A DNA stretch of 48,865 bases, taken from IMG/VR virus record IMGVR_UViG_3300025115_000020, positions 1 to 48,865 of that record; one strand, written 5' to 3'. How positions within the stretch are numbered: the first letter of the stretch is position 1; each line of letters starts with the position of its first letter. This document shows, in pieces, positions 1 through 48,865 of the stretch. The translations under genes and the position numbers were made by a program. Source of the stretch: a virus. The notes under the pieces were generated by a model. That model was not told where the DNA came from, ran no database searches, and saw nothing but the letters and a program-made list of their open reading frames with translations.

Positions 1-127
1 TAAATATTGCTTGTTGTGGTCTGTTTATTAGTTCAAAAATATCAAAGATTAAATTCTGGTCTTGACGTAAGTTCAACATTTTTTCTAACGGATTTCGCGT
101 ATCGGTTTGTTGGTCAGGGTTTGCACC
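1..127. repeat. Left copy of a 127-bp exact terminal repeat
   Basis: Bases 1-127 are identical to 48254-48380; base 128 (g) differs from base 48381 (a), and similarity continues only at homologue level. The repeat lies wholly inside the giant-protein reading frame. An exact match of 127 bases, a common maximum assembly word length, is what a circular or branched assembly graph would leave. Confidence 0.9.
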
Positions 128-340
128 GACTGACTCCAGTTTGGCACGCGTATTATCAATTTGACTCTGCACAGATTGCTCTGCTTCTGTCAAGTTTTGT
201 GTTTTTTGTGCAGCGTAAAGTTCATCCATGTTGGGTTGCTGTTGTTGTGCTTTTGTAGCCTCCAACTGTTGCGCCTCACGGAGTCCTTTATAACTTATTT
301 CTTCTAAAAGGCTTTGCAGAGTTTTAATTTTATTACTCAT
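1..340 (-). CDS. Giant virion protein, N-terminal fragment (second copy, cut by window edge)
   Basis: The frame opens with ATG at 340-338 and runs off the left edge after 113 codons. It begins MSNKIKTLQSLLEEIS, against MSNKITTLKRLLEEMS in the giant protein at 38556-48587. From the NMDELYAAQKTQNLTEAE segment onward the two proteins are nearly identical through the RPQQAIF segment at the edge. A GGGGTGA ribosome binding site lies just upstream, and the gene follows the 436-residue ejection-type protein by 9 bases, the same order as at the right end. If the window is a circular genome, this is the true 5' end of the giant gene, continuing into 48253 and below. If not, it is the start of a second paralogue. 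Confidence 0.85.
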   Translation of the reverse strand, partial: MSNKIKTLQSLLEEISYKGLREAQQLEATKAQQQQPNMDELYAAQKTQNLTEAEQSVQSQIDNTRAKLESVGANPDQQTDTRNPLEKMLNLRQDQNLIFDIFELINRPQQAIF

Positions 341-349
341 ATTTCACCC

Positions 350-1660
350 CTAACCAAAGATAGTATCTCTGATTTTAATTCCAGTTAATTCCTTAAACTG
401 TGCTTTTGAAATAACCCCTTTTTGAACTAAGAAGTAAGCCGCGTAGGCTCTATCTCTTCCTGCCCCAGAAAGTTTGTTCATAGCATCAACTGTTACCCGT
501 TCATTAGCGTTTGAAGGTTTTTTGAAGTCTATACCTGATAAGTTCTTATCACTTATATACTTAATCTGTTTACTCATATAGGAAAGAACATCATCAATTT
601 CCATACCCCCACTTTGATAAAAATTTCTCAACTGCTCAACAGCCGAATTCATATCTTCTCTGGTTGTCATACGACTCCATCTTGGGTCTAAGGTTGATAA
701 GGCTTGTTCTTTTAATCCGCCTTCGACTTTAGAACCATATTCTTTTATTTGTGCACGTGCAGTGGCTTCGTCCACGTTAAAAGTGTCCATCCACTTCGCC
801 AACTTAGCAACATCAGGCATATCGCTGCTCGCAATATCATATTTCATGCTTTCCTGACCTTGTGTTCCATCTTTAAGTTTAGCAAGTTCACCACCAAGAC
901 TCATCTGCATTTCCATTTGTGCTTGACGTGCTTGCCACTGCGCCAAAGCCGCTTGTTGTGCCTGCTGCTGCATTTGCATAGCGAGTTGTGCTACCTGTTG
1001 CTGGTACGCATTTTTGTATTCAATTTCTTGCTGGTTCAAACCTGCAAGTTGTGAACCTAACTGATTGCTAAGTCCTTGGGATTGAAGTGCGTGTTGTTCA
1101 GTGCCTTGCGTTTTGGCTTCACCAATCTTAGCCGACGCATCATAAAACTGACCAGCAACATTACTTACTTGCTTACCTGTTTCCATGCGGTTTTGAACAC
1201 CTGCTAATTGCTGAAGACCACTGGCACCTAAACCTCTGGAGGCTAAGTTGCGGTACGCGTCACGGTTTCTTCCAAAAGAATCTTCCATGATAGTTCCACG
1301 CGCTGCACCAAACTGTTGTTTGCCTTCCTTAAGTTGGCGGTCTAACTGACCTATCAAGTTACTATAACTGGAGTCCAGACCTTGCTGACTTGTTTGGTAC
1401 ATCTGATTATAACTGTCGCGTAACGCATTAAAACCAGACGTATCTAAACCGCCTAACATGTTCTGCGCTTGACCATAGTAATTAGATGCACTGCCTCCGC
1501 CACCAGGCATAGGCATATTAGCATATTGATTTAATGTGTTTTCGAGCCAAATCTGATATTCACTCTTTTGAGGAGCGCTCGTTGTTGGGTTTGAATATGA
1601 TGTAGAAGCATAGTCATCTACTGCTGTTGGGTAAGGCTTTGCTCTATCTCTTGTTGCCAT
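350..1660 (-). CDS. Ejection-type/internal virion protein, Q/A-rich
   Basis: A 436-residue protein with an AGAGGTGAT ribosome binding site. The N-terminus is low-complexity (Ser/Thr/Tyr, a GGGG run near residue 55). The middle has a RNLASRGLGASGLQQLA segment around residues 135-155, then a long Gln/Ala/Met-rich helical stretch (about 215-260) likely to form a coiled coil. The C-terminal ~100 residues are a compact domain, and a diverged copy of that domain is encoded at 48590-48865. It sits directly upstream of the giant virion protein, the place occupied in T7-like phages by internal ejection proteins such as gp14 and gp15. Function is inferred from position and composition; no catalytic motif is visible. 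Confidence 0.55.
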   Translation of the reverse strand: MATRDRAKPYPTAVDDYASTSYSNPTTSAPQKSEYQIWLENTLNQYANMPMPGGGGSASNYYGQAQNMLGGLDTSGFNALRDSYNQMYQTSQQGLDSSYSNLIGQLDRQLKEGKQQFGAARGTIMEDSFGRNRDAYRNLASRGLGASGLQQLAGVQNRMETGKQVSNVAGQFYDASAKIGEAKTQGTEQHALQSQGLSNQLGSQLAGLNQQEIEYKNAYQQQVAQLAMQMQQQAQQAALAQWQARQAQMEMQMSLGGELAKLKDGTQGQESMKYDIASSDMPDVAKLAKWMDTFNVDEATARAQIKEYGSKVEGGLKEQALSTLDPRWSRMTTREDMNSAVEQLRNFYQSGGMEIDDVLSYMSKQIKYISDKNLSGIDFKKPSNANERVTVDAMNKLSGAGRDRAYAAYFLVQKGVISKAQFKELTGIKIRDTIFG

Positions 1661-1686
1661 AAAATCACCTCTTTCATACTAAAGAT

Positions 1687-1695
1687 ATTATAGCA
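1687..1695 (-). promoter_or_regulatory. Extended -10 promoter for the ejection/giant unit
   Basis: On the minus strand TGC-TATAAT lies 27 bases before the start codon at 1660. There is no good -35; the position 17 bases upstream reads TTTTAT and falls in the T-run of the preceding terminator. The TGC extension is shared with several other late promoters in the window. Confidence 0.7.
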
Positions 1696-1710
1696 TACAT
1701 ACGTGCATAA

Positions 1711-1737
1711 TAAAAGCCCCTATTCAATTCGGGGCTT
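1711..1737 (-). terminator. Intrinsic terminator after the membrane-protein gene
   Basis: On the minus strand AAGCCCC pairs with GGGGCTT across a 10-base loop and is followed by TTATTATG. The stop codon of the gene at 1720-1998 falls inside the hairpin. The promoter for the next unit starts about 20 bases further on. Confidence 0.75.
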
Positions 1738-1998
1738 ATCCCTGTGATAATATTTACAAAAGTTTTCCGTATCATTTAACCTATCAGCGTGTTCTTTAAG
1801 TAATCCTCTGAATTCAGCGTGGTCTTTTTGATTTCTTTCTTCATCCCGTGCGTGAGTCTTTACCAACTCTTCCAAAATAATCGTCTGCCTTACCATCAAA
1901 GTATTTACCTTCACAGTAAATGTAACGAGGATGACTATAAGACCTACTGCACCCGATAGTGTCGCATAGAACATTCCAGTAAACGTATTTACATCCAT
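1720..1998 (-). CDS. Small membrane-anchored coiled-coil protein
   Basis: A 92-residue protein starting MDVNTFTGMFYATL. An earlier in-frame ATG exists at 2031, but the 1998 start has a GAGGGTGAT ribosome binding site at proper spacing, and the promoter at 2034-2062 would begin transcription at about 2027, inside the longer frame. Residues ~8-33 form one strong transmembrane segment; the rest is charged and heptad-like (ILEELVKTHARDEERN...). It could be an accessory holin or a virion membrane protein. XhlA-type holins have the opposite order (coiled coil first, membrane segment last), so I do not assign that family. It is flanked by its own promoter and terminator. Confidence 0.7.
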   Translation of the reverse strand: MDVNTFTGMFYATLSGAVGLIVILVTFTVKVNTLMVRQTIILEELVKTHARDEERNQKDHAEFRGLLKEHADRLNDTENFCKYYHRDKPRIE

Positions 1999-2033
1999 AA
2001 AATCACCCTCTCTATATTCCGTACCACGCAAAT

Positions 2034-2062
2034 ATTATATCATAAAACTACACTGCTTTCAA
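2034..2062 (-). promoter_or_regulatory. Promoter for the small membrane protein
   Basis: On the minus strand: -35 TTGAAA (2062-2057), 17-base spacer, TGA-extended -10 TATAAT (2039-2034). It overlaps the 3' end of the tail-fibre gene. The expected start at about 2027 leaves a short leader before the ATG at 1998. Confidence 0.75.
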
Positions 2063-3571
2063 GAATCCATTTGCATCTCTTGTTATCTGATAAGTTGTTC
2101 CACTAAATACAAGGTTTAATGCGTTAGTATAAATATTCAACCACTTAAAACTGGAAGTACCCAGCGTATAAGTGTCCGCAGTACGTGGTAAAACAGAATA
2201 AGAGTTAACTTGTTGGCTTGTAATAGAACTTGAAACTGTTAGTGAGCCTGTAAGTTCCAACACGCCGCTGGTTGAAGAATCAATAGTTGTTCCGTTCAAA
2301 GTGAGAGTGCCATTAGTCGAACTTGCAGATAAACTGGTTGTACCTCTTGTTATTGCAGTGGAACTTAGTGTCCAACCTGCAATTGTCCCCCCAGTTAATG
2401 TGGCATTGGTTGCTGTTAATGCACCCGCACGTGTAACTCTAAATGGAGCCGAGCCTGGAGTTAAATGACCAGCAAAGAACGCAACCGTTTCCCCAGACTG
2501 TACACCAACGGCTGTTGCATTAGTTGTACCCGCGGTTAATTTTGTTGTACCAATAGTAAAACCCCCAATTAAACCTGAATCCGCAGTTATCTTTCCTGTA
2601 ATATCTAAGTTACCGTCAACATCTGCTGTGAATACTACGGTTCCTAAATTGTTTGTGATAGAAAAGGTAGTATCATCAAAAGTATAACGTGCTCCTTTGA
2701 GAAACTTATTGATTTGAGTAATGCTTACTTTATGGTTAGGCATTTCTGTAATTGGGAAAGAAGTCAAAGGGGTTTTCTGAATACGAATTTTGAATTTAGC
2801 CGCCGTCGCAGGAGTGGTTACTTTACGATAGCCTGCTGTAAATTGATGATACGATATGAACGCATCTGCGGATGTATAATATAACACATAGACGTTAGCG
2901 GGGTCAATCAACCCACCAGAACACTCTAATAACATATCGGTACTCGCGGGTATGCTTGTAAAGTTTTTTGTTCTTAGTACATTGGAAGAACTGGAGGTAG
3001 CCCCCGTACTTAGACTTAATGTACCTTGTTCAAAGTCATCTTGAGTATAAGGTACGTAATTTCCTGTGGATTCCCTGACCGTGCCAATCGCTAACGTAAT
3101 AGCCGCACTGGTTTGTGAAATCTGAGAGTAACCTGTCAATGTGGTGTCCACTTCCCCTTTAGAATAAGCGTAAGAAGAAACTACGCTGGATGAAACTGAG
3201 GACGCTGTTGACTCAATTTGGCTCTGAGTAAAACTTGCAAGAACCCAAGTATTTGAAGTTGAACGTTTTATAATGTTTGGGGTAGTACTTGTGTCCATCC
3301 ACAACCTACCTTCCAAGTGTTCAGGTGCCGTAGCCTGTTTATAAACCACTGGTTCCCTGCCGGCAATCGCAGGTTGAACGGTATTAGTATCATACTGAGT
3401 AATTGAAGTTGTGATATTTGTGTTTGTTTGCACAATTGAACTCTCTAAATTAACTAACTCACCGTTTACGCGTACTTGATTTTTAAGAATTCTGCGGTTG
3501 CTATTAGCACCACGCGGTGGGTTAAAAACTTCATCTTGGTTAGCAATAGGACTTAATTTAATTCTGGACAT
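2048..3571 (-). CDS. Tail fibre / antireceptor-like protein
   Basis: A 507-residue protein with a GAGGGAG ribosome binding site. It is very rich in Ser, Thr and Gly. The N-terminus (about 1-60) is likely the attachment part. The region around 75-95 has the phage-fibre pattern ending EGRLWMDTS. The centre (about 320-400) has beta-solenoid-type repeats (GKITADSGLIGGFTI; FRVTRAGALTATNATLTGGTI). The C-terminus includes RTADTYTLGTSSFKWLNIYTN, typical of phage fibre tips. It directly follows the tail-nozzle gene, so it probably attaches to the tail tip. Fibre identity is firm; the ligand is unknown. Confidence 0.75.
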   Translation of the reverse strand: MSRIKLSPIANQDEVFNPPRGANSNRRILKNQVRVNGELVNLESSIVQTNTNITTSITQYDTNTVQPAIAGREPVVYKQATAPEHLEGRLWMDTSTTPNIIKRSTSNTWVLASFTQSQIESTASSVSSSVVSSYAYSKGEVDTTLTGYSQISQTSAAITLAIGTVRESTGNYVPYTQDDFEQGTLSLSTGATSSSSNVLRTKNFTSIPASTDMLLECSGGLIDPANVYVLYYTSADAFISYHQFTAGYRKVTTPATAAKFKIRIQKTPLTSFPITEMPNHKVSITQINKFLKGARYTFDDTTFSITNNLGTVVFTADVDGNLDITGKITADSGLIGGFTIGTTKLTAGTTNATAVGVQSGETVAFFAGHLTPGSAPFRVTRAGALTATNATLTGGTIAGWTLSSTAITRGTTSLSASSTNGTLTLNGTTIDSSTSGVLELTGSLTVSSSITSQQVNSYSVLPRTADTYTLGTSSFKWLNIYTNALNLVFSGTTYQITRDANGFLKAV

Positions 3572-3572
3572 A

Positions 3573-5738
3573 TTACTCCCTCACTTTCCCAAGTTTGAAT
3601 ATCATACCGATTGAACTCAGACTCAGCATATCACTTGGTTTGGCAATCACTCTAATGGATATATTTTTACCACGCGCAGAGGTTCTGAATTTCTTAGTAT
3701 GAAACTTTTTCAAACCATCACCAAACAGGTTAAGTTTTGGTAATGAAGACCCGACAACAGGACTCATGTCTGAATAAATAATATTACCTGATTCATCAAT
3801 CCCTGTTGGAACCATAAGACTGGAAGAGGCTAATTGTCCATCCGCAGCCACCTGCAATACGATAGGAAATTGCACTTCACCACCGCCACATTTTAATAAG
3901 ACGTGTTTAATTTTCTTTTCATGTGTTGGGTACCCGAAGTTCATACCAATTGTTTCAACATATAATTCATACTCTTCTCCAAAGTCTGTAAAGGCATCTC
4001 CATAACGGTACAACCCATCAGAACGGAATGAATACATATCGCCTGTTTCCACAAAGATGAAATCTGGGTAAGTAGTTGGCGCATAAACATCTGTAACAAA
4101 TGCGCCTTGTTTGTAATAAAACCTTATTTGGTCTGGAGTCTGATAATCACGGTAATTACATGTCACTGTCTTGTACGTTCCACGTTGATTAGCAAACAAC
4201 AGATATTGGTCTTTATATACAATCGCGTACATGTCTTCTGAAGGGACAATGAGCGGACGTATTGATTCGTCGAACTCACGTATATTTTCAAAATTGGCTT
4301 TGAATGTGTCTGTTTTTAACGAACGCAACCCCAGAGTACTGACAAAATACATCTCATTATTGAGAACATTAACCGTGTTAGGTGAGATTGTCCCAATATT
4401 ATTATTAACCAATTCCAATCTGAAGTTACTTGATTCAAAGTCGCCAGTCAGTTTATAAATCTTACGTTTCGTAAACAACAGGTAACTGTCCCTAAAGAAA
4501 GCAATACGTACGATTTCATCTGTCTTATCCAAGGGAACAATAACGTAATTAAAGTTAGGAATGTAATCATAAACATCCACTTCACTAAACCAAATTACAT
4601 TACCTTTGTAGTACAACATACGGTCATAAACTTCCATAATTTTGAATTGACCTACATTCAATTTAGAAACAACTTCCGCGCTGGCAGGCACTTGACCTGT
4701 TGGGAAGTAATCATAATAAGAATCTAATACAACAGTTACACTATCGAAATCAATTTGGATTTCAATTTCATCCGTTGGTTGGGTTTTAAGTGTTACGTCA
4801 TAAACGGCTAAAGAGCCATTTACAGAATATGTTGTATTCTTTACATAAGAAATTTCAATTTCTGCATCATATTCTCTAAAGACTAATACGAAATCATAGG
4901 TGTCCCCCGTGTACAAGATGTTTACTTGGAAGGTTTCGCCAGGAGGTATTACCTGAATGGGTTTCCTATCAGATGTCGTTAAGTACAACCCTTGAATACT
5001 CTCTGTTGTTAACTCACTTTCATAAAGCCAAGAAAGAGGGTCATCCCCTAATACATTAAACCCAATACGTCTAACTTCTACTGCATTAGGTAGGTAGGCT
5101 TCATTGGCTTTATCAGTAAAAGCGCCTACATAAATCCATGGGTCTGTTTCCTCCTCAGAATCGTAAATCAACAAGCCCTTATCGTTGTTGGTAAAATAAA
5201 GACGACCATACTTATCGACACACCCCCAGTTGAATAACTTTCGATTATAGTCGAAATTCGCAGCAGAAATCGTTCCTTTTCGGATTGTAGTCGAAGGAAC
5301 CGCTTGAACAACTATCGTAACGTCCTCCCAGTATAAATCTTGTGTTGCTTTTACGACAAGTAATCGGAAGTATCTGAGGGTTGTCCCATCATATAAAAAT
5401 AAATAATCTGCCAAGGATGGAGATTCAGCCAATCTACGCCAAACCGAATTATCGTTTTGAAGTAGCGTGAAGAAGACCTCCTTCTGGGTTGATAAGTTGA
5501 CCTCCGTGTTGACATAGTTTCCTCCTGGGTAAAGCAATTCTGTTAGAGCAGTGTTTACCCCAAATCCTTTACGTGCGGTTAGTTCCCCTACACTTTCAAT
5601 ATCAAAATTGGTGGCTTGCCTCAAAACGTTGGGTTGCAAAAGGTCGTCTGAATATGTGATATTCATACCGTAACGAAACCCTGTCGTAAGGTCTATTTGT
5701 TTTTGTTCAGGGTTACCACGAATGGGTTGAATCGCCAT
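3573..5738 (-). CDS. Tail nozzle / tubular tail protein (gp12-like)
   Basis: A 721-residue, beta-rich protein without membrane segments. It starts MAIQPIRGN, then has a DIESVGELTARKGFG motif near residue 50, typical of phage proteins that list connector elements and form the podovirus tail nozzle. The central part (about 375-480) has propeller-like blades (RMLYYKGNVIWFSE, SYLLFTKRKIYKLTG, MYFVSTLGLRSL). Its ATG overlaps the stop of the connector gene (TAATG), so the two are translationally coupled. Order and length fit the tail tubular protein B role, built below the portal and adaptor. Assignment is from fold-like pattern and gene order. Confidence 0.65.
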   Translation of the reverse strand: MAIQPIRGNPEQKQIDLTTGFRYGMNITYSDDLLQPNVLRQATNFDIESVGELTARKGFGVNTALTELLYPGGNYVNTEVNLSTQKEVFFTLLQNDNSVWRRLAESPSLADYLFLYDGTTLRYFRLLVVKATQDLYWEDVTIVVQAVPSTTIRKGTISAANFDYNRKLFNWGCVDKYGRLYFTNNDKGLLIYDSEEETDPWIYVGAFTDKANEAYLPNAVEVRRIGFNVLGDDPLSWLYESELTTESIQGLYLTTSDRKPIQVIPPGETFQVNILYTGDTYDFVLVFREYDAEIEISYVKNTTYSVNGSLAVYDVTLKTQPTDEIEIQIDFDSVTVVLDSYYDYFPTGQVPASAEVVSKLNVGQFKIMEVYDRMLYYKGNVIWFSEVDVYDYIPNFNYVIVPLDKTDEIVRIAFFRDSYLLFTKRKIYKLTGDFESSNFRLELVNNNIGTISPNTVNVLNNEMYFVSTLGLRSLKTDTFKANFENIREFDESIRPLIVPSEDMYAIVYKDQYLLFANQRGTYKTVTCNYRDYQTPDQIRFYYKQGAFVTDVYAPTTYPDFIFVETGDMYSFRSDGLYRYGDAFTDFGEEYELYVETIGMNFGYPTHEKKIKHVLLKCGGGEVQFPIVLQVAADGQLASSSLMVPTGIDESGNIIYSDMSPVVGSSLPKLNLFGDGLKKFHTKKFRTSARGKNISIRVIAKPSDMLSLSSIGMIFKLGKVRE

Positions 5739-6154
5739 TATAATCCCCCACTTCCTCTACGGTTGAACCAAGCAGTGGGAATAGCATCTGATGTGTCCAT
5801 TTGATATACACCAGGCATGTCCCCTGTCAATAGTGTTTCATCTAAGGTTTCTAAATACTCACCAGAGAATTCCGCCATGGCTTCTAAAAACTCAATCTTC
5901 CAACGTTCGGCTTCATTCAGTGAAGAGTCGTTCATCTTAACAGAATAATTCAACCAAGGTACAAGCAGCCTACGCAGCCACCCTTCATCTAAGTCGGTAT
6001 AATCCGTCGTTGCATCCACAAAATAGGAAAGACTTACCCGCAACTTTGTGTTTATTTTAGCAATTACTTCGTTTGCGTACAAAATTGCACTTGTTGTGCT
6101 TAGCACTTCATCAGTGTACGAATCTGATACGGCTATTAAATCGCTGAGTTTCAT
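5738..6154 (-). CDS. Head-tail connector / adaptor-like protein
   Basis: A 138-residue, mostly alpha-helical acidic protein (MKLSDLIAVSDSYTDEVL...). It lies between the capsid genes and the tail-nozzle gene, the place of the gp11-like adaptor in podoviruses, and its stop overlaps the next start. Ribosome binding site GAGGTGAT. It is the first gene after a terminator/promoter junction, so it opens the tail transcription unit. No diagnostic motif; the role is inferred from length, helicity and order. Confidence 0.5.
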   Translation of the reverse strand: MKLSDLIAVSDSYTDEVLSTTSAILYANEVIAKINTKLRVSLSYFVDATTDYTDLDEGWLRRLLVPWLNYSVKMNDSSLNEAERWKIEFLEAMAEFSGEYLETLDETLLTGDMPGVYQMDTSDAIPTAWFNRRGSGGL

Positions 6155-6171
6155 AGCATCACCTCACATGT

Positions 6172-6180
6172 ATTATAGCA
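6172..6180 (-). promoter_or_regulatory. Extended -10 promoter for the tail unit
   Basis: On the minus strand TGC-TATAAT at 6180-6172, 18 bases before the ATG at 6154. The -35 position (TTCTTT) falls in the 3' arm of the terminator just upstream and is a poor match, so recognition would depend on the extended -10. Confidence 0.7.
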
Positions 6181-6186
6181 TATTTA

Positions 6187-6216
6187 ACAAATAAAAAGAA
6201 CCCTTTCGGGTTCTTT
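6187..6216 (-). terminator. Intrinsic terminator after the capsid unit
   Basis: Nine-base-pair stem AAAGAACCC/GGGTTCTTT with a GAAA loop on the minus strand, followed by TTTTATTTG. It begins 3 bases after the stop of the gene at 6219-6563. The plus-strand reading also has a short T-rich tail. Confidence 0.85.
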
Positions 6217-6218
6217 CT

Positions 6219-6563
6219 TTATTCACTTAATCTGTCACTACGACTGACAGGAATATTCGACTCGGTAACACGCACAATTTTCTTAAGAAGCCATTTTGCA
6301 ACAGACTCTGGGAAAACCTGTTCTGTACCGTCAAATCGAATCGTTACTGGCACGGTATCAAACAAAGCCGTGTACACAGAACCGAAGTAATTAGCATACG
6401 CTTTCGACCCAACGATTTTCATAGTAGGTTCATTTTTGAACTTACGCAGAACATTCTTTGTGTACGAACTCATATATGTCATATCGGATTCGCGTTTTGC
6501 AGCCAATACGTTGGATACATCATCCCCGTCGGCTAATACGGCTTTTTTAACTTTTGTTGCCAT
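6219..6563 (-). CDS. Hypothetical head-associated protein
   Basis: A 114-residue protein, AGGAGGAT ribosome binding site. The N-terminal ~45 residues are polar and Lys-rich; the C-terminal half holds a compact segment, VPVTIRFDGTEQVFPESVAKWL (split here across about residues 70-92), followed by a helix. It is cotranscribed immediately after the major capsid protein and just before the terminator, so a capsid decoration, completion or core role is plausible. I do not recognise a named family. Confidence 0.6.
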   Translation of the reverse strand: MATKVKKAVLADGDDVSNVLAAKRESDMTYMSSYTKNVLRKFKNEPTMKIVGSKAYANYFGSVYTALFDTVPVTIRFDGTEQVFPESVAKWLLKKIVRVTESNIPVSRSDRLSE

Positions 6564-6588
6564 CAGTTATCCTCCTTGTTAGTTATCA

Positions 6589-7608
6589 TTAAACTTGGGA
6601 AGCAGCACGAGAGAAGTCGTCAGCATCAATGTCTGCCAAAGCGACATCATAAGCCGAAGCACTATAAATTTTCGTGATTGCGATTGGGTCGATAATCTTT
6701 GCGCCAGTCCAGAAACGATAGCCCATGTGAGCGTTCTGACCTAACGGGTCACCGCTGTCAGCAGTGAAGCCTTTCGAGAACCACTTAATGGATTTTAATT
6801 TCAAGACAATGTACGGGTCTTCCCCCAACATGTAAGAAGTATAAACATTTACACCACCTAGGTTTGCTTCAACTTCAGCAATCATAGTTTCTTGGAAGTA
6901 CACGCCATAAGCCATATACATATCAAGTGTACCAATTTTGATTACTTGGTTTTCGTTGCCAGGCACCAACAGTTTCTTTTCCAAAGTATCGTCGTCGAGT
7001 AAATCTTGCATGACGTTCGGATGAACAATCAATACAGGTTTGCCACCGTATTTAGCATGACCTTTCCGACGGTAGTTTTTCATAGTCAACCAGACCAAAC
7101 GAGCATCTTTGATGGTCAGTACATCTACCGCAGTGATGTCATCAATATCGGTATTTACTGCACCAGCAGCATCACAGAAATACTCAGAAGCATCCGTAAA
7201 GGAAGCCAGAATATTACGTTCTTTAACTTCAGCAGCATGACGAGCCAGTTCAGGTTGGTACTCACGGAAGACATCAGCCATGTGAATATCATCTACCCAG
7301 TTCGTAATGCTAATCATTGCACCGAATTCGTTAACGGTGCCTTGGACTTTTTGCGATTCGACTTTTAATGCCGTAGGTGCAACGCCTTCTACCAACTGGT
7401 GGTTGCCAACTGGTAAGTGGTTGTTTCTACGCATGGAGAAGGTTGTCGTACCTTCATTTGCTGGAATATCTTTTTCGATACCCAGGTTTGAGAATACAAA
7501 GTTGGATTGTTCCAGAACAATCATGCGAAGCAATCTGGCTTCCCAATACTCCCGTCTGGAAATTTCGTTCGTTTGAACTACTGCTAATTTATTTACTCCA
7601 ACTGCCAT
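6589..7608 (-). CDS. Major capsid protein, N4-gp56 type
   Basis: A 339-residue protein at the usual position after the scaffold gene. It shows the N4-gp56 family layout: an N-terminal arm, a segment near residues 90-105 (NEFGAMISITNWVDD) matching the family's E-(Y/F)-G-x-x-I-x-x-T pattern, a central helix (ELARHAAEVKERNILA), HPNVMQDLLDD near 195, and a C-terminal DPLGQNAHMGYRFWTGAKI motif near 292-310, very like DPLxQRGxxGWKxWY in relatives. Expected to adopt the HK97 fold and build the icosahedral shell. Ribosome binding site AAGGAG. Confidence 0.85.
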   Translation of the reverse strand: MAVGVNKLAVVQTNEISRREYWEARLLRMIVLEQSNFVFSNLGIEKDIPANEGTTTFSMRRNNHLPVGNHQLVEGVAPTALKVESQKVQGTVNEFGAMISITNWVDDIHMADVFREYQPELARHAAEVKERNILASFTDASEYFCDAAGAVNTDIDDITAVDVLTIKDARLVWLTMKNYRRKGHAKYGGKPVLIVHPNVMQDLLDDDTLEKKLLVPGNENQVIKIGTLDMYMAYGVYFQETMIAEVEANLGGVNVYTSYMLGEDPYIVLKLKSIKWFSKGFTADSGDPLGQNAHMGYRFWTGAKIIDPIAITKIYSASAYDVALADIDADDFSRAASQV

Positions 7609-7623
7609 AGTAAATCACGCTCC

Positions 7624-8448
7624 TTATTTAGAGTACTTTAGCCCTCTGGCTTTGGCGTACTCCACCATTTCTTGTTCAATCATTTCTTCCATGGTTTTGA
7701 CACCGCCACTTGAAGACTTGATTTTTCTTGTATCCAGACCATCTCTAATTCGAGATTGTTTGACCTGTGCTTTAGAAAGTTTATCATACAACGCGCCTCG
7801 AATCAGAAATTCTGGGTTTGGTACGGAGAGCAAAGCGTCAATTGTATAACCAGACTTTTCGAGAGTATCGAACAATTCTTTACTCATTGCTTTTTGGTCA
7901 ACATCATATTCTTTTAGAACTTTATTGATGGTCTTCAAGAACGCTTGGGATTTAGCAATTCGTTGCTCCTCCTCTCGTTCCTGTTGGAATGATTGCAGTT
8001 TGGCTTTTGCTTCAGACAATTCTTTGTACACCTCTGGGGTTACGCCGTGCTGAGAAGCCTCTTGTTCAATCAATCTTGCTTCCAAGTCTTTCCTATACTT
8101 AGCGACATCATCTCCATAGCCTGAAGCCTTAGCCAGTTTACGCATGAACGCCTGCTCTTCCGCGGCTTTCTGTTCAGCGAGTTTTGCTTGCTGTCTAAGT
8201 TGTGCGAAAGTAAACTCCTCTTTTTCGGCTTTACTTGGCTTCTTAGCAGTGGGCTTCTCTTCTTCCTCTTCTTCGTCGTCTTCGGTTTCTTCCTCTTCGT
8301 CGTCACCGAATCCTTCAAATTCTTCTTCCTCTTCGTCGTCGAATTCTTCTTCTTCGTCGTCTTCAACTTCCATTTCGTTCACTTTCGCGAACTCTGCTTC
8401 TAAAGCCGCATCAATTTCTGCGACTGAAGCGTACGTCTTTTCTCCCAT
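7624..8448 (-). CDS. Capsid scaffolding protein
   Basis: A 274-residue protein whose residues ~25-65 are almost entirely Asp/Glu, then a Lys-rich stretch and a long helical, coiled-coil-prone region with many Gln, Glu, Lys and Ala. The basic C-terminus (SRIRDGLDTRKIKSSSGGVK) fits the capsid-binding end of phage scaffolds. It lies between portal and capsid genes as in many podoviruses. It is the first gene after the capsid promoter and has a leader with two hairpins. The long acidic run is more extreme than usual. Confidence 0.75.
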   Translation of the reverse strand: MGEKTYASVAEIDAALEAEFAKVNEMEVEDDEEEEFDDEEEEEFEGFGDDEEEETEDDEEEEEEKPTAKKPSKAEKEEFTFAQLRQQAKLAEQKAAEEQAFMRKLAKASGYGDDVAKYRKDLEARLIEQEASQHGVTPEVYKELSEAKAKLQSFQQEREEEQRIAKSQAFLKTINKVLKEYDVDQKAMSKELFDTLEKSGYTIDALLSVPNPEFLIRGALYDKLSKAQVKQSRIRDGLDTRKIKSSSGGVKTMEEMIEQEMVEYAKARGLKYSK

Positions 8449-8475
8449 TTTACCTCCTACGCGTAATTATTTTGT

Positions 8476-8523
8476 GTCGCTACGGTGCGACGATAGTTTG
8501 GGATTGTAAGGTGCTACCTTACA
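8476..8523 (-). promoter_or_regulatory. Two leader hairpins of the capsid transcript
   Basis: Just after the promoter the minus-strand transcript would form TGTAAGGT-AGC-ACCTTACA (8523-8505, 8 bp, 3-base loop) and then GTCGC-ACCGTA-GCGAC (8491-8476, 5 bp). Neither has a T-run, so they do not look like terminators. The first shares its arms with the hairpin after the early promoter at 18503-18528. Confidence 0.65.
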
Positions 8524-8531
8524 TCATCTTT

Positions 8532-8560
8532 ATTATACACTACACTCACTTGTTTGACAA
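8532..8560 (-). promoter_or_regulatory. Strong promoter for scaffold and capsid genes
   Basis: Minus strand: -35 TTGTCA (8560-8555), 17-base spacer, -10 TATAAT (8537-8532). The -35 is embedded in a perfect inverted repeat, CACTTGT-CAA-ACAAGTG (8563-8547), which could be an operator. Transcription would start near 8525, giving a leader of about 77 bases. Confidence 0.8.
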
Positions 8561-8568
8561 GTGCAATT

Positions 8569-10479
8569 TTACACAAGCCCTAAATCCTGTGGTGTAGGTG
8601 TATTTCCTTGCTGTGCCATTTGTTGTTTGGCGGCATCTACCATAGCAGGGTCTAAACCTTGCGCAATCAAATCCTGTTCAGAATCGGCTTTAGCCTTGTC
8701 CATTTCTTCCGACATACCTTCAATCATAGCCATCAATTCATCCAGTGCAGGGGTTTCCTTAGCACCTTCAACAATTTCCATAATGGCTGCTTGAACCATT
8801 TCTGGCGGAGCACCATATTGATGCGCGGCTTCGGTAAGATTGATAATCGTCTGTGCTTTCATCTCAGCCGTTTGCTGGCTCAACGTACGGTAACGTTCTT
8901 CCAACTCGGCTTGGTTAGACAAGTCATATTTGTCCAGAATGTCCAACTCATTAATAAGTTTGACAGGAGCATCATACTGTCTTTCCATTTGGTACAGTTC
9001 CAACAACATTTGTTTTTCGCGGTCTTTGGCGTATGGTGTCTTCTTATTCAAATCAATAAAGAATGAAAAGTCCACTTTACCTGCGTTTTCAGGCATCATC
9101 CGAGTTTGAAACTCTGGGTCGCCTGTGGTCTTGTTTTCGCTGCGACTGGTAACCAGTTCCCCAGCGTACGCCGTAGTTAAATAATCCACAAATATTTGAG
9201 TTAAAGTTTCAACAAAGCGCGTAACATTGGTTAAAACCAATGTTTCGATAATTTTCGCCCGTTCAATAGCGAGTTGTGAACCTTGTGCAGTGTTACCTGC
9301 GGTACCGATTTGACCAACGAATGAGTTCGTAATCCCTGCAATTTTGTCGATTGCTCCTTCAAACTCTTGTTTCAACGCGACGATTTTATCGTCAATTTTA
9401 ATAGGCATAACTGGAGCCATGGCTTCACTGATTGCAATATCAGATACATAAACAACTCCAGGAGCACCAATTGTTTTTGCTACAACTTTAGGGTTGATTC
9501 CACTGCCTTTACGCAATACAATCGCAGGACTTGAATAAGCCACAGCGGTATTGGTAATTGCACTTTCAATTGCACAAATGGCTTTTTGAAGATTTAATAA
9601 GTCATCCATTAAGGATAACCCATAGCAACTTTGTGCTGCTCTCTTCCAGGGTAACTGTGCAATTGGGAATAGTTTTAATCCCTTCAAAACTTTTTCAGAA
9701 ATCAACATATCTTCCACGATTTCATACTTCTTGATTTTACCTTTGTCTTTCTCATAAATGGTATAAACGGTTAAAATTCCATCTTGAGCAGTATTATAGT
9801 CATTATCAAGAAAGGCTTCACCTCGTAAGTTAGGCATGACTCCCGTGCTTTTTGGTAACAACTTAATAAACTCAGGGTATGTTTCCTCTGCTTCTTCATA
9901 CGTCATCCTTTCTCCCACTATGATATAGCGGGCATCCTCGAAGCGACGAGCGCGAGGGTCAATTAAAACAGATGGTGTATCAAGTAGATAGGCTTCAATT
10001 TCCCCTTCTCGTCCTGCAATCTTCTTATCAGTATTAAAAACAACATGGACGTAGGCTTCCCGTACCACCGCAGCCATACCTAAAGCCTCATCAATAATTG
10101 GATTGATTTCGGCTCTTGCCCATTCATCCTTCACAATTGCCTCTAATATTTTCAGTGTTTCAATATCTTCTTCCCTAAAAGGCTGCAATTCCCCTACATA
10201 ATCATTTGCGGCTAAAGAAGCAACACGCGTATCAATAGCCATGGATGCGTACGGCGTACTCATCTGCAAAACCCACGGTCTTTCTTCCGCGTATTGTGCC
10301 AACAAATAAGGGTTGTTCTGATAGAACGCCATGTTTTCAATTAACTGGGTTTCGCGATTCGCGACAAAAGACTTAGCATTACTTATCTTAGTAATCCAAG
10401 GTTTTGCTTTTTCTTGCGCTTCTTTTTTACGCACGTGGTCGTCTATCGTGTACTCTTCAACTTCTTTAATTTCATCCAT
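8569..10479 (-). CDS. Portal protein
   Basis: A 636-residue protein directly downstream of the large terminase, matching the length of podovirus portals. N-terminal helical region with a MSTPYASMAIDTRVASLA segment; central DTPSVLIDPRARRFEDARYIIVGE segment (about 165-190) typical of portal proteins; a long helix near residues 385-420 with the QIGTAGNTAQGSQLAIERAK pattern found at the portal tunnel region; and a Gln/Met-rich C-terminal tail (about 545-636) that may be the barrel or a disordered end. Forms the dodecameric DNA channel at the capsid vertex. Ribosome binding site GAGGAGGTGA lies inside the preceding small gene. Confidence 0.8.
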   Translation of the reverse strand: MDEIKEVEEYTIDDHVRKKEAQEKAKPWITKISNAKSFVANRETQLIENMAFYQNNPYLLAQYAEERPWVLQMSTPYASMAIDTRVASLAANDYVGELQPFREEDIETLKILEAIVKDEWARAEINPIIDEALGMAAVVREAYVHVVFNTDKKIAGREGEIEAYLLDTPSVLIDPRARRFEDARYIIVGERMTYEEAEETYPEFIKLLPKSTGVMPNLRGEAFLDNDYNTAQDGILTVYTIYEKDKGKIKKYEIVEDMLISEKVLKGLKLFPIAQLPWKRAAQSCYGLSLMDDLLNLQKAICAIESAITNTAVAYSSPAIVLRKGSGINPKVVAKTIGAPGVVYVSDIAISEAMAPVMPIKIDDKIVALKQEFEGAIDKIAGITNSFVGQIGTAGNTAQGSQLAIERAKIIETLVLTNVTRFVETLTQIFVDYLTTAYAGELVTSRSENKTTGDPEFQTRMMPENAGKVDFSFFIDLNKKTPYAKDREKQMLLELYQMERQYDAPVKLINELDILDKYDLSNQAELEERYRTLSQQTAEMKAQTIINLTEAAHQYGAPPEMVQAAIMEIVEGAKETPALDELMAMIEGMSEEMDKAKADSEQDLIAQGLDPAMVDAAKQQMAQQGNTPTPQDLGLV

Positions 10480-10629
10480 TTACTTCACCTCCTCTTCATC
10501 TTTGAGAATATACTTCTTAGCATACTTTGGAACTCCGTCCAAATAAACCCCTTCGGTACTGGTTGCTTGCTCCAACTTATAAACTCTGTCTGATAACTCC
10601 AAGACCTTATTTGTGAGCGTTGCCAACAT
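10480..10629 (-). CDS. Small coiled-coil protein between large terminase and portal
   Basis: A 49-residue frame that explains most of the 160-base gap between the large terminase and portal. It starts MLATLTNKVLELSDRVYKLE with an AAGGTGAT ribosome binding site and ends EEEVK, its stop abutting the portal ATG. The first ~22 residues form a leucine/valine heptad suggesting a short coiled coil; the C-terminus is charged. The gene also carries the portal's ribosome binding site. Function unknown. Confidence 0.65.
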   Translation of the reverse strand: MLATLTNKVLELSDRVYKLEQATSTEGVYLDGVPKYAKKYILKDEEEVK

Positions 10630-10639
10630 TTCAATCACC

Positions 10640-12208
10640 TTACTCGTCGAGTCTTCCATGGTTTTTGAACCCTCCTTTCAACATATAAACATTTCCTGCA
10701 CTGACAATCCCAGCGTCTTCCGCATCTGCTTCCCAACCACCTTCCCAGAAATTACGTGTTAACTGTGATTGTTTTATCAACTCGCCAGTAAACTCCATAG
10801 GATTCTGCGGTAGTGGTGCAATCATATAACGGAGTGCATCCATTAAATGATTGTTTTTATCAACAGGAACATCTTGGTCTTCTTTGTACACATAACGTAC
10901 GGCTTCTTTTTTAAGGTTATCTAAGGTATCAAAGAACTTTAATTTACCTAAGAATATGTAATCCCGAACTTTATCAATCCCCGTATCAATATCATTATTT
11001 CCTGGGTGTAAGTATATACCTGATACTTTCTGGAAATAGGATTGGTAGGTTTCGCCATCACGTTCATTACGATTCCGTATGGATGGGTCTGCTTGAATGT
11101 TATTATACATTGGCAAAGGTTTCATAATCTCAGCAATCTTCATTCCGTGGTAACTTACAGGTCGTTCGGCTTCATAGTACTCTTGATAGACATAAATAAT
11201 TCCTGTTGCTGGGTCTATCGCTGCCACCAACAGTGCGGTTTCATCCCTATAACCCTTGTCAAATCCAGCAAGCCGTAGCCAATTCTTTGGAATGGGTCTG
11301 GGTTGGACAAACGCCATAGGTATATCAGGGTACACGGCTCCTTCTCGAACATCTAAGTAGCAATCAATGTACTTACGAATCCAAGCAGGAGTTTTCCCTA
11401 CCACCAAACGTTCAATAAACACTTTCGGCAGATAGGGGTTATCTCTGGTTGAAGAGATAAACGCGTGGTAGTGTCGGCTGGTATCTCGTCCACGTACTTT
11501 GTCATACATGGTTCGGTCAATGGATTCACTTGTGAAAAGTTTACCTGCTATTAACAAGAAGTTATCACGAACCCACCCATCATCTGGGTTAGACGAAACT
11601 AAGCCTAAATAGTGGTCATCAATTTCCTCTCCTATATCATTATACACCAAAGCGGCAGTATTGCGAAGACGATTTTGCAATTCTCTGAAAACTTCGTAGT
11701 CAACATTACTTGCTTCCTCAATATAAAAGGCAGTCAAGTTCAATGAACGTAAGTTTTCGTCGTCATTACTGGCGTAAACCAGAATTTCATGACCATTTTT
11801 TAACTTATAATAAATGTTTGGACTCTTTTGTTTTCGCTCAATTAAGTGAGGCGGCAACATCTTCTCAAACTCTGGGATGACTGCGTCGCGTATCAACTGC
11901 AATTTGGGTCCCGTAATCAGGCTGCGCCCATTGGGTACAGACAAAGCATGTATCGCCAACTCCGCGCAACACATGGTGGTCTTCCCAGAACCGAATCCAC
12001 CAATATTTAACTTATACTGGGCTTTGGACTGATGGAACTTCTCTTGATAAATGGCAGGTTTATAATCAATGACGGATGCTTTACATGCAGGACACGAACC
12101 AGTAAAAGAAGAATCCGCTACTTTGATTTCCGCACTACAAAAGGGGCACTCATAAAAACGAGCGCCCGTATTATCTTTCCGTAATAGTTTCAATGCTGCA
12201 TTATTCAT
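10640..12208 (-). CDS. terL: Large terminase subunit with an N-terminal zinc ribbon
   Basis: A 522-residue packaging motor. The ATPase has Walker A GGFGSGKT (about 69-76) and Walker B AFYIEEAS (about 160-167). The nuclease half has an aspartate in LAGFDKGYRDETALLVAAID (about 287-306) and a late acidic residue in HLMDALRYM. Unusually, residues ~19-46 form CPFC...CPAC, a zinc ribbon fused before the ATPase. The start overlaps the small-terminase-like gene by 8 bases. It translocates DNA through the portal and cuts concatemers. The core assignment is secure; the ribbon's function is inferred to be DNA or protein contact. Confidence 0.9.
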   Translation of the reverse strand: MNNAALKLLRKDNTGARFYECPFCSAEIKVADSSFTGSCPACKASVIDYKPAIYQEKFHQSKAQYKLNIGGFGSGKTTMCCAELAIHALSVPNGRSLITGPKLQLIRDAVIPEFEKMLPPHLIERKQKSPNIYYKLKNGHEILVYASNDDENLRSLNLTAFYIEEASNVDYEVFRELQNRLRNTAALVYNDIGEEIDDHYLGLVSSNPDDGWVRDNFLLIAGKLFTSESIDRTMYDKVRGRDTSRHYHAFISSTRDNPYLPKVFIERLVVGKTPAWIRKYIDCYLDVREGAVYPDIPMAFVQPRPIPKNWLRLAGFDKGYRDETALLVAAIDPATGIIYVYQEYYEAERPVSYHGMKIAEIMKPLPMYNNIQADPSIRNRNERDGETYQSYFQKVSGIYLHPGNNDIDTGIDKVRDYIFLGKLKFFDTLDNLKKEAVRYVYKEDQDVPVDKNNHLMDALRYMIAPLPQNPMEFTGELIKQSQLTRNFWEGGWEADAEDAGIVSAGNVYMLKGGFKNHGRLDE

Positions 12209-12608
12209 CTAAATCCGCCTTTCTGTCTGGTAAACGGATGATTACGAAGCGTGTGTTGTCCTCTGCGGATTCGGCTTCTATCATTGCCTTACGAACATTG
12301 ATAGCATCACGTGTACCTTTGCCCTCCAATAACGCTGTGTCGGCTTTCTTTTTGATTTGTTCATTGATGAAACTCTCAATGATTCGTTTTACAGGGGGAT
12401 GACTTAAAAACTTTTTCCAGATGTCAACATCTAATCCTGTTTCATCTGCTAAATCCGTACTACTCTTGGTAAGATTTGCTGCAAAATTTTCTTCAAATAT
12501 ATTCGCAAGACTCAGGAACGCCATCTTATCTTCCATAGAAAGTTTCAGGTCATTTTTGACGGCTGCTACAAGCACGGAGTCCTGAGGTTTTGGTTTTTTA
12601 TTTGCCAA
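12201..12608 (-). CDS. terS: Probable small terminase subunit
   Basis: A 135-residue, mainly helical, Lys-rich protein placed directly before and overlapping the large terminase. The likely start is a TTG (12608-12606) preceded by AAGGTGA at a 6-base spacing; no ATG gives a comparable site. It overlaps the endolysin gene by 11 bases. Central segment HPPVKRIIESFINEQIKKKADTA could be the oligomerisation helix, with the C-terminal RFVIIRLPDR strand contacting the motor. Identity rests on position and helical character; no confident helix-turn-helix is visible. Confidence 0.6.
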   Translation of the reverse strand: MANKKPKPQDSVLVAAVKNDLKLSMEDKMAFLSLANIFEENFAANLTKSSTDLADETGLDVDIWKKFLSHPPVKRIIESFINEQIKKKADTALLEGKGTRDAINVRKAMIEAESAEDNTRFVIIRLPDRKADLDE

Positions 12609-13383
12609 CTTCCGTCACCTTCAATTCCACAAAGGCATCGCCAACTTGTTGTTTTAAGTCAATCGGCTGGACCTTAGTGACAATTATAGTTTCCTTCGGT
12701 ACAGTCACAGTAAGATAATCCATAGAAGCATACACAACTTTTCCATTGTGATTAAGCATAGCCCAATTCATGCCATTAACGACGACACTGCCGAGATATG
12801 GAAGACCTCCCTTCGGAACAAATACCCCCAAGTGAGTGGCAGCAATACGAATAGGTTGTGAACGCAATATTAAGTTGCCAATCGTTGGGATTGCTAAGAC
12901 AGTAGAATCATATTTGTAATCCACGGTTTGAACTCCTTCCCCAGTCACTCTCATAATTGGACTGTTAAATGAAACGAATCTTGGGTCAATCGCATACTTG
13001 AAACGGTCTGCATATTTCTTAATATAACCTACTGGGGTAACCCACACTTCATAATGCAAATGTGGTCCCGTAGAATTAAGACCTGTATTCCCTGCTTTAC
13101 CAATAAACTGACCTTTTCTCACTACATCTCCGACCTTTACAGCACGGCTATCGAGGTGAACATAGTTAGTATAATACCACTGACCGTCCGCCACATCTTT
13201 GTGGACAATGTCTATTGTGTTTCCTCCACCTGTACTGTAAAAGGATGCGGTTACCACACCGTCTTCCCAAGCGAACAAATCAGGGGTCGTTAATCCAAGA
13301 CTCCGAAACCCTAAGTCGATTGCTTGATGGGTCGTCGGTTTGAACCCTTGTGTCAAGTAGGCTTTAAGAAGAGGGATGTACAT
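12598..13383 (-). CDS. Endolysin: M23 peptidase with C-terminal SH3-like domain
   Basis: A 261-residue protein. The peptidase domain (about 1-125) has the zinc ligands of M23/lysostaphin-type enzymes: H19 and D23 (HQAID), H76, and H108/H110 in GPHLHYE. Residues ~145-230 look like an SH3-type wall-binding domain. There is no signal peptide, so release should depend on the holin just upstream. The ATG at 13383 has GGAGG at 7 bases; the ATG two codons earlier is only 1 base from it and was rejected. Expected to cut peptide cross-bridges of peptidoglycan. It could instead be virion-associated, but the holin neighbour favours lysis. Confidence 0.8.
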   Translation of the reverse strand: MYIPLLKAYLTQGFKPTTHQAIDLGFRSLGLTTPDLFAWEDGVVTASFYSTGGGNTIDIVHKDVADGQWYYTNYVHLDSRAVKVGDVVRKGQFIGKAGNTGLNSTGPHLHYEVWVTPVGYIKKYADRFKYAIDPRFVSFNSPIMRVTGEGVQTVDYKYDSTVLAIPTIGNLILRSQPIRIAATHLGVFVPKGGLPYLGSVVVNGMNWAMLNHNGKVVYASMDYLTVTVPKETIIVTKVQPIDLKQQVGDAFVELKVTEVGK

Positions 13384-13385
13384 AC

Positions 13386-13781
13386 TCATCCCTCCCCTTC
13401 AGTAAATACTTCTTCCACCTGTCGGGGTTTATAATCCCGAATACTCATTAGTTTATAAGACATGTCTTTGGCACGTTCAATTGTGAAAGCGCCCCAATAA
13501 ATTGCAATACCTGTTCCTGTAATTACACTAACTAACTCTTGATTCAACTCTACAATCTTAAAGAATGATAGCAACCACGGAAGGACGGTCACCCCTGTCG
13601 TCAACCAGACAAACAGGATGTACATAATCGCAACCCCTTTGAACCCGCTGAAGAATACCTTCCATGAAAACTCATCTTTATGATAGTAGGCTCCAGCAAA
13701 CATATTCCCTATCTGGAAAAATAATGCCGCAGCCATGAAGCAGGTCAATCTAAATAGTTCAAACTGAATAATTTTTAACAT
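13386..13781 (-). CDS. Holin
   Basis: A 131-residue membrane protein starting MLKIIQFELF with GGAGG 6 bases upstream; an upstream in-frame ATG at 13805 lies in the previous gene and has no matching site. Three hydrophobic segments at about 8-33, 42-66 and 80-100 are followed by a charged tail ending EEVFTEGEG, the layout of Gram-positive phage holins. It ends 2 bases before the endolysin start. It would permeabilise the membrane to release the endolysin. The family is not identified precisely. Confidence 0.75.
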   Translation of the reverse strand: MLKIIQFELFRLTCFMAAALFFQIGNMFAGAYYHKDEFSWKVFFSGFKGVAIMYILFVWLTTGVTVLPWLLSFFKIVELNQELVSVITGTGIAIYWGAFTIERAKDMSYKLMSIRDYKPRQVEEVFTEGEG

Positions 13782-13782
13782 A

Positions 13783-13980
13783 TTAAGCCTCCGTTCCTTC
13801 TGCACCTAAATGTTCCACAGGTGCCTCATACCTATCTTTTAATTCCAAATAAGCCGTCCGCCACGCTCTTGCTTCAACGATTGTCATAGCCAATTGTTGT
13901 TTTAAGCGAGTCGTTTCCTCTACATGTTGTTTTGTTAATTCTTGAATTACTTCTGAAGCATCTAATTGAATATTTTGCAT
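13783..13980 (-). CDS. Small coiled-coil protein at the head of the lysis unit
   Basis: A 65-residue protein, first gene after the promoter at 14005-14033, ribosome binding site AAAGGAG. Residues ~8-50 are a continuous amphipathic helix (EVIQELTKQHVEETTRLKQQ) with a basic patch; the tail is Gly/Glu-rich. It abuts the holin start (1 base). It might modulate the holin, but this is only position-based; no family recognised. Confidence 0.6.
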   Translation of the reverse strand: MQNIQLDASEVIQELTKQHVEETTRLKQQLAMTIVEARAWRTAYLELKDRYEAPVEHLGAEGTEA

Positions 13981-14004
13981 AGTATTTATGCTCCTTTCGG
14001 TATC

Positions 14005-14033
14005 ATTATAGCATATTGTAAATAGGATGTAAA
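14005..14033 (-). promoter_or_regulatory. Promoter for the lysis/packaging unit
   Basis: Minus strand: -35 TTTACA (14033-14028), 17-base spacer ending in TGC, -10 TATAAT (14010-14005). This is one of the best sigma-A-type matches in the window and lies 25 bases before the first start codon. Confidence 0.8.
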
Positions 14034-14034
14034 G

Positions 14035-14302
14035 TTACCCTGTACCTGATATAGTTACATTTGATAAAGTAAAATTAATCCCACTGCCATAATCGCTGGA
14101 GTTACCATTCGTTAAAGTTCCGCTTCCAGTGGTGCTGGCAGTTAAAAATAATCCTGAGTCAAACGTTGTTTTGTTTGCTGATGTTGCTGCGGTTCCTTTT
14201 AAAGTACCTGCATACCGCATCATCGGAATACAAAGCCATATAGAGGTTTTGAGTACCAAAATAATCTAACATTAAATTTTTGCCAGAAGTTGTGAATGGC
14301 AT
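14035..14302 (-). pseudogene. Frameshifted small tail-associated gene
   Basis: An ATG at 14302 with an AAAGGACTG ribosome binding site opens a frame MPFTTSGKNLMLDYFG...MALYSDDA, a start typical of a phage tail/baseplate-associated family (MPFTTxGKNxMLD). The frame then goes off into VCRYFKRN and stops at about codon 48. The +1 frame over the same bases continues RYAGTLKGTAATSANKTT...SGTG to a stop at 14035 and has the Gly/Ser/Thr composition expected of the missing C-terminus. The break lies near 14212-14222. It is either a decayed gene or a programmed frameshift; no obvious slippery heptamer was seen. Confidence 0.6.
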
Positions 14303-14467
14303 ATTGACATCAGTCCTTTCTAATTTTAATATATCACAGTTATAGCCGAATTATAACTATGAAATCAAATTTAATTTATGCTGTACGTTGCCACATATAA
14401 ACGACAACATAAGGCATTAAACTACTACTCGAATCTGTTTAATTACACGCAACTACCTATTACAATA

Positions 14468-14701
14468 TTATTTTAACCAAACTGGCGCGTTAGGAATTAT
14501 TTTTGTTTCCCAAGCATCTAACCACGACATATACCAATTTAATAAATCGTTTCTTTCTTCTGGTGTTAGTAAATCATACCACAATCCGCCACGATTAATT
14601 ATTTTAAAACATACTGTTTCACGAACATTGTCAAAATGTTCTTTATCACTAAATAATACTTCTGGATTTTGTAAATCCCATTCATATGGATGCTTCATCA
14701 T
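14468..14701 (-). CDS. Small conserved-type protein downstream of the tail fibre
   Basis: A 77-residue acidic, Trp-rich protein (MMKHPYEWDLQNPEVL...). Its ATG overlaps the stop of the preceding fibre gene (TAATG). The C-terminal motif LTPEERNDLLNWYMSWLDAWETK is typical of short proteins next to Gram-positive phage and prophage fibre genes, which may act as assembly chaperones. The 165 bases between it and the next frame hold no gene, only an AT-rich 7-bp stem at 14338-14358 without a clear T-run. Confidence 0.65.
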   Translation of the reverse strand: MMKHPYEWDLQNPEVLFSDKEHFDNVRETVCFKIINRGGLWYDLLTPEERNDLLNWYMSWLDAWETKIIPNAPVWLK

Positions 14702-15318
14702 TAATCCCACCTACCTATCGCTTGCCAATGAACATTCCAGTTTTGTGAAGTTGTTGATGTGGCACGACCAATCTGATAATTTATAGCAGTAGAAGATATA
14801 CCATTCGGTAAAAACCAACTTGTTCTGCTGTTTCCTGTTGCATCAATTGTTTGCCCAGTAATGCTTGGGGTTGACGAGAATGCTACGGTTGTGTTAAAGG
14901 TAATCGTCCATGGGGTTGATGGACTAATAAATATATTACCAAAAGAAACCGAAACAGCACTAGTCTGAACCAAAGTTCCCCACTTAATAAGGGTTCCATC
15001 ACTATACTGAATCCAATATTGCCCACTAGCGTTCCCACTTGCTACAATATAAGTAGCGTTGATAGTAATAGAATCAGTAGCAGCGTCGGTTGTAATTGTT
15101 ACATTTGTGCCTGCAACCAAAGTTAAAGTGTCCTGCTTATCATCGGCAGAAACAGTTGTCTGACCAGAAACAGCCACTGAAGTGAACGCGTTTTGGTTCA
15201 CTTCAGCACCGCTTTGTATGCTATCTAACTTAGTTAGGTCTGCACTGGTGACGAACCAATTAACAGAACCTGTACCAATGTTATCTGCGTTATCTAATGT
15301 TGATAAAAGTTTAGGCAT
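14701..15318 (-). CDS. Tail fibre with gp53-like C-terminal domain
   Basis: A 205-residue protein, AGGAGGG ribosome binding site, opening MPKLLSTLDNADN, similar to the next upstream fibre (MPKFLTPINLNQ). Residues ~50-95 are low-complexity beta repeats; ~100-205 form a tip domain with YSDGTLIKWGTLVQTSAVSVSF and a final NWNVHWQAIGRWD, the pattern of phage gp53-like fibre C-termini. It probably acts in host recognition with the 359- and 215-residue proteins upstream. Confidence 0.7.
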   Translation of the reverse strand: MPKLLSTLDNADNIGTGSVNWFVTSADLTKLDSIQSGAEVNQNAFTSVAVSGQTTVSADDKQDTLTLVAGTNVTITTDAATDSITINATYIVASGNASGQYWIQYSDGTLIKWGTLVQTSAVSVSFGNIFISPSTPWTITFNTTVAFSSTPSITGQTIDATGNSRTSWFLPNGISSTAINYQIGRATSTTSQNWNVHWQAIGRWD

Positions 15319-15330
15319 AGTTAGCCCTCC

Positions 15331-16410
15331 TTACCCAATGACTACTACTCTATATGTGTTAGCAGACGGAGCCACTGCAAATTTAACAGTGATGGTATTC
15401 GTTGTAGCGTGCTCAATATCACAAATAACTTTTGCGTAAGGTGAACTTACTTCATAAACAGCAACTTGAACATCTTGCGTTCCTAAGTTGTGTGTTACGG
15501 TATAACTCGTAGCAGAAGTAGATAATGTAGTAGAGTATTTTGCCAGTATAGTTGGCGCACCTGTAATATTTGTCCACGCAACATTCGCATCTAACTCCCC
15601 TTTCGTACCTGAGAACACTTCCGAAGTATTGGTTGCATCTGGAATAAAAGTGAATTTACCCGTGCTGTCATCAAACCCGAAGAAGCCAACTTTGGCTACG
15701 GTTCCATTATGCCAGCGGAATTCAATACCACGGTCTTTGTTGTCGTCTGCACCCGGGGCGGTATCTCCGCCAATAGTGAATACGGGGTCATCAATAGTGA
15801 CAATAGTTGAGTTAATAGTTTGTGTCGTACCATTGACTGTCAAGTTGCCTGTAATGACGACGTTGTTGCTGAATGTCTTATCACCGGCAAAAGTCTGAGT
15901 CGTAGTCGTGACTACACCAGATGCTGCATCTGTTGCCGACGGAACGGCAGCATAAGGAACCGCCGACATCCCAGTTCCGGTTAACGAACCTGTGGGTCCC
16001 GCTGTCGTACCACCAGTCCAAGCAAAAGTAGTTGGGTACCAGTTGGTATCAGTAACCGTTGTGGCTACCGTAATGGTATCGGCATCTGTTCTTGTGAACG
16101 TAATACCAGTACCGTTGGCAAACTTAACATCATCTGTCGAAGCATCATTGCCAGACAAGCGTAAGTTGACTCCACCTGTGGCTGTTTCAGCAGAAATACT
16201 GTAAGTAGTATTGGTGTCAGTACCACCTGAACCAACATCCTGCCAGTTAGTCGTACCAGTGTTGACATAAAATTTATTGTTGATAGAATCCCAAAGCATT
16301 TGACCTTCGACACCACTGACAACGCCTTGCGGGCTGCCTGCGTAATTCTCAATGACGGCTTTCTGGATTTCCAACTGGTTTAGATTAATAGGCGTTAGAA
16401 ATTTTGGCAT
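15331..16410 (-). CDS. Tail fibre protein
   Basis: A 359-residue protein. The start at 16410 has GGAGG at 8 bases; an ATG two codons earlier is only 2 bases from it. The N-terminal module (about 1-60: MPKFLTPINLNQLEIQ...GQMLWDSINNKFYVN) is the usual attachment and wrapping motif. The middle is Thr/Gly-rich with ASGVVTTTTQTFAGDKTFSN, a widespread phage-fibre repeat. The C-terminal ~60 residues (SYTVTHNLGTQDVQVAVYE...YRVVVIG) are a beta-sandwich tip also found in Gram-positive phage receptor-binding proteins. Encoded between two other adsorption proteins. Confidence 0.75.
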   Translation of the reverse strand: MPKFLTPINLNQLEIQKAVIENYAGSPQGVVSGVEGQMLWDSINNKFYVNTGTTNWQDVGSGGTDTNTTYSISAETATGGVNLRLSGNDASTDDVKFANGTGITFTRTDADTITVATTVTDTNWYPTTFAWTGGTTAGPTGSLTGTGMSAVPYAAVPSATDAASGVVTTTTQTFAGDKTFSNNVVITGNLTVNGTTQTINSTIVTIDDPVFTIGGDTAPGADDNKDRGIEFRWHNGTVAKVGFFGFDDSTGKFTFIPDATNTSEVFSGTKGELDANVAWTNITGAPTILAKYSTTLSTSATSYTVTHNLGTQDVQVAVYEVSSPYAKVICDIEHATTNTITVKFAVAPSANTYRVVVIG

Positions 16411-16423
16411 GTTCATCCCCTCC

Positions 16424-17071
16424 TTAATTTAGGTATGCCTTCCCAGAGAATGCCCCTGAGAATGTTAGCGTAATTTGGTTGACTGTGTCAAAGGTTATAT
16501 CCCCTATCACAATCTCGTTGAAGTTATTGACGACTTGCACGCTTGGGAACTTGTTCATGTTATGAGTAATCACCCAAGTAGCAGAAGACACCATCTGTTC
16601 ATGTACATAGTGGTTAACATACTCAAGCATAGCAATGTCAGACTCCGCTGCGGTCACCCTTGCTTCAAGTGAAGCGTACAAATTCTGTAAAAGGGTCAAC
16701 GCGCTTGGGTCATAACTGGTATCACCCCCGACAATGTTCAGCGAACGGTTGACGGGTATGTGTTTAATCTCGAAATACACTTTTTCTTCTAAGGGTCCCA
16801 CCGCGTAGGCTTGCAACGCAATCCTGCCTGGTATCAGCCACTCGGTTTGAACAGGGACTGTCCCAATCACCCCTGTCCCCAGAGAAAGAGGCACGCCTTG
16901 ATTGTTGTTGAGTTTTAAGTCCACAAATTTTGACCAAGAATCCACACCGCAGCCTGTAAAATCAACAATCAACTGCGAAACATCTGCTTCGTGCTCAAAT
17001 TGGGGACCCGTCATATCCAGTGTGCCGTCTAAGCAGGTGAATGTGATATTCTTTAAGGTCACATAACTCAT
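16424..17071 (-). CDS. Receptor-binding / baseplate upper-type protein
   Basis: A 215-residue protein, AGGAGGG ribosome binding site. An N-terminal Ig-like domain (about 1-115) resembles BppU-type attachment domains (HEADVSQLIVDFTG; ALQAYAVGPLEEKVYFEIK). A short coiled coil (about 125-150: LLQNLYASLEARVTAAESDI) would trimerise it. The tip (about 163-215: ATWVITHNMNKFPSVQVV...FSGKAYLN) matches a common receptor-binding module of Gram-positive phages and is related to the tip of the next protein. Confidence 0.7.
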   Translation of the reverse strand: MSYVTLKNITFTCLDGTLDMTGPQFEHEADVSQLIVDFTGCGVDSWSKFVDLKLNNNQGVPLSLGTGVIGTVPVQTEWLIPGRIALQAYAVGPLEEKVYFEIKHIPVNRSLNIVGGDTSYDPSALTLLQNLYASLEARVTAAESDIAMLEYVNHYVHEQMVSSATWVITHNMNKFPSVQVVNNFNEIVIGDITFDTVNQITLTFSGAFSGKAYLN

Positions 17072-17086
17072 AAATAACCCTCCTCT

Positions 17087-18292
17087 CTATTTTATACTGT
17101 CCACATTAATCACAATAGGTATCTCGTTATCTTCATCTAAGATAAGTAGGAACTGACTGGCTCTTCCCATGTAGCGATTGTTCAATGCGTAGGGGTCAAG
17201 CCCCTTGAGGCTTCCGTTGACGAACACTTTGCCGCCTTGGAACTCCTTCATCTTCGCTACATGATAATGCCCCATGAATATATAGTCCAGTTGAACCCGC
17301 AGCAGCCCGCCGAGGTTCTGAAACACGGTATTTATCTTGTCTAAATGCCCGTGGACATAGGCAACTTTCTTTCCGTTCACCGTTTCAAAGTACCCAATGT
17401 TCTCATCAATGGTTTGTGGCACCAATCGGGTCACGGACTGCATCCGCGCCAACCGTTCCTGTAACCACCAATGCCCTAACTTCGCAAAATTCTCCTTTTC
17501 AATGTGTTCTGCATCGTTTTTATTGATGCGTGAGTGGTTGTCGTACACATGATGATAGAACGTTTCCTCAAAATAAGGCTCCAGCGCCAGAATTAACTCG
17601 GCTATCATCTCCGAAGCCTGCATCACCTGCTGTATCACATCAATCTCAGACTCCACACGCACGCTGACGTGGATGTTGCCCTCGTGCATGTCCCCCAAAT
17701 TCAGTATATGCAGCCGTGTGACATTGTTTTGTTGGCAGTATTTTACTGTATCACGATACAGTTTATCTATCCTGCACTTTTGTATCGCCAAATCGTACGA
17801 ATTTTTGAAATTTTTGAACTTTGCCCCTGTGTGCCAATCACTTATTAGCAGTATCGCTTCAACCCCAGCCTCCGTTGGCTCGATTGATAGTGGTGGTGTC
17901 AGGGTTATTGGCTCGATTTGGTTCGCTGACTCCTTAATCGCCTCGGTCAGCACCTCGATTCGCGCCTCATCCCGTAAGTACTTCCTGTAATGCCGCATCT
18001 TGTCTTGTGTTTTGACCTGTTGTTTGTATAAGGCTTCCCTTTTCTTGTCCAGCAACTCCGCTATATCGTCATTGAGGAACTCCTTCTTGACCGCCTCGAA
18101 CATCTTGTCAAACTCCTGAACCTTCTTCCGATAATAACTCTCGGTATAATCATAACCCAATTGTGAATTTAAGAACCGCGCTACGTCTGTCCAGAGTTCA
18201 AGCCCAGGGGTAGTACCCTTAAAGTGTGCAATCCGATAGATATAAGCCAGTTCCGTTTCGTCTTCTAATCGTGTCATCTTGGTTTCGTCCAT
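17087..18292 (-). CDS. Calcineurin-like metallophosphoesterase
   Basis: A 401-residue protein. After a ~120-residue helical, basic N-terminal region come the full metal-binding motifs: SDWHTG (D152, H154), GDMHEG (D201, H203), DNH (251-253), HGH (314-316) and GHYH (341-344). This is the phage branch of the DNA repair exonuclease/phosphoesterase superfamily, expected to bind two metals and hydrolyse phosphodiesters or phosphomonoesters. First gene of the late unit after the promoter at 18321, GGAGG 6 bases before ATG. Being transcribed with fibre rather than replication genes is unusual; a role in packaging-linked DNA processing or nucleotide salvage is open. Confidence 0.8.
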   Translation of the reverse strand: MDETKMTRLEDETELAYIYRIAHFKGTTPGLELWTDVARFLNSQLGYDYTESYYRKKVQEFDKMFEAVKKEFLNDDIAELLDKKREALYKQQVKTQDKMRHYRKYLRDEARIEVLTEAIKESANQIEPITLTPPLSIEPTEAGVEAILLISDWHTGAKFKNFKNSYDLAIQKCRIDKLYRDTVKYCQQNNVTRLHILNLGDMHEGNIHVSVRVESEIDVIQQVMQASEMIAELILALEPYFEETFYHHVYDNHSRINKNDAEHIEKENFAKLGHWWLQERLARMQSVTRLVPQTIDENIGYFETVNGKKVAYVHGHLDKINTVFQNLGGLLRVQLDYIFMGHYHVAKMKEFQGGKVFVNGSLKGLDPYALNNRYMGRASQFLLILDEDNEIPIVINVDSIK

Positions 18293-18320
18293 TCGTTTCC
18301 TCCGTTCATTAACCGTTTTT

Positions 18321-18349
18321 ATTATAGCACGATTCTTGGGTTTTGTACA
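18321..18349 (-). promoter_or_regulatory. Leftward promoter for the fibre unit
   Basis: Minus strand: -35 TGTACA (18349-18344), 17-base spacer ending in TGC, -10 TATAAT (18326-18321). It lies 29 bases before the phosphoesterase ATG and diverges from the early promoter about 120 bases away. Confidence 0.75.
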
Positions 18350-18469
18350 TAGGCGGGTGAAGGTGTGTTTGCTAATTCATATATAGTCCACTCTCGCGCC
18401 TGCGCATTATGCTACATTCAAGCGCACCCCCCGTGTCCTACCTGTGTCCTGTACATGTAGCGCCTTGAG

Positions 18470-18497
18470 TTGACTTTCGGCAGGTTTCTGCTAATCT
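18470..18497 (+). promoter_or_regulatory. Main early rightward promoter
   Basis: TTGACT (18470-18475), 16-base spacer ending in TGC, TAATCT (18492-18497). Transcription would start at about 18503, at the base of the hairpin that follows. Upstream, 18350-18469 holds two GTGTCCT direct repeats and a GCTACAT/ATGTAGC inverted repeat, possible regulator sites, but no gene. Confidence 0.75.
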
Positions 18498-18502
18498 TGG
18501 AC

Positions 18503-18528
18503 TTGTAAGGCGATAGTATGCCTTACAA
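18503..18528 (+). promoter_or_regulatory. 5'-terminal hairpin / operator of the early transcript
   Basis: A perfect inverted repeat, TTGTAAGGC (18503-18511) and GCCTTACAA (18520-18528), with an 8-base loop. It starts where transcription should begin. The same arm sequence follows the capsid promoter on the other strand (8505-8523). It may be a repressor site or an RNA hairpin protecting the transcript's 5' end; the different loop lengths (8 and 3) favour RNA. Confidence 0.7.
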
Positions 18529-18570
18529 CGTACATGATGCAACGCGATAACGCGGGAAAGGAACACAATC

Positions 18571-18915
18571 ATGACAAACAAACAATTAGAGGCAGCATTG
18601 CGCGCAGCAAAGGCGGAGAACAAAGCGCTCCGTGCAGCAGCAGCACAAACGACCACGAAGGTTGCCAAACCTTCGACCAAAACCGAGGCAATCAAAGCGT
18701 GGAAAGAGGCACGCGGGATTACGCCTGAAGCGAAGGCAGTTTACGACCAACTCGAAGCAGCGAACTTCACGCTCGATTGGGAGAAGTGGGTTGCAAAACG
18801 CAATTTCACAGGCATGAAACTCGAAGAACGCAAGGCAGCGAATCGCGCCGAAGCGAATCGCATCCGGAACGTGTATCGCAAACTTGCTGGTTTGCCGTTA
18901 GTTACCAAGCAATAA
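18571..18915 (+). CDS. Early basic Ala/Lys-rich protein
   Basis: A 114-residue protein, AAAGGAA ribosome binding site, first gene of the early transcript. The N-terminal ~45 residues are a helix with Ala/Lys/Glu heptads (QLEAALRAAKAENKALRAAA) followed by a Lys/Thr/Pro linker; the C-terminal half (WEKWVAKRNFTGMKLEERKA) is helical and basic. It may bind nucleic acid or a host protein early in infection; no family recognised. Followed at once by a twin-hairpin element. Confidence 0.6.
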   Translation: MTNKQLEAALRAAKAENKALRAAAAQTTTKVAKPSTKTEAIKAWKEARGITPEAKAVYDQLEAANFTLDWEKWVAKRNFTGMKLEERKAANRAEANRIRNVYRKLAGLPLVTKQ

Positions 18916-18916
18916 G

Positions 18917-18970
18917 ACGAAATCGGACGCATCACGCGTCCTTTCGTTCGAGCGCAGGAACACTCCTGCG
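18917..18970 (+). promoter_or_regulatory. Twin-hairpin element, copy 1
   Basis: Hairpin A: ACGAAA-TC-GGACGC, loop ATCAC, GCGTCC-TTTCGT (18917-18947; 12 pairs with a 2-base bulge). Hairpin B: CGCAGGA-ACAC-TCCTGCG (18953-18970). No T-run follows. Hairpin B is repeated almost exactly after the next gene (19343-19359), while hairpin A differs in sequence there but keeps the shape. Confidence 0.75.
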
Positions 18971-18983
18971 TTGGAAGGAAAGG

Positions 18984-19316
18984 ATGGTACAAACCATGAG
19001 AGAACACGAGATTGAGGAGTACATGGATGAGATGTTTGAATACGTGAATGAGGAGGACTTGGTTGAGAATGAGTTGATGTTCAAGTGGGACATGCAGGGA
19101 TGGAGAGATTGCTACTTCCAGACAGTGAAAGGCGTGAAATCGTTCACTGCGTATTTCCGTATCAAAGGTGGGACAGGTTATTCGAGAATCGTGTGCCTGA
19201 CCCTGAAATCGAACGGTGGTGTGAATGTGGCGCATTTCCCTGCCGACAAACCATACACGCCGACACAACGTGAAACCAAACTCATCAACGCCACACGCAA
19301 ATACTTGATGGGTTAA
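18984..19316 (+). CDS. Early hypothetical protein
   Basis: A 110-residue protein. The start is set at the ATG 5 bases after GGAAGG; a second ATG four codons later (18996) is also possible. The reading frame extends upstream to 18777, but that part overlaps the previous gene and the hairpins. Residues ~5-30 are strongly acidic helices (EIEEYMDEMFEYVNEEDLVE); the rest is a small alpha/beta domain with FRIKGGTGYSRIVCLTLKSN. Acidic early proteins can be DNA mimics or host inhibitors; that is conjecture. No family recognised. Confidence 0.55.
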   Translation: MVQTMREHEIEEYMDEMFEYVNEEDLVENELMFKWDMQGWRDCYFQTVKGVKSFTAYFRIKGGTGYSRIVCLTLKSNGGVNVAHFPADKPYTPTQRETKLINATRKYLMG

Positions 19317-19317
19317 T

Positions 19318-19359
19318 ACGAGAGCACGTCCTCTCGTGTGAGCGCAGGATGTTCCTGCG
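19318..19359 (+). promoter_or_regulatory. Twin-hairpin element, copy 2
   Basis: Hairpin A: ACGAGAG-CACGTC-CTCTCGT (19318-19337). Hairpin B: CGCAGGA-TGT-TCCTGCG (19343-19359). It shares GAGCGCAGGA and TCCTGCGTTG with copy 1 while the first hairpin has changed sequence but kept pairing. It lies between a stop codon and the next ribosome binding site. Confidence 0.75.
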
Positions 19360-19385
19360 TTGACATGAAAGGGGGTGAACACACC

Positions 19386-19547
19386 TTGAGCAGAAAGCAA
19401 ATCGTACAACGTATGGCGCGATTAAACGACATCATTGACGACGCGGAAGAGAAAGGAGATATAGCCGCGTTACAGTCCGCAGTCCTCGAAACGCTGGTTT
19501 TGGCACAAATGTTGGCAGTAGCATCTACCGTCGAAAATCATCAATAA
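19386..19547 (+). CDS. Small early helical protein with TTG start
   Basis: A 53-residue protein. The TTG at 19386 is 9-10 bases from a GGGGG ribosome binding site; the upstream in-frame ATGs at 19338 and 19365 lie in the hairpin or before the site. The sequence (SRKQIVQRMARLNDIIDDAEEKG...LVLAQMLAVA) is two amphipathic helices. Function unknown. Confidence 0.55.
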   Translation: MSRKQIVQRMARLNDIIDDAEEKGDIAALQSAVLETLVLAQMLAVASTVENHQ

Positions 19548-19850
19548 GTGCATGTAATAAGCGAACATTATTTCACAAACTTTCCCCGAAAATCGGAAAT
19601 GTATCTATCCCAAAAAAGTGAAAGTATGGGTATATAGTACTATACATGTAATAGTAGAATAGAATAATATATACATATTGTATTACACACATACTAATAC
19701 AGTTGAAAATTGTTCAAACAAGTGCGAAGTGTATAAACCCTACACAAGACCTGTTACATTTGACCTACGGACTACCCACACTTTCACTTTTTAGGGGGGT
19801 ATATAGATTTTCAAAAGGGAAAAGTTTGTGAACGCAAGAAAGGAGAAATC
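19548..19850. other. AT-rich gene-free region with nested inverted repeats (possible origin)
   Basis: 303 bases without a supported gene. Inner arms at 19609-19632 and 19773-19796 match at 22 of 24 positions as inverted copies (core AAAAAGTGAAAGT). Outer arms TTCACAAACTTT near 19572-19583 and AAAGTTTGTGAA near 19821-19833 form a second, flanking pair. The 140-base centre is AT-rich with many TATA/ATACAT words. It could be a replication origin or a complex control region; a promoter-like site lies inside it. Confidence 0.6.
19710..19737 (+). promoter_or_regulatory. Possible second early promoter
   Basis: TTGTTC (19710-19715), 16-base spacer, TATAAA (19732-19737). It shares CAAACAAGTG and GTGTATAA with the capsid promoter on the minus strand. 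Transcription from here would carry the right arm of the inner inverted repeat in its leader before the gene at 19851. Confidence 0.45.
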
Positions 19851-20234
19851 ATGCAAAAGTCACAACAGTCACACGAAAAAAAGTCACACGAAAGCGAGTG
19901 CTTGTATATAGCGCGCGCACAGGAACCGCATACGAAGGAAGTCGATTACTTTATCATTACTTTGGTACACTTGCCTTATCAACCACACGAGGTTAATCGC
20001 GTACGCTTGGCGCTCATGCGCAAGGAAGATAAAGAGTCGTATCTCACGTTTACCGACGTGTACGACGAAGTGCGCACGCTGAAGTGGTCGGGCGCGAGAT
20101 GGTTAGAGGACAATCCTATCGGGCACACGCGCAGAATCGCGCTAACAACCCCCGAAGGAACCATTAATGTGCGCGAGTTGATTTTCGCGAACACGTTAAG
20201 CGATTTGAACGAGTATTTGGCAAAGGATTACTAA
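19851..20234 (+). CDS. Early hypothetical protein
   Basis: A 127-residue protein, AAAGGAGA ribosome binding site. The first ~15 residues are polar (Ser/Gln/Lys/His); the rest is a mixed alpha/beta domain (YFIITLVHLPYQPHEVNRVRLAL; RRIALTTPEGTINVRELIF). First gene after the putative origin region. No family recognised. Confidence 0.6.
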   Translation: MQKSQQSHEKKSHESECLYIARAQEPHTKEVDYFIITLVHLPYQPHEVNRVRLALMRKEDKESYLTFTDVYDEVRTLKWSGARWLEDNPIGHTRRIALTTPEGTINVRELIFANTLSDLNEYLAKDY

Positions 20235-20251
20235 TAGAAAGGAGCGAGCAA

Positions 20252-20509
20252 ATGGCACGCACACACGAAAGCGTACACGCGTTGATTAAGTTCCGCGAGT
20301 ATTGCGTTGAAACGATTCAAGGCGAATTAGTTGGTTATTTTACATGGAAGGAATTACGGAGGTATTGCGAAGGCGTAAGCGTAAGCGCACTGAACGCGCA
20401 CGTGCACCAATTCGACAACGCGTTAATCATGGGTAAGTACATTGTCACACCCGTAGAGTACGTGGATGAGTGTTTACTGACACCGAAAGGGATTGTGAGG
20501 TTACCATGA
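20252..20509 (+). CDS. Small early protein, possibly winged-helix
   Basis: An 85-residue protein, AAAGGAGCG ribosome binding site, 17 bases after the previous gene. The order is helix (ALIKFREYCVETIQ), FTWKELRRYCEG, a second helix with VSALNAHVHQFDNA, then two strands (KYIVTP...LTPKGIVRL), which fits a winged helix-turn-helix. That fold is a guess from secondary-structure pattern only. It could be an early regulator. Confidence 0.55.
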   Translation: MARTHESVHALIKFREYCVETIQGELVGYFTWKELRRYCEGVSVSALNAHVHQFDNALIMGKYIVTPVEYVDECLLTPKGIVRLP

Positions 20510-20534
20510 AGCGTGTAACGAATAAGGAGGACTT

Positions 20535-20759
20535 ATGACACACGAAGCAAGTGCGCTCATGCACTTATGCAAGAAGAAACTTGCACATTACTCAAGCACA
20601 GAATTGTATGCAATGGCAACAGGATTACGCAACCCGAACATCACGAGCATGTACCCTGAAGATATAGGCGAATTGGTGGATGCGTTTGGCGCGCAGTTGA
20701 CCGCGCTCATGATTGAGTTATACCTGCGTGCAAGAGGTCGTTATGGCGCTGGTGAGTAG
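20535..20759 (+). CDS. Small early hypothetical protein
   Basis: A 74-residue helical protein, AAGGAGGA ribosome binding site. It contains HLCKKKLAHYSSTELYAMATGL and ALMIELYLRARGRYG. A 10-codon frame at 20506-20538 ends at this start (ATGA overlap) and may couple translation, though this could be chance. Its 3' end overlaps the next gene by 17 bases. Confidence 0.55.
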   Translation: MTHEASALMHLCKKKLAHYSSTELYAMATGLRNPNITSMYPEDIGELVDAFGAQLTALMIELYLRARGRYGAGE

Positions 20760-21330
20760 TACGGGCGCACCCATAACCATCCCTGCGGATTACGTCTGGG
20801 ACTTCGCGTTGTACATAAAGCACATGCGTGAACGTTCTCTAAAAGCAGGCAGTCCTACATCATCAATCATAGAAACCCTTCAGGATTCGTGGCAAGAACT
20901 GAATTGGATGCACGGGTGCACGTTGGAACAAATCCTTGCGGTCAAAGGAGGTTACACAAGTGCACGTCAGGAGGACTTCCGAGCACTTAAGAGTCCTGAT
21001 GAGAAAGAGCGCTACTTTGATATTGCGACATATTCCCTTCAACGCTTTCACCATTATGGTAAAGACACATGGCAGTATATTTGTCATGATTTGCCTGTCC
21101 GCGCTTGTGAAGTCTTTGGGTATTCCATAGACAATTCTTGGACAAAGGAGCGCAACGTTGCGAAACCCACATGGTTTGGCGCGGTAATGAGAAGTGTTGA
21201 ACCCACATCAACACAAGTCACATACAAATGCAAGTTTTGTGGTCAACCCACGGATTGTAGTGTAGATGAAGACGTACTTTGTCCCGCATGCCGTAAGGTA
21301 TTCGGGGTCACGTATTACGAGGAGATTTAG
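20743..21330 (+). CDS. Early protein with C-terminal zinc ribbon
   Basis: A 195-residue protein. The ATG at 20743 has AAGAGG 5 bases upstream; the frame is open to 20713 (TTG) but without a site. Residues ~10-150 are helical with many aromatic residues; residues ~160-185 form a four-cysteine zinc ribbon (CKFCGQPTDC...LCPACRKVFG). Ribbons of this type usually contact nucleic acid or polymerase. No named family recognised. Confidence 0.6.
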   Translation: MALVSSTGAPITIPADYVWDFALYIKHMRERSLKAGSPTSSIIETLQDSWQELNWMHGCTLEQILAVKGGYTSARQEDFRALKSPDEKERYFDIATYSLQRFHHYGKDTWQYICHDLPVRACEVFGYSIDNSWTKERNVAKPTWFGAVMRSVEPTSTQVTYKCKFCGQPTDCSVDEDVLCPACRKVFGVTYYEEI

Positions 21331-21346
21331 AAAGGAGTTATTACAC

Positions 21347-21541
21347 ATGATAACGGGATTCATTTTTATGGTTGTAGTTGCAGCGTTTATGGTAGGGAAT
21401 ATCATCATGATGTTTGTGGAAGTTTTGTTTAATACGCACATAGCGAGCGTGAACATGTTCCACCCTGGCATGCTGGTGTATTGGATTATCGTCACAATCA
21501 TCTTACGTGTACTCGTAGAAGTTTACGATACATATGATTAG
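21347..21541 (+). CDS. Small two-span membrane protein
   Basis: A 64-residue protein starting MITGFIFMVV with an AAAGGAG site; the upstream part of the frame overlaps the previous gene. Two transmembrane segments at about 2-27 and 42-60 (LVYWIIVTIILRVLVEV). Early phage membrane peptides often alter the host envelope or block superinfection; that is only a suggestion here. Confidence 0.6.
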   Translation: MITGFIFMVVVAAFMVGNIIMMFVEVLFNTHIASVNMFHPGMLVYWIIVTIILRVLVEVYDTYD

Positions 21542-21553
21542 AAAGGAGTAATC

Positions 21554-21922
21554 ATGGACTCATGCGAAAGAACACAATTCAAAGTTATCAAGCAAATGTC
21601 AACCGTAAGCGCACTTGACTTCACGAACAAGACCTTACATACCAAACTGCATTTTGCTCGGTTACAGATTGTTCACGCACTTGGCGAATTACGCACACAC
21701 TCATCTTACATTGTGGACACAGGACATAAAGACGGTGCTGAACTCCACACAGTATGTACCAACGGAGTGATAGTGATTGCGAACTTATGGCGCGCAGAGA
21801 TTATCACCTACCTCATTGCACGACCTGGACAAATCAAGCGTTACGGAATTAACGACAACGAGTTGATTCATCTGTGTCGTACACACGTTTATCAAGGTTT
21901 ACATGACGTGAGAAACACGTAA
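21554..21922 (+). CDS. Early hypothetical protein
   Basis: A 122-residue alpha/beta protein, AAAGGAG site, 12 bases after the membrane-protein gene. Helical first half (FKVIKQMSTVSALDF...LQIVHALGEL), then strands (VCTNGVIVIANL) and a final helix. Three cysteines and several histidines are scattered without a ribbon pattern. No family recognised. Confidence 0.55.
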   Translation: MDSCERTQFKVIKQMSTVSALDFTNKTLHTKLHFARLQIVHALGELRTHSSYIVDTGHKDGAELHTVCTNGVIVIANLWRAEIITYLIARPGQIKRYGINDNELIHLCRTHVYQGLHDVRNT

Positions 21923-21932
21923 GGAGAACAAA

Positions 21933-22514
21933 ATGACACGAAAAACACCCACATTTAACACACTCAATGAGACATCCATTGAAACTTTGGCAAAACACCA
22001 ACCCAATCGCGAGTATCTCGTGAGTTGGAATGAGAAAGGCGACCTCATCAAATTAACGCTGATGGGGAGTGCGAAACCACTCACACGCAAGCAATTGACT
22101 GCCTCGCAATTTGGCACACAAGAAGAGCGTGAAAGCCTCACGGAAACATGTATCACGCACACCAAGACAGGTTCTATGGTTATCGCGTTCGGACGGGACA
22201 AGAAAGGCAACATTCGCAACGTGAACCCGTTGAAAGCAGGTTATGTCATGTATGACAAGAAAACCATCAAGACCATGAACTCCCTCGACGACGCAGTGAA
22301 CGAATTGCTGCGACACAAAGAAGACGAAACCTACGACTTAATCCTGAGATTCAAACGCAGGCAGAACAAATGGTTACTGCATGCAGGCGTGTACGCGGAA
22401 GAGTTACCCAAGACCTACGCGTATTCCAAGGACAGTCCAATCAAAGTTTACGATTTAGTGACGCGTTCTCATCTGTGGGAACCGCAACCGCTGACAGCGG
22501 AGGAAGGAGAATAA
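21933..22514 (+). CDS. Early hypothetical protein
   Basis: A 193-residue, basic alpha/beta protein, AAGGAG site. It contains a GSMVIAFGRDKKGNIRNVNPLKA strand-loop segment and a Lys/Arg-rich DLILRFKRRQNKWLLHAG strand. No membrane segment and no catalytic motif that I can name. Cotranscribed with its neighbours at 10-base or shorter gaps. Confidence 0.55.
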   Translation: MTRKTPTFNTLNETSIETLAKHQPNREYLVSWNEKGDLIKLTLMGSAKPLTRKQLTASQFGTQEERESLTETCITHTKTGSMVIAFGRDKKGNIRNVNPLKAGYVMYDKKTIKTMNSLDDAVNELLRHKEDETYDLILRFKRRQNKWLLHAGVYAEELPKTYAYSKDSPIKVYDLVTRSHLWEPQPLTAEEGE

Positions 22515-22515
22515 C

Positions 22516-23196
22516 ATGAACCCACTACTTGACTATCGTTTCTGGGGCGCGCTTGCATTAGCGCTACTTCTGGTGTATGTCGTCTTGTCCATAGGACGAC
22601 CTAAAGCACCGAAAGAAGGTGTGACTTCAAAGGTCATAAACTCGAAGGAGGAGTTTGAGAAATTACTGCGCAATAACAAACCACGCACGGAAGAAAATGT
22701 TCGACACATAGCGTTCGGAGTGGACTCGGATGGTGAAGTGCATGGTACGTTTGAAACACCTGAAGATTACCAACAAGCGCTTTTGACACTACGCGAAGAA
22801 CGCATGAAAGTGCTAAATGACCCAGCGAAACTTGCTATCTTAACACGAGCAGTTCAAATCCTCATGTTCCGTATGAAAAACATCAATGAGCAACACCTGG
22901 ATTTTAAGATATTCTCAATGCAAAAGTTCTTTGAATCTGCCTACGGGGAACAAAGCGGGAGAAGTCACATAGAAAAGCGCGTAGAACTCGCAGGGTTTCA
23001 AAGACTCGTAGAAGGACTTCCCGAAGATGCAAGTCCGACAACATGGTGGTGGCGCTATCATGGGTCAACCATTCGGGAGATGAACCGCAGGGGTATGATA
23101 GTTGATGTAAATTGGTTAGTAGATGAAAATGAATACACACCTATGACCAAAGCAGACGTTTTAGATTTGCTTAACTCTTACCAACATAAAGCGTAA
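22516..23196 (+). CDS. Membrane-anchored early protein
   Basis: A 226-residue protein, AAGGAGA site, 1 base after the previous stop. Residues ~10-27 are one transmembrane segment (GALALALLLVYVVLSI), followed by a soluble ~195-residue domain, mostly helical, with a Trp cluster (SPTTWWWRYHG). The positive charges just after the membrane segment suggest that the soluble part is cytoplasmic. The stop codon sits in a small hairpin (AGCGT-AAA-ACGCT, 23190-23202). Function unknown. Confidence 0.6.
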   Translation: MNPLLDYRFWGALALALLLVYVVLSIGRPKAPKEGVTSKVINSKEEFEKLLRNNKPRTEENVRHIAFGVDSDGEVHGTFETPEDYQQALLTLREERMKVLNDPAKLAILTRAVQILMFRMKNINEQHLDFKIFSMQKFFESAYGEQSGRSHIEKRVELAGFQRLVEGLPEDASPTTWWWRYHGSTIREMNRRGMIVDVNWLVDENEYTPMTKADVLDLLNSYQHKA

Positions 23197-23216
23197 AACG
23201 CTAAGGAGAAAAACAC

Positions 23217-23741
23217 ATGAAAAAAGTATTCGACATTAAACACTTCGCAGACACCTGCACCGTTGATTATGCGAATGATTTGTATATGCTCGTACGTATT
23301 ATCGCTGTTACAGGCAGTATGCTTGGATTAGAAAACCTGCAAGGCATGACGCTGGAAGAAGCAGACAAGTATTGCGAAGAGTATGAGATGAACCCTGTTT
23401 CCGAGATGTCCGAAGACCTAGAATTGTTCTTCGTGGATGAAGATAAGCATGTGAAGTTAGACATTCAAAACATCCACCGTGTATTAGCCGCGCAGTACGC
23501 AAGTTTCTTGGTGGAAGACCTAATACTTGCAGACACACCTGAAAAGGTAGAAACGATTGCCGATTTCTTGGAAGTACTTTCCCGTCTGCCGCAACACACC
23601 GCGTACATGGAAAGTGACGGTTACTTGAGCAGACCATTTGAAGAATTGAGTTCTGAAGAACGCGCGCTTGTATTGGATTTCGCCGAACTTCAAATCACCG
23701 CACAGATATTTAACGACAGATACATGAAAGGAGGTGAGTAG
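23217..23741 (+). CDS. Early acidic hypothetical protein
   Basis: A 174-residue, strongly acidic, helical protein, AAGGAGA site. It has repeated helices (DYANDLYMLVRIIAVTGSM; EDLILADTPEKVETIADFLEVL). No nucleic-acid or catalytic motif. The end of the gene contains the AGGAGGTGA site used by the next, GTG-started gene. Confidence 0.55.
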   Translation: MKKVFDIKHFADTCTVDYANDLYMLVRIIAVTGSMLGLENLQGMTLEEADKYCEEYEMNPVSEMSEDLELFFVDEDKHVKLDIQNIHRVLAAQYASFLVEDLILADTPEKVETIADFLEVLSRLPQHTAYMESDGYLSRPFEELSSEERALVLDFAELQITAQIFNDRYMKGGE

Positions 23742-23742
23742 T

Positions 23743-23919
23743 GTGCCGCGTAAAATCACACAAATCAAAATCGTCGTAGGTGAATTAGGTGTGAATAAGT
23801 TTTTGACTACACAGAAGTACGAGGAAATTATCGAGATTAAGTTCCTGCACTTCAGACCCGATTATGAAGTTGAAGTATTCGCAGTTGTTTACACCACATG
23901 GAAAACGGAGGAAAACTAA
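23743..23919 (+). CDS. Small early protein with GTG start
   Basis: A 58-residue protein. The GTG at 23743 is 8 bases from GGAGG; the earlier in-frame GTG at 23734 overlaps that site. Beta-rich sequence (KITQIKIVVGELGV...YEVEVFAVVYTTW). It ends 2 bases before the next start. Unknown function. Confidence 0.5.
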   Translation: MPRKITQIKIVVGELGVNKFLTTQKYEEIIEIKFLHFRPDYEVEVFAVVYTTWKTEEN

Positions 23920-23921
23920 CC

Positions 23922-24332
23922 ATGGCACTAACAAAAGCACAAATGAAGGAATTCGCATCCAAACTTTTCTCAACCGCGTTAAGCGTATCAGGAAAGCAAT
24001 CCCAAATGTCAGTTGAGGTTACAGATGAAAATATTCGCACGTCAATTTCGGGCGCACCTGCAATGATTTTCAATTCGTTGGCGTTCATCATCATGGAGTT
24101 GTCACGTCAAGTGGATGAGTCCACGCCGTTGGACGTATTGGAACAGATTTCAAATCGGGTACATGAAGCATGGGAAACTGCGCAACAAGTGGAAGATGCT
24201 TCTATGCTGGAGTTTATGGACAGTCCTGAACGACTCATAGAAGCACTTCAAGAGTTAATGGGCATTGCTGCGAAGCAAGTGAAGGAGGAAAAGAAGCGAA
24301 AAGAAGAACCGAAAACAGGCAAGTTCAGTTGA
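23922..24332 (+). CDS. Early helical hypothetical protein
   Basis: A 136-residue protein starting MALTKAQMKEFASKLF with GGAGGAAA upstream; the frame extends eight codons further but lacks a site there. The last ~20 residues are highly basic (VKEEKKRKEEPKTGKF). The stop codon lies in the loop of a GGCAAGT/ACTTGCC hairpin (24318-24341) with no T-run. Function unknown. Confidence 0.6.
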   Translation: MALTKAQMKEFASKLFSTALSVSGKQSQMSVEVTDENIRTSISGAPAMIFNSLAFIIMELSRQVDESTPLDVLEQISNRVHEAWETAQQVEDASMLEFMDSPERLIEALQELMGIAAKQVKEEKKRKEEPKTGKFS

Positions 24333-24386
24333 GTACTTGCCACAACACAGGAGAACAAAGAACGAAAGAAACGGAGGTAATTGCCT

Positions 24387-26087
24387 GTGGGGACACTTAA
24401 ACAAGCACCCAGAGATAAGTACGACATTGTCATATTCAAAGTTTTAGGGTACAGTCATAAAGGTACCGAATTGGATTTATTTATTCATACCATACGACAC
24501 CGACGCAACGGGCGGTACTACCCATACGTTGTGACCTTAGTAAACACACCTGAACAAGCCTATTTGGAAATGTATTCAGACAAATCGCCTTTGGCAGATG
24601 CAAACGGCATATTCAACCGAAGTGTTTACTTTCCAAAAGTAAGTTATCTGAAGGAGGATTGGGGCGCACCAAACCTACTTGTTGATACCAAATCCGACAT
24701 GATTATGTATATACTCGAACGGGAACCTCAAGCACTTCTTGAGTCCATGTTCGACAAAGCACCCTTGTTCCAAAATTGGGGAACTATACACAGAAGAGCA
24801 CGGGAAGCGTTTGGTATATTGAAGCAAGAAGGGTATTACGGCGGAATCCGACCAGAGTATTACCAAAATTATATCACAACCGCTGTGCTTATTGCGGGAA
24901 ACCACGACCCTTGGCAATCGAACAGGTTCAAACAAATGATTATTGGGGACAATGTTTACCCACCCTTATATAGGTATAGCGAACCTGCTTACAAGTCTAA
25001 AATGTCTGCCGCGAAAACCGCGCAAGGAGGAACAACAGAGCCTATGAGCAACCCATCAACCACCGCAACGATTGACCTTTCAGTAATCAAAGAACTCAAA
25101 GACGCAATCAAATCCATTGAAAGAAAACCGACTGTATTGGAAGAGCGTTTGCTCGAAGCAGTTATCGAGAAAACTAAAGACCTCGCGACTGCGGAATTGG
25201 AATTGGAATTAAAATCGCGCCTTCAAGACTTCATCCAAAAGACGTATGGTGTACTACCGCAACTCTTGGAAATCAAAGTGGCGAACGGCGCGACAAAACT
25301 GACCACAGGTATTTTCCATGAGAAGTTGCCTGACATCCTGACCATGCTGGCGAACAACATTCCTGTCATGTTGACGGGACCCGCAGGTTCTGGGAAGAAC
25401 TACTCGCTGGAACAAGCAGCGCAGGCATTGGAAATCCCCTTCTACTACACGGGAGCGATTACCCAAGAGTATAAACTCACAGGGTTTATTGACGCAGGGG
25501 GTCGCTACCACGAAACCGAGTTCTATAAGGCGTTTAAGAACGGCGGTCTGTTCATGTTGGATGAAGTTGACGCAAGTTCGCCAGAAACCCTCGTCATTCT
25601 CAATGGTGCAATCGCGAACCGCTACTTCGACTTCCCGAACGGACGCATCCAGGCGCATGAGAACTTCCGTATTGCTTGTGCTGGGAATACGTACGGTACA
25701 GGCGCAGACATGATATATGTAGGAAGAAACGTGCTGGATGGTGCGACGCTGGACAGATTCGCGGTCATCAAAATGGACTATGACTTGAATATAGAGAAAC
25801 AGTTGTGTCCTGACCAAGAGTTCTTCGACTTCGTACAGGCAGTACGTAAGACGGTGTTTAAGACCAAGTTACGTCATATCGTAGGGATGAGAGCAAGTAT
25901 CAATGGGTATCGTTCGCTGATGGCAGGAATGTCAAAGCAGTTCATCATTGAAAGCATCCTGCTTAAAGGATTAGGTATTGACGACATCAACGTGTTGATG
26001 ACAAACCTGGAAGATGGTGTGAAGTCAACAGATTGGGGAAGAGAACTTGGCAAGTATCAAAGTACCATGAAAAAGGCGGTGAAATAA
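24387..26087 (+). CDS. MoxR/AAA_5-type AAA+ ATPase
   Basis: A 566-residue protein. The GTG at 24387 is 9 bases from GGAGG; the TTG at 24381 is too close. The N-terminal ~230 residues are unassigned, followed by a coiled coil (~225-275). The AAA+ domain has Walker A GPAGSGKN (331-338), with Asn where Ser/Thr is usual, Walker B LFMLDEVD (about 388-395), sensor 1 in CAGNTYGTGAD and an arginine finger in ATLDRF. MoxR-type ATPases remodel partner proteins, usually one encoded next door; here that would be the gene at 26087. Phage relatives are common but their job is unknown. Confidence 0.8.
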   Translation: MGTLKQAPRDKYDIVIFKVLGYSHKGTELDLFIHTIRHRRNGRYYPYVVTLVNTPEQAYLEMYSDKSPLADANGIFNRSVYFPKVSYLKEDWGAPNLLVDTKSDMIMYILEREPQALLESMFDKAPLFQNWGTIHRRAREAFGILKQEGYYGGIRPEYYQNYITTAVLIAGNHDPWQSNRFKQMIIGDNVYPPLYRYSEPAYKSKMSAAKTAQGGTTEPMSNPSTTATIDLSVIKELKDAIKSIERKPTVLEERLLEAVIEKTKDLATAELELELKSRLQDFIQKTYGVLPQLLEIKVANGATKLTTGIFHEKLPDILTMLANNIPVMLTGPAGSGKNYSLEQAAQALEIPFYYTGAITQEYKLTGFIDAGGRYHETEFYKAFKNGGLFMLDEVDASSPETLVILNGAIANRYFDFPNGRIQAHENFRIACAGNTYGTGADMIYVGRNVLDGATLDRFAVIKMDYDLNIEKQLCPDQEFFDFVQAVRKTVFKTKLRHIVGMRASINGYRSLMAGMSKQFIIESILLKGLGIDDINVLMTNLEDGVKSTDWGRELGKYQSTMKKAVK

Positions 26088-26887
26088 TGTATATCGTTGA
26101 CGACGTACACTACTTCGCGAATCTGCAAGATTTCATTAACGAAGTAAAAGGTAAACCCACTATTCGAGGCAGGAACGAAGAAAGTTCCTCCACCAGCAGT
26201 TATACTTGGTACAAAACGAGAAACATAGAAGAAGCATGGCAGTACTTGGAAGAAGGGTACTTGGACAACGTGGGTACTGAAGTACTCCAGAAAGTAGAGA
26301 AGTTGTTGACGAAATCCCACAAGGTTGTGCAGTATAACGACGTGAAAGGTTTTATTCCGAATGTGCCGCTATATCTAAAGGGCATACCCACGAACATGAT
26401 TAACCGCGACGTGAAGATTTACCAAGACAAGATTATTAACATACTTATCAACTCCTCTGTGTCAGGTGGTACCAGCACGGATTTCATTATCAAATGCGCA
26501 ACGGAGATTCTTGAAGTCATCATCAATTTTGAAACACAAGGTTACCGTGTGAACTTATACAAAATGATAGGTTCAACTTCTGGTAAAGACAGCATACTTG
26601 GATTTATCAAGATGAAGGATGACCGCGAGCGTATCAATCTTAAGAAGTTAGTATTCCCGATTACACACCCATCGATGCAACGTCGATTGGACTTTAGGTT
26701 CCGCGAAACCATGGGGGCTTTTGACGTAACACATCTCGGTTATGGTAATCAGTCAAATTGGAACAAGGAGTTTGTCGCCAAGTATTTCAAGCGCTTGTGC
26801 AACGGGGACTTCCTGTACGCCAACCTCCATGATTACGACCCAAATTGGTACAAAGCGAAGTGGGTAGAAAAGGAGGAAAAAGAATGA
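26087..26887 (+). CDS. Putative partner protein of the MoxR-like ATPase
   Basis: A 266-residue protein whose ATG overlaps the ATPase stop (TAATG), site GGCGGTGA. Residues ~105-190 alternate strands and helices (DVKIYQDKIINILINSSVSGG, then a helix, then YRVNLYKMIG), faintly like a von Willebrand A domain, the usual partner of MoxR ATPases, but no full metal-binding motif (DxSxS) is visible. The pairing is inferred from overlap; the fold is uncertain. Confidence 0.55.
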   Translation: MYIVDDVHYFANLQDFINEVKGKPTIRGRNEESSSTSSYTWYKTRNIEEAWQYLEEGYLDNVGTEVLQKVEKLLTKSHKVVQYNDVKGFIPNVPLYLKGIPTNMINRDVKIYQDKIINILINSSVSGGTSTDFIIKCATEILEVIINFETQGYRVNLYKMIGSTSGKDSILGFIKMKDDRERINLKKLVFPITHPSMQRRLDFRFRETMGAFDVTHLGYGNQSNWNKEFVAKYFKRLCNGDFLYANLHDYDPNWYKAKWVEKEEKE

Positions 26888-27099
26888 CAAAAGAAATCAT
26901 AGGTATCATTGCATCAGTAATTATTATTTTTGGTTTCACATTTAAGGATGAATTGTTAATTCGATTTTTTAACTTCATAGGCGCAGGTCTGTGGTTAATT
27001 TACGGAGTATTGACAAACTCTTCATCTGTTATTTTATTTAACGTTATTTTGATTGTTTTACAGATAAAGCATATTTATAGTCTGCTGGTGAAAAAATGA
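26884..27099 (+). CDS. YgjV-like small membrane protein
   Basis: A 71-residue protein, start overlapping the previous stop (ATGA), GGAGG site. Three short membrane segments: IIGIIASVIIIFGF, FFNFIGAGLWLIYGVL and VILFNVILIVLQIKHIYSLL. The order IG-IAS...FK-E-IR-N-IGA-IYG...N-I matches the small YgjV-type family found in bacteria and phages. Role unknown; possibly a host-derived membrane gene. Confidence 0.65.
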   Translation: MTKEIIGIIASVIIIFGFTFKDELLIRFFNFIGAGLWLIYGVLTNSSSVILFNVILIVLQIKHIYSLLVKK

Positions 27100-27470
27100 A
27101 AAAGGTACATCAGTATCATCCGCGTAGTGGTAAATACATACGCACGTTTAACTCGATTACTGACGCAGCAAAAGGGTTCAATGCAATCCCCTCAAGTATT
27201 GGAATATGCGCAGGAGGTCGCACGCAAACAAGTAGTGGCTATCGCTGGAGTTTTGAGAAGTATGACGTAATCCCAATAACAAGGGAACGCTATGCCTCGC
27301 GACGCAAACCTGTATTGCGTATAGACCCGAAGAACGGGGAGGAAACGTATTACAAGTCCTTGGAAAAAGCCGCGGAAGAAAACTATGCGTACCGTCAGAA
27401 CATATCAAACGCAATCAAACGAAAAGGTTTACATTTAGGTTATGTTTGGAGATTTGTAAAAGAAATATGA
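27096..27470 (+). CDS. Two-NUMOD protein, homing-endonuclease DNA-binding remnant
   Basis: A 124-residue basic protein overlapping the previous stop (ATGA). It consists of two copies of a NUMOD1-like helix-turn-helix module: residues ~4-52 (VHQYHPRSGKYIRTF...GYRWSF) and ~72-121 (VLRIDPKNGEETYYKS...GYVWRFV). In HNH or GIY-YIG homing enzymes such modules give sequence specificity, but no nuclease motif is present. It is a stripped homing endonuclease or a co-opted DNA-binding protein. A CGCGC/GCGCG hairpin follows (27475-27490). Confidence 0.75.
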   Translation: MKKVHQYHPRSGKYIRTFNSITDAAKGFNAIPSSIGICAGGRTQTSSGYRWSFEKYDVIPITRERYASRRKPVLRIDPKNGEETYYKSLEKAAEENYAYRQNISNAIKRKGLHLGYVWRFVKEI

Positions 27471-27504
27471 TTAACGCGCTATTGTGCGCGAGAAAGGCAA
27501 AACT

Positions 27505-27858
27505 ATGAAATACAAAACACTTACCCCTGACATTCTGCTGGAGGTTTTGACACGCAAGAAACCGTCGTTCAAAATTATCTTGGAAGCAGAAGTCACTGTT
27601 TCCCAGACAGGAGGGTTGTTTGTCGTCGTCGAAATTGATGAAGTTGAATACATGGTGGACACACTGCGTGAATTCAAAATCATTCTTACGGTAGTCAACG
27701 ACATGTTCGACCAAGTAGAAAGAGGAGTGAAAAACGGCGGAGTCGTCAAACAAATCATAGCAAGAAACACGGAAACAGGAGAAGAAATTCTTATTGCCGA
27801 AGAAAAACTTACGGAAGCGGAAGATGAAGAGGATGATGACCCAAAAATACTTTCTTAA
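27505..27858 (+). CDS. Hypothetical protein with acidic tail
   Basis: A 117-residue protein starting MKYKTLTPDILLEVL with GAAAGGC upstream. Mixed alpha/beta domain (VTVSQTGGLFVVVEIDEVEYMV), then a tail of mostly Asp/Glu (LTEAEDEEDDDPKI). It ends the first early unit, just before an internal promoter. Unknown function. Confidence 0.55.
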   Translation: MKYKTLTPDILLEVLTRKKPSFKIILEAEVTVSQTGGLFVVVEIDEVEYMVDTLREFKIILTVVNDMFDQVERGVKNGGVVKQIIARNTETGEEILIAEEKLTEAEDEEDDDPKILS

Positions 27859-27893
27859 ATGTGTATAAAGGCATAGCATTTTACCAAAAGGTG

Positions 27894-27902
27894 TGCTATA
27901 AT
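27894..27902 (+). promoter_or_regulatory. Internal rightward promoter (extended -10)
   Basis: TGC-TATAAT (27894-27902) with no convincing -35. It lies in a 66-base gap and would start transcription near 27909, ahead of the replication genes. ATAGCA at 27873-27878 and TGCTAT at 27894-27899 form an inverted pair over the promoter, a possible control site. Confidence 0.6.
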
Positions 27903-27924
27903 GTAAATGAAAGAGAGGCACAAT

Positions 27925-28143
27925 ATGAAAAATCTATTGGATGACGCGTATAAGAAGACCGATTTAATGAGGTGTGTCTTGACATTATTGTTCGGAATAA
28001 TTGCATACATAGTGTTTAGTGATATTTATATCGCGATTTTTACTGTGGTTGTAATCACCCTCGCACATGAGTTACCGACCATATTTATGGCATGGTACAT
28101 TTTCAGAAAGGAGAACCTAAATGACTACCCAAATGACCGTTAG
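27925..28143 (+). CDS. Small two-span membrane protein
   Basis: A 72-residue protein. The ATG at 27925 (site AGAGAGG) is preferred to 27907, which would precede or coincide with the predicted transcript start. Hydrophobic segments at about 15-31 and 34-58 (IYIAIFTVVVITLAHELPTIFMAW). First gene after the internal promoter; overlaps the next gene by 23 bases. Confidence 0.55.
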   Translation: MKNLLDDAYKKTDLMRCVLTLLFGIIAYIVFSDIYIAIFTVVVITLAHELPTIFMAWYIFRKENLNDYPNDR

Positions 28144-28357
28144 GGACAGTGAGGACTACCAAGAAGTGTATGGAGTAATGACGTTCCACGGAACACAAAA
28201 CTTTACTCAAGAAACACGAGAACAATTAGAGGACATTATTGACTACGTTCGTGACAATTGTGATGATTGGGGTATCACGGACATTGTGGATGCTTTCCTC
28301 GCCGCAGGGTTCGACGTAGAGTATAACGAACTACCAGACCTATTCATTCGCGTTTAA
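28121..28357 (+). CDS. Small acidic hypothetical protein
   Basis: A 78-residue protein, AAAGGAGA site, starting inside the previous gene. Very acidic, with helices REQLEDIIDYVRDNC and ITDIVDAFLAAGF. It lies just upstream of the recombination genes; it could be an inhibitor or accessory factor, but nothing in the sequence proves this. Confidence 0.55.
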   Translation: MTTQMTVRDSEDYQEVYGVMTFHGTQNFTQETREQLEDIIDYVRDNCDDWGITDIVDAFLAAGFDVEYNELPDLFIRV

Positions 28358-28378
28358 CAAACACAAAGGAGAAACAAA

Positions 28379-29329
28379 ATGAACGAGAAAAACGAATTCG
28401 CTACAACGCTTTTACCAAATCCTAATGCTAGGGACAAGTGGGCGCAAGTCTTCCACGACAATTACTTTGGGCGTTCCCCAGAGGCGAAGTCACTTGAACC
28501 ATTCCTCAAACAAACGTACAAAGGCAACACCTATGTACCGTGGGCAGTCATGGAACGCTTGACGTACATGCAAGACCCGAACGCAGTATTTATCAAAATT
28601 AAGAACGAGCATGGCGGTTTGGTGCATACCGATACCCTCGTGATTGAGTCACTTGTCAAAGGCGAAACATCCAGAGTCATGTCATGTTCCCACTTTGTAG
28701 AAGTATCACTTACTTTCTTAGGTAAGACCTTCGTTGAGAACTACCCTGTACAAGACGCGTCGTATGGCGCTCCGAAAATGTATGAGCAAAATCAAGTCAA
28801 CAAAGCGTTACAACGTGCGTTGGCAAAAGTCGCGAGTCGTGCGACAGGACTTGGGTTGTCGCTTTATGAGAGTGGGGACTTGAACTTCGACGACACCGTG
28901 GAAACTACATCAATCCCCAGACCTGAAGTCAAGCGTTCTGTATCTGAAAAGACCACTGAAATGCTGACCAAAGTCGAAGAACCTGCGCCTGTTGTGGAAG
29001 AACCGAAGGTTGAAGAACCTGTGAAAAAAATCACAAGGAGCGCACCCAAACAAAAAATTGAAATTGAACCTACACCTGCAATAGTTGAACCTGTGGTTGA
29101 ACCAATTGTATTGGATGACACGGATGTAGATAGAGTGATTGCCATTATCAAGAACGAGGAACTCAAAGCGAAAGTGCTTGCTGCGTTACGTAGTTTCAAT
29201 CCGTCGTTCATCAAGAATTATGGCATGACGATTACCACAACAGATAGCATTGAAGAACTTCGTGAGAAGTTGAGCAAGTTGTCTGATGTAGATAAGTTCT
29301 TAAGAGCACTAGAAAGGGTGACACAATGA
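28379..29329 (+). CDS. Single-strand annealing protein, DUF1071/Sak3-like
   Basis: A 316-residue protein, AAAGGAGA site. The N-terminal ~170 residues follow the DUF1071 plan: YVPWAVMERLTYMQDPNAVF, a central beta region with HFVEVSLTFLGKTFVENYPVQD, and NKALQRALAKVASRATGLGLSLYE, matching the family's N-KA-R-L-K-A-GLGLY signature. A Pro/Glu/Val linker (~195-245) leads to a helical C-terminal domain. Such Rad52-related proteins anneal ssDNA in phage recombination, working with an exonuclease; the YqaJ-like exonuclease at 37663 is the likely partner. Confidence 0.75.
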   Translation: MNEKNEFATTLLPNPNARDKWAQVFHDNYFGRSPEAKSLEPFLKQTYKGNTYVPWAVMERLTYMQDPNAVFIKIKNEHGGLVHTDTLVIESLVKGETSRVMSCSHFVEVSLTFLGKTFVENYPVQDASYGAPKMYEQNQVNKALQRALAKVASRATGLGLSLYESGDLNFDDTVETTSIPRPEVKRSVSEKTTEMLTKVEEPAPVVEEPKVEEPVKKITRSAPKQKIEIEPTPAIVEPVVEPIVLDDTDVDRVIAIIKNEELKAKVLAALRSFNPSFIKNYGMTITTTDSIEELREKLSKLSDVDKFLRALERVTQ

Positions 29330-29985
29330 ACGTAAAAAGACGACTCTTCCAAGAGTTCGGACAACTTGACAACAACCGATACTACTACGCAAACATCCAT
29401 AATGAATTTTATTATGGGGTATCAACTTTGTTTCATTACAAAGAGCGTAGTGTGTGGGGGGACAAGGACTTAGCAGAAGAAGAGTCCTTCATCACAACCA
29501 AGATACCTGAAGCAGTGATGGTTTTCTTGGAACGATTTGTACAACATGTAGAAGAACAAGGTGTAGAAGGTGGAGCAATGGACTTCGTGAAAGTACGTGA
29601 GCAAATCAAAGAGAAGATGATTGACTCGGTGCTGTCTGTGTCTGAACCAACACCAACAGTAATGATGTACTTGCAAAAAGTTTCCGACTCATTCTATTAT
29701 GATTGGACAAACAAGGCAGTCAACGCGTACTTGGAAGGCACAGGTCATTGGACACCTATTTACTTCGAGTACAACGGACTCGCCTCAAGAATGGTGTGGT
29801 TGGCGCGTTCCAACGGGGACGTTATCGACATCATCAACTTGAAACTATTCGGTAAGGCAGAGGAAAACGAAGTGACCTCGCTAAAGAGAATACTGCTCAC
29901 CGCAGACCTCGTTGAACTCTTCCTCGATAAGATTAGCAGTGGATTACCAAAAAGTCCCGAAGGGCAAAAGGAGAAAACGCAATGA
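29326..29985 (+). CDS. Hypothetical protein in the recombination cluster
   Basis: A 219-residue protein whose ATG overlaps the annealing-protein stop (ATGA). Aromatic-rich N-terminus (NNRYYYANIHNEFYYG), central helices and a C-terminal helical pair. No motif recognised. Coupling to the annealing protein and the DUF669-like protein suggests a DNA-metabolism role, inferred from context only. Confidence 0.55.
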   Translation: MNVKRRLFQEFGQLDNNRYYYANIHNEFYYGVSTLFHYKERSVWGDKDLAEEESFITTKIPEAVMVFLERFVQHVEEQGVEGGAMDFVKVREQIKEKMIDSVLSVSEPTPTVMMYLQKVSDSFYYDWTNKAVNAYLEGTGHWTPIYFEYNGLASRMVWLARSNGDVIDIINLKLFGKAEENEVTSLKRILLTADLVELFLDKISSGLPKSPEGQKEKTQ

Positions 29986-30500
29986 TAGACTTAATGAACA
30001 AGGCAGTTACACCACGCGAATTCAACAACCAATACGACTTACTACCGAAGGGCACATATAACTGCCAAATCATAACCGTCGGAGAATGGAAACCAAAACA
30101 AAACACTACGCTTAAGGTCTTTGAGTTTGATGACTCTGCTCGTAAAGTTAAAGACGCAAAGGGCAACGACAAGTACAGCGTACTGAAAGACGTGACTACG
30201 TATAGCGCTCAAATCGTATTTGAGGTTATGGAAGGAACGTTCAAAGGGGTAAAAGTTTATTACTACCTGAACCTACATCCGAATCAACCATGGGCAGTGC
30301 CTGCGTTCTTAAGCGCATGTGGTATCACGGATGAAGTACATCCACGCGAGATTGAATCGCTCTGCAAGGGTTCATTGGTAGCAGTGACCGTCGAAACGGA
30401 AACGTATAACAAAGAAATTGAGGACAAAACAACAGGTGCTGTGACAATCGAAGAGCGCGAACGCAACACCGTTAAGAGAATTAAACCTTACAGTCTGTAA
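29982..30500 (+). CDS. DUF669-like protein, possible ssDNA-binding protein
   Basis: A 172-residue protein overlapping the previous stop (ATGA). It has the DUF669 arrangement: LLPKGTYNCQIITVGEW near residue 20, IVFEVMEGTFKGVKVYYYLNLH around 78-100, PAFLSACGITDEVHP, then a VAVTVETETYNKE strand. DUF669 proteins sit in phage replication/recombination clusters and are thought to bind ssDNA. The family call is moderate; the function follows from it. Confidence 0.6.
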   Translation: MIDLMNKAVTPREFNNQYDLLPKGTYNCQIITVGEWKPKQNTTLKVFEFDDSARKVKDAKGNDKYSVLKDVTTYSAQIVFEVMEGTFKGVKVYYYLNLHPNQPWAVPAFLSACGITDEVHPREIESLCKGSLVAVTVETETYNKEIEDKTTGAVTIEERERNTVKRIKPYSL

Positions 30501-30501
30501 G

Positions 30502-33255
30502 ATGGACTTCTTTCGGAAATATTATTCAGGGGTCGAGTTTGCAGGGGACGAAGTTAAAGTGCTTTGTCCCTTTCATTCCGACACGCATCCGTCAGCGTAT
30601 ATCAACACAAATGACTCACTGTTTTATTGTCATGTTTGTCAATGGGGAGGAAATGAAGAGCAATTCGTTGCTAAATTAAACAACATTTCAAGAAAAAACG
30701 CTGCGAAATTATTGGGACACATGGACAGGTACCCTATCAAATGGGAAGACACCTACCAAGTGGACTTGTGGGCGAACGCTGACTTTCTGAGTAAAGTGCG
30801 CTCTTTGGGATTAAGTCAAGAAACGATTGAAGAGATGAAACTTGGTCTTGTCAGTGTATTGGGTAAGGAAACGCTAGGAATACCTGTGTTCTACAACAAA
30901 GTGTTAGTGGACATACGCAGGTATAACCTACTGAAACATCCGAAGTTGCCTAAACTTATGGGGAACGAAGGAGCGCAAACAGGGTACGTCATTCCTTATG
31001 ATTTATGGGACAAGACTTTGCCAACTTATGTATTCGAGGGTGAGAAGGACATGCTTATAGCACGAGAACTTGGACTCAATGCAATCACATTAACAGGTGG
31101 TGCTGGTGCGGTACCGAATGAGTCAACGTTACCAGCGTTCAAAAACACCGAGTTGATACTGTGTTATGACAATGATGACGCAGGTCGTGATGGCATGGAT
31201 AACTTGTTCGCTCACCTACACAAAACATGTAGCAGTATTAAGTATATCAACATTGCAGACAGGGTATCAGAACCCAAAGAGGACTTCTATGATTACGTCA
31301 TGAAGTACCAAGGCGACGTGTTTGATTTCCTGTCATTATATACCCACGATTTCGATAAAGAGATTGTTAAAAAACGCTTTGCACCTACAACCCTTGCCAA
31401 AGCATTAGGGGAGAACAAGTTGCGTACAGAACTTACAAGTATCGTTACAGTTACGAGTGAGTTTGTGGACAACTTCGGAGTACCTACGGTTGCCAAGTTT
31501 ACAAAAGGTGCAGAAACGAAACGGAAACATGAGAAGATGTCTGAAGGCGAGGTACGTATGTGGTACTTGGAAGAGTCAAACCCTGATGAGTTACTACAAT
31601 TGATTGAGTCGGATGCCAAACTCTCCCAGCAGAACAACAACCTATTGCGCTTTGCTGGTATCAGTAAAGACGAAGAGAATGTGTCCATTGAGAAGTACGA
31701 GTTCCAAACCGTGTACTTAAACACCGTCATAGATAAAAGCACTGACGGTAACGGTATCGCGTTGGATGTATATTCCTTCGGCAAACTCAAAGTCGGTCAG
31801 CAATACGAAATAAGGTATAAGATTTACAACCACCCTACGAAACATCAAAAGTTAGTGGCGGTGTGCTACGAGTATAGACACATAGGTTCCAACGACGATT
31901 ACAAGTTAGATAGGAGTCTGTTGTCACAATTCAAAACCAAAGGCACGATAGCAGAGCGGATTGATTATCTCTACCAAAGTGCCAAACATCATGTAGCGAA
32001 ACACATGGATTTCAATATTTGGTTAGCGTCAGACTTGGTGTTCAACTCTATCTTGGAGATTGATTACGGAGAACGAATGTCAGGCGCGCTGGACATATTC
32101 ATTCTTGGTGACACGCAGGTAGGTAAATCCGAAACGACTTCAAAACTTACAGGGTTGTATGAGTTCGGTCACTTCCTGTCACTCAAGACTTCGACTACCG
32201 TCGGTTTGATTGGCGGTTCCACAAGTGTACATGGCGCTTGGTGTAATACCATTGGTGCTATACCACGCCAGCATAAACGGTTGGTGGTTCTTGAGGAGTT
32301 CAGCGGTGCAAAACCAGACTTCATTAAGACCATGACGGACATAAGAACCAGCAAAGTCTTACGACTTGCACGCGCTTCTGGGGAACTTGAGGTGGACTGT
32401 CACCTACGGATGATAACCATTTCAAACCCTATCAATGACGAAACAGGTGCACCTCGGTTCCTGTCCTCATTCCCTAACGGTGTTATTCCAGCAATGGAAC
32501 TTATTAAGTCCCAAGAAGACGTGTCCAGATATGACGCGTTCCTGATGACACCAAAGAAAGACACCCGTTCAAACCCGTTTACTCACGCATTGAAAGGCAC
32601 ACCGATAGACAAGAAGTGCTACGTTCATAAAGCAGAATGGGTAACGTCACGTAAACCAGAGAACGTCAAGTTCGACGAAGGAATTGAGTCTTACATCTGG
32701 GAACAAGGCGAGTACTTGAACAGCAAGTTTGAATGTAACTTCCCTGTATTCGGTGCGACTACTGCCAAGAAGTTGGCGAAGTTTAGTGTAGCGTTGGCAA
32801 GTTTAATACTCAACACGGATGAAACCATGGAGAACATCCTCGTCACAAAAGAAATCGTGGACTACATGGTGGAGTTCATCATCAAGATTTACAGTTCGGA
32901 GTCGTTTGGGTTAGACCGATACAAAGAAGAGTACGACAGTCACAATGAATTCACACAAGATGACGTGGTGCTACTTGAGAAACTCTACCCAGCAAATGCA
33001 ATCCTGTTCGACTTTCTTGCGAAACAAAGCAAGACGACACGTAGTAACTTACGTACGGTATCTGGGTTGGAGGGAGATAAGTTCAACCCAATATTCAATC
33101 AGTTGGTTACACTTAAGTTTATCAGGATTAGCATGGAAACGGTGTACCCTACCGAAAAGTATCGGAAGGTGTACCCACTTATCAATAAGTTTTCAATCAA
33201 CACAGGCGGAACACTGATAGGTGCCGTCAATAAAGGAGGACAAAATGTTAGATAG
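30502..33255 (+). CDS. Primase fused to an MCM-type AAA+ helicase
   Basis: A 917-residue protein. CHC2-type zinc finger C22, H25, C43, C46; TOPRIM with FEGEKD (about 178-183) and DNDDAGRDG (223-231). A linker (~270-420) and an OB-like region (~420-520) lead to an AAA+ domain: Walker A GDTQVGKS (536-543), Walker B LVVLEEF (594-600), sensor SNP and an arginine-finger-like SRYD. The stretch between the Walkers (TTVGLIGG...GAWCNTIGAI) and the ARASGELEVDCHLRMITISNP hairpin match MCM proteins, not DnaB or SF3. The C-terminus (~820-900) is winged-helix-like. Expected to be the replisome helicase and primer maker. Confidence 0.8.
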   Translation: MDFFRKYYSGVEFAGDEVKVLCPFHSDTHPSAYINTNDSLFYCHVCQWGGNEEQFVAKLNNISRKNAAKLLGHMDRYPIKWEDTYQVDLWANADFLSKVRSLGLSQETIEEMKLGLVSVLGKETLGIPVFYNKVLVDIRRYNLLKHPKLPKLMGNEGAQTGYVIPYDLWDKTLPTYVFEGEKDMLIARELGLNAITLTGGAGAVPNESTLPAFKNTELILCYDNDDAGRDGMDNLFAHLHKTCSSIKYINIADRVSEPKEDFYDYVMKYQGDVFDFLSLYTHDFDKEIVKKRFAPTTLAKALGENKLRTELTSIVTVTSEFVDNFGVPTVAKFTKGAETKRKHEKMSEGEVRMWYLEESNPDELLQLIESDAKLSQQNNNLLRFAGISKDEENVSIEKYEFQTVYLNTVIDKSTDGNGIALDVYSFGKLKVGQQYEIRYKIYNHPTKHQKLVAVCYEYRHIGSNDDYKLDRSLLSQFKTKGTIAERIDYLYQSAKHHVAKHMDFNIWLASDLVFNSILEIDYGERMSGALDIFILGDTQVGKSETTSKLTGLYEFGHFLSLKTSTTVGLIGGSTSVHGAWCNTIGAIPRQHKRLVVLEEFSGAKPDFIKTMTDIRTSKVLRLARASGELEVDCHLRMITISNPINDETGAPRFLSSFPNGVIPAMELIKSQEDVSRYDAFLMTPKKDTRSNPFTHALKGTPIDKKCYVHKAEWVTSRKPENVKFDEGIESYIWEQGEYLNSKFECNFPVFGATTAKKLAKFSVALASLILNTDETMENILVTKEIVDYMVEFIIKIYSSESFGLDRYKEEYDSHNEFTQDDVVLLEKLYPANAILFDFLAKQSKTTRSNLRTVSGLEGDKFNPIFNQLVTLKFIRISMETVYPTEKYRKVYPLINKFSINTGGTLIGAVNKGGQNVR

Positions 33256-33727
33256 AATTATCGTCAACGGTATCGACATCACGGATTACCGCAACCACCC
33301 ACGTATTTTGGAACTGCGCTTTGTCGCAATCTATGACAGGTGGTACAGAGAGTTCGGAGAACGCGCAGATGGAATCCTCGTTGGATTAGCGTCTGCGTTC
33401 CACTGCGACATCACGAAGTTACGTGTTGTTGCTAACCAGGCACCTGCGATTCGCAAGATAACCAAAGGTCAACGAGTTAAGAACATTCAAGAGCATGTAT
33501 TCATGGGCGAAGTTTGGAGAGAGGCACGGTACACCACTGCCGGTAAGTACATGAACCTGTCCACTAAGACGCTGTACTCACAAAAAGAGTACATCCCTAA
33601 GAACTTCTTGGACACCGCGTGGTTAGCGACATTGGACGGAGAGGTAGTTGCTTGTGGTCTGAAACAGTACGCTACTGAATTAGAGCGATTCCTTGAGTCA
33701 CACCACGCACTTTCAAAGGTGATATAA
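33245..33727 (+). CDS. Hypothetical protein between primase-helicase and polymerase
   Basis: A 160-residue protein. AAAGGAGG lies in the last codons of the primase-helicase gene, giving an 11-base overlap; its stop overlaps the polymerase start (TAATG). The middle contains VWREARYTTAGKYMNLSTKTLYSQKEYIP, possibly a helix-turn-helix, and basic segments (RKITKGQRVKNIQ). Tight coupling on both sides suggests a replisome accessory role. No family recognised. Confidence 0.55.
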   Translation: MLDRIIVNGIDITDYRNHPRILELRFVAIYDRWYREFGERADGILVGLASAFHCDITKLRVVANQAPAIRKITKGQRVKNIQEHVFMGEVWREARYTTAGKYMNLSTKTLYSQKEYIPKNFLDTAWLATLDGEVVACGLKQYATELERFLESHHALSKVI

Positions 33728-35826
33728 TGTTCGCCTTCCAAAAGTTCGGTTATGAAACAACCATTGTAGAGAGTGAAGCACAGGCGCTGGAGTTGCTAAA
33801 AACAATTCCAGCGCATATCTCCCTTATGGGTTTCGACACAGAAACCACAGGATTACATATCATTTCTGACAGACCGTTCCTTATGGTTGTTGGTTATGAC
33901 AAACGTATATTCTGTCTTGAGGCGACGGAAACGTGGCAAGTTAATTTTGTTAAAGAACTTATGTTTCGTTCGGACATGGTGTTTGCGCACAACGCGAAGT
34001 TTGATTATCACATGCTGTACAACACACTATGGATTACAGCAGAGGAACTTCGACGTATTAAGTGGGCAGACAGCATGGCAGTTGCAAGACTCACGCAGTA
34101 CGCAGATGAAACGGCACGTCTATCGTTAGAGAAGTTGGCGAAAGAATACGTGTTGACTACTGCAAAGGAATCTGGTTCGGCTATCAAGTCGCGTATTCAA
34201 GAACTTAACCGCAGTTCTAAAGCCTATACGAAGGAATGTTTCAAAGAATTATTCCCAGATTTAAGTTTTGAAGAAGAGTTTGATATGTACATGAATTCAC
34301 ATATACCTTATGCAAAACCATTCAACACAGATGTTCACACGTTCTTCTACTGCACTTATGCAGATGCAAATTATTATACAGTTTATGAGGAGAACCCAAA
34401 TCTGGTTCGTGCGTATGCTATGGATGATGTGGTGTTGATGCTGGAGTACCTGAAACAAGCACTACCTACATTGAACTACGTTGACCCAGGTCGCGTTACG
34501 TTCCAAAGAGAGTGTAAGTTAGTTCATGCAACCATGTGGATGGAACGCACAGGCATCAAAGTCGATAAGGACTATATGCTTAAAGCAAGGCGAAAGGTTG
34601 TGGAATACCGCGACCAATTGCAGGACAGGTTCAAAGAGTTGATTGCAGAATACGATTTTACCCACACTCAAGGTAAGCGTATCATAGAATATTTCAAGGA
34701 AGTCTGGGACATACACATGGAAACTGCGGATGAACTCTCTTTAACGAGAGTTGCAGAAAGCATCAACAATGCTCAAGTCAAAGAAATCGTTGAACTTATC
34801 TTAGAGTTGCGTAATGTAGAGAATAAGGTGTTAAGCACCTACATAGACGGGAAACTAAAGGAAATTGTAATAGGGCGCATTTACCCAACGGTGAACAATC
34901 AAGGCGCTGTGAGTGGTCGGATGTCATCCTCTATGCAACAACAACCTAAAGACCCGTTGGTCAACAAATATACAGGGGAAGAATTGTTTCATCCTCGTAA
35001 GATTTTTATAGCAGATGATGATTGTGTTCTGTTGTTCATGGACTACAACCAAATGGAGTTACGTGTTCAAGCGGAGTACACAATCTTATTAAAGAAACCT
35101 GATGTGAACTTGTGCAGTGCCTACATACCGTTGGGTTATGTTGCTGAAGACGGTCACGCGTATCGGTTGGACAAAGACAAAGGGAAACCTAAAGAGATGA
35201 AGTACTACGCACCTGACGGTACCCCATGGACACCGACAGACTTACACGCAGTAACGACATTCAAAGCGTTCCCGCATCTAAACAACGACCCAACACACCC
35301 AGAGTTCAAAAGTCTTCGACGATTGGGTAAAGTGTGTAACTTCTTGAAGAACTATCAAGGCGGAGTCGCTGCAATAAAAGACCAATTAGGTGTGTCGGAT
35401 GAAATTGCAGAGAAGTTGGACAAGGCATATTATGAAGCGTTCCCAAATATCAAAGAATACCAGCGTTGGGTGCAGAAAGAAATGCTGTACAACAACTTTG
35501 TGACAAACTTGATGGGAAGACGCTACTACATGAACGACTCACGTTGGTTCTACAAAGCAGGCAACTACCTGGTGCAAGGAACCGCTGCGGATTTGTTTAA
35601 GTCGAAACTCATTGAGTTGGATGACGCGTTGCTCCCTACGGACACACGTTTAGCACTACCTATTCATGATGAAATCATGATAAACATGCCAATACGTGAG
35701 ATGTACCTAATCCCTGTGCTACAATACATCATGGAAGATGTTGACCATGTAATCAAGTATATTCCTATGGATGTTGGGGTTGACATCAGTTACACAAATT
35801 GGGCAGACAAGGAGGAGTATATATGA
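33727..35826 (+). CDS. polA: Family A DNA polymerase with 3'-5' exonuclease
   Basis: A 699-residue replicative polymerase. Exonuclease motifs: FDTETTGL (D37, E39), HNAKFDYH (D93) and YAMDD (D234). Polymerase motif A MDYNQMELR (D439), motif B RRLGKVCNFLKNYQGG (R531, K535, F539, Y543) and motif C IHDE (H647-E649). Phe at 539, as in E. coli Pol I and not the Tyr of T7. No 5'-3' exonuclease domain. A long insertion between motifs A and B (about 450-525) is Lys/Pro-rich and could contact a processivity factor. Stop overlaps the next start (ATGA). Confidence 0.92.
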   Translation: MFAFQKFGYETTIVESEAQALELLKTIPAHISLMGFDTETTGLHIISDRPFLMVVGYDKRIFCLEATETWQVNFVKELMFRSDMVFAHNAKFDYHMLYNTLWITAEELRRIKWADSMAVARLTQYADETARLSLEKLAKEYVLTTAKESGSAIKSRIQELNRSSKAYTKECFKELFPDLSFEEEFDMYMNSHIPYAKPFNTDVHTFFYCTYADANYYTVYEENPNLVRAYAMDDVVLMLEYLKQALPTLNYVDPGRVTFQRECKLVHATMWMERTGIKVDKDYMLKARRKVVEYRDQLQDRFKELIAEYDFTHTQGKRIIEYFKEVWDIHMETADELSLTRVAESINNAQVKEIVELILELRNVENKVLSTYIDGKLKEIVIGRIYPTVNNQGAVSGRMSSSMQQQPKDPLVNKYTGEELFHPRKIFIADDDCVLLFMDYNQMELRVQAEYTILLKKPDVNLCSAYIPLGYVAEDGHAYRLDKDKGKPKEMKYYAPDGTPWTPTDLHAVTTFKAFPHLNNDPTHPEFKSLRRLGKVCNFLKNYQGGVAAIKDQLGVSDEIAEKLDKAYYEAFPNIKEYQRWVQKEMLYNNFVTNLMGRRYYMNDSRWFYKAGNYLVQGTAADLFKSKLIELDDALLPTDTRLALPIHDEIMINMPIREMYLIPVLQYIMEDVDHVIKYIPMDVGVDISYTNWADKEEYI

Positions 35827-36104
35827 ATCGTTTAGAAAAAGACCTGCAAAAAGATGTACTGAAGTTTGTGAAAGAACAAGGTATTTTTCACATAAGAACA
35901 CAGATGGGAACCAAGTCTGGATTACCTGATGTTATTTTGTGTCATGCAGGTCGGTTCATTGGGATTGAATTAAAGCGAGAAGATGGTGTTGGATTCGCTA
36001 CCGCGCAGCAGTTAATGGTTGGTAAAGACATACAGAAATCTGGTGGTGAGTTCTACGTTATCTCTTCTCTTGTAGAGTTAAAGAAGGTGTTAGGGTATGA
36101 TTGA
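35823..36104 (+). CDS. VRR-NUC domain nuclease
   Basis: A 93-residue protein, AAGGAGGA site, overlapping the polymerase stop. It is a stand-alone VRR-NUC domain: GLPDVILC (D36), FIGIELK (E49, K51) and TAQQ (Q62). The family are PD-(D/E)xK nucleases, some of which resolve branched DNA, and phages commonly encode one beside an SNF2-like helicase, as here. Confidence 0.85.
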   Translation: MNRLEKDLQKDVLKFVKEQGIFHIRTQMGTKSGLPDVILCHAGRFIGIELKREDGVGFATAQQLMVGKDIQKSGGEFYVISSLVELKKVLGYD

Positions 36105-37467
36105 GTTACGTTGGTATCAACGTCAAATCTTGGATGAATTAAACCACATACCTTCTATCGGTTTGTTTATGGGTACGGGAACGGGGAAGACTTACACTTC
36201 CCTGTTCCGTGTAAAAGAAAACCCGACAACGAACCTGCTGGTTGTTTGTCCAGCAAAAGTCGTACAGCAGTGGCAAGCAGTCATCCCTGATGTGTTACCT
36301 AACATGGAGGTTATTGAGTTCAAAAATAACGCAACTGCAAGGGACATTAACCTATCGTTGCCTAAAATCAACCACGGTAAAACTGACTACGTGATTGTTG
36401 TCAGTTTAGAAATCGTTTCAAAACTTGACAATCTCTTGCACATTGTGAACAAGAATTGGACTATCATTTTAGACGAGAGTCACAAGATAAAAGAGTATGG
36501 AACCAAAAGAAATCCTGTTAAAGTGACTCACGCTATGTTAGAATTAAGTAAGAAGACGGACTACAAAATCATCCTTACGGCAACACCAACGCAGAAAGAT
36601 AAAGGGGGTTACATTGACTACTTTACGCAGTTAAAGTTCCTCGGCTACATGGATTTGGGACTCGCAGAGTTTCAGAATAAGTTCTGCGTCATAGACAAGA
36701 TACATCCTATCGGTCACCCCTTTCCAGTGCCAATCATACGTAAGTACAAGAACACCGAAGTCTTAGATGGACTGCTTCAGTTATGCTGTCGCAGGTTTAC
36801 CTGTCAGTTCGGAGATTTTGAACCACAACACACCAAGGTAACGCTACCAGCGCCTCGCAGTTATCGCAGGCTGGTCAAAGAGCGTGCGTATGATGAACTT
36901 AACCTCACAGATTTAACGTCGCGCAGAATCGCTAAAAAGACCCTCTGCACAGGCGTAGTGCTTGGTCGTAATTCCGCTGGAATACAGATGATGATAGGTG
37001 ATAACACAGTTAAGTTCGAGTGGTTGCAGGAGTTCTTGATAAACACAGATGAAACCGTAGTGATATTCTACAACTACAACGTGGAGTTAGAAACTCTTGA
37101 AACGCTATGTAAAAACCTCGGTAAGAAGTACATCACTATCAACGGTCAAACCAAGGACAAGTTCAAGGCAATTCAAAGCGAGGGGTATCAGGTAGTACTT
37201 GGTCAGTTCGCTGCGTGTGGTGAGTCGGTAGATGGTTTACAACACCGTAGTCACATTTGTATTTACTTCGCCATGCCTGAAAGTTCTCTGTTACACCGAC
37301 AGGCGCTGGGGCGTATTGACCGTGATGGTCAAACCAAAGTCCCTATGTATTACTACTTGGTCATGGACAAGACAATCGAAGACGACATCTATAAAATGAC
37401 CGAAAGCAAGATTTTCTTTAATGAAGAAACGCTCAACCAATTAGAGTTGAAGGAGGACACCGAATGA
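36097..37467 (+). CDS. SNF2-like superfamily 2 helicase
   Basis: A 456-residue protein overlapping the nuclease gene by 8 bases. It has Q-like WYQRQIL, Walker A GTGTGKT (K31), DESH (D126-H129), LTATPTQ and QALGRIDRDGQ (402-412). Length and motif spacing fit compact phage SNF2-type translocases. With the VRR-NUC partner it probably processes recombination intermediates during replication. Confidence 0.85.
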   Translation: MIELRWYQRQILDELNHIPSIGLFMGTGTGKTYTSLFRVKENPTTNLLVVCPAKVVQQWQAVIPDVLPNMEVIEFKNNATARDINLSLPKINHGKTDYVIVVSLEIVSKLDNLLHIVNKNWTIILDESHKIKEYGTKRNPVKVTHAMLELSKKTDYKIILTATPTQKDKGGYIDYFTQLKFLGYMDLGLAEFQNKFCVIDKIHPIGHPFPVPIIRKYKNTEVLDGLLQLCCRRFTCQFGDFEPQHTKVTLPAPRSYRRLVKERAYDELNLTDLTSRRIAKKTLCTGVVLGRNSAGIQMMIGDNTVKFEWLQEFLINTDETVVIFYNYNVELETLETLCKNLGKKYITINGQTKDKFKAIQSEGYQVVLGQFAACGESVDGLQHRSHICIYFAMPESSLLHRQALGRIDRDGQTKVPMYYYLVMDKTIEDDIYKMTESKIFFNEETLNQLELKEDTE

Positions 37468-37661
37468 CACAATCACAACTCACGAAGTTCATGGATTACA
37501 AATCAAAAGATTACCTACTTCAAGTACGTGATAACGGAACGTTAGTTATCATGGACAACTACCACAACCTTGCAGCGCTTATAGCACCGACGCTTAATCA
37601 AAAGCCTGAAGTTGTGGAAAACATTGTTAAAGCCTATGGATTTACCAAGGGAGGAAAATAA
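37464..37661 (+). CDS. Small hypothetical protein
   Basis: A 65-residue protein whose ATG overlaps the helicase stop (ATGA), site AAGGAGGA. Mostly helical with DYLLQVRDNGTLVIMDNYHNLAALIA. Its position between helicase and exonuclease suggests an accessory role. No family recognised. Confidence 0.55.
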   Translation: MTQSQLTKFMDYKSKDYLLQVRDNGTLVIMDNYHNLAALIAPTLNQKPEVVENIVKAYGFTKGGK

Positions 37662-37662
37662 C

Positions 37663-38544
37663 ATGGCAACAAAAGAAAGATTTGATGTAACCGCAAGCAG
37701 TCTGGGTTCTTACTTCGGTGTAGGATTTAACACCCCAGAAATGCAACTCTTGTTCGACTTAGGTATCGAAGAAAACACCTTCACCGAAGAAGCGGAAGAC
37801 CGTATGATGTTAGGTACGACGCTGGAAAATAGTGTGTTGGATTACTTCGAGTCCTTCATGGAAATCTCTATTACCGAACGTAATGCTGGTATGGTTTATG
37901 CGTTTGATGGCAGACTCAAATGTAAAATTGACGGTTTTACTGTCGTTGACGGAGAACCTATGGTCGTTGAATGTAAGGTGTCTAACGCACAAAAGAAGTT
38001 CACGGCAGACAAGGGTTACTACCTTCAGTGCCAAGCGTACATGGAAGCAATGCAAGTTGATGCCTGCTTGTTAATGGGGTTGTGGCATGGCAAACCTATT
38101 TACACCGTCATTCGTAAAGACCCTGAAGTTATCAAACTGATTGAGGAAATGGTTGACTTCCTGTATGCCTGCTTTGCAGGTATCATATCTCCCGAAGATT
38201 TCCCATATCATTTGGTCGCTGCTTACACAAAAGAAAAACCACTTGAACCAGTGGAACTTGAAGACTCAGATGTGGCGCTACTTGAGGAACTTGAAGAACT
38301 TAAACGTTCTGTGAAGTCCACTACGTCACGTATTGAGGAGATTGAAAAATACTTCAAGCAGATGAGTGACTTCAAGTTTGACCATGAACGGTTCACTGCC
38401 ACGTTGTCCACGCAGCGTAGAGATGGGGGGATTGACATTGACCTTATCAAAGTCGATTACCCTATGCTGGATGAAACCAAGTATAAGAAACCCGATAGTG
38501 AGTACAACGTATTAAGAATCACACCAAAGAAAAAGCCGAAGTAA
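37663..38544 (+). CDS. YqaJ/lambda-exonuclease-like recombination nuclease
   Basis: A 293-residue protein, GGAGG site. The PD-(D/E)xK core is clear: E55 (GTTLENSVLDYFE), D90 (CKIDGF), E103 and K105 (VVECKVS), then QCQAYMEAM. A helical C-terminal part (~195-245) and a basic tail follow. Such enzymes digest one strand of dsDNA and hand the ssDNA to an annealing protein, here most likely the product of 28379-29329. Last gene of the early block; the shared terminator begins inside its final codons. Confidence 0.8.
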   Translation: MATKERFDVTASSLGSYFGVGFNTPEMQLLFDLGIEENTFTEEAEDRMMLGTTLENSVLDYFESFMEISITERNAGMVYAFDGRLKCKIDGFTVVDGEPMVVECKVSNAQKKFTADKGYYLQCQAYMEAMQVDACLLMGLWHGKPIYTVIRKDPEVIKLIEEMVDFLYACFAGIISPEDFPYHLVAAYTKEKPLEPVELEDSDVALLEELEELKRSVKSTTSRIEEIEKYFKQMSDFKFDHERFTATLSTQRRDGGIDIDLIKVDYPMLDETKYKKPDSEYNVLRITPKKKPK

Positions 38545-38556
38545 TCCTTCGGCTTT
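38532..38556. terminator. Bidirectional terminator between convergent blocks
   Basis: Ten-base-pair stem AAAGCCGAAG/CTTCGGCTTT with loop TAATC, followed by TTATTTT on the plus strand and preceded by AAAGAAA, giving a T-run on the minus strand. The exonuclease stop codon starts in the loop, and the giant-protein stop is at the right base. Confidence 0.9.
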
Positions 38557-41500
38557 TATTTTAATCGTTTATACTTGAGTAACGCTTCCAGCGCCACGTT
38601 GGTCTGTTGTAGTTTTGGGTCTGCGTTGACCTTAGATTGAACAGTCAGTTCAGGAAGGATTACGCCTTGCTGTTTCAAGCGCTTCACGGCATCCTGGAGT
38701 TTCTCAAGTTCCTGATATTTCTTACCAAGACCTTCCGATACTTCATTGCCTTGCGCTAACATGTTTGTGAACTGTCCAACACCTTCTACCACATCCCCAG
38801 ACAACGCCTTGACTGCTCCATAACCAACTCTTGACGGTACGTCGAACCCTGTCTGTGATAACAAGTGTTCGCTCTTTTTCGTCATGAACGGTAATGAGGC
38901 TGAACGTTCCCCAGAGAAGTTCTCAATGGGATTGTTTGTGAAGAACTGTTTATTTAATGCGATTTCTGCTGGTGCTTTCACAAGTGGTGTCAATGCTGAT
39001 AAGGAACGACGCAATGGGTTACCCAGGAATTCCCCTAAGTCCGATGGTGGTAGATTTGCTTTGATAACATAGTACTTACCATTCGCGTCAATACCTGGAA
39101 GCGGGATATACATTTGGTCACGTTTGTAGTCTGCCACCTTTTCCCTGTCGATACCCATGAGTTCCCAAGACGAGTCTAATGCTTTCTGCAATCTGTGATA
39201 ACGGACTGCATTGATAGGCATGTTCTCAAAGTGATACACAAGGTTCATCTTCGTAAAGGTGTAGAACGGAATGAGTTTTTTTACATACTGCATTTCGTTT
39301 GGTGACAAGTTCTTCGGGTCAAACATGGAGAACCGTACGGCTTCCGCAGGAGTATCAAATCCCAGTTTCTTCAAGTACGTAGGGTCTTCCGTTGCCTTAA
39401 TCATAACCGCCATACGTCCATAAGCATCCAAACTTTCATTTCCCCAAGCATTTCCTAAGGAAAGTTCTTTACCTTTTGCAAGTACTCCTGTCCCCATTTC
39501 TGGAGGGGCTTGCTTCAGTGTTGGTGTCAATTCGTTTATACCTTTGGGTTTTAGTACACCTGATACGTCTTGCATTTGGGAACCTGTACCCTCCGCCATA
39601 CCTTTAAGTTTGTATTTTTCCCAAGGAACTGCTGGGGTGAACCCACTACTTAAGAACTCCTCATACATGAACAACTTCTTCATTTCGTCAGCAACCAGTG
39701 GTATGCCTTGCGCTTTCTTCATCATAAGTGTTTCACCTGCTTGGAAGATTTCATCTGCCTTACGAAACAGTTCAGGCATTTCCCTCAGACGTACACCAGA
39801 TAATTCCATGTTGGTTATTACGCCTAAGAAGTTTCTGATATTAAATGCAGGGGACAATAGTTTTGCTTGTTTGAACATGTTGTTGAACCCATCAACAAAC
39901 TTCAAGATTTCGTTAGAACGTTTTGCGTAATCTATTGTTAACCATTCTGCCAAGTTACGTTCAATAACAAATTGTCCTGCCTTGCCTAACTTCTCAGAGT
40001 GCACCAATTTTTGAGTCATGAGTCCACGTACTCGATTGATAGCGTCGCTCTTTGCATAGACATTCATTTCCCCCATTTTCTTGATAAGTTGTTCAGGGTC
40101 GTCAACAACAACAAACCCTTGTGGAACTTGCGCTGGAATCCACGAAGTCTTTTCAAAAGTTTTACCTACCAACGGATTAGTAACTTCTTCAAAATCCGCC
40201 CAGTGCAACAAGGAATTAACGTCATCCATGTCAACATCTTGTAAGGTAAGACCTGTCATAATTTCCTTATAAATGTTCGCTTTGGTTGCTTCTTTACCAA
40301 AAGAATCCACCCAATCCGCAATACTGTACGTAACACGTTCATCAAAGGCTTCTACTTGGTCTAATAAATCAGCAATACGCTTACCTTCGGTTACCTGTTC
40401 CCCGATTTTTTGATAAGTTTGTTTTTGCATTTGTTCAAGGAGTTGGTTAACTGTACCCATGTCCATCTTATCAATCTTATCTTGTGATATACCTTTATCA
40501 ACCAAAGCATTTTTGAACCGAATGATTTCTTCTTCAGTTTCAATCAGGTTGATTGGCATATTAGAGATTAAATCATCTGTGGATTTCAAATCACGTACAT
40601 TGATTCGCTTCATGAATTGGTCAACCGTTTCTGGGGATATTACACGTTGCGAGGTCGTAGCAACTGTTTCAGCACCTGGGCTTAAAGCATCCACGGTTTT
40701 ACCTGGAGTAGCCGTTGGTGTTGTTGATGTCGTTGTTGCTGCGGAGGTCTTCGGTTTCATAGCGTCGAATGGAGTTTGTTTTCCTTCAATACGTGTTTTG
40801 TAGGCAGGATTGTCAACGCTGATACCATATAATTGCATCTCTGACTCTGGTAATCGAAGCGGAGGTAATCCTTTTGCGATACGTGCTTCGTTGATTTCAG
40901 TCAAGATAGGTGCGATTTCTTTCATTGCTTCAGGGTTCTTCTTGTAGATTGCTTTTAACTTATTCTGCAAGGAAGCATCCTTACCGTCAAGCATTTTTTG
41001 AATGTATAAGTTACTGAACTCACCATCTGCCATTACGTTAGCAGATTTTGTCAGGTCGTACTCTTTCGACAACTTCGAGATAAGTGTATTGAATTCATTT
41101 TCAGGAGTGTAGGTTTTGATAGAACCACCTGTTTGTATGGAGTCAATCAATGCGCGGTTTCTGCTTTCCAACACATCAAGTGGTGCGGCGTTCTTAATAC
41201 GGAACATGGCTTCGTCCGCAGTTTCAAGTAAGTTCGCAGTTTTTGTAAACTTCCCAATAAGTTCGGCTGCTTCCAGACGACGACTGTCAATCTGGTACAC
41301 GTATTCCATCAAGCGTTTTCCGTCTTGGTCAACTCCTTTGGACTTCGCTAATTTCAAATCCAAGAACCCTTCTAATTCGCTCATTGCGCTATTTATGACG
41401 TATTGAGGCGAACGTTCAACTCCTGATTTCATAGTCAACACTTCGTCGGCTCTGTCAATCTGGCGCTTGTATAAGGCTAAACTGTCACGTTTTAACCGCA

Positions 41501-44500
41501 ATTCTTTTTCAAGACCTATGAGTCGGTCAGTTTCTGCATCAAATAGTTTTGTTGCTTCATTTGATTCAATTAAGGCGCTCTTGTAAACTTCCCTTTGTTC
41601 CATTAAACGTTTATTGAAATCCGCTGTACGTTTGTTTACTTCAGCAAGTGCGGACTTGTATTCTTCAGTTGCGGCTTTGTAGCGTCTTGCGTATTCATCC
41701 GACAACTTACTACGTTTTTTTAGATTGGCGGCTGTAACTTCAAGCCCATCAACGCGTTTAATTTCTTCTTCAAGTTTTAACTTTTCAGTTCCGAGTTTAT
41801 CAAGTTTAGCCTTTTCCGTAGTGGTTTTCGTAACTTTGACGTTCTTATCAACTTCAAGTTTTTCTGCCAAGTTCGTTTTACCAACGCGGATTTCATCCTG
41901 TAAAGGTACGAACGACTCTTCGGCTTTATTCACTAATTCCACAACGCTGTCTTTTTCTTTTTGAACCCTGCTCAAGTACTTCTGGAGTGCTTCAGGGTCG
42001 TTTGGTAACTTCGACGTACGCTGTTGAATACGATTCATTAAGGCAAGATACTCGTCAAACTTCAACGAAGGGTCAACCGTCTTTAAGTAGTTATACTTCA
42101 TGCGGTGGAAATCATACAACGTCGGGTTTTTACCTATGGAGGTGTACATTTGGTCAAATGTATCTTTCATGTGACGTTGCGCTTCAGTGAGTTGGAACTT
42201 ACCTTGTGCGGTCTTCATTTTTTCAAGTACATTTAATTTTTCACTTTCCGTGTAGTAGATTTCGGTATCATAAAGTTGTGTTTTATTTAAGTACTTCGCT
42301 TGCATACCGCTGGCTCTTGCCTGGAAAATGGCATACAAGTCTTGTGATAATTCAGGGTCATCAATCCCAGCAAGTACCATGGCTTCTTCCATAGTGATAG
42401 GTACCCCTGCTTGATACTTGTTAATAATCTGAGGACTACCAGTCAACATTATCAAGTCAACACTTTCTTCCCCGTGAACAAAGGCTTTTTCTAATGTCGT
42501 CCCTTTGTATGTATCGGTGATGATACGCAACATTTCTTTTCTACCTTCAGGACTTTCCAAAGGTTTCTCAATAACACGTGGTTTGAACTTTGTTGCGTCT
42601 GTTTTCTTTTCAAAAGCGGCTTGTTGCTTAGGGGTCATATTCAAGTATTGGCGACGTTCTTGTAGCATTTTGTCGGCTACTTCGCGAATACTTAACGAAC
42701 GTCTGTACCGTTTTAATTCATGGTACTGGTTCATGAGCGTTCTCAACTCAATATCTTCTACGTATTGTGGGTCAACGGTGTTCAAGAACCGTTTGATGTT
42801 CCCTTTAAGTTCATGGAACTCAAGTGTATCAGCAGCGTCTTCTGCTAATTTATCTACCACGTCTTCGATTGTATCATCAATCATGTTAGTTGCTTGTTTG
42901 TTAGAAGATATGGTTTGGCTGACATAACGTTCCATTTCTTTTGGTGACATTTCCGTAATCGTAACAGCATCCCGTCTTGCTTTAAGCGGTTTGGCTGGGG
43001 TTAATCCTTCTAAACCTTCCTTGATTTCAGCACGCCGTACTTCCGCTTGAATACTCTGTTTGGCTTTTTCTACCAATTCAGGCGAAGCATTTGTGTCCAC
43101 AATAATGTTGTTGCGGTGTTTTGACCATGAAACTCTATCAGGCAACGGGCTTTCTTTAAGGATTTGTTCTTTCAAATCAGAAATTGTTTTAGCATTTTCT
43201 TCTTGTTCCTTGGAAAGTTTACGGATGGAGTCAAGTACTACATCTTTTTCCTCTTGTGATAAAGCATCAATCATTTCACGGGTTGGGCGTTTAGAAACAC
43301 CACCTGCATGTAGATTCTTCGCGACGGCTTTCGCTTCCTCAATAGCATTTGTTGGTTTTTTGATTACACCAATCTTGTCCTTAATCAGTTGTTGTATAGT
43401 GCGTTTTAATTGTTTATCACTGGCACTTGCGGCTTCCTGAAACGCGGCTTCTTTATTTTTTGCAGTTAAGATGTCTGCGTCTACTTTATCAATTTTCTTC
43501 TTCAAATCAGACATTTTCTTACGGACGCTTAGTACGTTTTCTTCTCCAATAAGAGCCAAGTCGTGTGCTTCATCAAACCCAAGGGAATCAGTATGTTTCA
43601 ATTCCTCCTGGGCTTTCATACCATTTTCGATTGCACGATTTATTTTAAGTTCATCTGAAGTTAGTTTTCTTCCTGCCCTAATACCTTCATCAAAGAAATC
43701 TTTTCTGGTAATTATTGCGTCATCCGCCTGACCTAAAACTTTGTTAGCACTACGTACGGTTTCGCGTAAATCATTCCGTTTGATTGCATTTTCAATTTGA
43801 ATAAACTTCTTTTGTTCTGCAAGCAAAGGTGCCTTCTTCGCACGTTGTTCAGCCGTATCTTCAATGAACTTAGCAGGGTTTTCTTTGTATTCTTTGATGG
43901 TGTCTTCCACTGCTTTTTTGAACTCTTGATAAAGTTCCTTTGCACGTTCACTCTTTTCTGCATAACGTTGTTCTGCACCCGTGAGGCTTTCCCATTCTTC
44001 AACAGACATATTTTCTGCACCTGTAAGTTTGACTTCTTCTTGCGCAACGAGGTAATTTTCGTAGGCTTCTTGGTTGACCTTAGCGGTGTCGTCTGTGGTT
44101 TCAGAAACGGCTTTGGCTTTCTTGCCTTTACCTTTCTTAGGTGCTTCAGCAACAACTTCATCAGGTTCATAGAACACTTTCGACTTCTTAAAGTCTGCGT
44201 CTGCCTTCTTATGCAGTTCAGCCAGTTGTTCCTTAAGTTCGTTGTAGGCTTTAATACGGTACTCTGTTAAAGAACCTGCCTCAACACCAAACTCTTCAGG
44301 ATGTTCAATCAAACGTGCCAGTCCAGCAGGGTCATCTTTTACCCCTTCAACCTTAAACTCGTTTTTCAAATCATCCCAGAAGTATTTTTGCACTGCGCGG
44401 GTTTCTTCGATTGCACCAGAGGTTACATAGAACTCACCAGGTTTGGCTTTTTTGCCAACCTTCTTCACTGCATAAGGAACATTCTTATCCACGGGTATTG

Positions 44501-47500
44501 TTTTGATTACTTGCGGTTTATCACTCACCTCTTTAATGACAGGTGTATTTGCGACATTCGTTACTTCTTTTTGCAAACCCGAACCCTTCATGAAAGCAGG
44601 TTTTTCTTTATAAGTAGCATTAGCATCCGCTAAGGCTTTTTGTTTAATCCGTGATAATTCCTGATGCTCAGCAATTTTGGCTTCTAAAGCCGCATCTGCT
44701 TTCTTCAAAGGTAGTTCCCCTTTTAACACTTTGTTAATCGTTTCGTACTTATCTTTACCTTTTTTAGCACCATCCCCCCAATAGTTTTTGGTTATTTCAT
44801 CAGACAACTCGTTCCAAGAAGCCGTGAGAGTTTCACTTGCTTCTTTGTAGGCTTTGCTGGTGACATATTCTTTACCTGCTTTGCTACTTACTAAATAACC
44901 TTGCGTAGCCTCAGCCGGTTCTTCTGTGATGATGTTGCGTTTAGCCATAGCGTCATAACTATCTTCAGCAGTTTGACCACTCATTTCAAAGTATTTCTTT
45001 TCGTTTTGTGCATGGGTTCTTTTATTTACAAAATCTTGTAAGTCGGTCTTTTCCGCGCCTTCAGGTAGTGTGTCAATCTCTTTGAGTCTTGCTTTCAAAC
45101 CTGCTTCGTCTTTATAATCATACTTACCGATTAAATCTTTTTTAACAGCATCTACTTCATCATATAAATCACGAATCCGTTTTGGCATATTCTTCAAACC
45201 TTGCGAACGACCTTTTTCCATGTTGTCCAAGTGTTCGTTGGTTTCCTTACGTGCTTTTTCCGCGTCGATTTCTTCAGCGATTGCTTTGTTGGCTCTGACT
45301 CGTGCCTGAGCGGCTTCTTCACGTGCTTTGATATATTCATCAAAGAGTTGTGCTCTTTCAGGGTCAGATTCACGCAATGTTTTCTTATTTTTTTCGTAAT
45401 CACGAATTTCCTTATTTAAGCCATCATCCCCAGTCTTTTTTGCGTACTTAGAATCCAACTCTTTAAGTTTCTTTTGTACGCTTTTTTGTTTTGCCTTGGC
45501 AGCGTCCACTTCACTTTCGGCTTTCTTGACGGCTTTCGTTACAGGATTTTCTACGTCTTTAACCTGCTTGGCTTTGTCCGTAGCACCATCACGAAGTTTC
45601 TTATACTCCTCAAGTTTGCTCTTCAATTCACCAGAATACTTATTTGGGTTAGCATCTAAGTCTGCAACTGCTTTATTGAGGGCTTCTTTGCTCGCAAGAG
45701 ATTTATCTAAAGTTTTGATTTCACCCTTCACGGTAACCATGTTAGCACGCATGTCAGATTCTTCACGAATCAAACGACGTACTTCTTCGCTGTCTGTTTT
45801 TTTATACAGTTCAGCGTTACTTTTGTTCATTTTGTGCTTTACAATATCAGCATCCAAGTCGGTGGCTGCTTCTTGTGCCGGTTTAGTAGTCGCTGTTGCG
45901 TCATCTGCTTTGGCAAAGGTTTTATCCGTTACATTAACATTATCAGCGCCTGTTTTATGTACGTTAACGTTACCACCTTCGGCGTTGAGTTTATTAGTAC
46001 CGCTTCTGAAATCGTCACGAACTTTTTCCAATCTTTTTGTTTCCTTGGCTTGCGCCACGGCTTGTGTGCTATACTGGGTGCTACCGTCATATTTACCTTC
46101 AGCGGCTTCGCGAAGAAAAGTATCTAAGTCTTTACCTTGCAAGGTTACACCTTGTTTTTTTAACAATTCGCGAGTTGCGTTTCTGGAATCCTTAACATTT
46201 TTAATATGACCTTCCAAGGTTGCTGTTTGTTTAGCCGACCATTGCTGAGGTGAAACATTATCTGCACCTTTGCTTTTGGCTAACTTCAATTCAGGCTTTT
46301 CCATTTTAATATGTTTCGCACCAATATCGTTGAAGTTTTCTTCCCCAATATGACCACGTAACATATTAATTAAATCCTGATTACCACTGTTTTTAATGTC
46401 CACCATAAAGTTATAATCTTCTGGTGCAACAACATTTTTAAGTTTTAAGTTTGACTTAACGACTCCGTCTGGAGTTGTATAAGTAGTAATTTTAATTGTA
46501 CGTTTCGGTTTTATTTTTCCTATTTCATCCACGCCAAACGCATCAGACACATGATTCATTATAATGTCCCCTTGGTCTTGAATAGCGCGATTAGAAAACC
46601 CGACAATAACCTCGGAAGTACCCTTGACTCCAGTCACTTTATTAACCCCTGGAACTGCTATATAAGCGGCTTTACTTGTAGCAGAGTCCGCAGTACCCTT
46701 CATGAGGTCACGAGAAATTTTTTCAGAAGTAACGCGTACTTGATTTTTGTTGTTTGCATTAAACCATTCATTCGCTTCCATAGCACTTGTTGGGTACTTT
46801 CTGGTAGCAAAAGTTTCCTTCTTACCGATATAAGTTTGTTCTTCAGCCAGAGCATCAAAATGTCCAGCATAGGTTTTCATTTTTTCATGAATTAGTCCCT
46901 GTTTGAATTCGGCCGATAAGGAGTTTCTCAAATACCCATTCGGGGAACCCAAAGGCAGTCCTAAGTATCGGTTCCCTTCTGTCATTAGTTCATCCCATTG
47001 TTTTGAAAACCATTTGAATAAATCTCGGTATTCCTGATTTGATTCCAAAGCAGCCATAGTTTCAATTTGTTCTTGTGTTAACAAAGTGGGAACGTCTATT
47101 TTTGCATTTAATTTTTCGGATTTATTAATAAAGGAATCATCAAGGTTTTCCATACTAATCCATTTACGACCATTGATTTCGACAATTGGCAAAACTTCTT
47201 CCCAACCTTTATCAGCAGGAAGATTTACATATTTTTTAAGTTTTGCATATACTTCATTTGTAAAAGGAAATATAGTTTTTTTGTCATGAAGAATGGCACC
47301 CACAGTCTTTTTGCTTTTATTTCCACGCATAACATATTGAAGCGATACTGCTTTTTCAACGTCCTCTACTTCAAGACCGTGTTCGACTGCAAATTTTTTT
47401 AACCCTTCATCCATAATTTGGTATTTCTTTTCTGCGTATTTCTTAAACAATTCATGTTTTCCAAAGTTCTTACGGTAGGCTTCTACCATATTACCTAAAT

Positions 47501-48587
47501 GTTTCTTAGGATTGAAGGTATTCACCATGACTTCTCTTACTGCTTTATAAGCGTTGCCTTGACCCATCAAAGAAGCGGTTGCTTCTAATACTTTATCTGA
47601 TACGCCGAAACCTGCTTTTACTGTACCAAACATAGCGCGCATGGTTAATTCTGTCAAAGAAGTGTATTCTTGTCCTTCTCTAACAAACTTATAACTGCTA
47701 CCGATACGTTTGTAAATGTCTTCTTTCAGACCTGGAGGTAAGGAACGCAAAGTTTTTTCAACTTTGTCTGCACCTTCCGCCACAGCATCTGCAACTTTAG
47801 CCGCAGGTTCTGCCAACTTCGTGTGAATATTTTGTTTGGCTCTGCTTAATTTCCCCAAAACCTCCGTACCTTCACCTGCTGCTTTTGCAGTATCAGACAA
47901 AGCATCTACGGTTTCAAGTGCTTTTTTACCATCACCAATATTTTTAACTACACCCTGAACTGCGGCTTTTGATAAGTCCACCATGTCGTCAACTTTAGCA
48001 AAGGCTTTAGCACCTGCTTGACCAACATTAGCAAGAGCAGATACAGGAAGAAGTGCTAAATCCGCAGGGTCTGCAAATACATCCAAACCAAAACCAAGCG
48101 CATGTGTTAAAAAGTTGTCTTCCATGCCTGCATTTCTTAAGAGTTCACCACCAGAAACAATTTCATCCTGACCTGTTAACCCTCGGAAAAAGGCACCCAC
48201 CGTATCGGTTTGGTCGCTGTTCGCCCCGTACCCTTGAGAGTGTTTTATGGTGTTAAATATTGCTTGTTGTGGTCTGTTTATTAGTTCAAAAATATCAAAG
48301 ATTAAATTCTGGTCTTGACGTAAGTTCAACATTTTTTCTAACGGATTTCGCGTATCGGTTTGTTGGTCAGGGTTTGCACCAACTGCTTCAAGTTTCGCTC
48401 TTGTATTATCTATCTGACTTTGAACGGATGCTTCTGCTTCTGTTAAGTTTTGAGTTTTTTGAGCAGCATAAAGTTCATCCATGTTTGGCTGTTGGTTGTT
48501 TGCAACCTGTGCCTGTGCTACTTCACGGATGCCTTTAGCGCTCATTTCTTCAAGCAAACGCTTGAGTGTAGTTATTTTATTGCTCAT
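38556..48587 (-). CDS. Giant virion protein (3,343 residues), probable ejection protein
   Basis: A 10-kb gene, about a fifth of the genome. The N-terminal part has a hydrophobic stretch ALGFGLDVFADPADLALLPV near residue 170, as in other large phage virion proteins. Residues ~850-2600 are almost entirely charged helices and coiled coils rich in Lys, Glu and Ala. The C-terminal ~500 residues are folded, with LLSPAFNIRNFLG and KLIPFYTFTKMNLVYHFEN motifs typical of phage polyvalent giant proteins. The glycine-free coiled coils and last position in the late unit fit a DNA-ejection or internal core protein, possibly a fused gp15/gp16-type machine. No peptidase, transglycosylase or RNA polymerase motif was found. 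Confidence 0.7.
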   Translation of the reverse strand: MSNKITTLKRLLEEMSAKGIREVAQAQVANNQQPNMDELYAAQKTQNLTEAEASVQSQIDNTRAKLEAVGANPDQQTDTRNPLEKMLNLRQDQNLIFDIFELINRPQQAIFNTIKHSQGYGANSDQTDTVGAFFRGLTGQDEIVSGGELLRNAGMEDNFLTHALGFGLDVFADPADLALLPVSALANVGQAGAKAFAKVDDMVDLSKAAVQGVVKNIGDGKKALETVDALSDTAKAAGEGTEVLGKLSRAKQNIHTKLAEPAAKVADAVAEGADKVEKTLRSLPPGLKEDIYKRIGSSYKFVREGQEYTSLTELTMRAMFGTVKAGFGVSDKVLEATASLMGQGNAYKAVREVMVNTFNPKKHLGNMVEAYRKNFGKHELFKKYAEKKYQIMDEGLKKFAVEHGLEVEDVEKAVSLQYVMRGNKSKKTVGAILHDKKTIFPFTNEVYAKLKKYVNLPADKGWEEVLPIVEINGRKWISMENLDDSFINKSEKLNAKIDVPTLLTQEQIETMAALESNQEYRDLFKWFSKQWDELMTEGNRYLGLPLGSPNGYLRNSLSAEFKQGLIHEKMKTYAGHFDALAEEQTYIGKKETFATRKYPTSAMEANEWFNANNKNQVRVTSEKISRDLMKGTADSATSKAAYIAVPGVNKVTGVKGTSEVIVGFSNRAIQDQGDIIMNHVSDAFGVDEIGKIKPKRTIKITTYTTPDGVVKSNLKLKNVVAPEDYNFMVDIKNSGNQDLINMLRGHIGEENFNDIGAKHIKMEKPELKLAKSKGADNVSPQQWSAKQTATLEGHIKNVKDSRNATRELLKKQGVTLQGKDLDTFLREAAEGKYDGSTQYSTQAVAQAKETKRLEKVRDDFRSGTNKLNAEGGNVNVHKTGADNVNVTDKTFAKADDATATTKPAQEAATDLDADIVKHKMNKSNAELYKKTDSEEVRRLIREESDMRANMVTVKGEIKTLDKSLASKEALNKAVADLDANPNKYSGELKSKLEEYKKLRDGATDKAKQVKDVENPVTKAVKKAESEVDAAKAKQKSVQKKLKELDSKYAKKTGDDGLNKEIRDYEKNKKTLRESDPERAQLFDEYIKAREEAAQARVRANKAIAEEIDAEKARKETNEHLDNMEKGRSQGLKNMPKRIRDLYDEVDAVKKDLIGKYDYKDEAGLKARLKEIDTLPEGAEKTDLQDFVNKRTHAQNEKKYFEMSGQTAEDSYDAMAKRNIITEEPAEATQGYLVSSKAGKEYVTSKAYKEASETLTASWNELSDEITKNYWGDGAKKGKDKYETINKVLKGELPLKKADAALEAKIAEHQELSRIKQKALADANATYKEKPAFMKGSGLQKEVTNVANTPVIKEVSDKPQVIKTIPVDKNVPYAVKKVGKKAKPGEFYVTSGAIEETRAVQKYFWDDLKNEFKVEGVKDDPAGLARLIEHPEEFGVEAGSLTEYRIKAYNELKEQLAELHKKADADFKKSKVFYEPDEVVAEAPKKGKGKKAKAVSETTDDTAKVNQEAYENYLVAQEEVKLTGAENMSVEEWESLTGAEQRYAEKSERAKELYQEFKKAVEDTIKEYKENPAKFIEDTAEQRAKKAPLLAEQKKFIQIENAIKRNDLRETVRSANKVLGQADDAIITRKDFFDEGIRAGRKLTSDELKINRAIENGMKAQEELKHTDSLGFDEAHDLALIGEENVLSVRKKMSDLKKKIDKVDADILTAKNKEAAFQEAASASDKQLKRTIQQLIKDKIGVIKKPTNAIEEAKAVAKNLHAGGVSKRPTREMIDALSQEEKDVVLDSIRKLSKEQEENAKTISDLKEQILKESPLPDRVSWSKHRNNIIVDTNASPELVEKAKQSIQAEVRRAEIKEGLEGLTPAKPLKARRDAVTITEMSPKEMERYVSQTISSNKQATNMIDDTIEDVVDKLAEDAADTLEFHELKGNIKRFLNTVDPQYVEDIELRTLMNQYHELKRYRRSLSIREVADKMLQERRQYLNMTPKQQAAFEKKTDATKFKPRVIEKPLESPEGRKEMLRIITDTYKGTTLEKAFVHGEESVDLIMLTGSPQIINKYQAGVPITMEEAMVLAGIDDPELSQDLYAIFQARASGMQAKYLNKTQLYDTEIYYTESEKLNVLEKMKTAQGKFQLTEAQRHMKDTFDQMYTSIGKNPTLYDFHRMKYNYLKTVDPSLKFDEYLALMNRIQQRTSKLPNDPEALQKYLSRVQKEKDSVVELVNKAEESFVPLQDEIRVGKTNLAEKLEVDKNVKVTKTTTEKAKLDKLGTEKLKLEEEIKRVDGLEVTAANLKKRSKLSDEYARRYKAATEEYKSALAEVNKRTADFNKRLMEQREVYKSALIESNEATKLFDAETDRLIGLEKELRLKRDSLALYKRQIDRADEVLTMKSGVERSPQYVINSAMSELEGFLDLKLAKSKGVDQDGKRLMEYVYQIDSRRLEAAELIGKFTKTANLLETADEAMFRIKNAAPLDVLESRNRALIDSIQTGGSIKTYTPENEFNTLISKLSKEYDLTKSANVMADGEFSNLYIQKMLDGKDASLQNKLKAIYKKNPEAMKEIAPILTEINEARIAKGLPPLRLPESEMQLYGISVDNPAYKTRIEGKQTPFDAMKPKTSAATTTSTTPTATPGKTVDALSPGAETVATTSQRVISPETVDQFMKRINVRDLKSTDDLISNMPINLIETEEEIIRFKNALVDKGISQDKIDKMDMGTVNQLLEQMQKQTYQKIGEQVTEGKRIADLLDQVEAFDERVTYSIADWVDSFGKEATKANIYKEIMTGLTLQDVDMDDVNSLLHWADFEEVTNPLVGKTFEKTSWIPAQVPQGFVVVDDPEQLIKKMGEMNVYAKSDAINRVRGLMTQKLVHSEKLGKAGQFVIERNLAEWLTIDYAKRSNEILKFVDGFNNMFKQAKLLSPAFNIRNFLGVITNMELSGVRLREMPELFRKADEIFQAGETLMMKKAQGIPLVADEMKKLFMYEEFLSSGFTPAVPWEKYKLKGMAEGTGSQMQDVSGVLKPKGINELTPTLKQAPPEMGTGVLAKGKELSLGNAWGNESLDAYGRMAVMIKATEDPTYLKKLGFDTPAEAVRFSMFDPKNLSPNEMQYVKKLIPFYTFTKMNLVYHFENMPINAVRYHRLQKALDSSWELMGIDREKVADYKRDQMYIPLPGIDANGKYYVIKANLPPSDLGEFLGNPLRRSLSALTPLVKAPAEIALNKQFFTNNPIENFSGERSASLPFMTKKSEHLLSQTGFDVPSRVGYGAVKALSGDVVEGVGQFTNMLAQGNEVSEGLGKKYQELEKLQDAVKRLKQQGVILPELTVQSKVNADPKLQQTNVALEALLKYKRLK
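48254..48380. repeat. Right copy of the 127-bp exact terminal repeat
   Basis: Identical to bases 1-127. Beyond 48380 the sequence diverges from 128 onward but stays homologous, so 48381-48865 reads as an alternative allele of about 128-640. Confidence 0.9.
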
Positions 48588-48589
48588 AG

Positions 48590-48865
48590 TTAATCACTCA
48601 ACCCAATTTCTTGTGCCCAGTTTGCCTTAATCCCTGTTATTTTTCTAAATTGTGCACCGTTAATAACACCTTTTTTCAAAAGAAAGTATGCAGACATAGT
48701 CGTATTTTCATCTGCTTTTGCTTTTGGCATCATAGCAAGTTCATACTCAATATTCAAACCAGTTACTTTATTGTTTCTCAATACATCAGAGTGTTTGGAT
48801 AAATACTGGATTAAGTCCTCTGGCTCAATCGCACCACTCAAATACATATCACGAAGTTTATCAAC
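48590..48865 (-). CDS. Ejection-type protein, C-terminal fragment (second copy, cut by window edge)
   Basis: Ninety-one codons entering from the right edge, in frame with no start. The sequence VDKLRDMYLSGAIEPEDL...YFLLKKGVINGAQFRKITGIK is clearly homologous to the end of the 436-residue protein at 350-1660 (VEQLRNFYQSGGMEIDD...YFLVQKGVISKAQFKELTGIK) but strongly diverged in between. It precedes the giant gene by 2 bases, the same order as at the left end. Most likely another strain's allele joined at the assembly branch. Confidence 0.8.
   Translation of the reverse strand, partial: VDKLRDMYLSGAIEPEDLIQYLSKHSDVLRNNKVTGLNIEYELAMMPKAKADENTTMSAYFLLKKGVINGAQFRKITGIKANWAQEIGLSD

Follow-up and report, generated by a model that had tools for sequence, protein, structure and literature searches.

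The helicase of T7 gp4, the well-known primase-helicase of a phage, moves 5'-3' and encircles the lagging strand. Closer to the protein studied here is gp47 of the Paenibacillus phages SV21 and vB_PlaP_API480 (API480), and mass spectrometry picked up gp47 of API480, listed as a 105 kDa 'DNA primase' (PMC6937236), so at least one phage expresses a gene fused in this way. MCM helicases are also known from bacterial mobile elements. BcMCM, a bacterial prophage protein in which an archaeo-eukaryotic primase (AEP) is joined to MCM (McGeoch and Bell 2005; Samuels 2009), is reported to be an active 3'-5' helicase (cited in PMC5862659 and PMC4538821), and SCCmec Cch (Mir-Sanchis 2016; cited in PMC7581432) is another MCM-like helicase of a bacterial mobile element. 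MCM is also found in PrimQH-family proteins (PMC5862659). In the eukaryotic replisome, the primase occupies the front of CMG, on the N-tier face over the channel by which the lagging strand exits (PMC10501992). In the literature searched (the Kazlauskas 2016 survey, NAR, was outside its scope), we found neither a description of a DnaG-type primase fused to MCM nor biochemistry on DnaG-MCM proteins (hexamer, polarity, orientation or priming).

The window analysed here is a stretch of viral DNA of 48,865 nucleotides (IMG/VR record IMGVR_UViG_3300025115_000020). It carries an uninterrupted ORF, from the ATG at 30502 to the stop codon ending at 33255, and we confirmed that the encoded protein of 917 aa consists of a CHC2 zinc ribbon, a TOPRIM primase and an MCM helicase (Table 1). 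PHROGs assigned the N-half to DNA primase families and residues 412-875 to phrog_18685, a family of unknown function. Both halves matched solved structures when a family profile was used as query.

Table 1. Features of the primase-MCM protein and of the genes around it in the window
Feature	Position	Strand	Evidence
DnaG-type primase / MCM helicase fusion protein, 917 aa	30502..33255	+	Single ORF; domain and fold evidence
CHC2 zinc ribbon, DnaG type, residues 14-75; ligands C22, H25, C43, C46	30541..30726	+	Pfam PF01807 3.1e-12
TOPRIM catalytic domain, residues 174-280; E181, D223, D225	31021..31341	+	Pfam PF13155 4.9e-7
MCM-type N-terminal OB domain, subdomains B/C; zinc ligands lost in clade, helical subdomain A absent	31375..31926	+	Fold match to MCM N-domains
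MCM AAA+ motor, residues 480-800	31939..32901	+	6sko_4 fold match; PDB profile matches listed all MCM
Walker A GDTQVGKS	32107..32130	+	K542 invariant in 72
Helix-2 insert strands, residues 571-584	32212..32253	+	G571, G572, G585 invariant; strand pair in model; MCM helix-2 insert aligned
Walker B LVVLEE	32281..32298	+	E599 invariant in 72; position 598 E or D
Pre-sensor-1 beta hairpin, residues 619-632	32356..32397	+	Two model strands; aligns with MCM hairpin
Sensor 1, I640-S-N-P643	32419..32430	+	N642 invariant in 72
Arginine finger motif ED(V/I)(A/S)R(F/Y)D, R676	32515..32535	+	E672, D673, R676 invariant in 72
C-terminal winged-helix-like domain, residues 830-893	32989..33180	+	Model helices and two-stranded wing; hhalign to halovirus MCM as far as residue 872
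Sak-type single-strand annealing protein	28379..29329	+	PF06378 3.9e-5; phrog_8492 1.5e-8
SSB-like / DUF669 gene adjoining primase-helicase	29982..30500	+	PF05037 2.8e-4; phrog_378 single-strand DNA binding protein 7.7e-5
Family A DNA polymerase with 3'-5' exonuclease	33727..35826	+	PF00476 8.8e-43; PF01612 1.9e-8
SNF2-like helicase	36097..37467	+	PF00176 3.1e-15; phrog_62 2.6e-65
RecE-like exonuclease	37612..38544	+	phrog_434 4.5e-30; PF09588 YqaJ 8.1e-8

Two alignments were used: A1, which contained the window protein and ten relatives (11 sequences), and A2 with 72 sequences. The CHC2 and TOPRIM domains, which the sequence-only reading had recognized at the N-terminus, were found by Pfam (CHC2 and Toprim_2), and the motifs CPFH...CHVC, GEKD and DND are present. 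The four CHC2 ligand columns of A2 kept C in 68, H in 49, C in 70 and C in 70 of 72 sequences. The TOPRIM residue E181 is E in 69 of 72 (one D and two gaps); at D223 and D225 the aspartate is kept in 70 sequences, the other two having gaps. When the family profile was searched against PDB, the N-half matched DnaG and T7 gp4, down to 1.6e-29. Because the catalytic residues are conserved, both the primase and the helicase are predicted to be active.

The helicase half was assigned to MCM, and not to RecA/DnaB, by the earlier reading, and three approaches bear this out: searches with profiles, comparison of profile with profile, and the predicted structure. The Pfam MCM model gave 2.6e-4 and 20.6 bits for the 917-aa protein alone, just below the cut-off of 23.3, and 24.0 in the genome search; three relatives (Youna2, BSP7 and Wollypog) passed the cut-off. 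The same model scores above the cut-off also in bacterial control genomes without MCM, where ComM-type proteins are likely behind the matches. Since the score of the single protein is marginal and the model also matches these controls, we did not rely on Pfam alone. The A1 and A2 profiles were searched against all PDB sequences, and the matches listed for the C-half were MCMs throughout, with the best at 3.8e-8 (A1) and 2.4e-9 (A2).

The AlphaFold2 model built on A2 had a mean pLDDT of 90.5, and the MCM half directly succeeds TOPRIM in it. Every match listed by Foldseek against PDB was an MCM. With VIA-align, model residues 293-811 were superimposed on Sulfolobus MCM (SsoMCM), OB N-domain included (Z 28.7, 446 residues, 5.5 A), and the motor alone on the MCM C-terminal domain 6sko_4 (Z 27.1, 303 residues, 2.8 A). 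Residues 292-482 folded alone with pLDDT 91.5 and had MCM N-terminal domains as best matches (Z 12-13.6), for example residues 91-242 of M. thermautotrophicus MCM (1ltl; 137 residues, 3.3 A). A PDB profile search with the N-domain alone returned nothing meaningful (best 0.19), and it was the fold search alone that placed this domain. According to the model, the MCM OB N-tier is present, the helical subdomain A (the first ~100 residues) is without counterpart, and the primase stands in its place.

All the MCM motifs quoted from the letters are present, namely Walker A GDTQVGKS (536-543), GAWCNTIGAI (578-587), SNP (641-643) and SRYD (675-678), and two of the assignments needed adjustment. The segment GAWCNTIGAI, taken before for the helix-2 insert, does contain the end of the insert and runs on into Walker B. 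The pre-sensor-1 hairpin is indeed there, and in the model it is formed by two strands (619-632) immediately ahead of sensor 1. Besides the residues given in Table 1, R615, R636 and K757 are invariant in the 72 sequences.

Full-length relatives were found by tblastn in the Paenibacillus phages SV21 and vB_PlaP_API480 (31% identity, E 1e-118), and further ones in Bacillus BSP7/BSTP, Weizmannia Youna2, ctIqW946, Microbacterium Krampusvirus and Arthrobacter Wollypog. The helicase half was matched in 50 phage records. A pattern scan of IMG/VR gave 343 confirmed stretches, and 80 of them were retrieved. When 84,980 genomes of bacteria and archaea were scanned, with patterns from a smaller alignment than the 72-sequence one, ten matches were obtained, mostly on 25-60 kb contigs in MAGs, and these look like phage contigs binned with bacteria. 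The records of the family are labelled 'DNA primase', at times 'primase/helicase' or 'DNA primase small subunit'. Judged from these matches, the DnaG-MCM fusion is widespread in phages, with hundreds of viral contigs, and has been filed as 'DNA primase'. The window itself had no relative at the DNA level in the phage collection. Its terminase was closest to API480-type Paenibacillus phages (37%) and its portal was P22-like, and by these two proteins the window is assigned to a podovirus, as distant kin of API480.

In the gene order around the fusion, Sak lies upstream, the SSB-like gene, primase-MCM, one small ORF and polA follow, and the SNF2-like and RecE-like genes are located downstream. 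SV21 shows the matching order Rad52, SSB, primase, polymerase. Family A polymerases turned up in 17 of the 20 relative genomes tested, so the pairing with this polymerase had been described too strongly as an "uncommon replisome design"; Krampusvirus (Microbacterium) and Wollypogvirus (Arthrobacter) have DnaE-like polymerases instead. No DnaB-type helicase (PF03796) was detected in any of the 21 genomes carrying the gene, the window's included, and thus the MCM half is the sole ring helicase of replicative type that we saw in these phages.

The MCM half, together with its N-domain, also occurs behind another kind of primase. In Bacillus phage vB_BboS-125 and B. velezensis plasmid p3 it was matched at profile values of 1e-134 to 1e-136 over 604 positions, and it sits there behind an archaeo-eukaryotic primase (PF01896 3.9e-10; the primase part of the plasmid protein is taken from its annotation). 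The N-half profile of the DnaG-MCM family did not match these two AEP-MCM proteins. We considered whether the window protein itself was an AEP-MCM of the BcMCM type and rejected it, as its N-half is CHC2/TOPRIM instead. In another relative, L040, the zinc ribbon joins the MCM N-domain directly and TOPRIM is missing; this protein is nested in the AAA+ tree among relatives that keep TOPRIM, and its contig, which may be incomplete, showed no other TOPRIM primase and no family A polymerase. The AAA+ domain tree split phage from archaeal-virus MCMs with full support. The tree is midpoint-rooted and the position of the AEP-MCM branch in it is not settled, so the order or direction of primase exchange cannot be read from it.

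We propose that the 917-aa protein is the replicative primase-helicase of the phage, an MCM ring with a DnaG-type primase on its N-tier, and we give this reading a probability of about 85%. It is supported by the domain composition, the predicted fold, the catalytic residues, the absence of a detectable DnaB-type helicase from the genome and the conserved context. The C-terminal two thirds would form the MCM ring, with an OB N-tier, an AAA+ C-tier and a winged helix. MCM membership predicts a hexamer with arginine fingers acting in trans, and, together with the activity reported for BcMCM, it suggests 3' to 5' movement on the leading-strand template. The N-terminal third, zinc ribbon and TOPRIM, would substitute for MCM subdomain A, and each subunit would carry a primase on the rim of the N-tier. 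Should the N-tier move in front, as it does in CMG, the lagging strand, once displaced, would exit the ring beside the primase, the position that Pol alpha-primase takes up on CMG. By analogy, a primase fused to the N-terminus of the MCM N-domain would occupy the same place as the CMG primase. The fusion may then prime the lagging strand directly and pass the primers to the neighbouring family A polymerase.

Other explanations concern in part the nature of the ATPase. The sequence-only reading had named a grouping with DnaB, SF3 or another non-MCM clade as the result which would speak against it, and the searches placed the ATPase with none of these. One alternative is a helicase of the DnaB/RecA type, like that of T7 gp4, whose resemblance to MCM motifs would be accidental. 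It would agree with the primase-then-helicase order of T7 gp4 and with the match of the N-half profile to that protein; but the C-half had no significant DnaB match (hhalign E 0.09; hmmsearch with the AAA+ profile below zero bits), the predicted fold is MCM, and PF03796 is absent from the genome, which refute it. A chance match of motifs is excluded because their residues vary hardly or not at all in 72 relatives at 22-59% identity, and we give the DnaB/RecA-type explanation next to no credence. No SF3 match was obtained at Pfam E up to 1, nor among the listed PDB profile and structure matches. It is also very improbable that the ATPase is another AAA+ protein with a pre-sensor-1 hairpin (ComM or Mg-chelatase) that only looks like MCM. 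The Pfam matches in the bacterial controls mentioned above point in that direction, as does the hhalign alignment of A2 to E. coli ComM (147 columns, 2.5e-6), but the alignment to haloarchaeal-virus MCMs was longer and stronger (471 columns, 4.2e-15). In hmmsearch the AAA+ profile gave 4e-10 to 4e-8 for three haloarchaeal-virus MCMs vs 0.07 for E. coli ComM. The protein also bears an MCM OB N-domain and an MCM-like C-terminal part. The ComM/Mg-chelatase identity is thus largely refuted by hmmsearch, hhalign and the N-domain fold.

With the ATPase taken as MCM, the role of the protein may still differ from the one proposed. The fusion might be an enzyme for replication restart or recombination-dependent replication, loaded at Sak/RecE-like intermediates, while the host DnaB does the bulk work. 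The clustering of the gene with those for the Sak annealing protein, the SNF2-like helicase and the RecE-like exonuclease would fit this, no loader gene was seen, and host DnaB could in principle be borrowed. Nevertheless we consider it unlikely, since a DnaB-type helicase is missing from all family phages tested and the gene is linked to those for the SSB-like protein and the polymerase. Its conservation also extends over phages from two bacterial phyla, whether their polymerase is PolA or DnaE. Or the N-terminal part might no longer be a primase and serve DNA binding or loading, with host DnaG doing the priming. L040, which keeps the zinc ribbon and the helicase without TOPRIM and has no other TOPRIM primase in its contig, is the kind of protein expected in this case. 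This is quite improbable: nearly all relatives conserve E181, D223, D225 and the zinc ligands, and two elements carry an archaeo-eukaryotic primase in the same place, which suggests that priming was retained.

Several observations count against the proposed role as replicative primase-helicase. No MCM loader gene was identified. The loss of TOPRIM in L040 means that the fused primase is not indispensable everywhere. A sensor-2 arginine is not clearly conserved; Lys757 is invariant and Arg/Lys760 lies on the same helix, with a register that is shifted or uncertain. The four-cysteine zinc site of the N-domain is all-or-none in the family, complete in 44 of 72 sequences and, apart from one stray cysteine, absent from the 28 others, the window protein among them. 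As the wider family has the site, its absence is a loss in the window's clade. We counted this zinc ribbon as a supporting feature of MCM, not a decisive one, for it is common in MCM and not universal. The canonical zinc site is missing also from some cellular MCM subunits.

On balance we favour, with less confidence than the role itself, a wider view in which a large phage lineage built a one-protein counterpart of eukaryotic CMG with its primase. The primase module (DnaG-type, archaeo-eukaryotic or lost) would be exchangeable on a common MCM chassis, and lagging-strand priming would take place ahead of a 3'-5' helicase, vs behind a 5'-3' one in T7. In this protein one polypeptide unites a bacterial-type primase and an archaeal/eukaryotic-type replicative helicase, which are kept apart in cellular life. 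It offers a small single-gene system in which to study the coupling of a primase with a leading-strand helicase, and to ask if MCM can do without its loaders, Cdc45 and GINS. DnaG-MCM and AEP-MCM on one MCM lineage bear on which part of the replisome, helicase or primase, is more exchangeable. The annotation is also corrected: the label 'DNA primase' concealed a helicase in dozens of phage isolates and in viral contigs by the hundred.

MCM helicases of bacterial mobile elements and TOPRIM-helicase fusions (T7 gp4) are known already, and it is the fusion of DnaG with MCM that appears to be the new combination. The view that MCM-like helicases are typical of archaea and eukaryotes holds for cells, but descriptions of MCM in mobile elements of bacteria go back to 2005. 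Gp47 of SV21 and API480 shares the whole-length architecture with the window protein and, in SV21, adjoins SSB and DNA polymerase I; it differs in its Walker A (GEPRSMKS), and it is annotated only as primase, with MCM unmentioned in PMC6937236. Krampusvirus, Wollypog, BSP7/BSTP and Youna2 share TOPRIM and MCM at 19-24% identity, with CHC2 in the Bacillus-type members, but they keep the four-cysteine zinc site in the N-domain; the actinobacterial members (Krampusvirus and Wollypog) have a divergent zinc ribbon and the DnaE-like pairing. The AEP-MCM proteins of vB_BboS-125 and plasmid p3 also have a primase N-terminal to MCM, though of an unrelated kind. BcMCM was set beside them by its description, the sequence comparison covering the other two, and the same holds for SCCmec Cch, which is not described as a DnaG-type primase fusion. 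Archaeal and eukaryotic MCM share with the window protein the OB N-domain, helix-2 insert, pre-sensor-1 hairpin, arginine finger and C-terminal winged helix; in the window protein subdomain A is swapped for the primase, zinc is missing in the clade, sensor 2 is altered, and the identity is ~12%. In T7 gp4, as here, the ring helicase is preceded by a CHC2/TOPRIM primase and a family A polymerase is found nearby, but its helicase is of the RecA/DnaB type, whereas that of the window protein is of the MCM type.

Among the relatives of the primase-MCM protein (72 aligned sequences, the window protein included), the MCM N-domain has a four-cysteine zinc site that is either complete or missing, and this site was lost in the clade of the window protein. 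Coordinates of this and other features are listed in the table.

Features of the window and of related loci
Feature	Location	Strand	Remark
Four-cysteine zinc site region, MCM N-domain	window 31504-31674		residues about 335-391
AAA_5 / CobS-like ATPase	window 24381-26087		phrog_249 'porphyrin biosynthesis', 1e-61
3343-aa ORF	window 38556-48587	-	
Family A polymerase match	G004 (contig of L027) 33701-36094	-	
Zinc ribbon start	L024:4977-5100		same contig as L003
Relative without TOPRIM, 702 aa	L040:4527-6635		
AEP-MCM, Bacillus phage vB_BboS-125 and B. velezensis plasmid p3	L015:4465-7548 and L117:3471-6563		

Ten stop codons break up the matched stretch of family A polymerase in G004, which is an insertion, an intron or an assembly fault. 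At L024 a stop codon lies immediately before the zinc ribbon, whose first cysteine is missing, and this represents a frameshift or an assembly error. The L040 relative has lost TOPRIM but retains both its MCM part and a CHC2-like zinc ribbon; we found no other TOPRIM primase or family A polymerase on its 45.9 kb contig.

In the window, the AAA_5 / CobS-like ATPase gene is located upstream of the replication genes. The 3343-aa ORF takes up one fifth of the genome and, unlike the replication genes, is encoded on the minus strand. It had no match in Pfam, nor did its first 862 residues in PHROGs, and it is possibly a giant virion protein.

L096-L103 are contigs of 25-48 kb, the size of a phage genome, that were assigned to bacterial MAGs (Clostridia, Bacilli and Gastranaerophilales; rumen and gut). 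This placement points tentatively to Bacillota hosts, though the contigs may be misbinned.

In Weizmannia phage Youna2 and Bacillus phage BSP7, genes for QueC, QueD, QueE and GTP cyclohydrolase separate the upstream primase-MCM gene from the polymerase gene, and their presence suggests 7-deazaguanine DNA modification in both phages. In vB_BboS-125 and in plasmid p3, possibly a phage-plasmid, an archaeo-eukaryotic primase (AEP) precedes the same MCM half.
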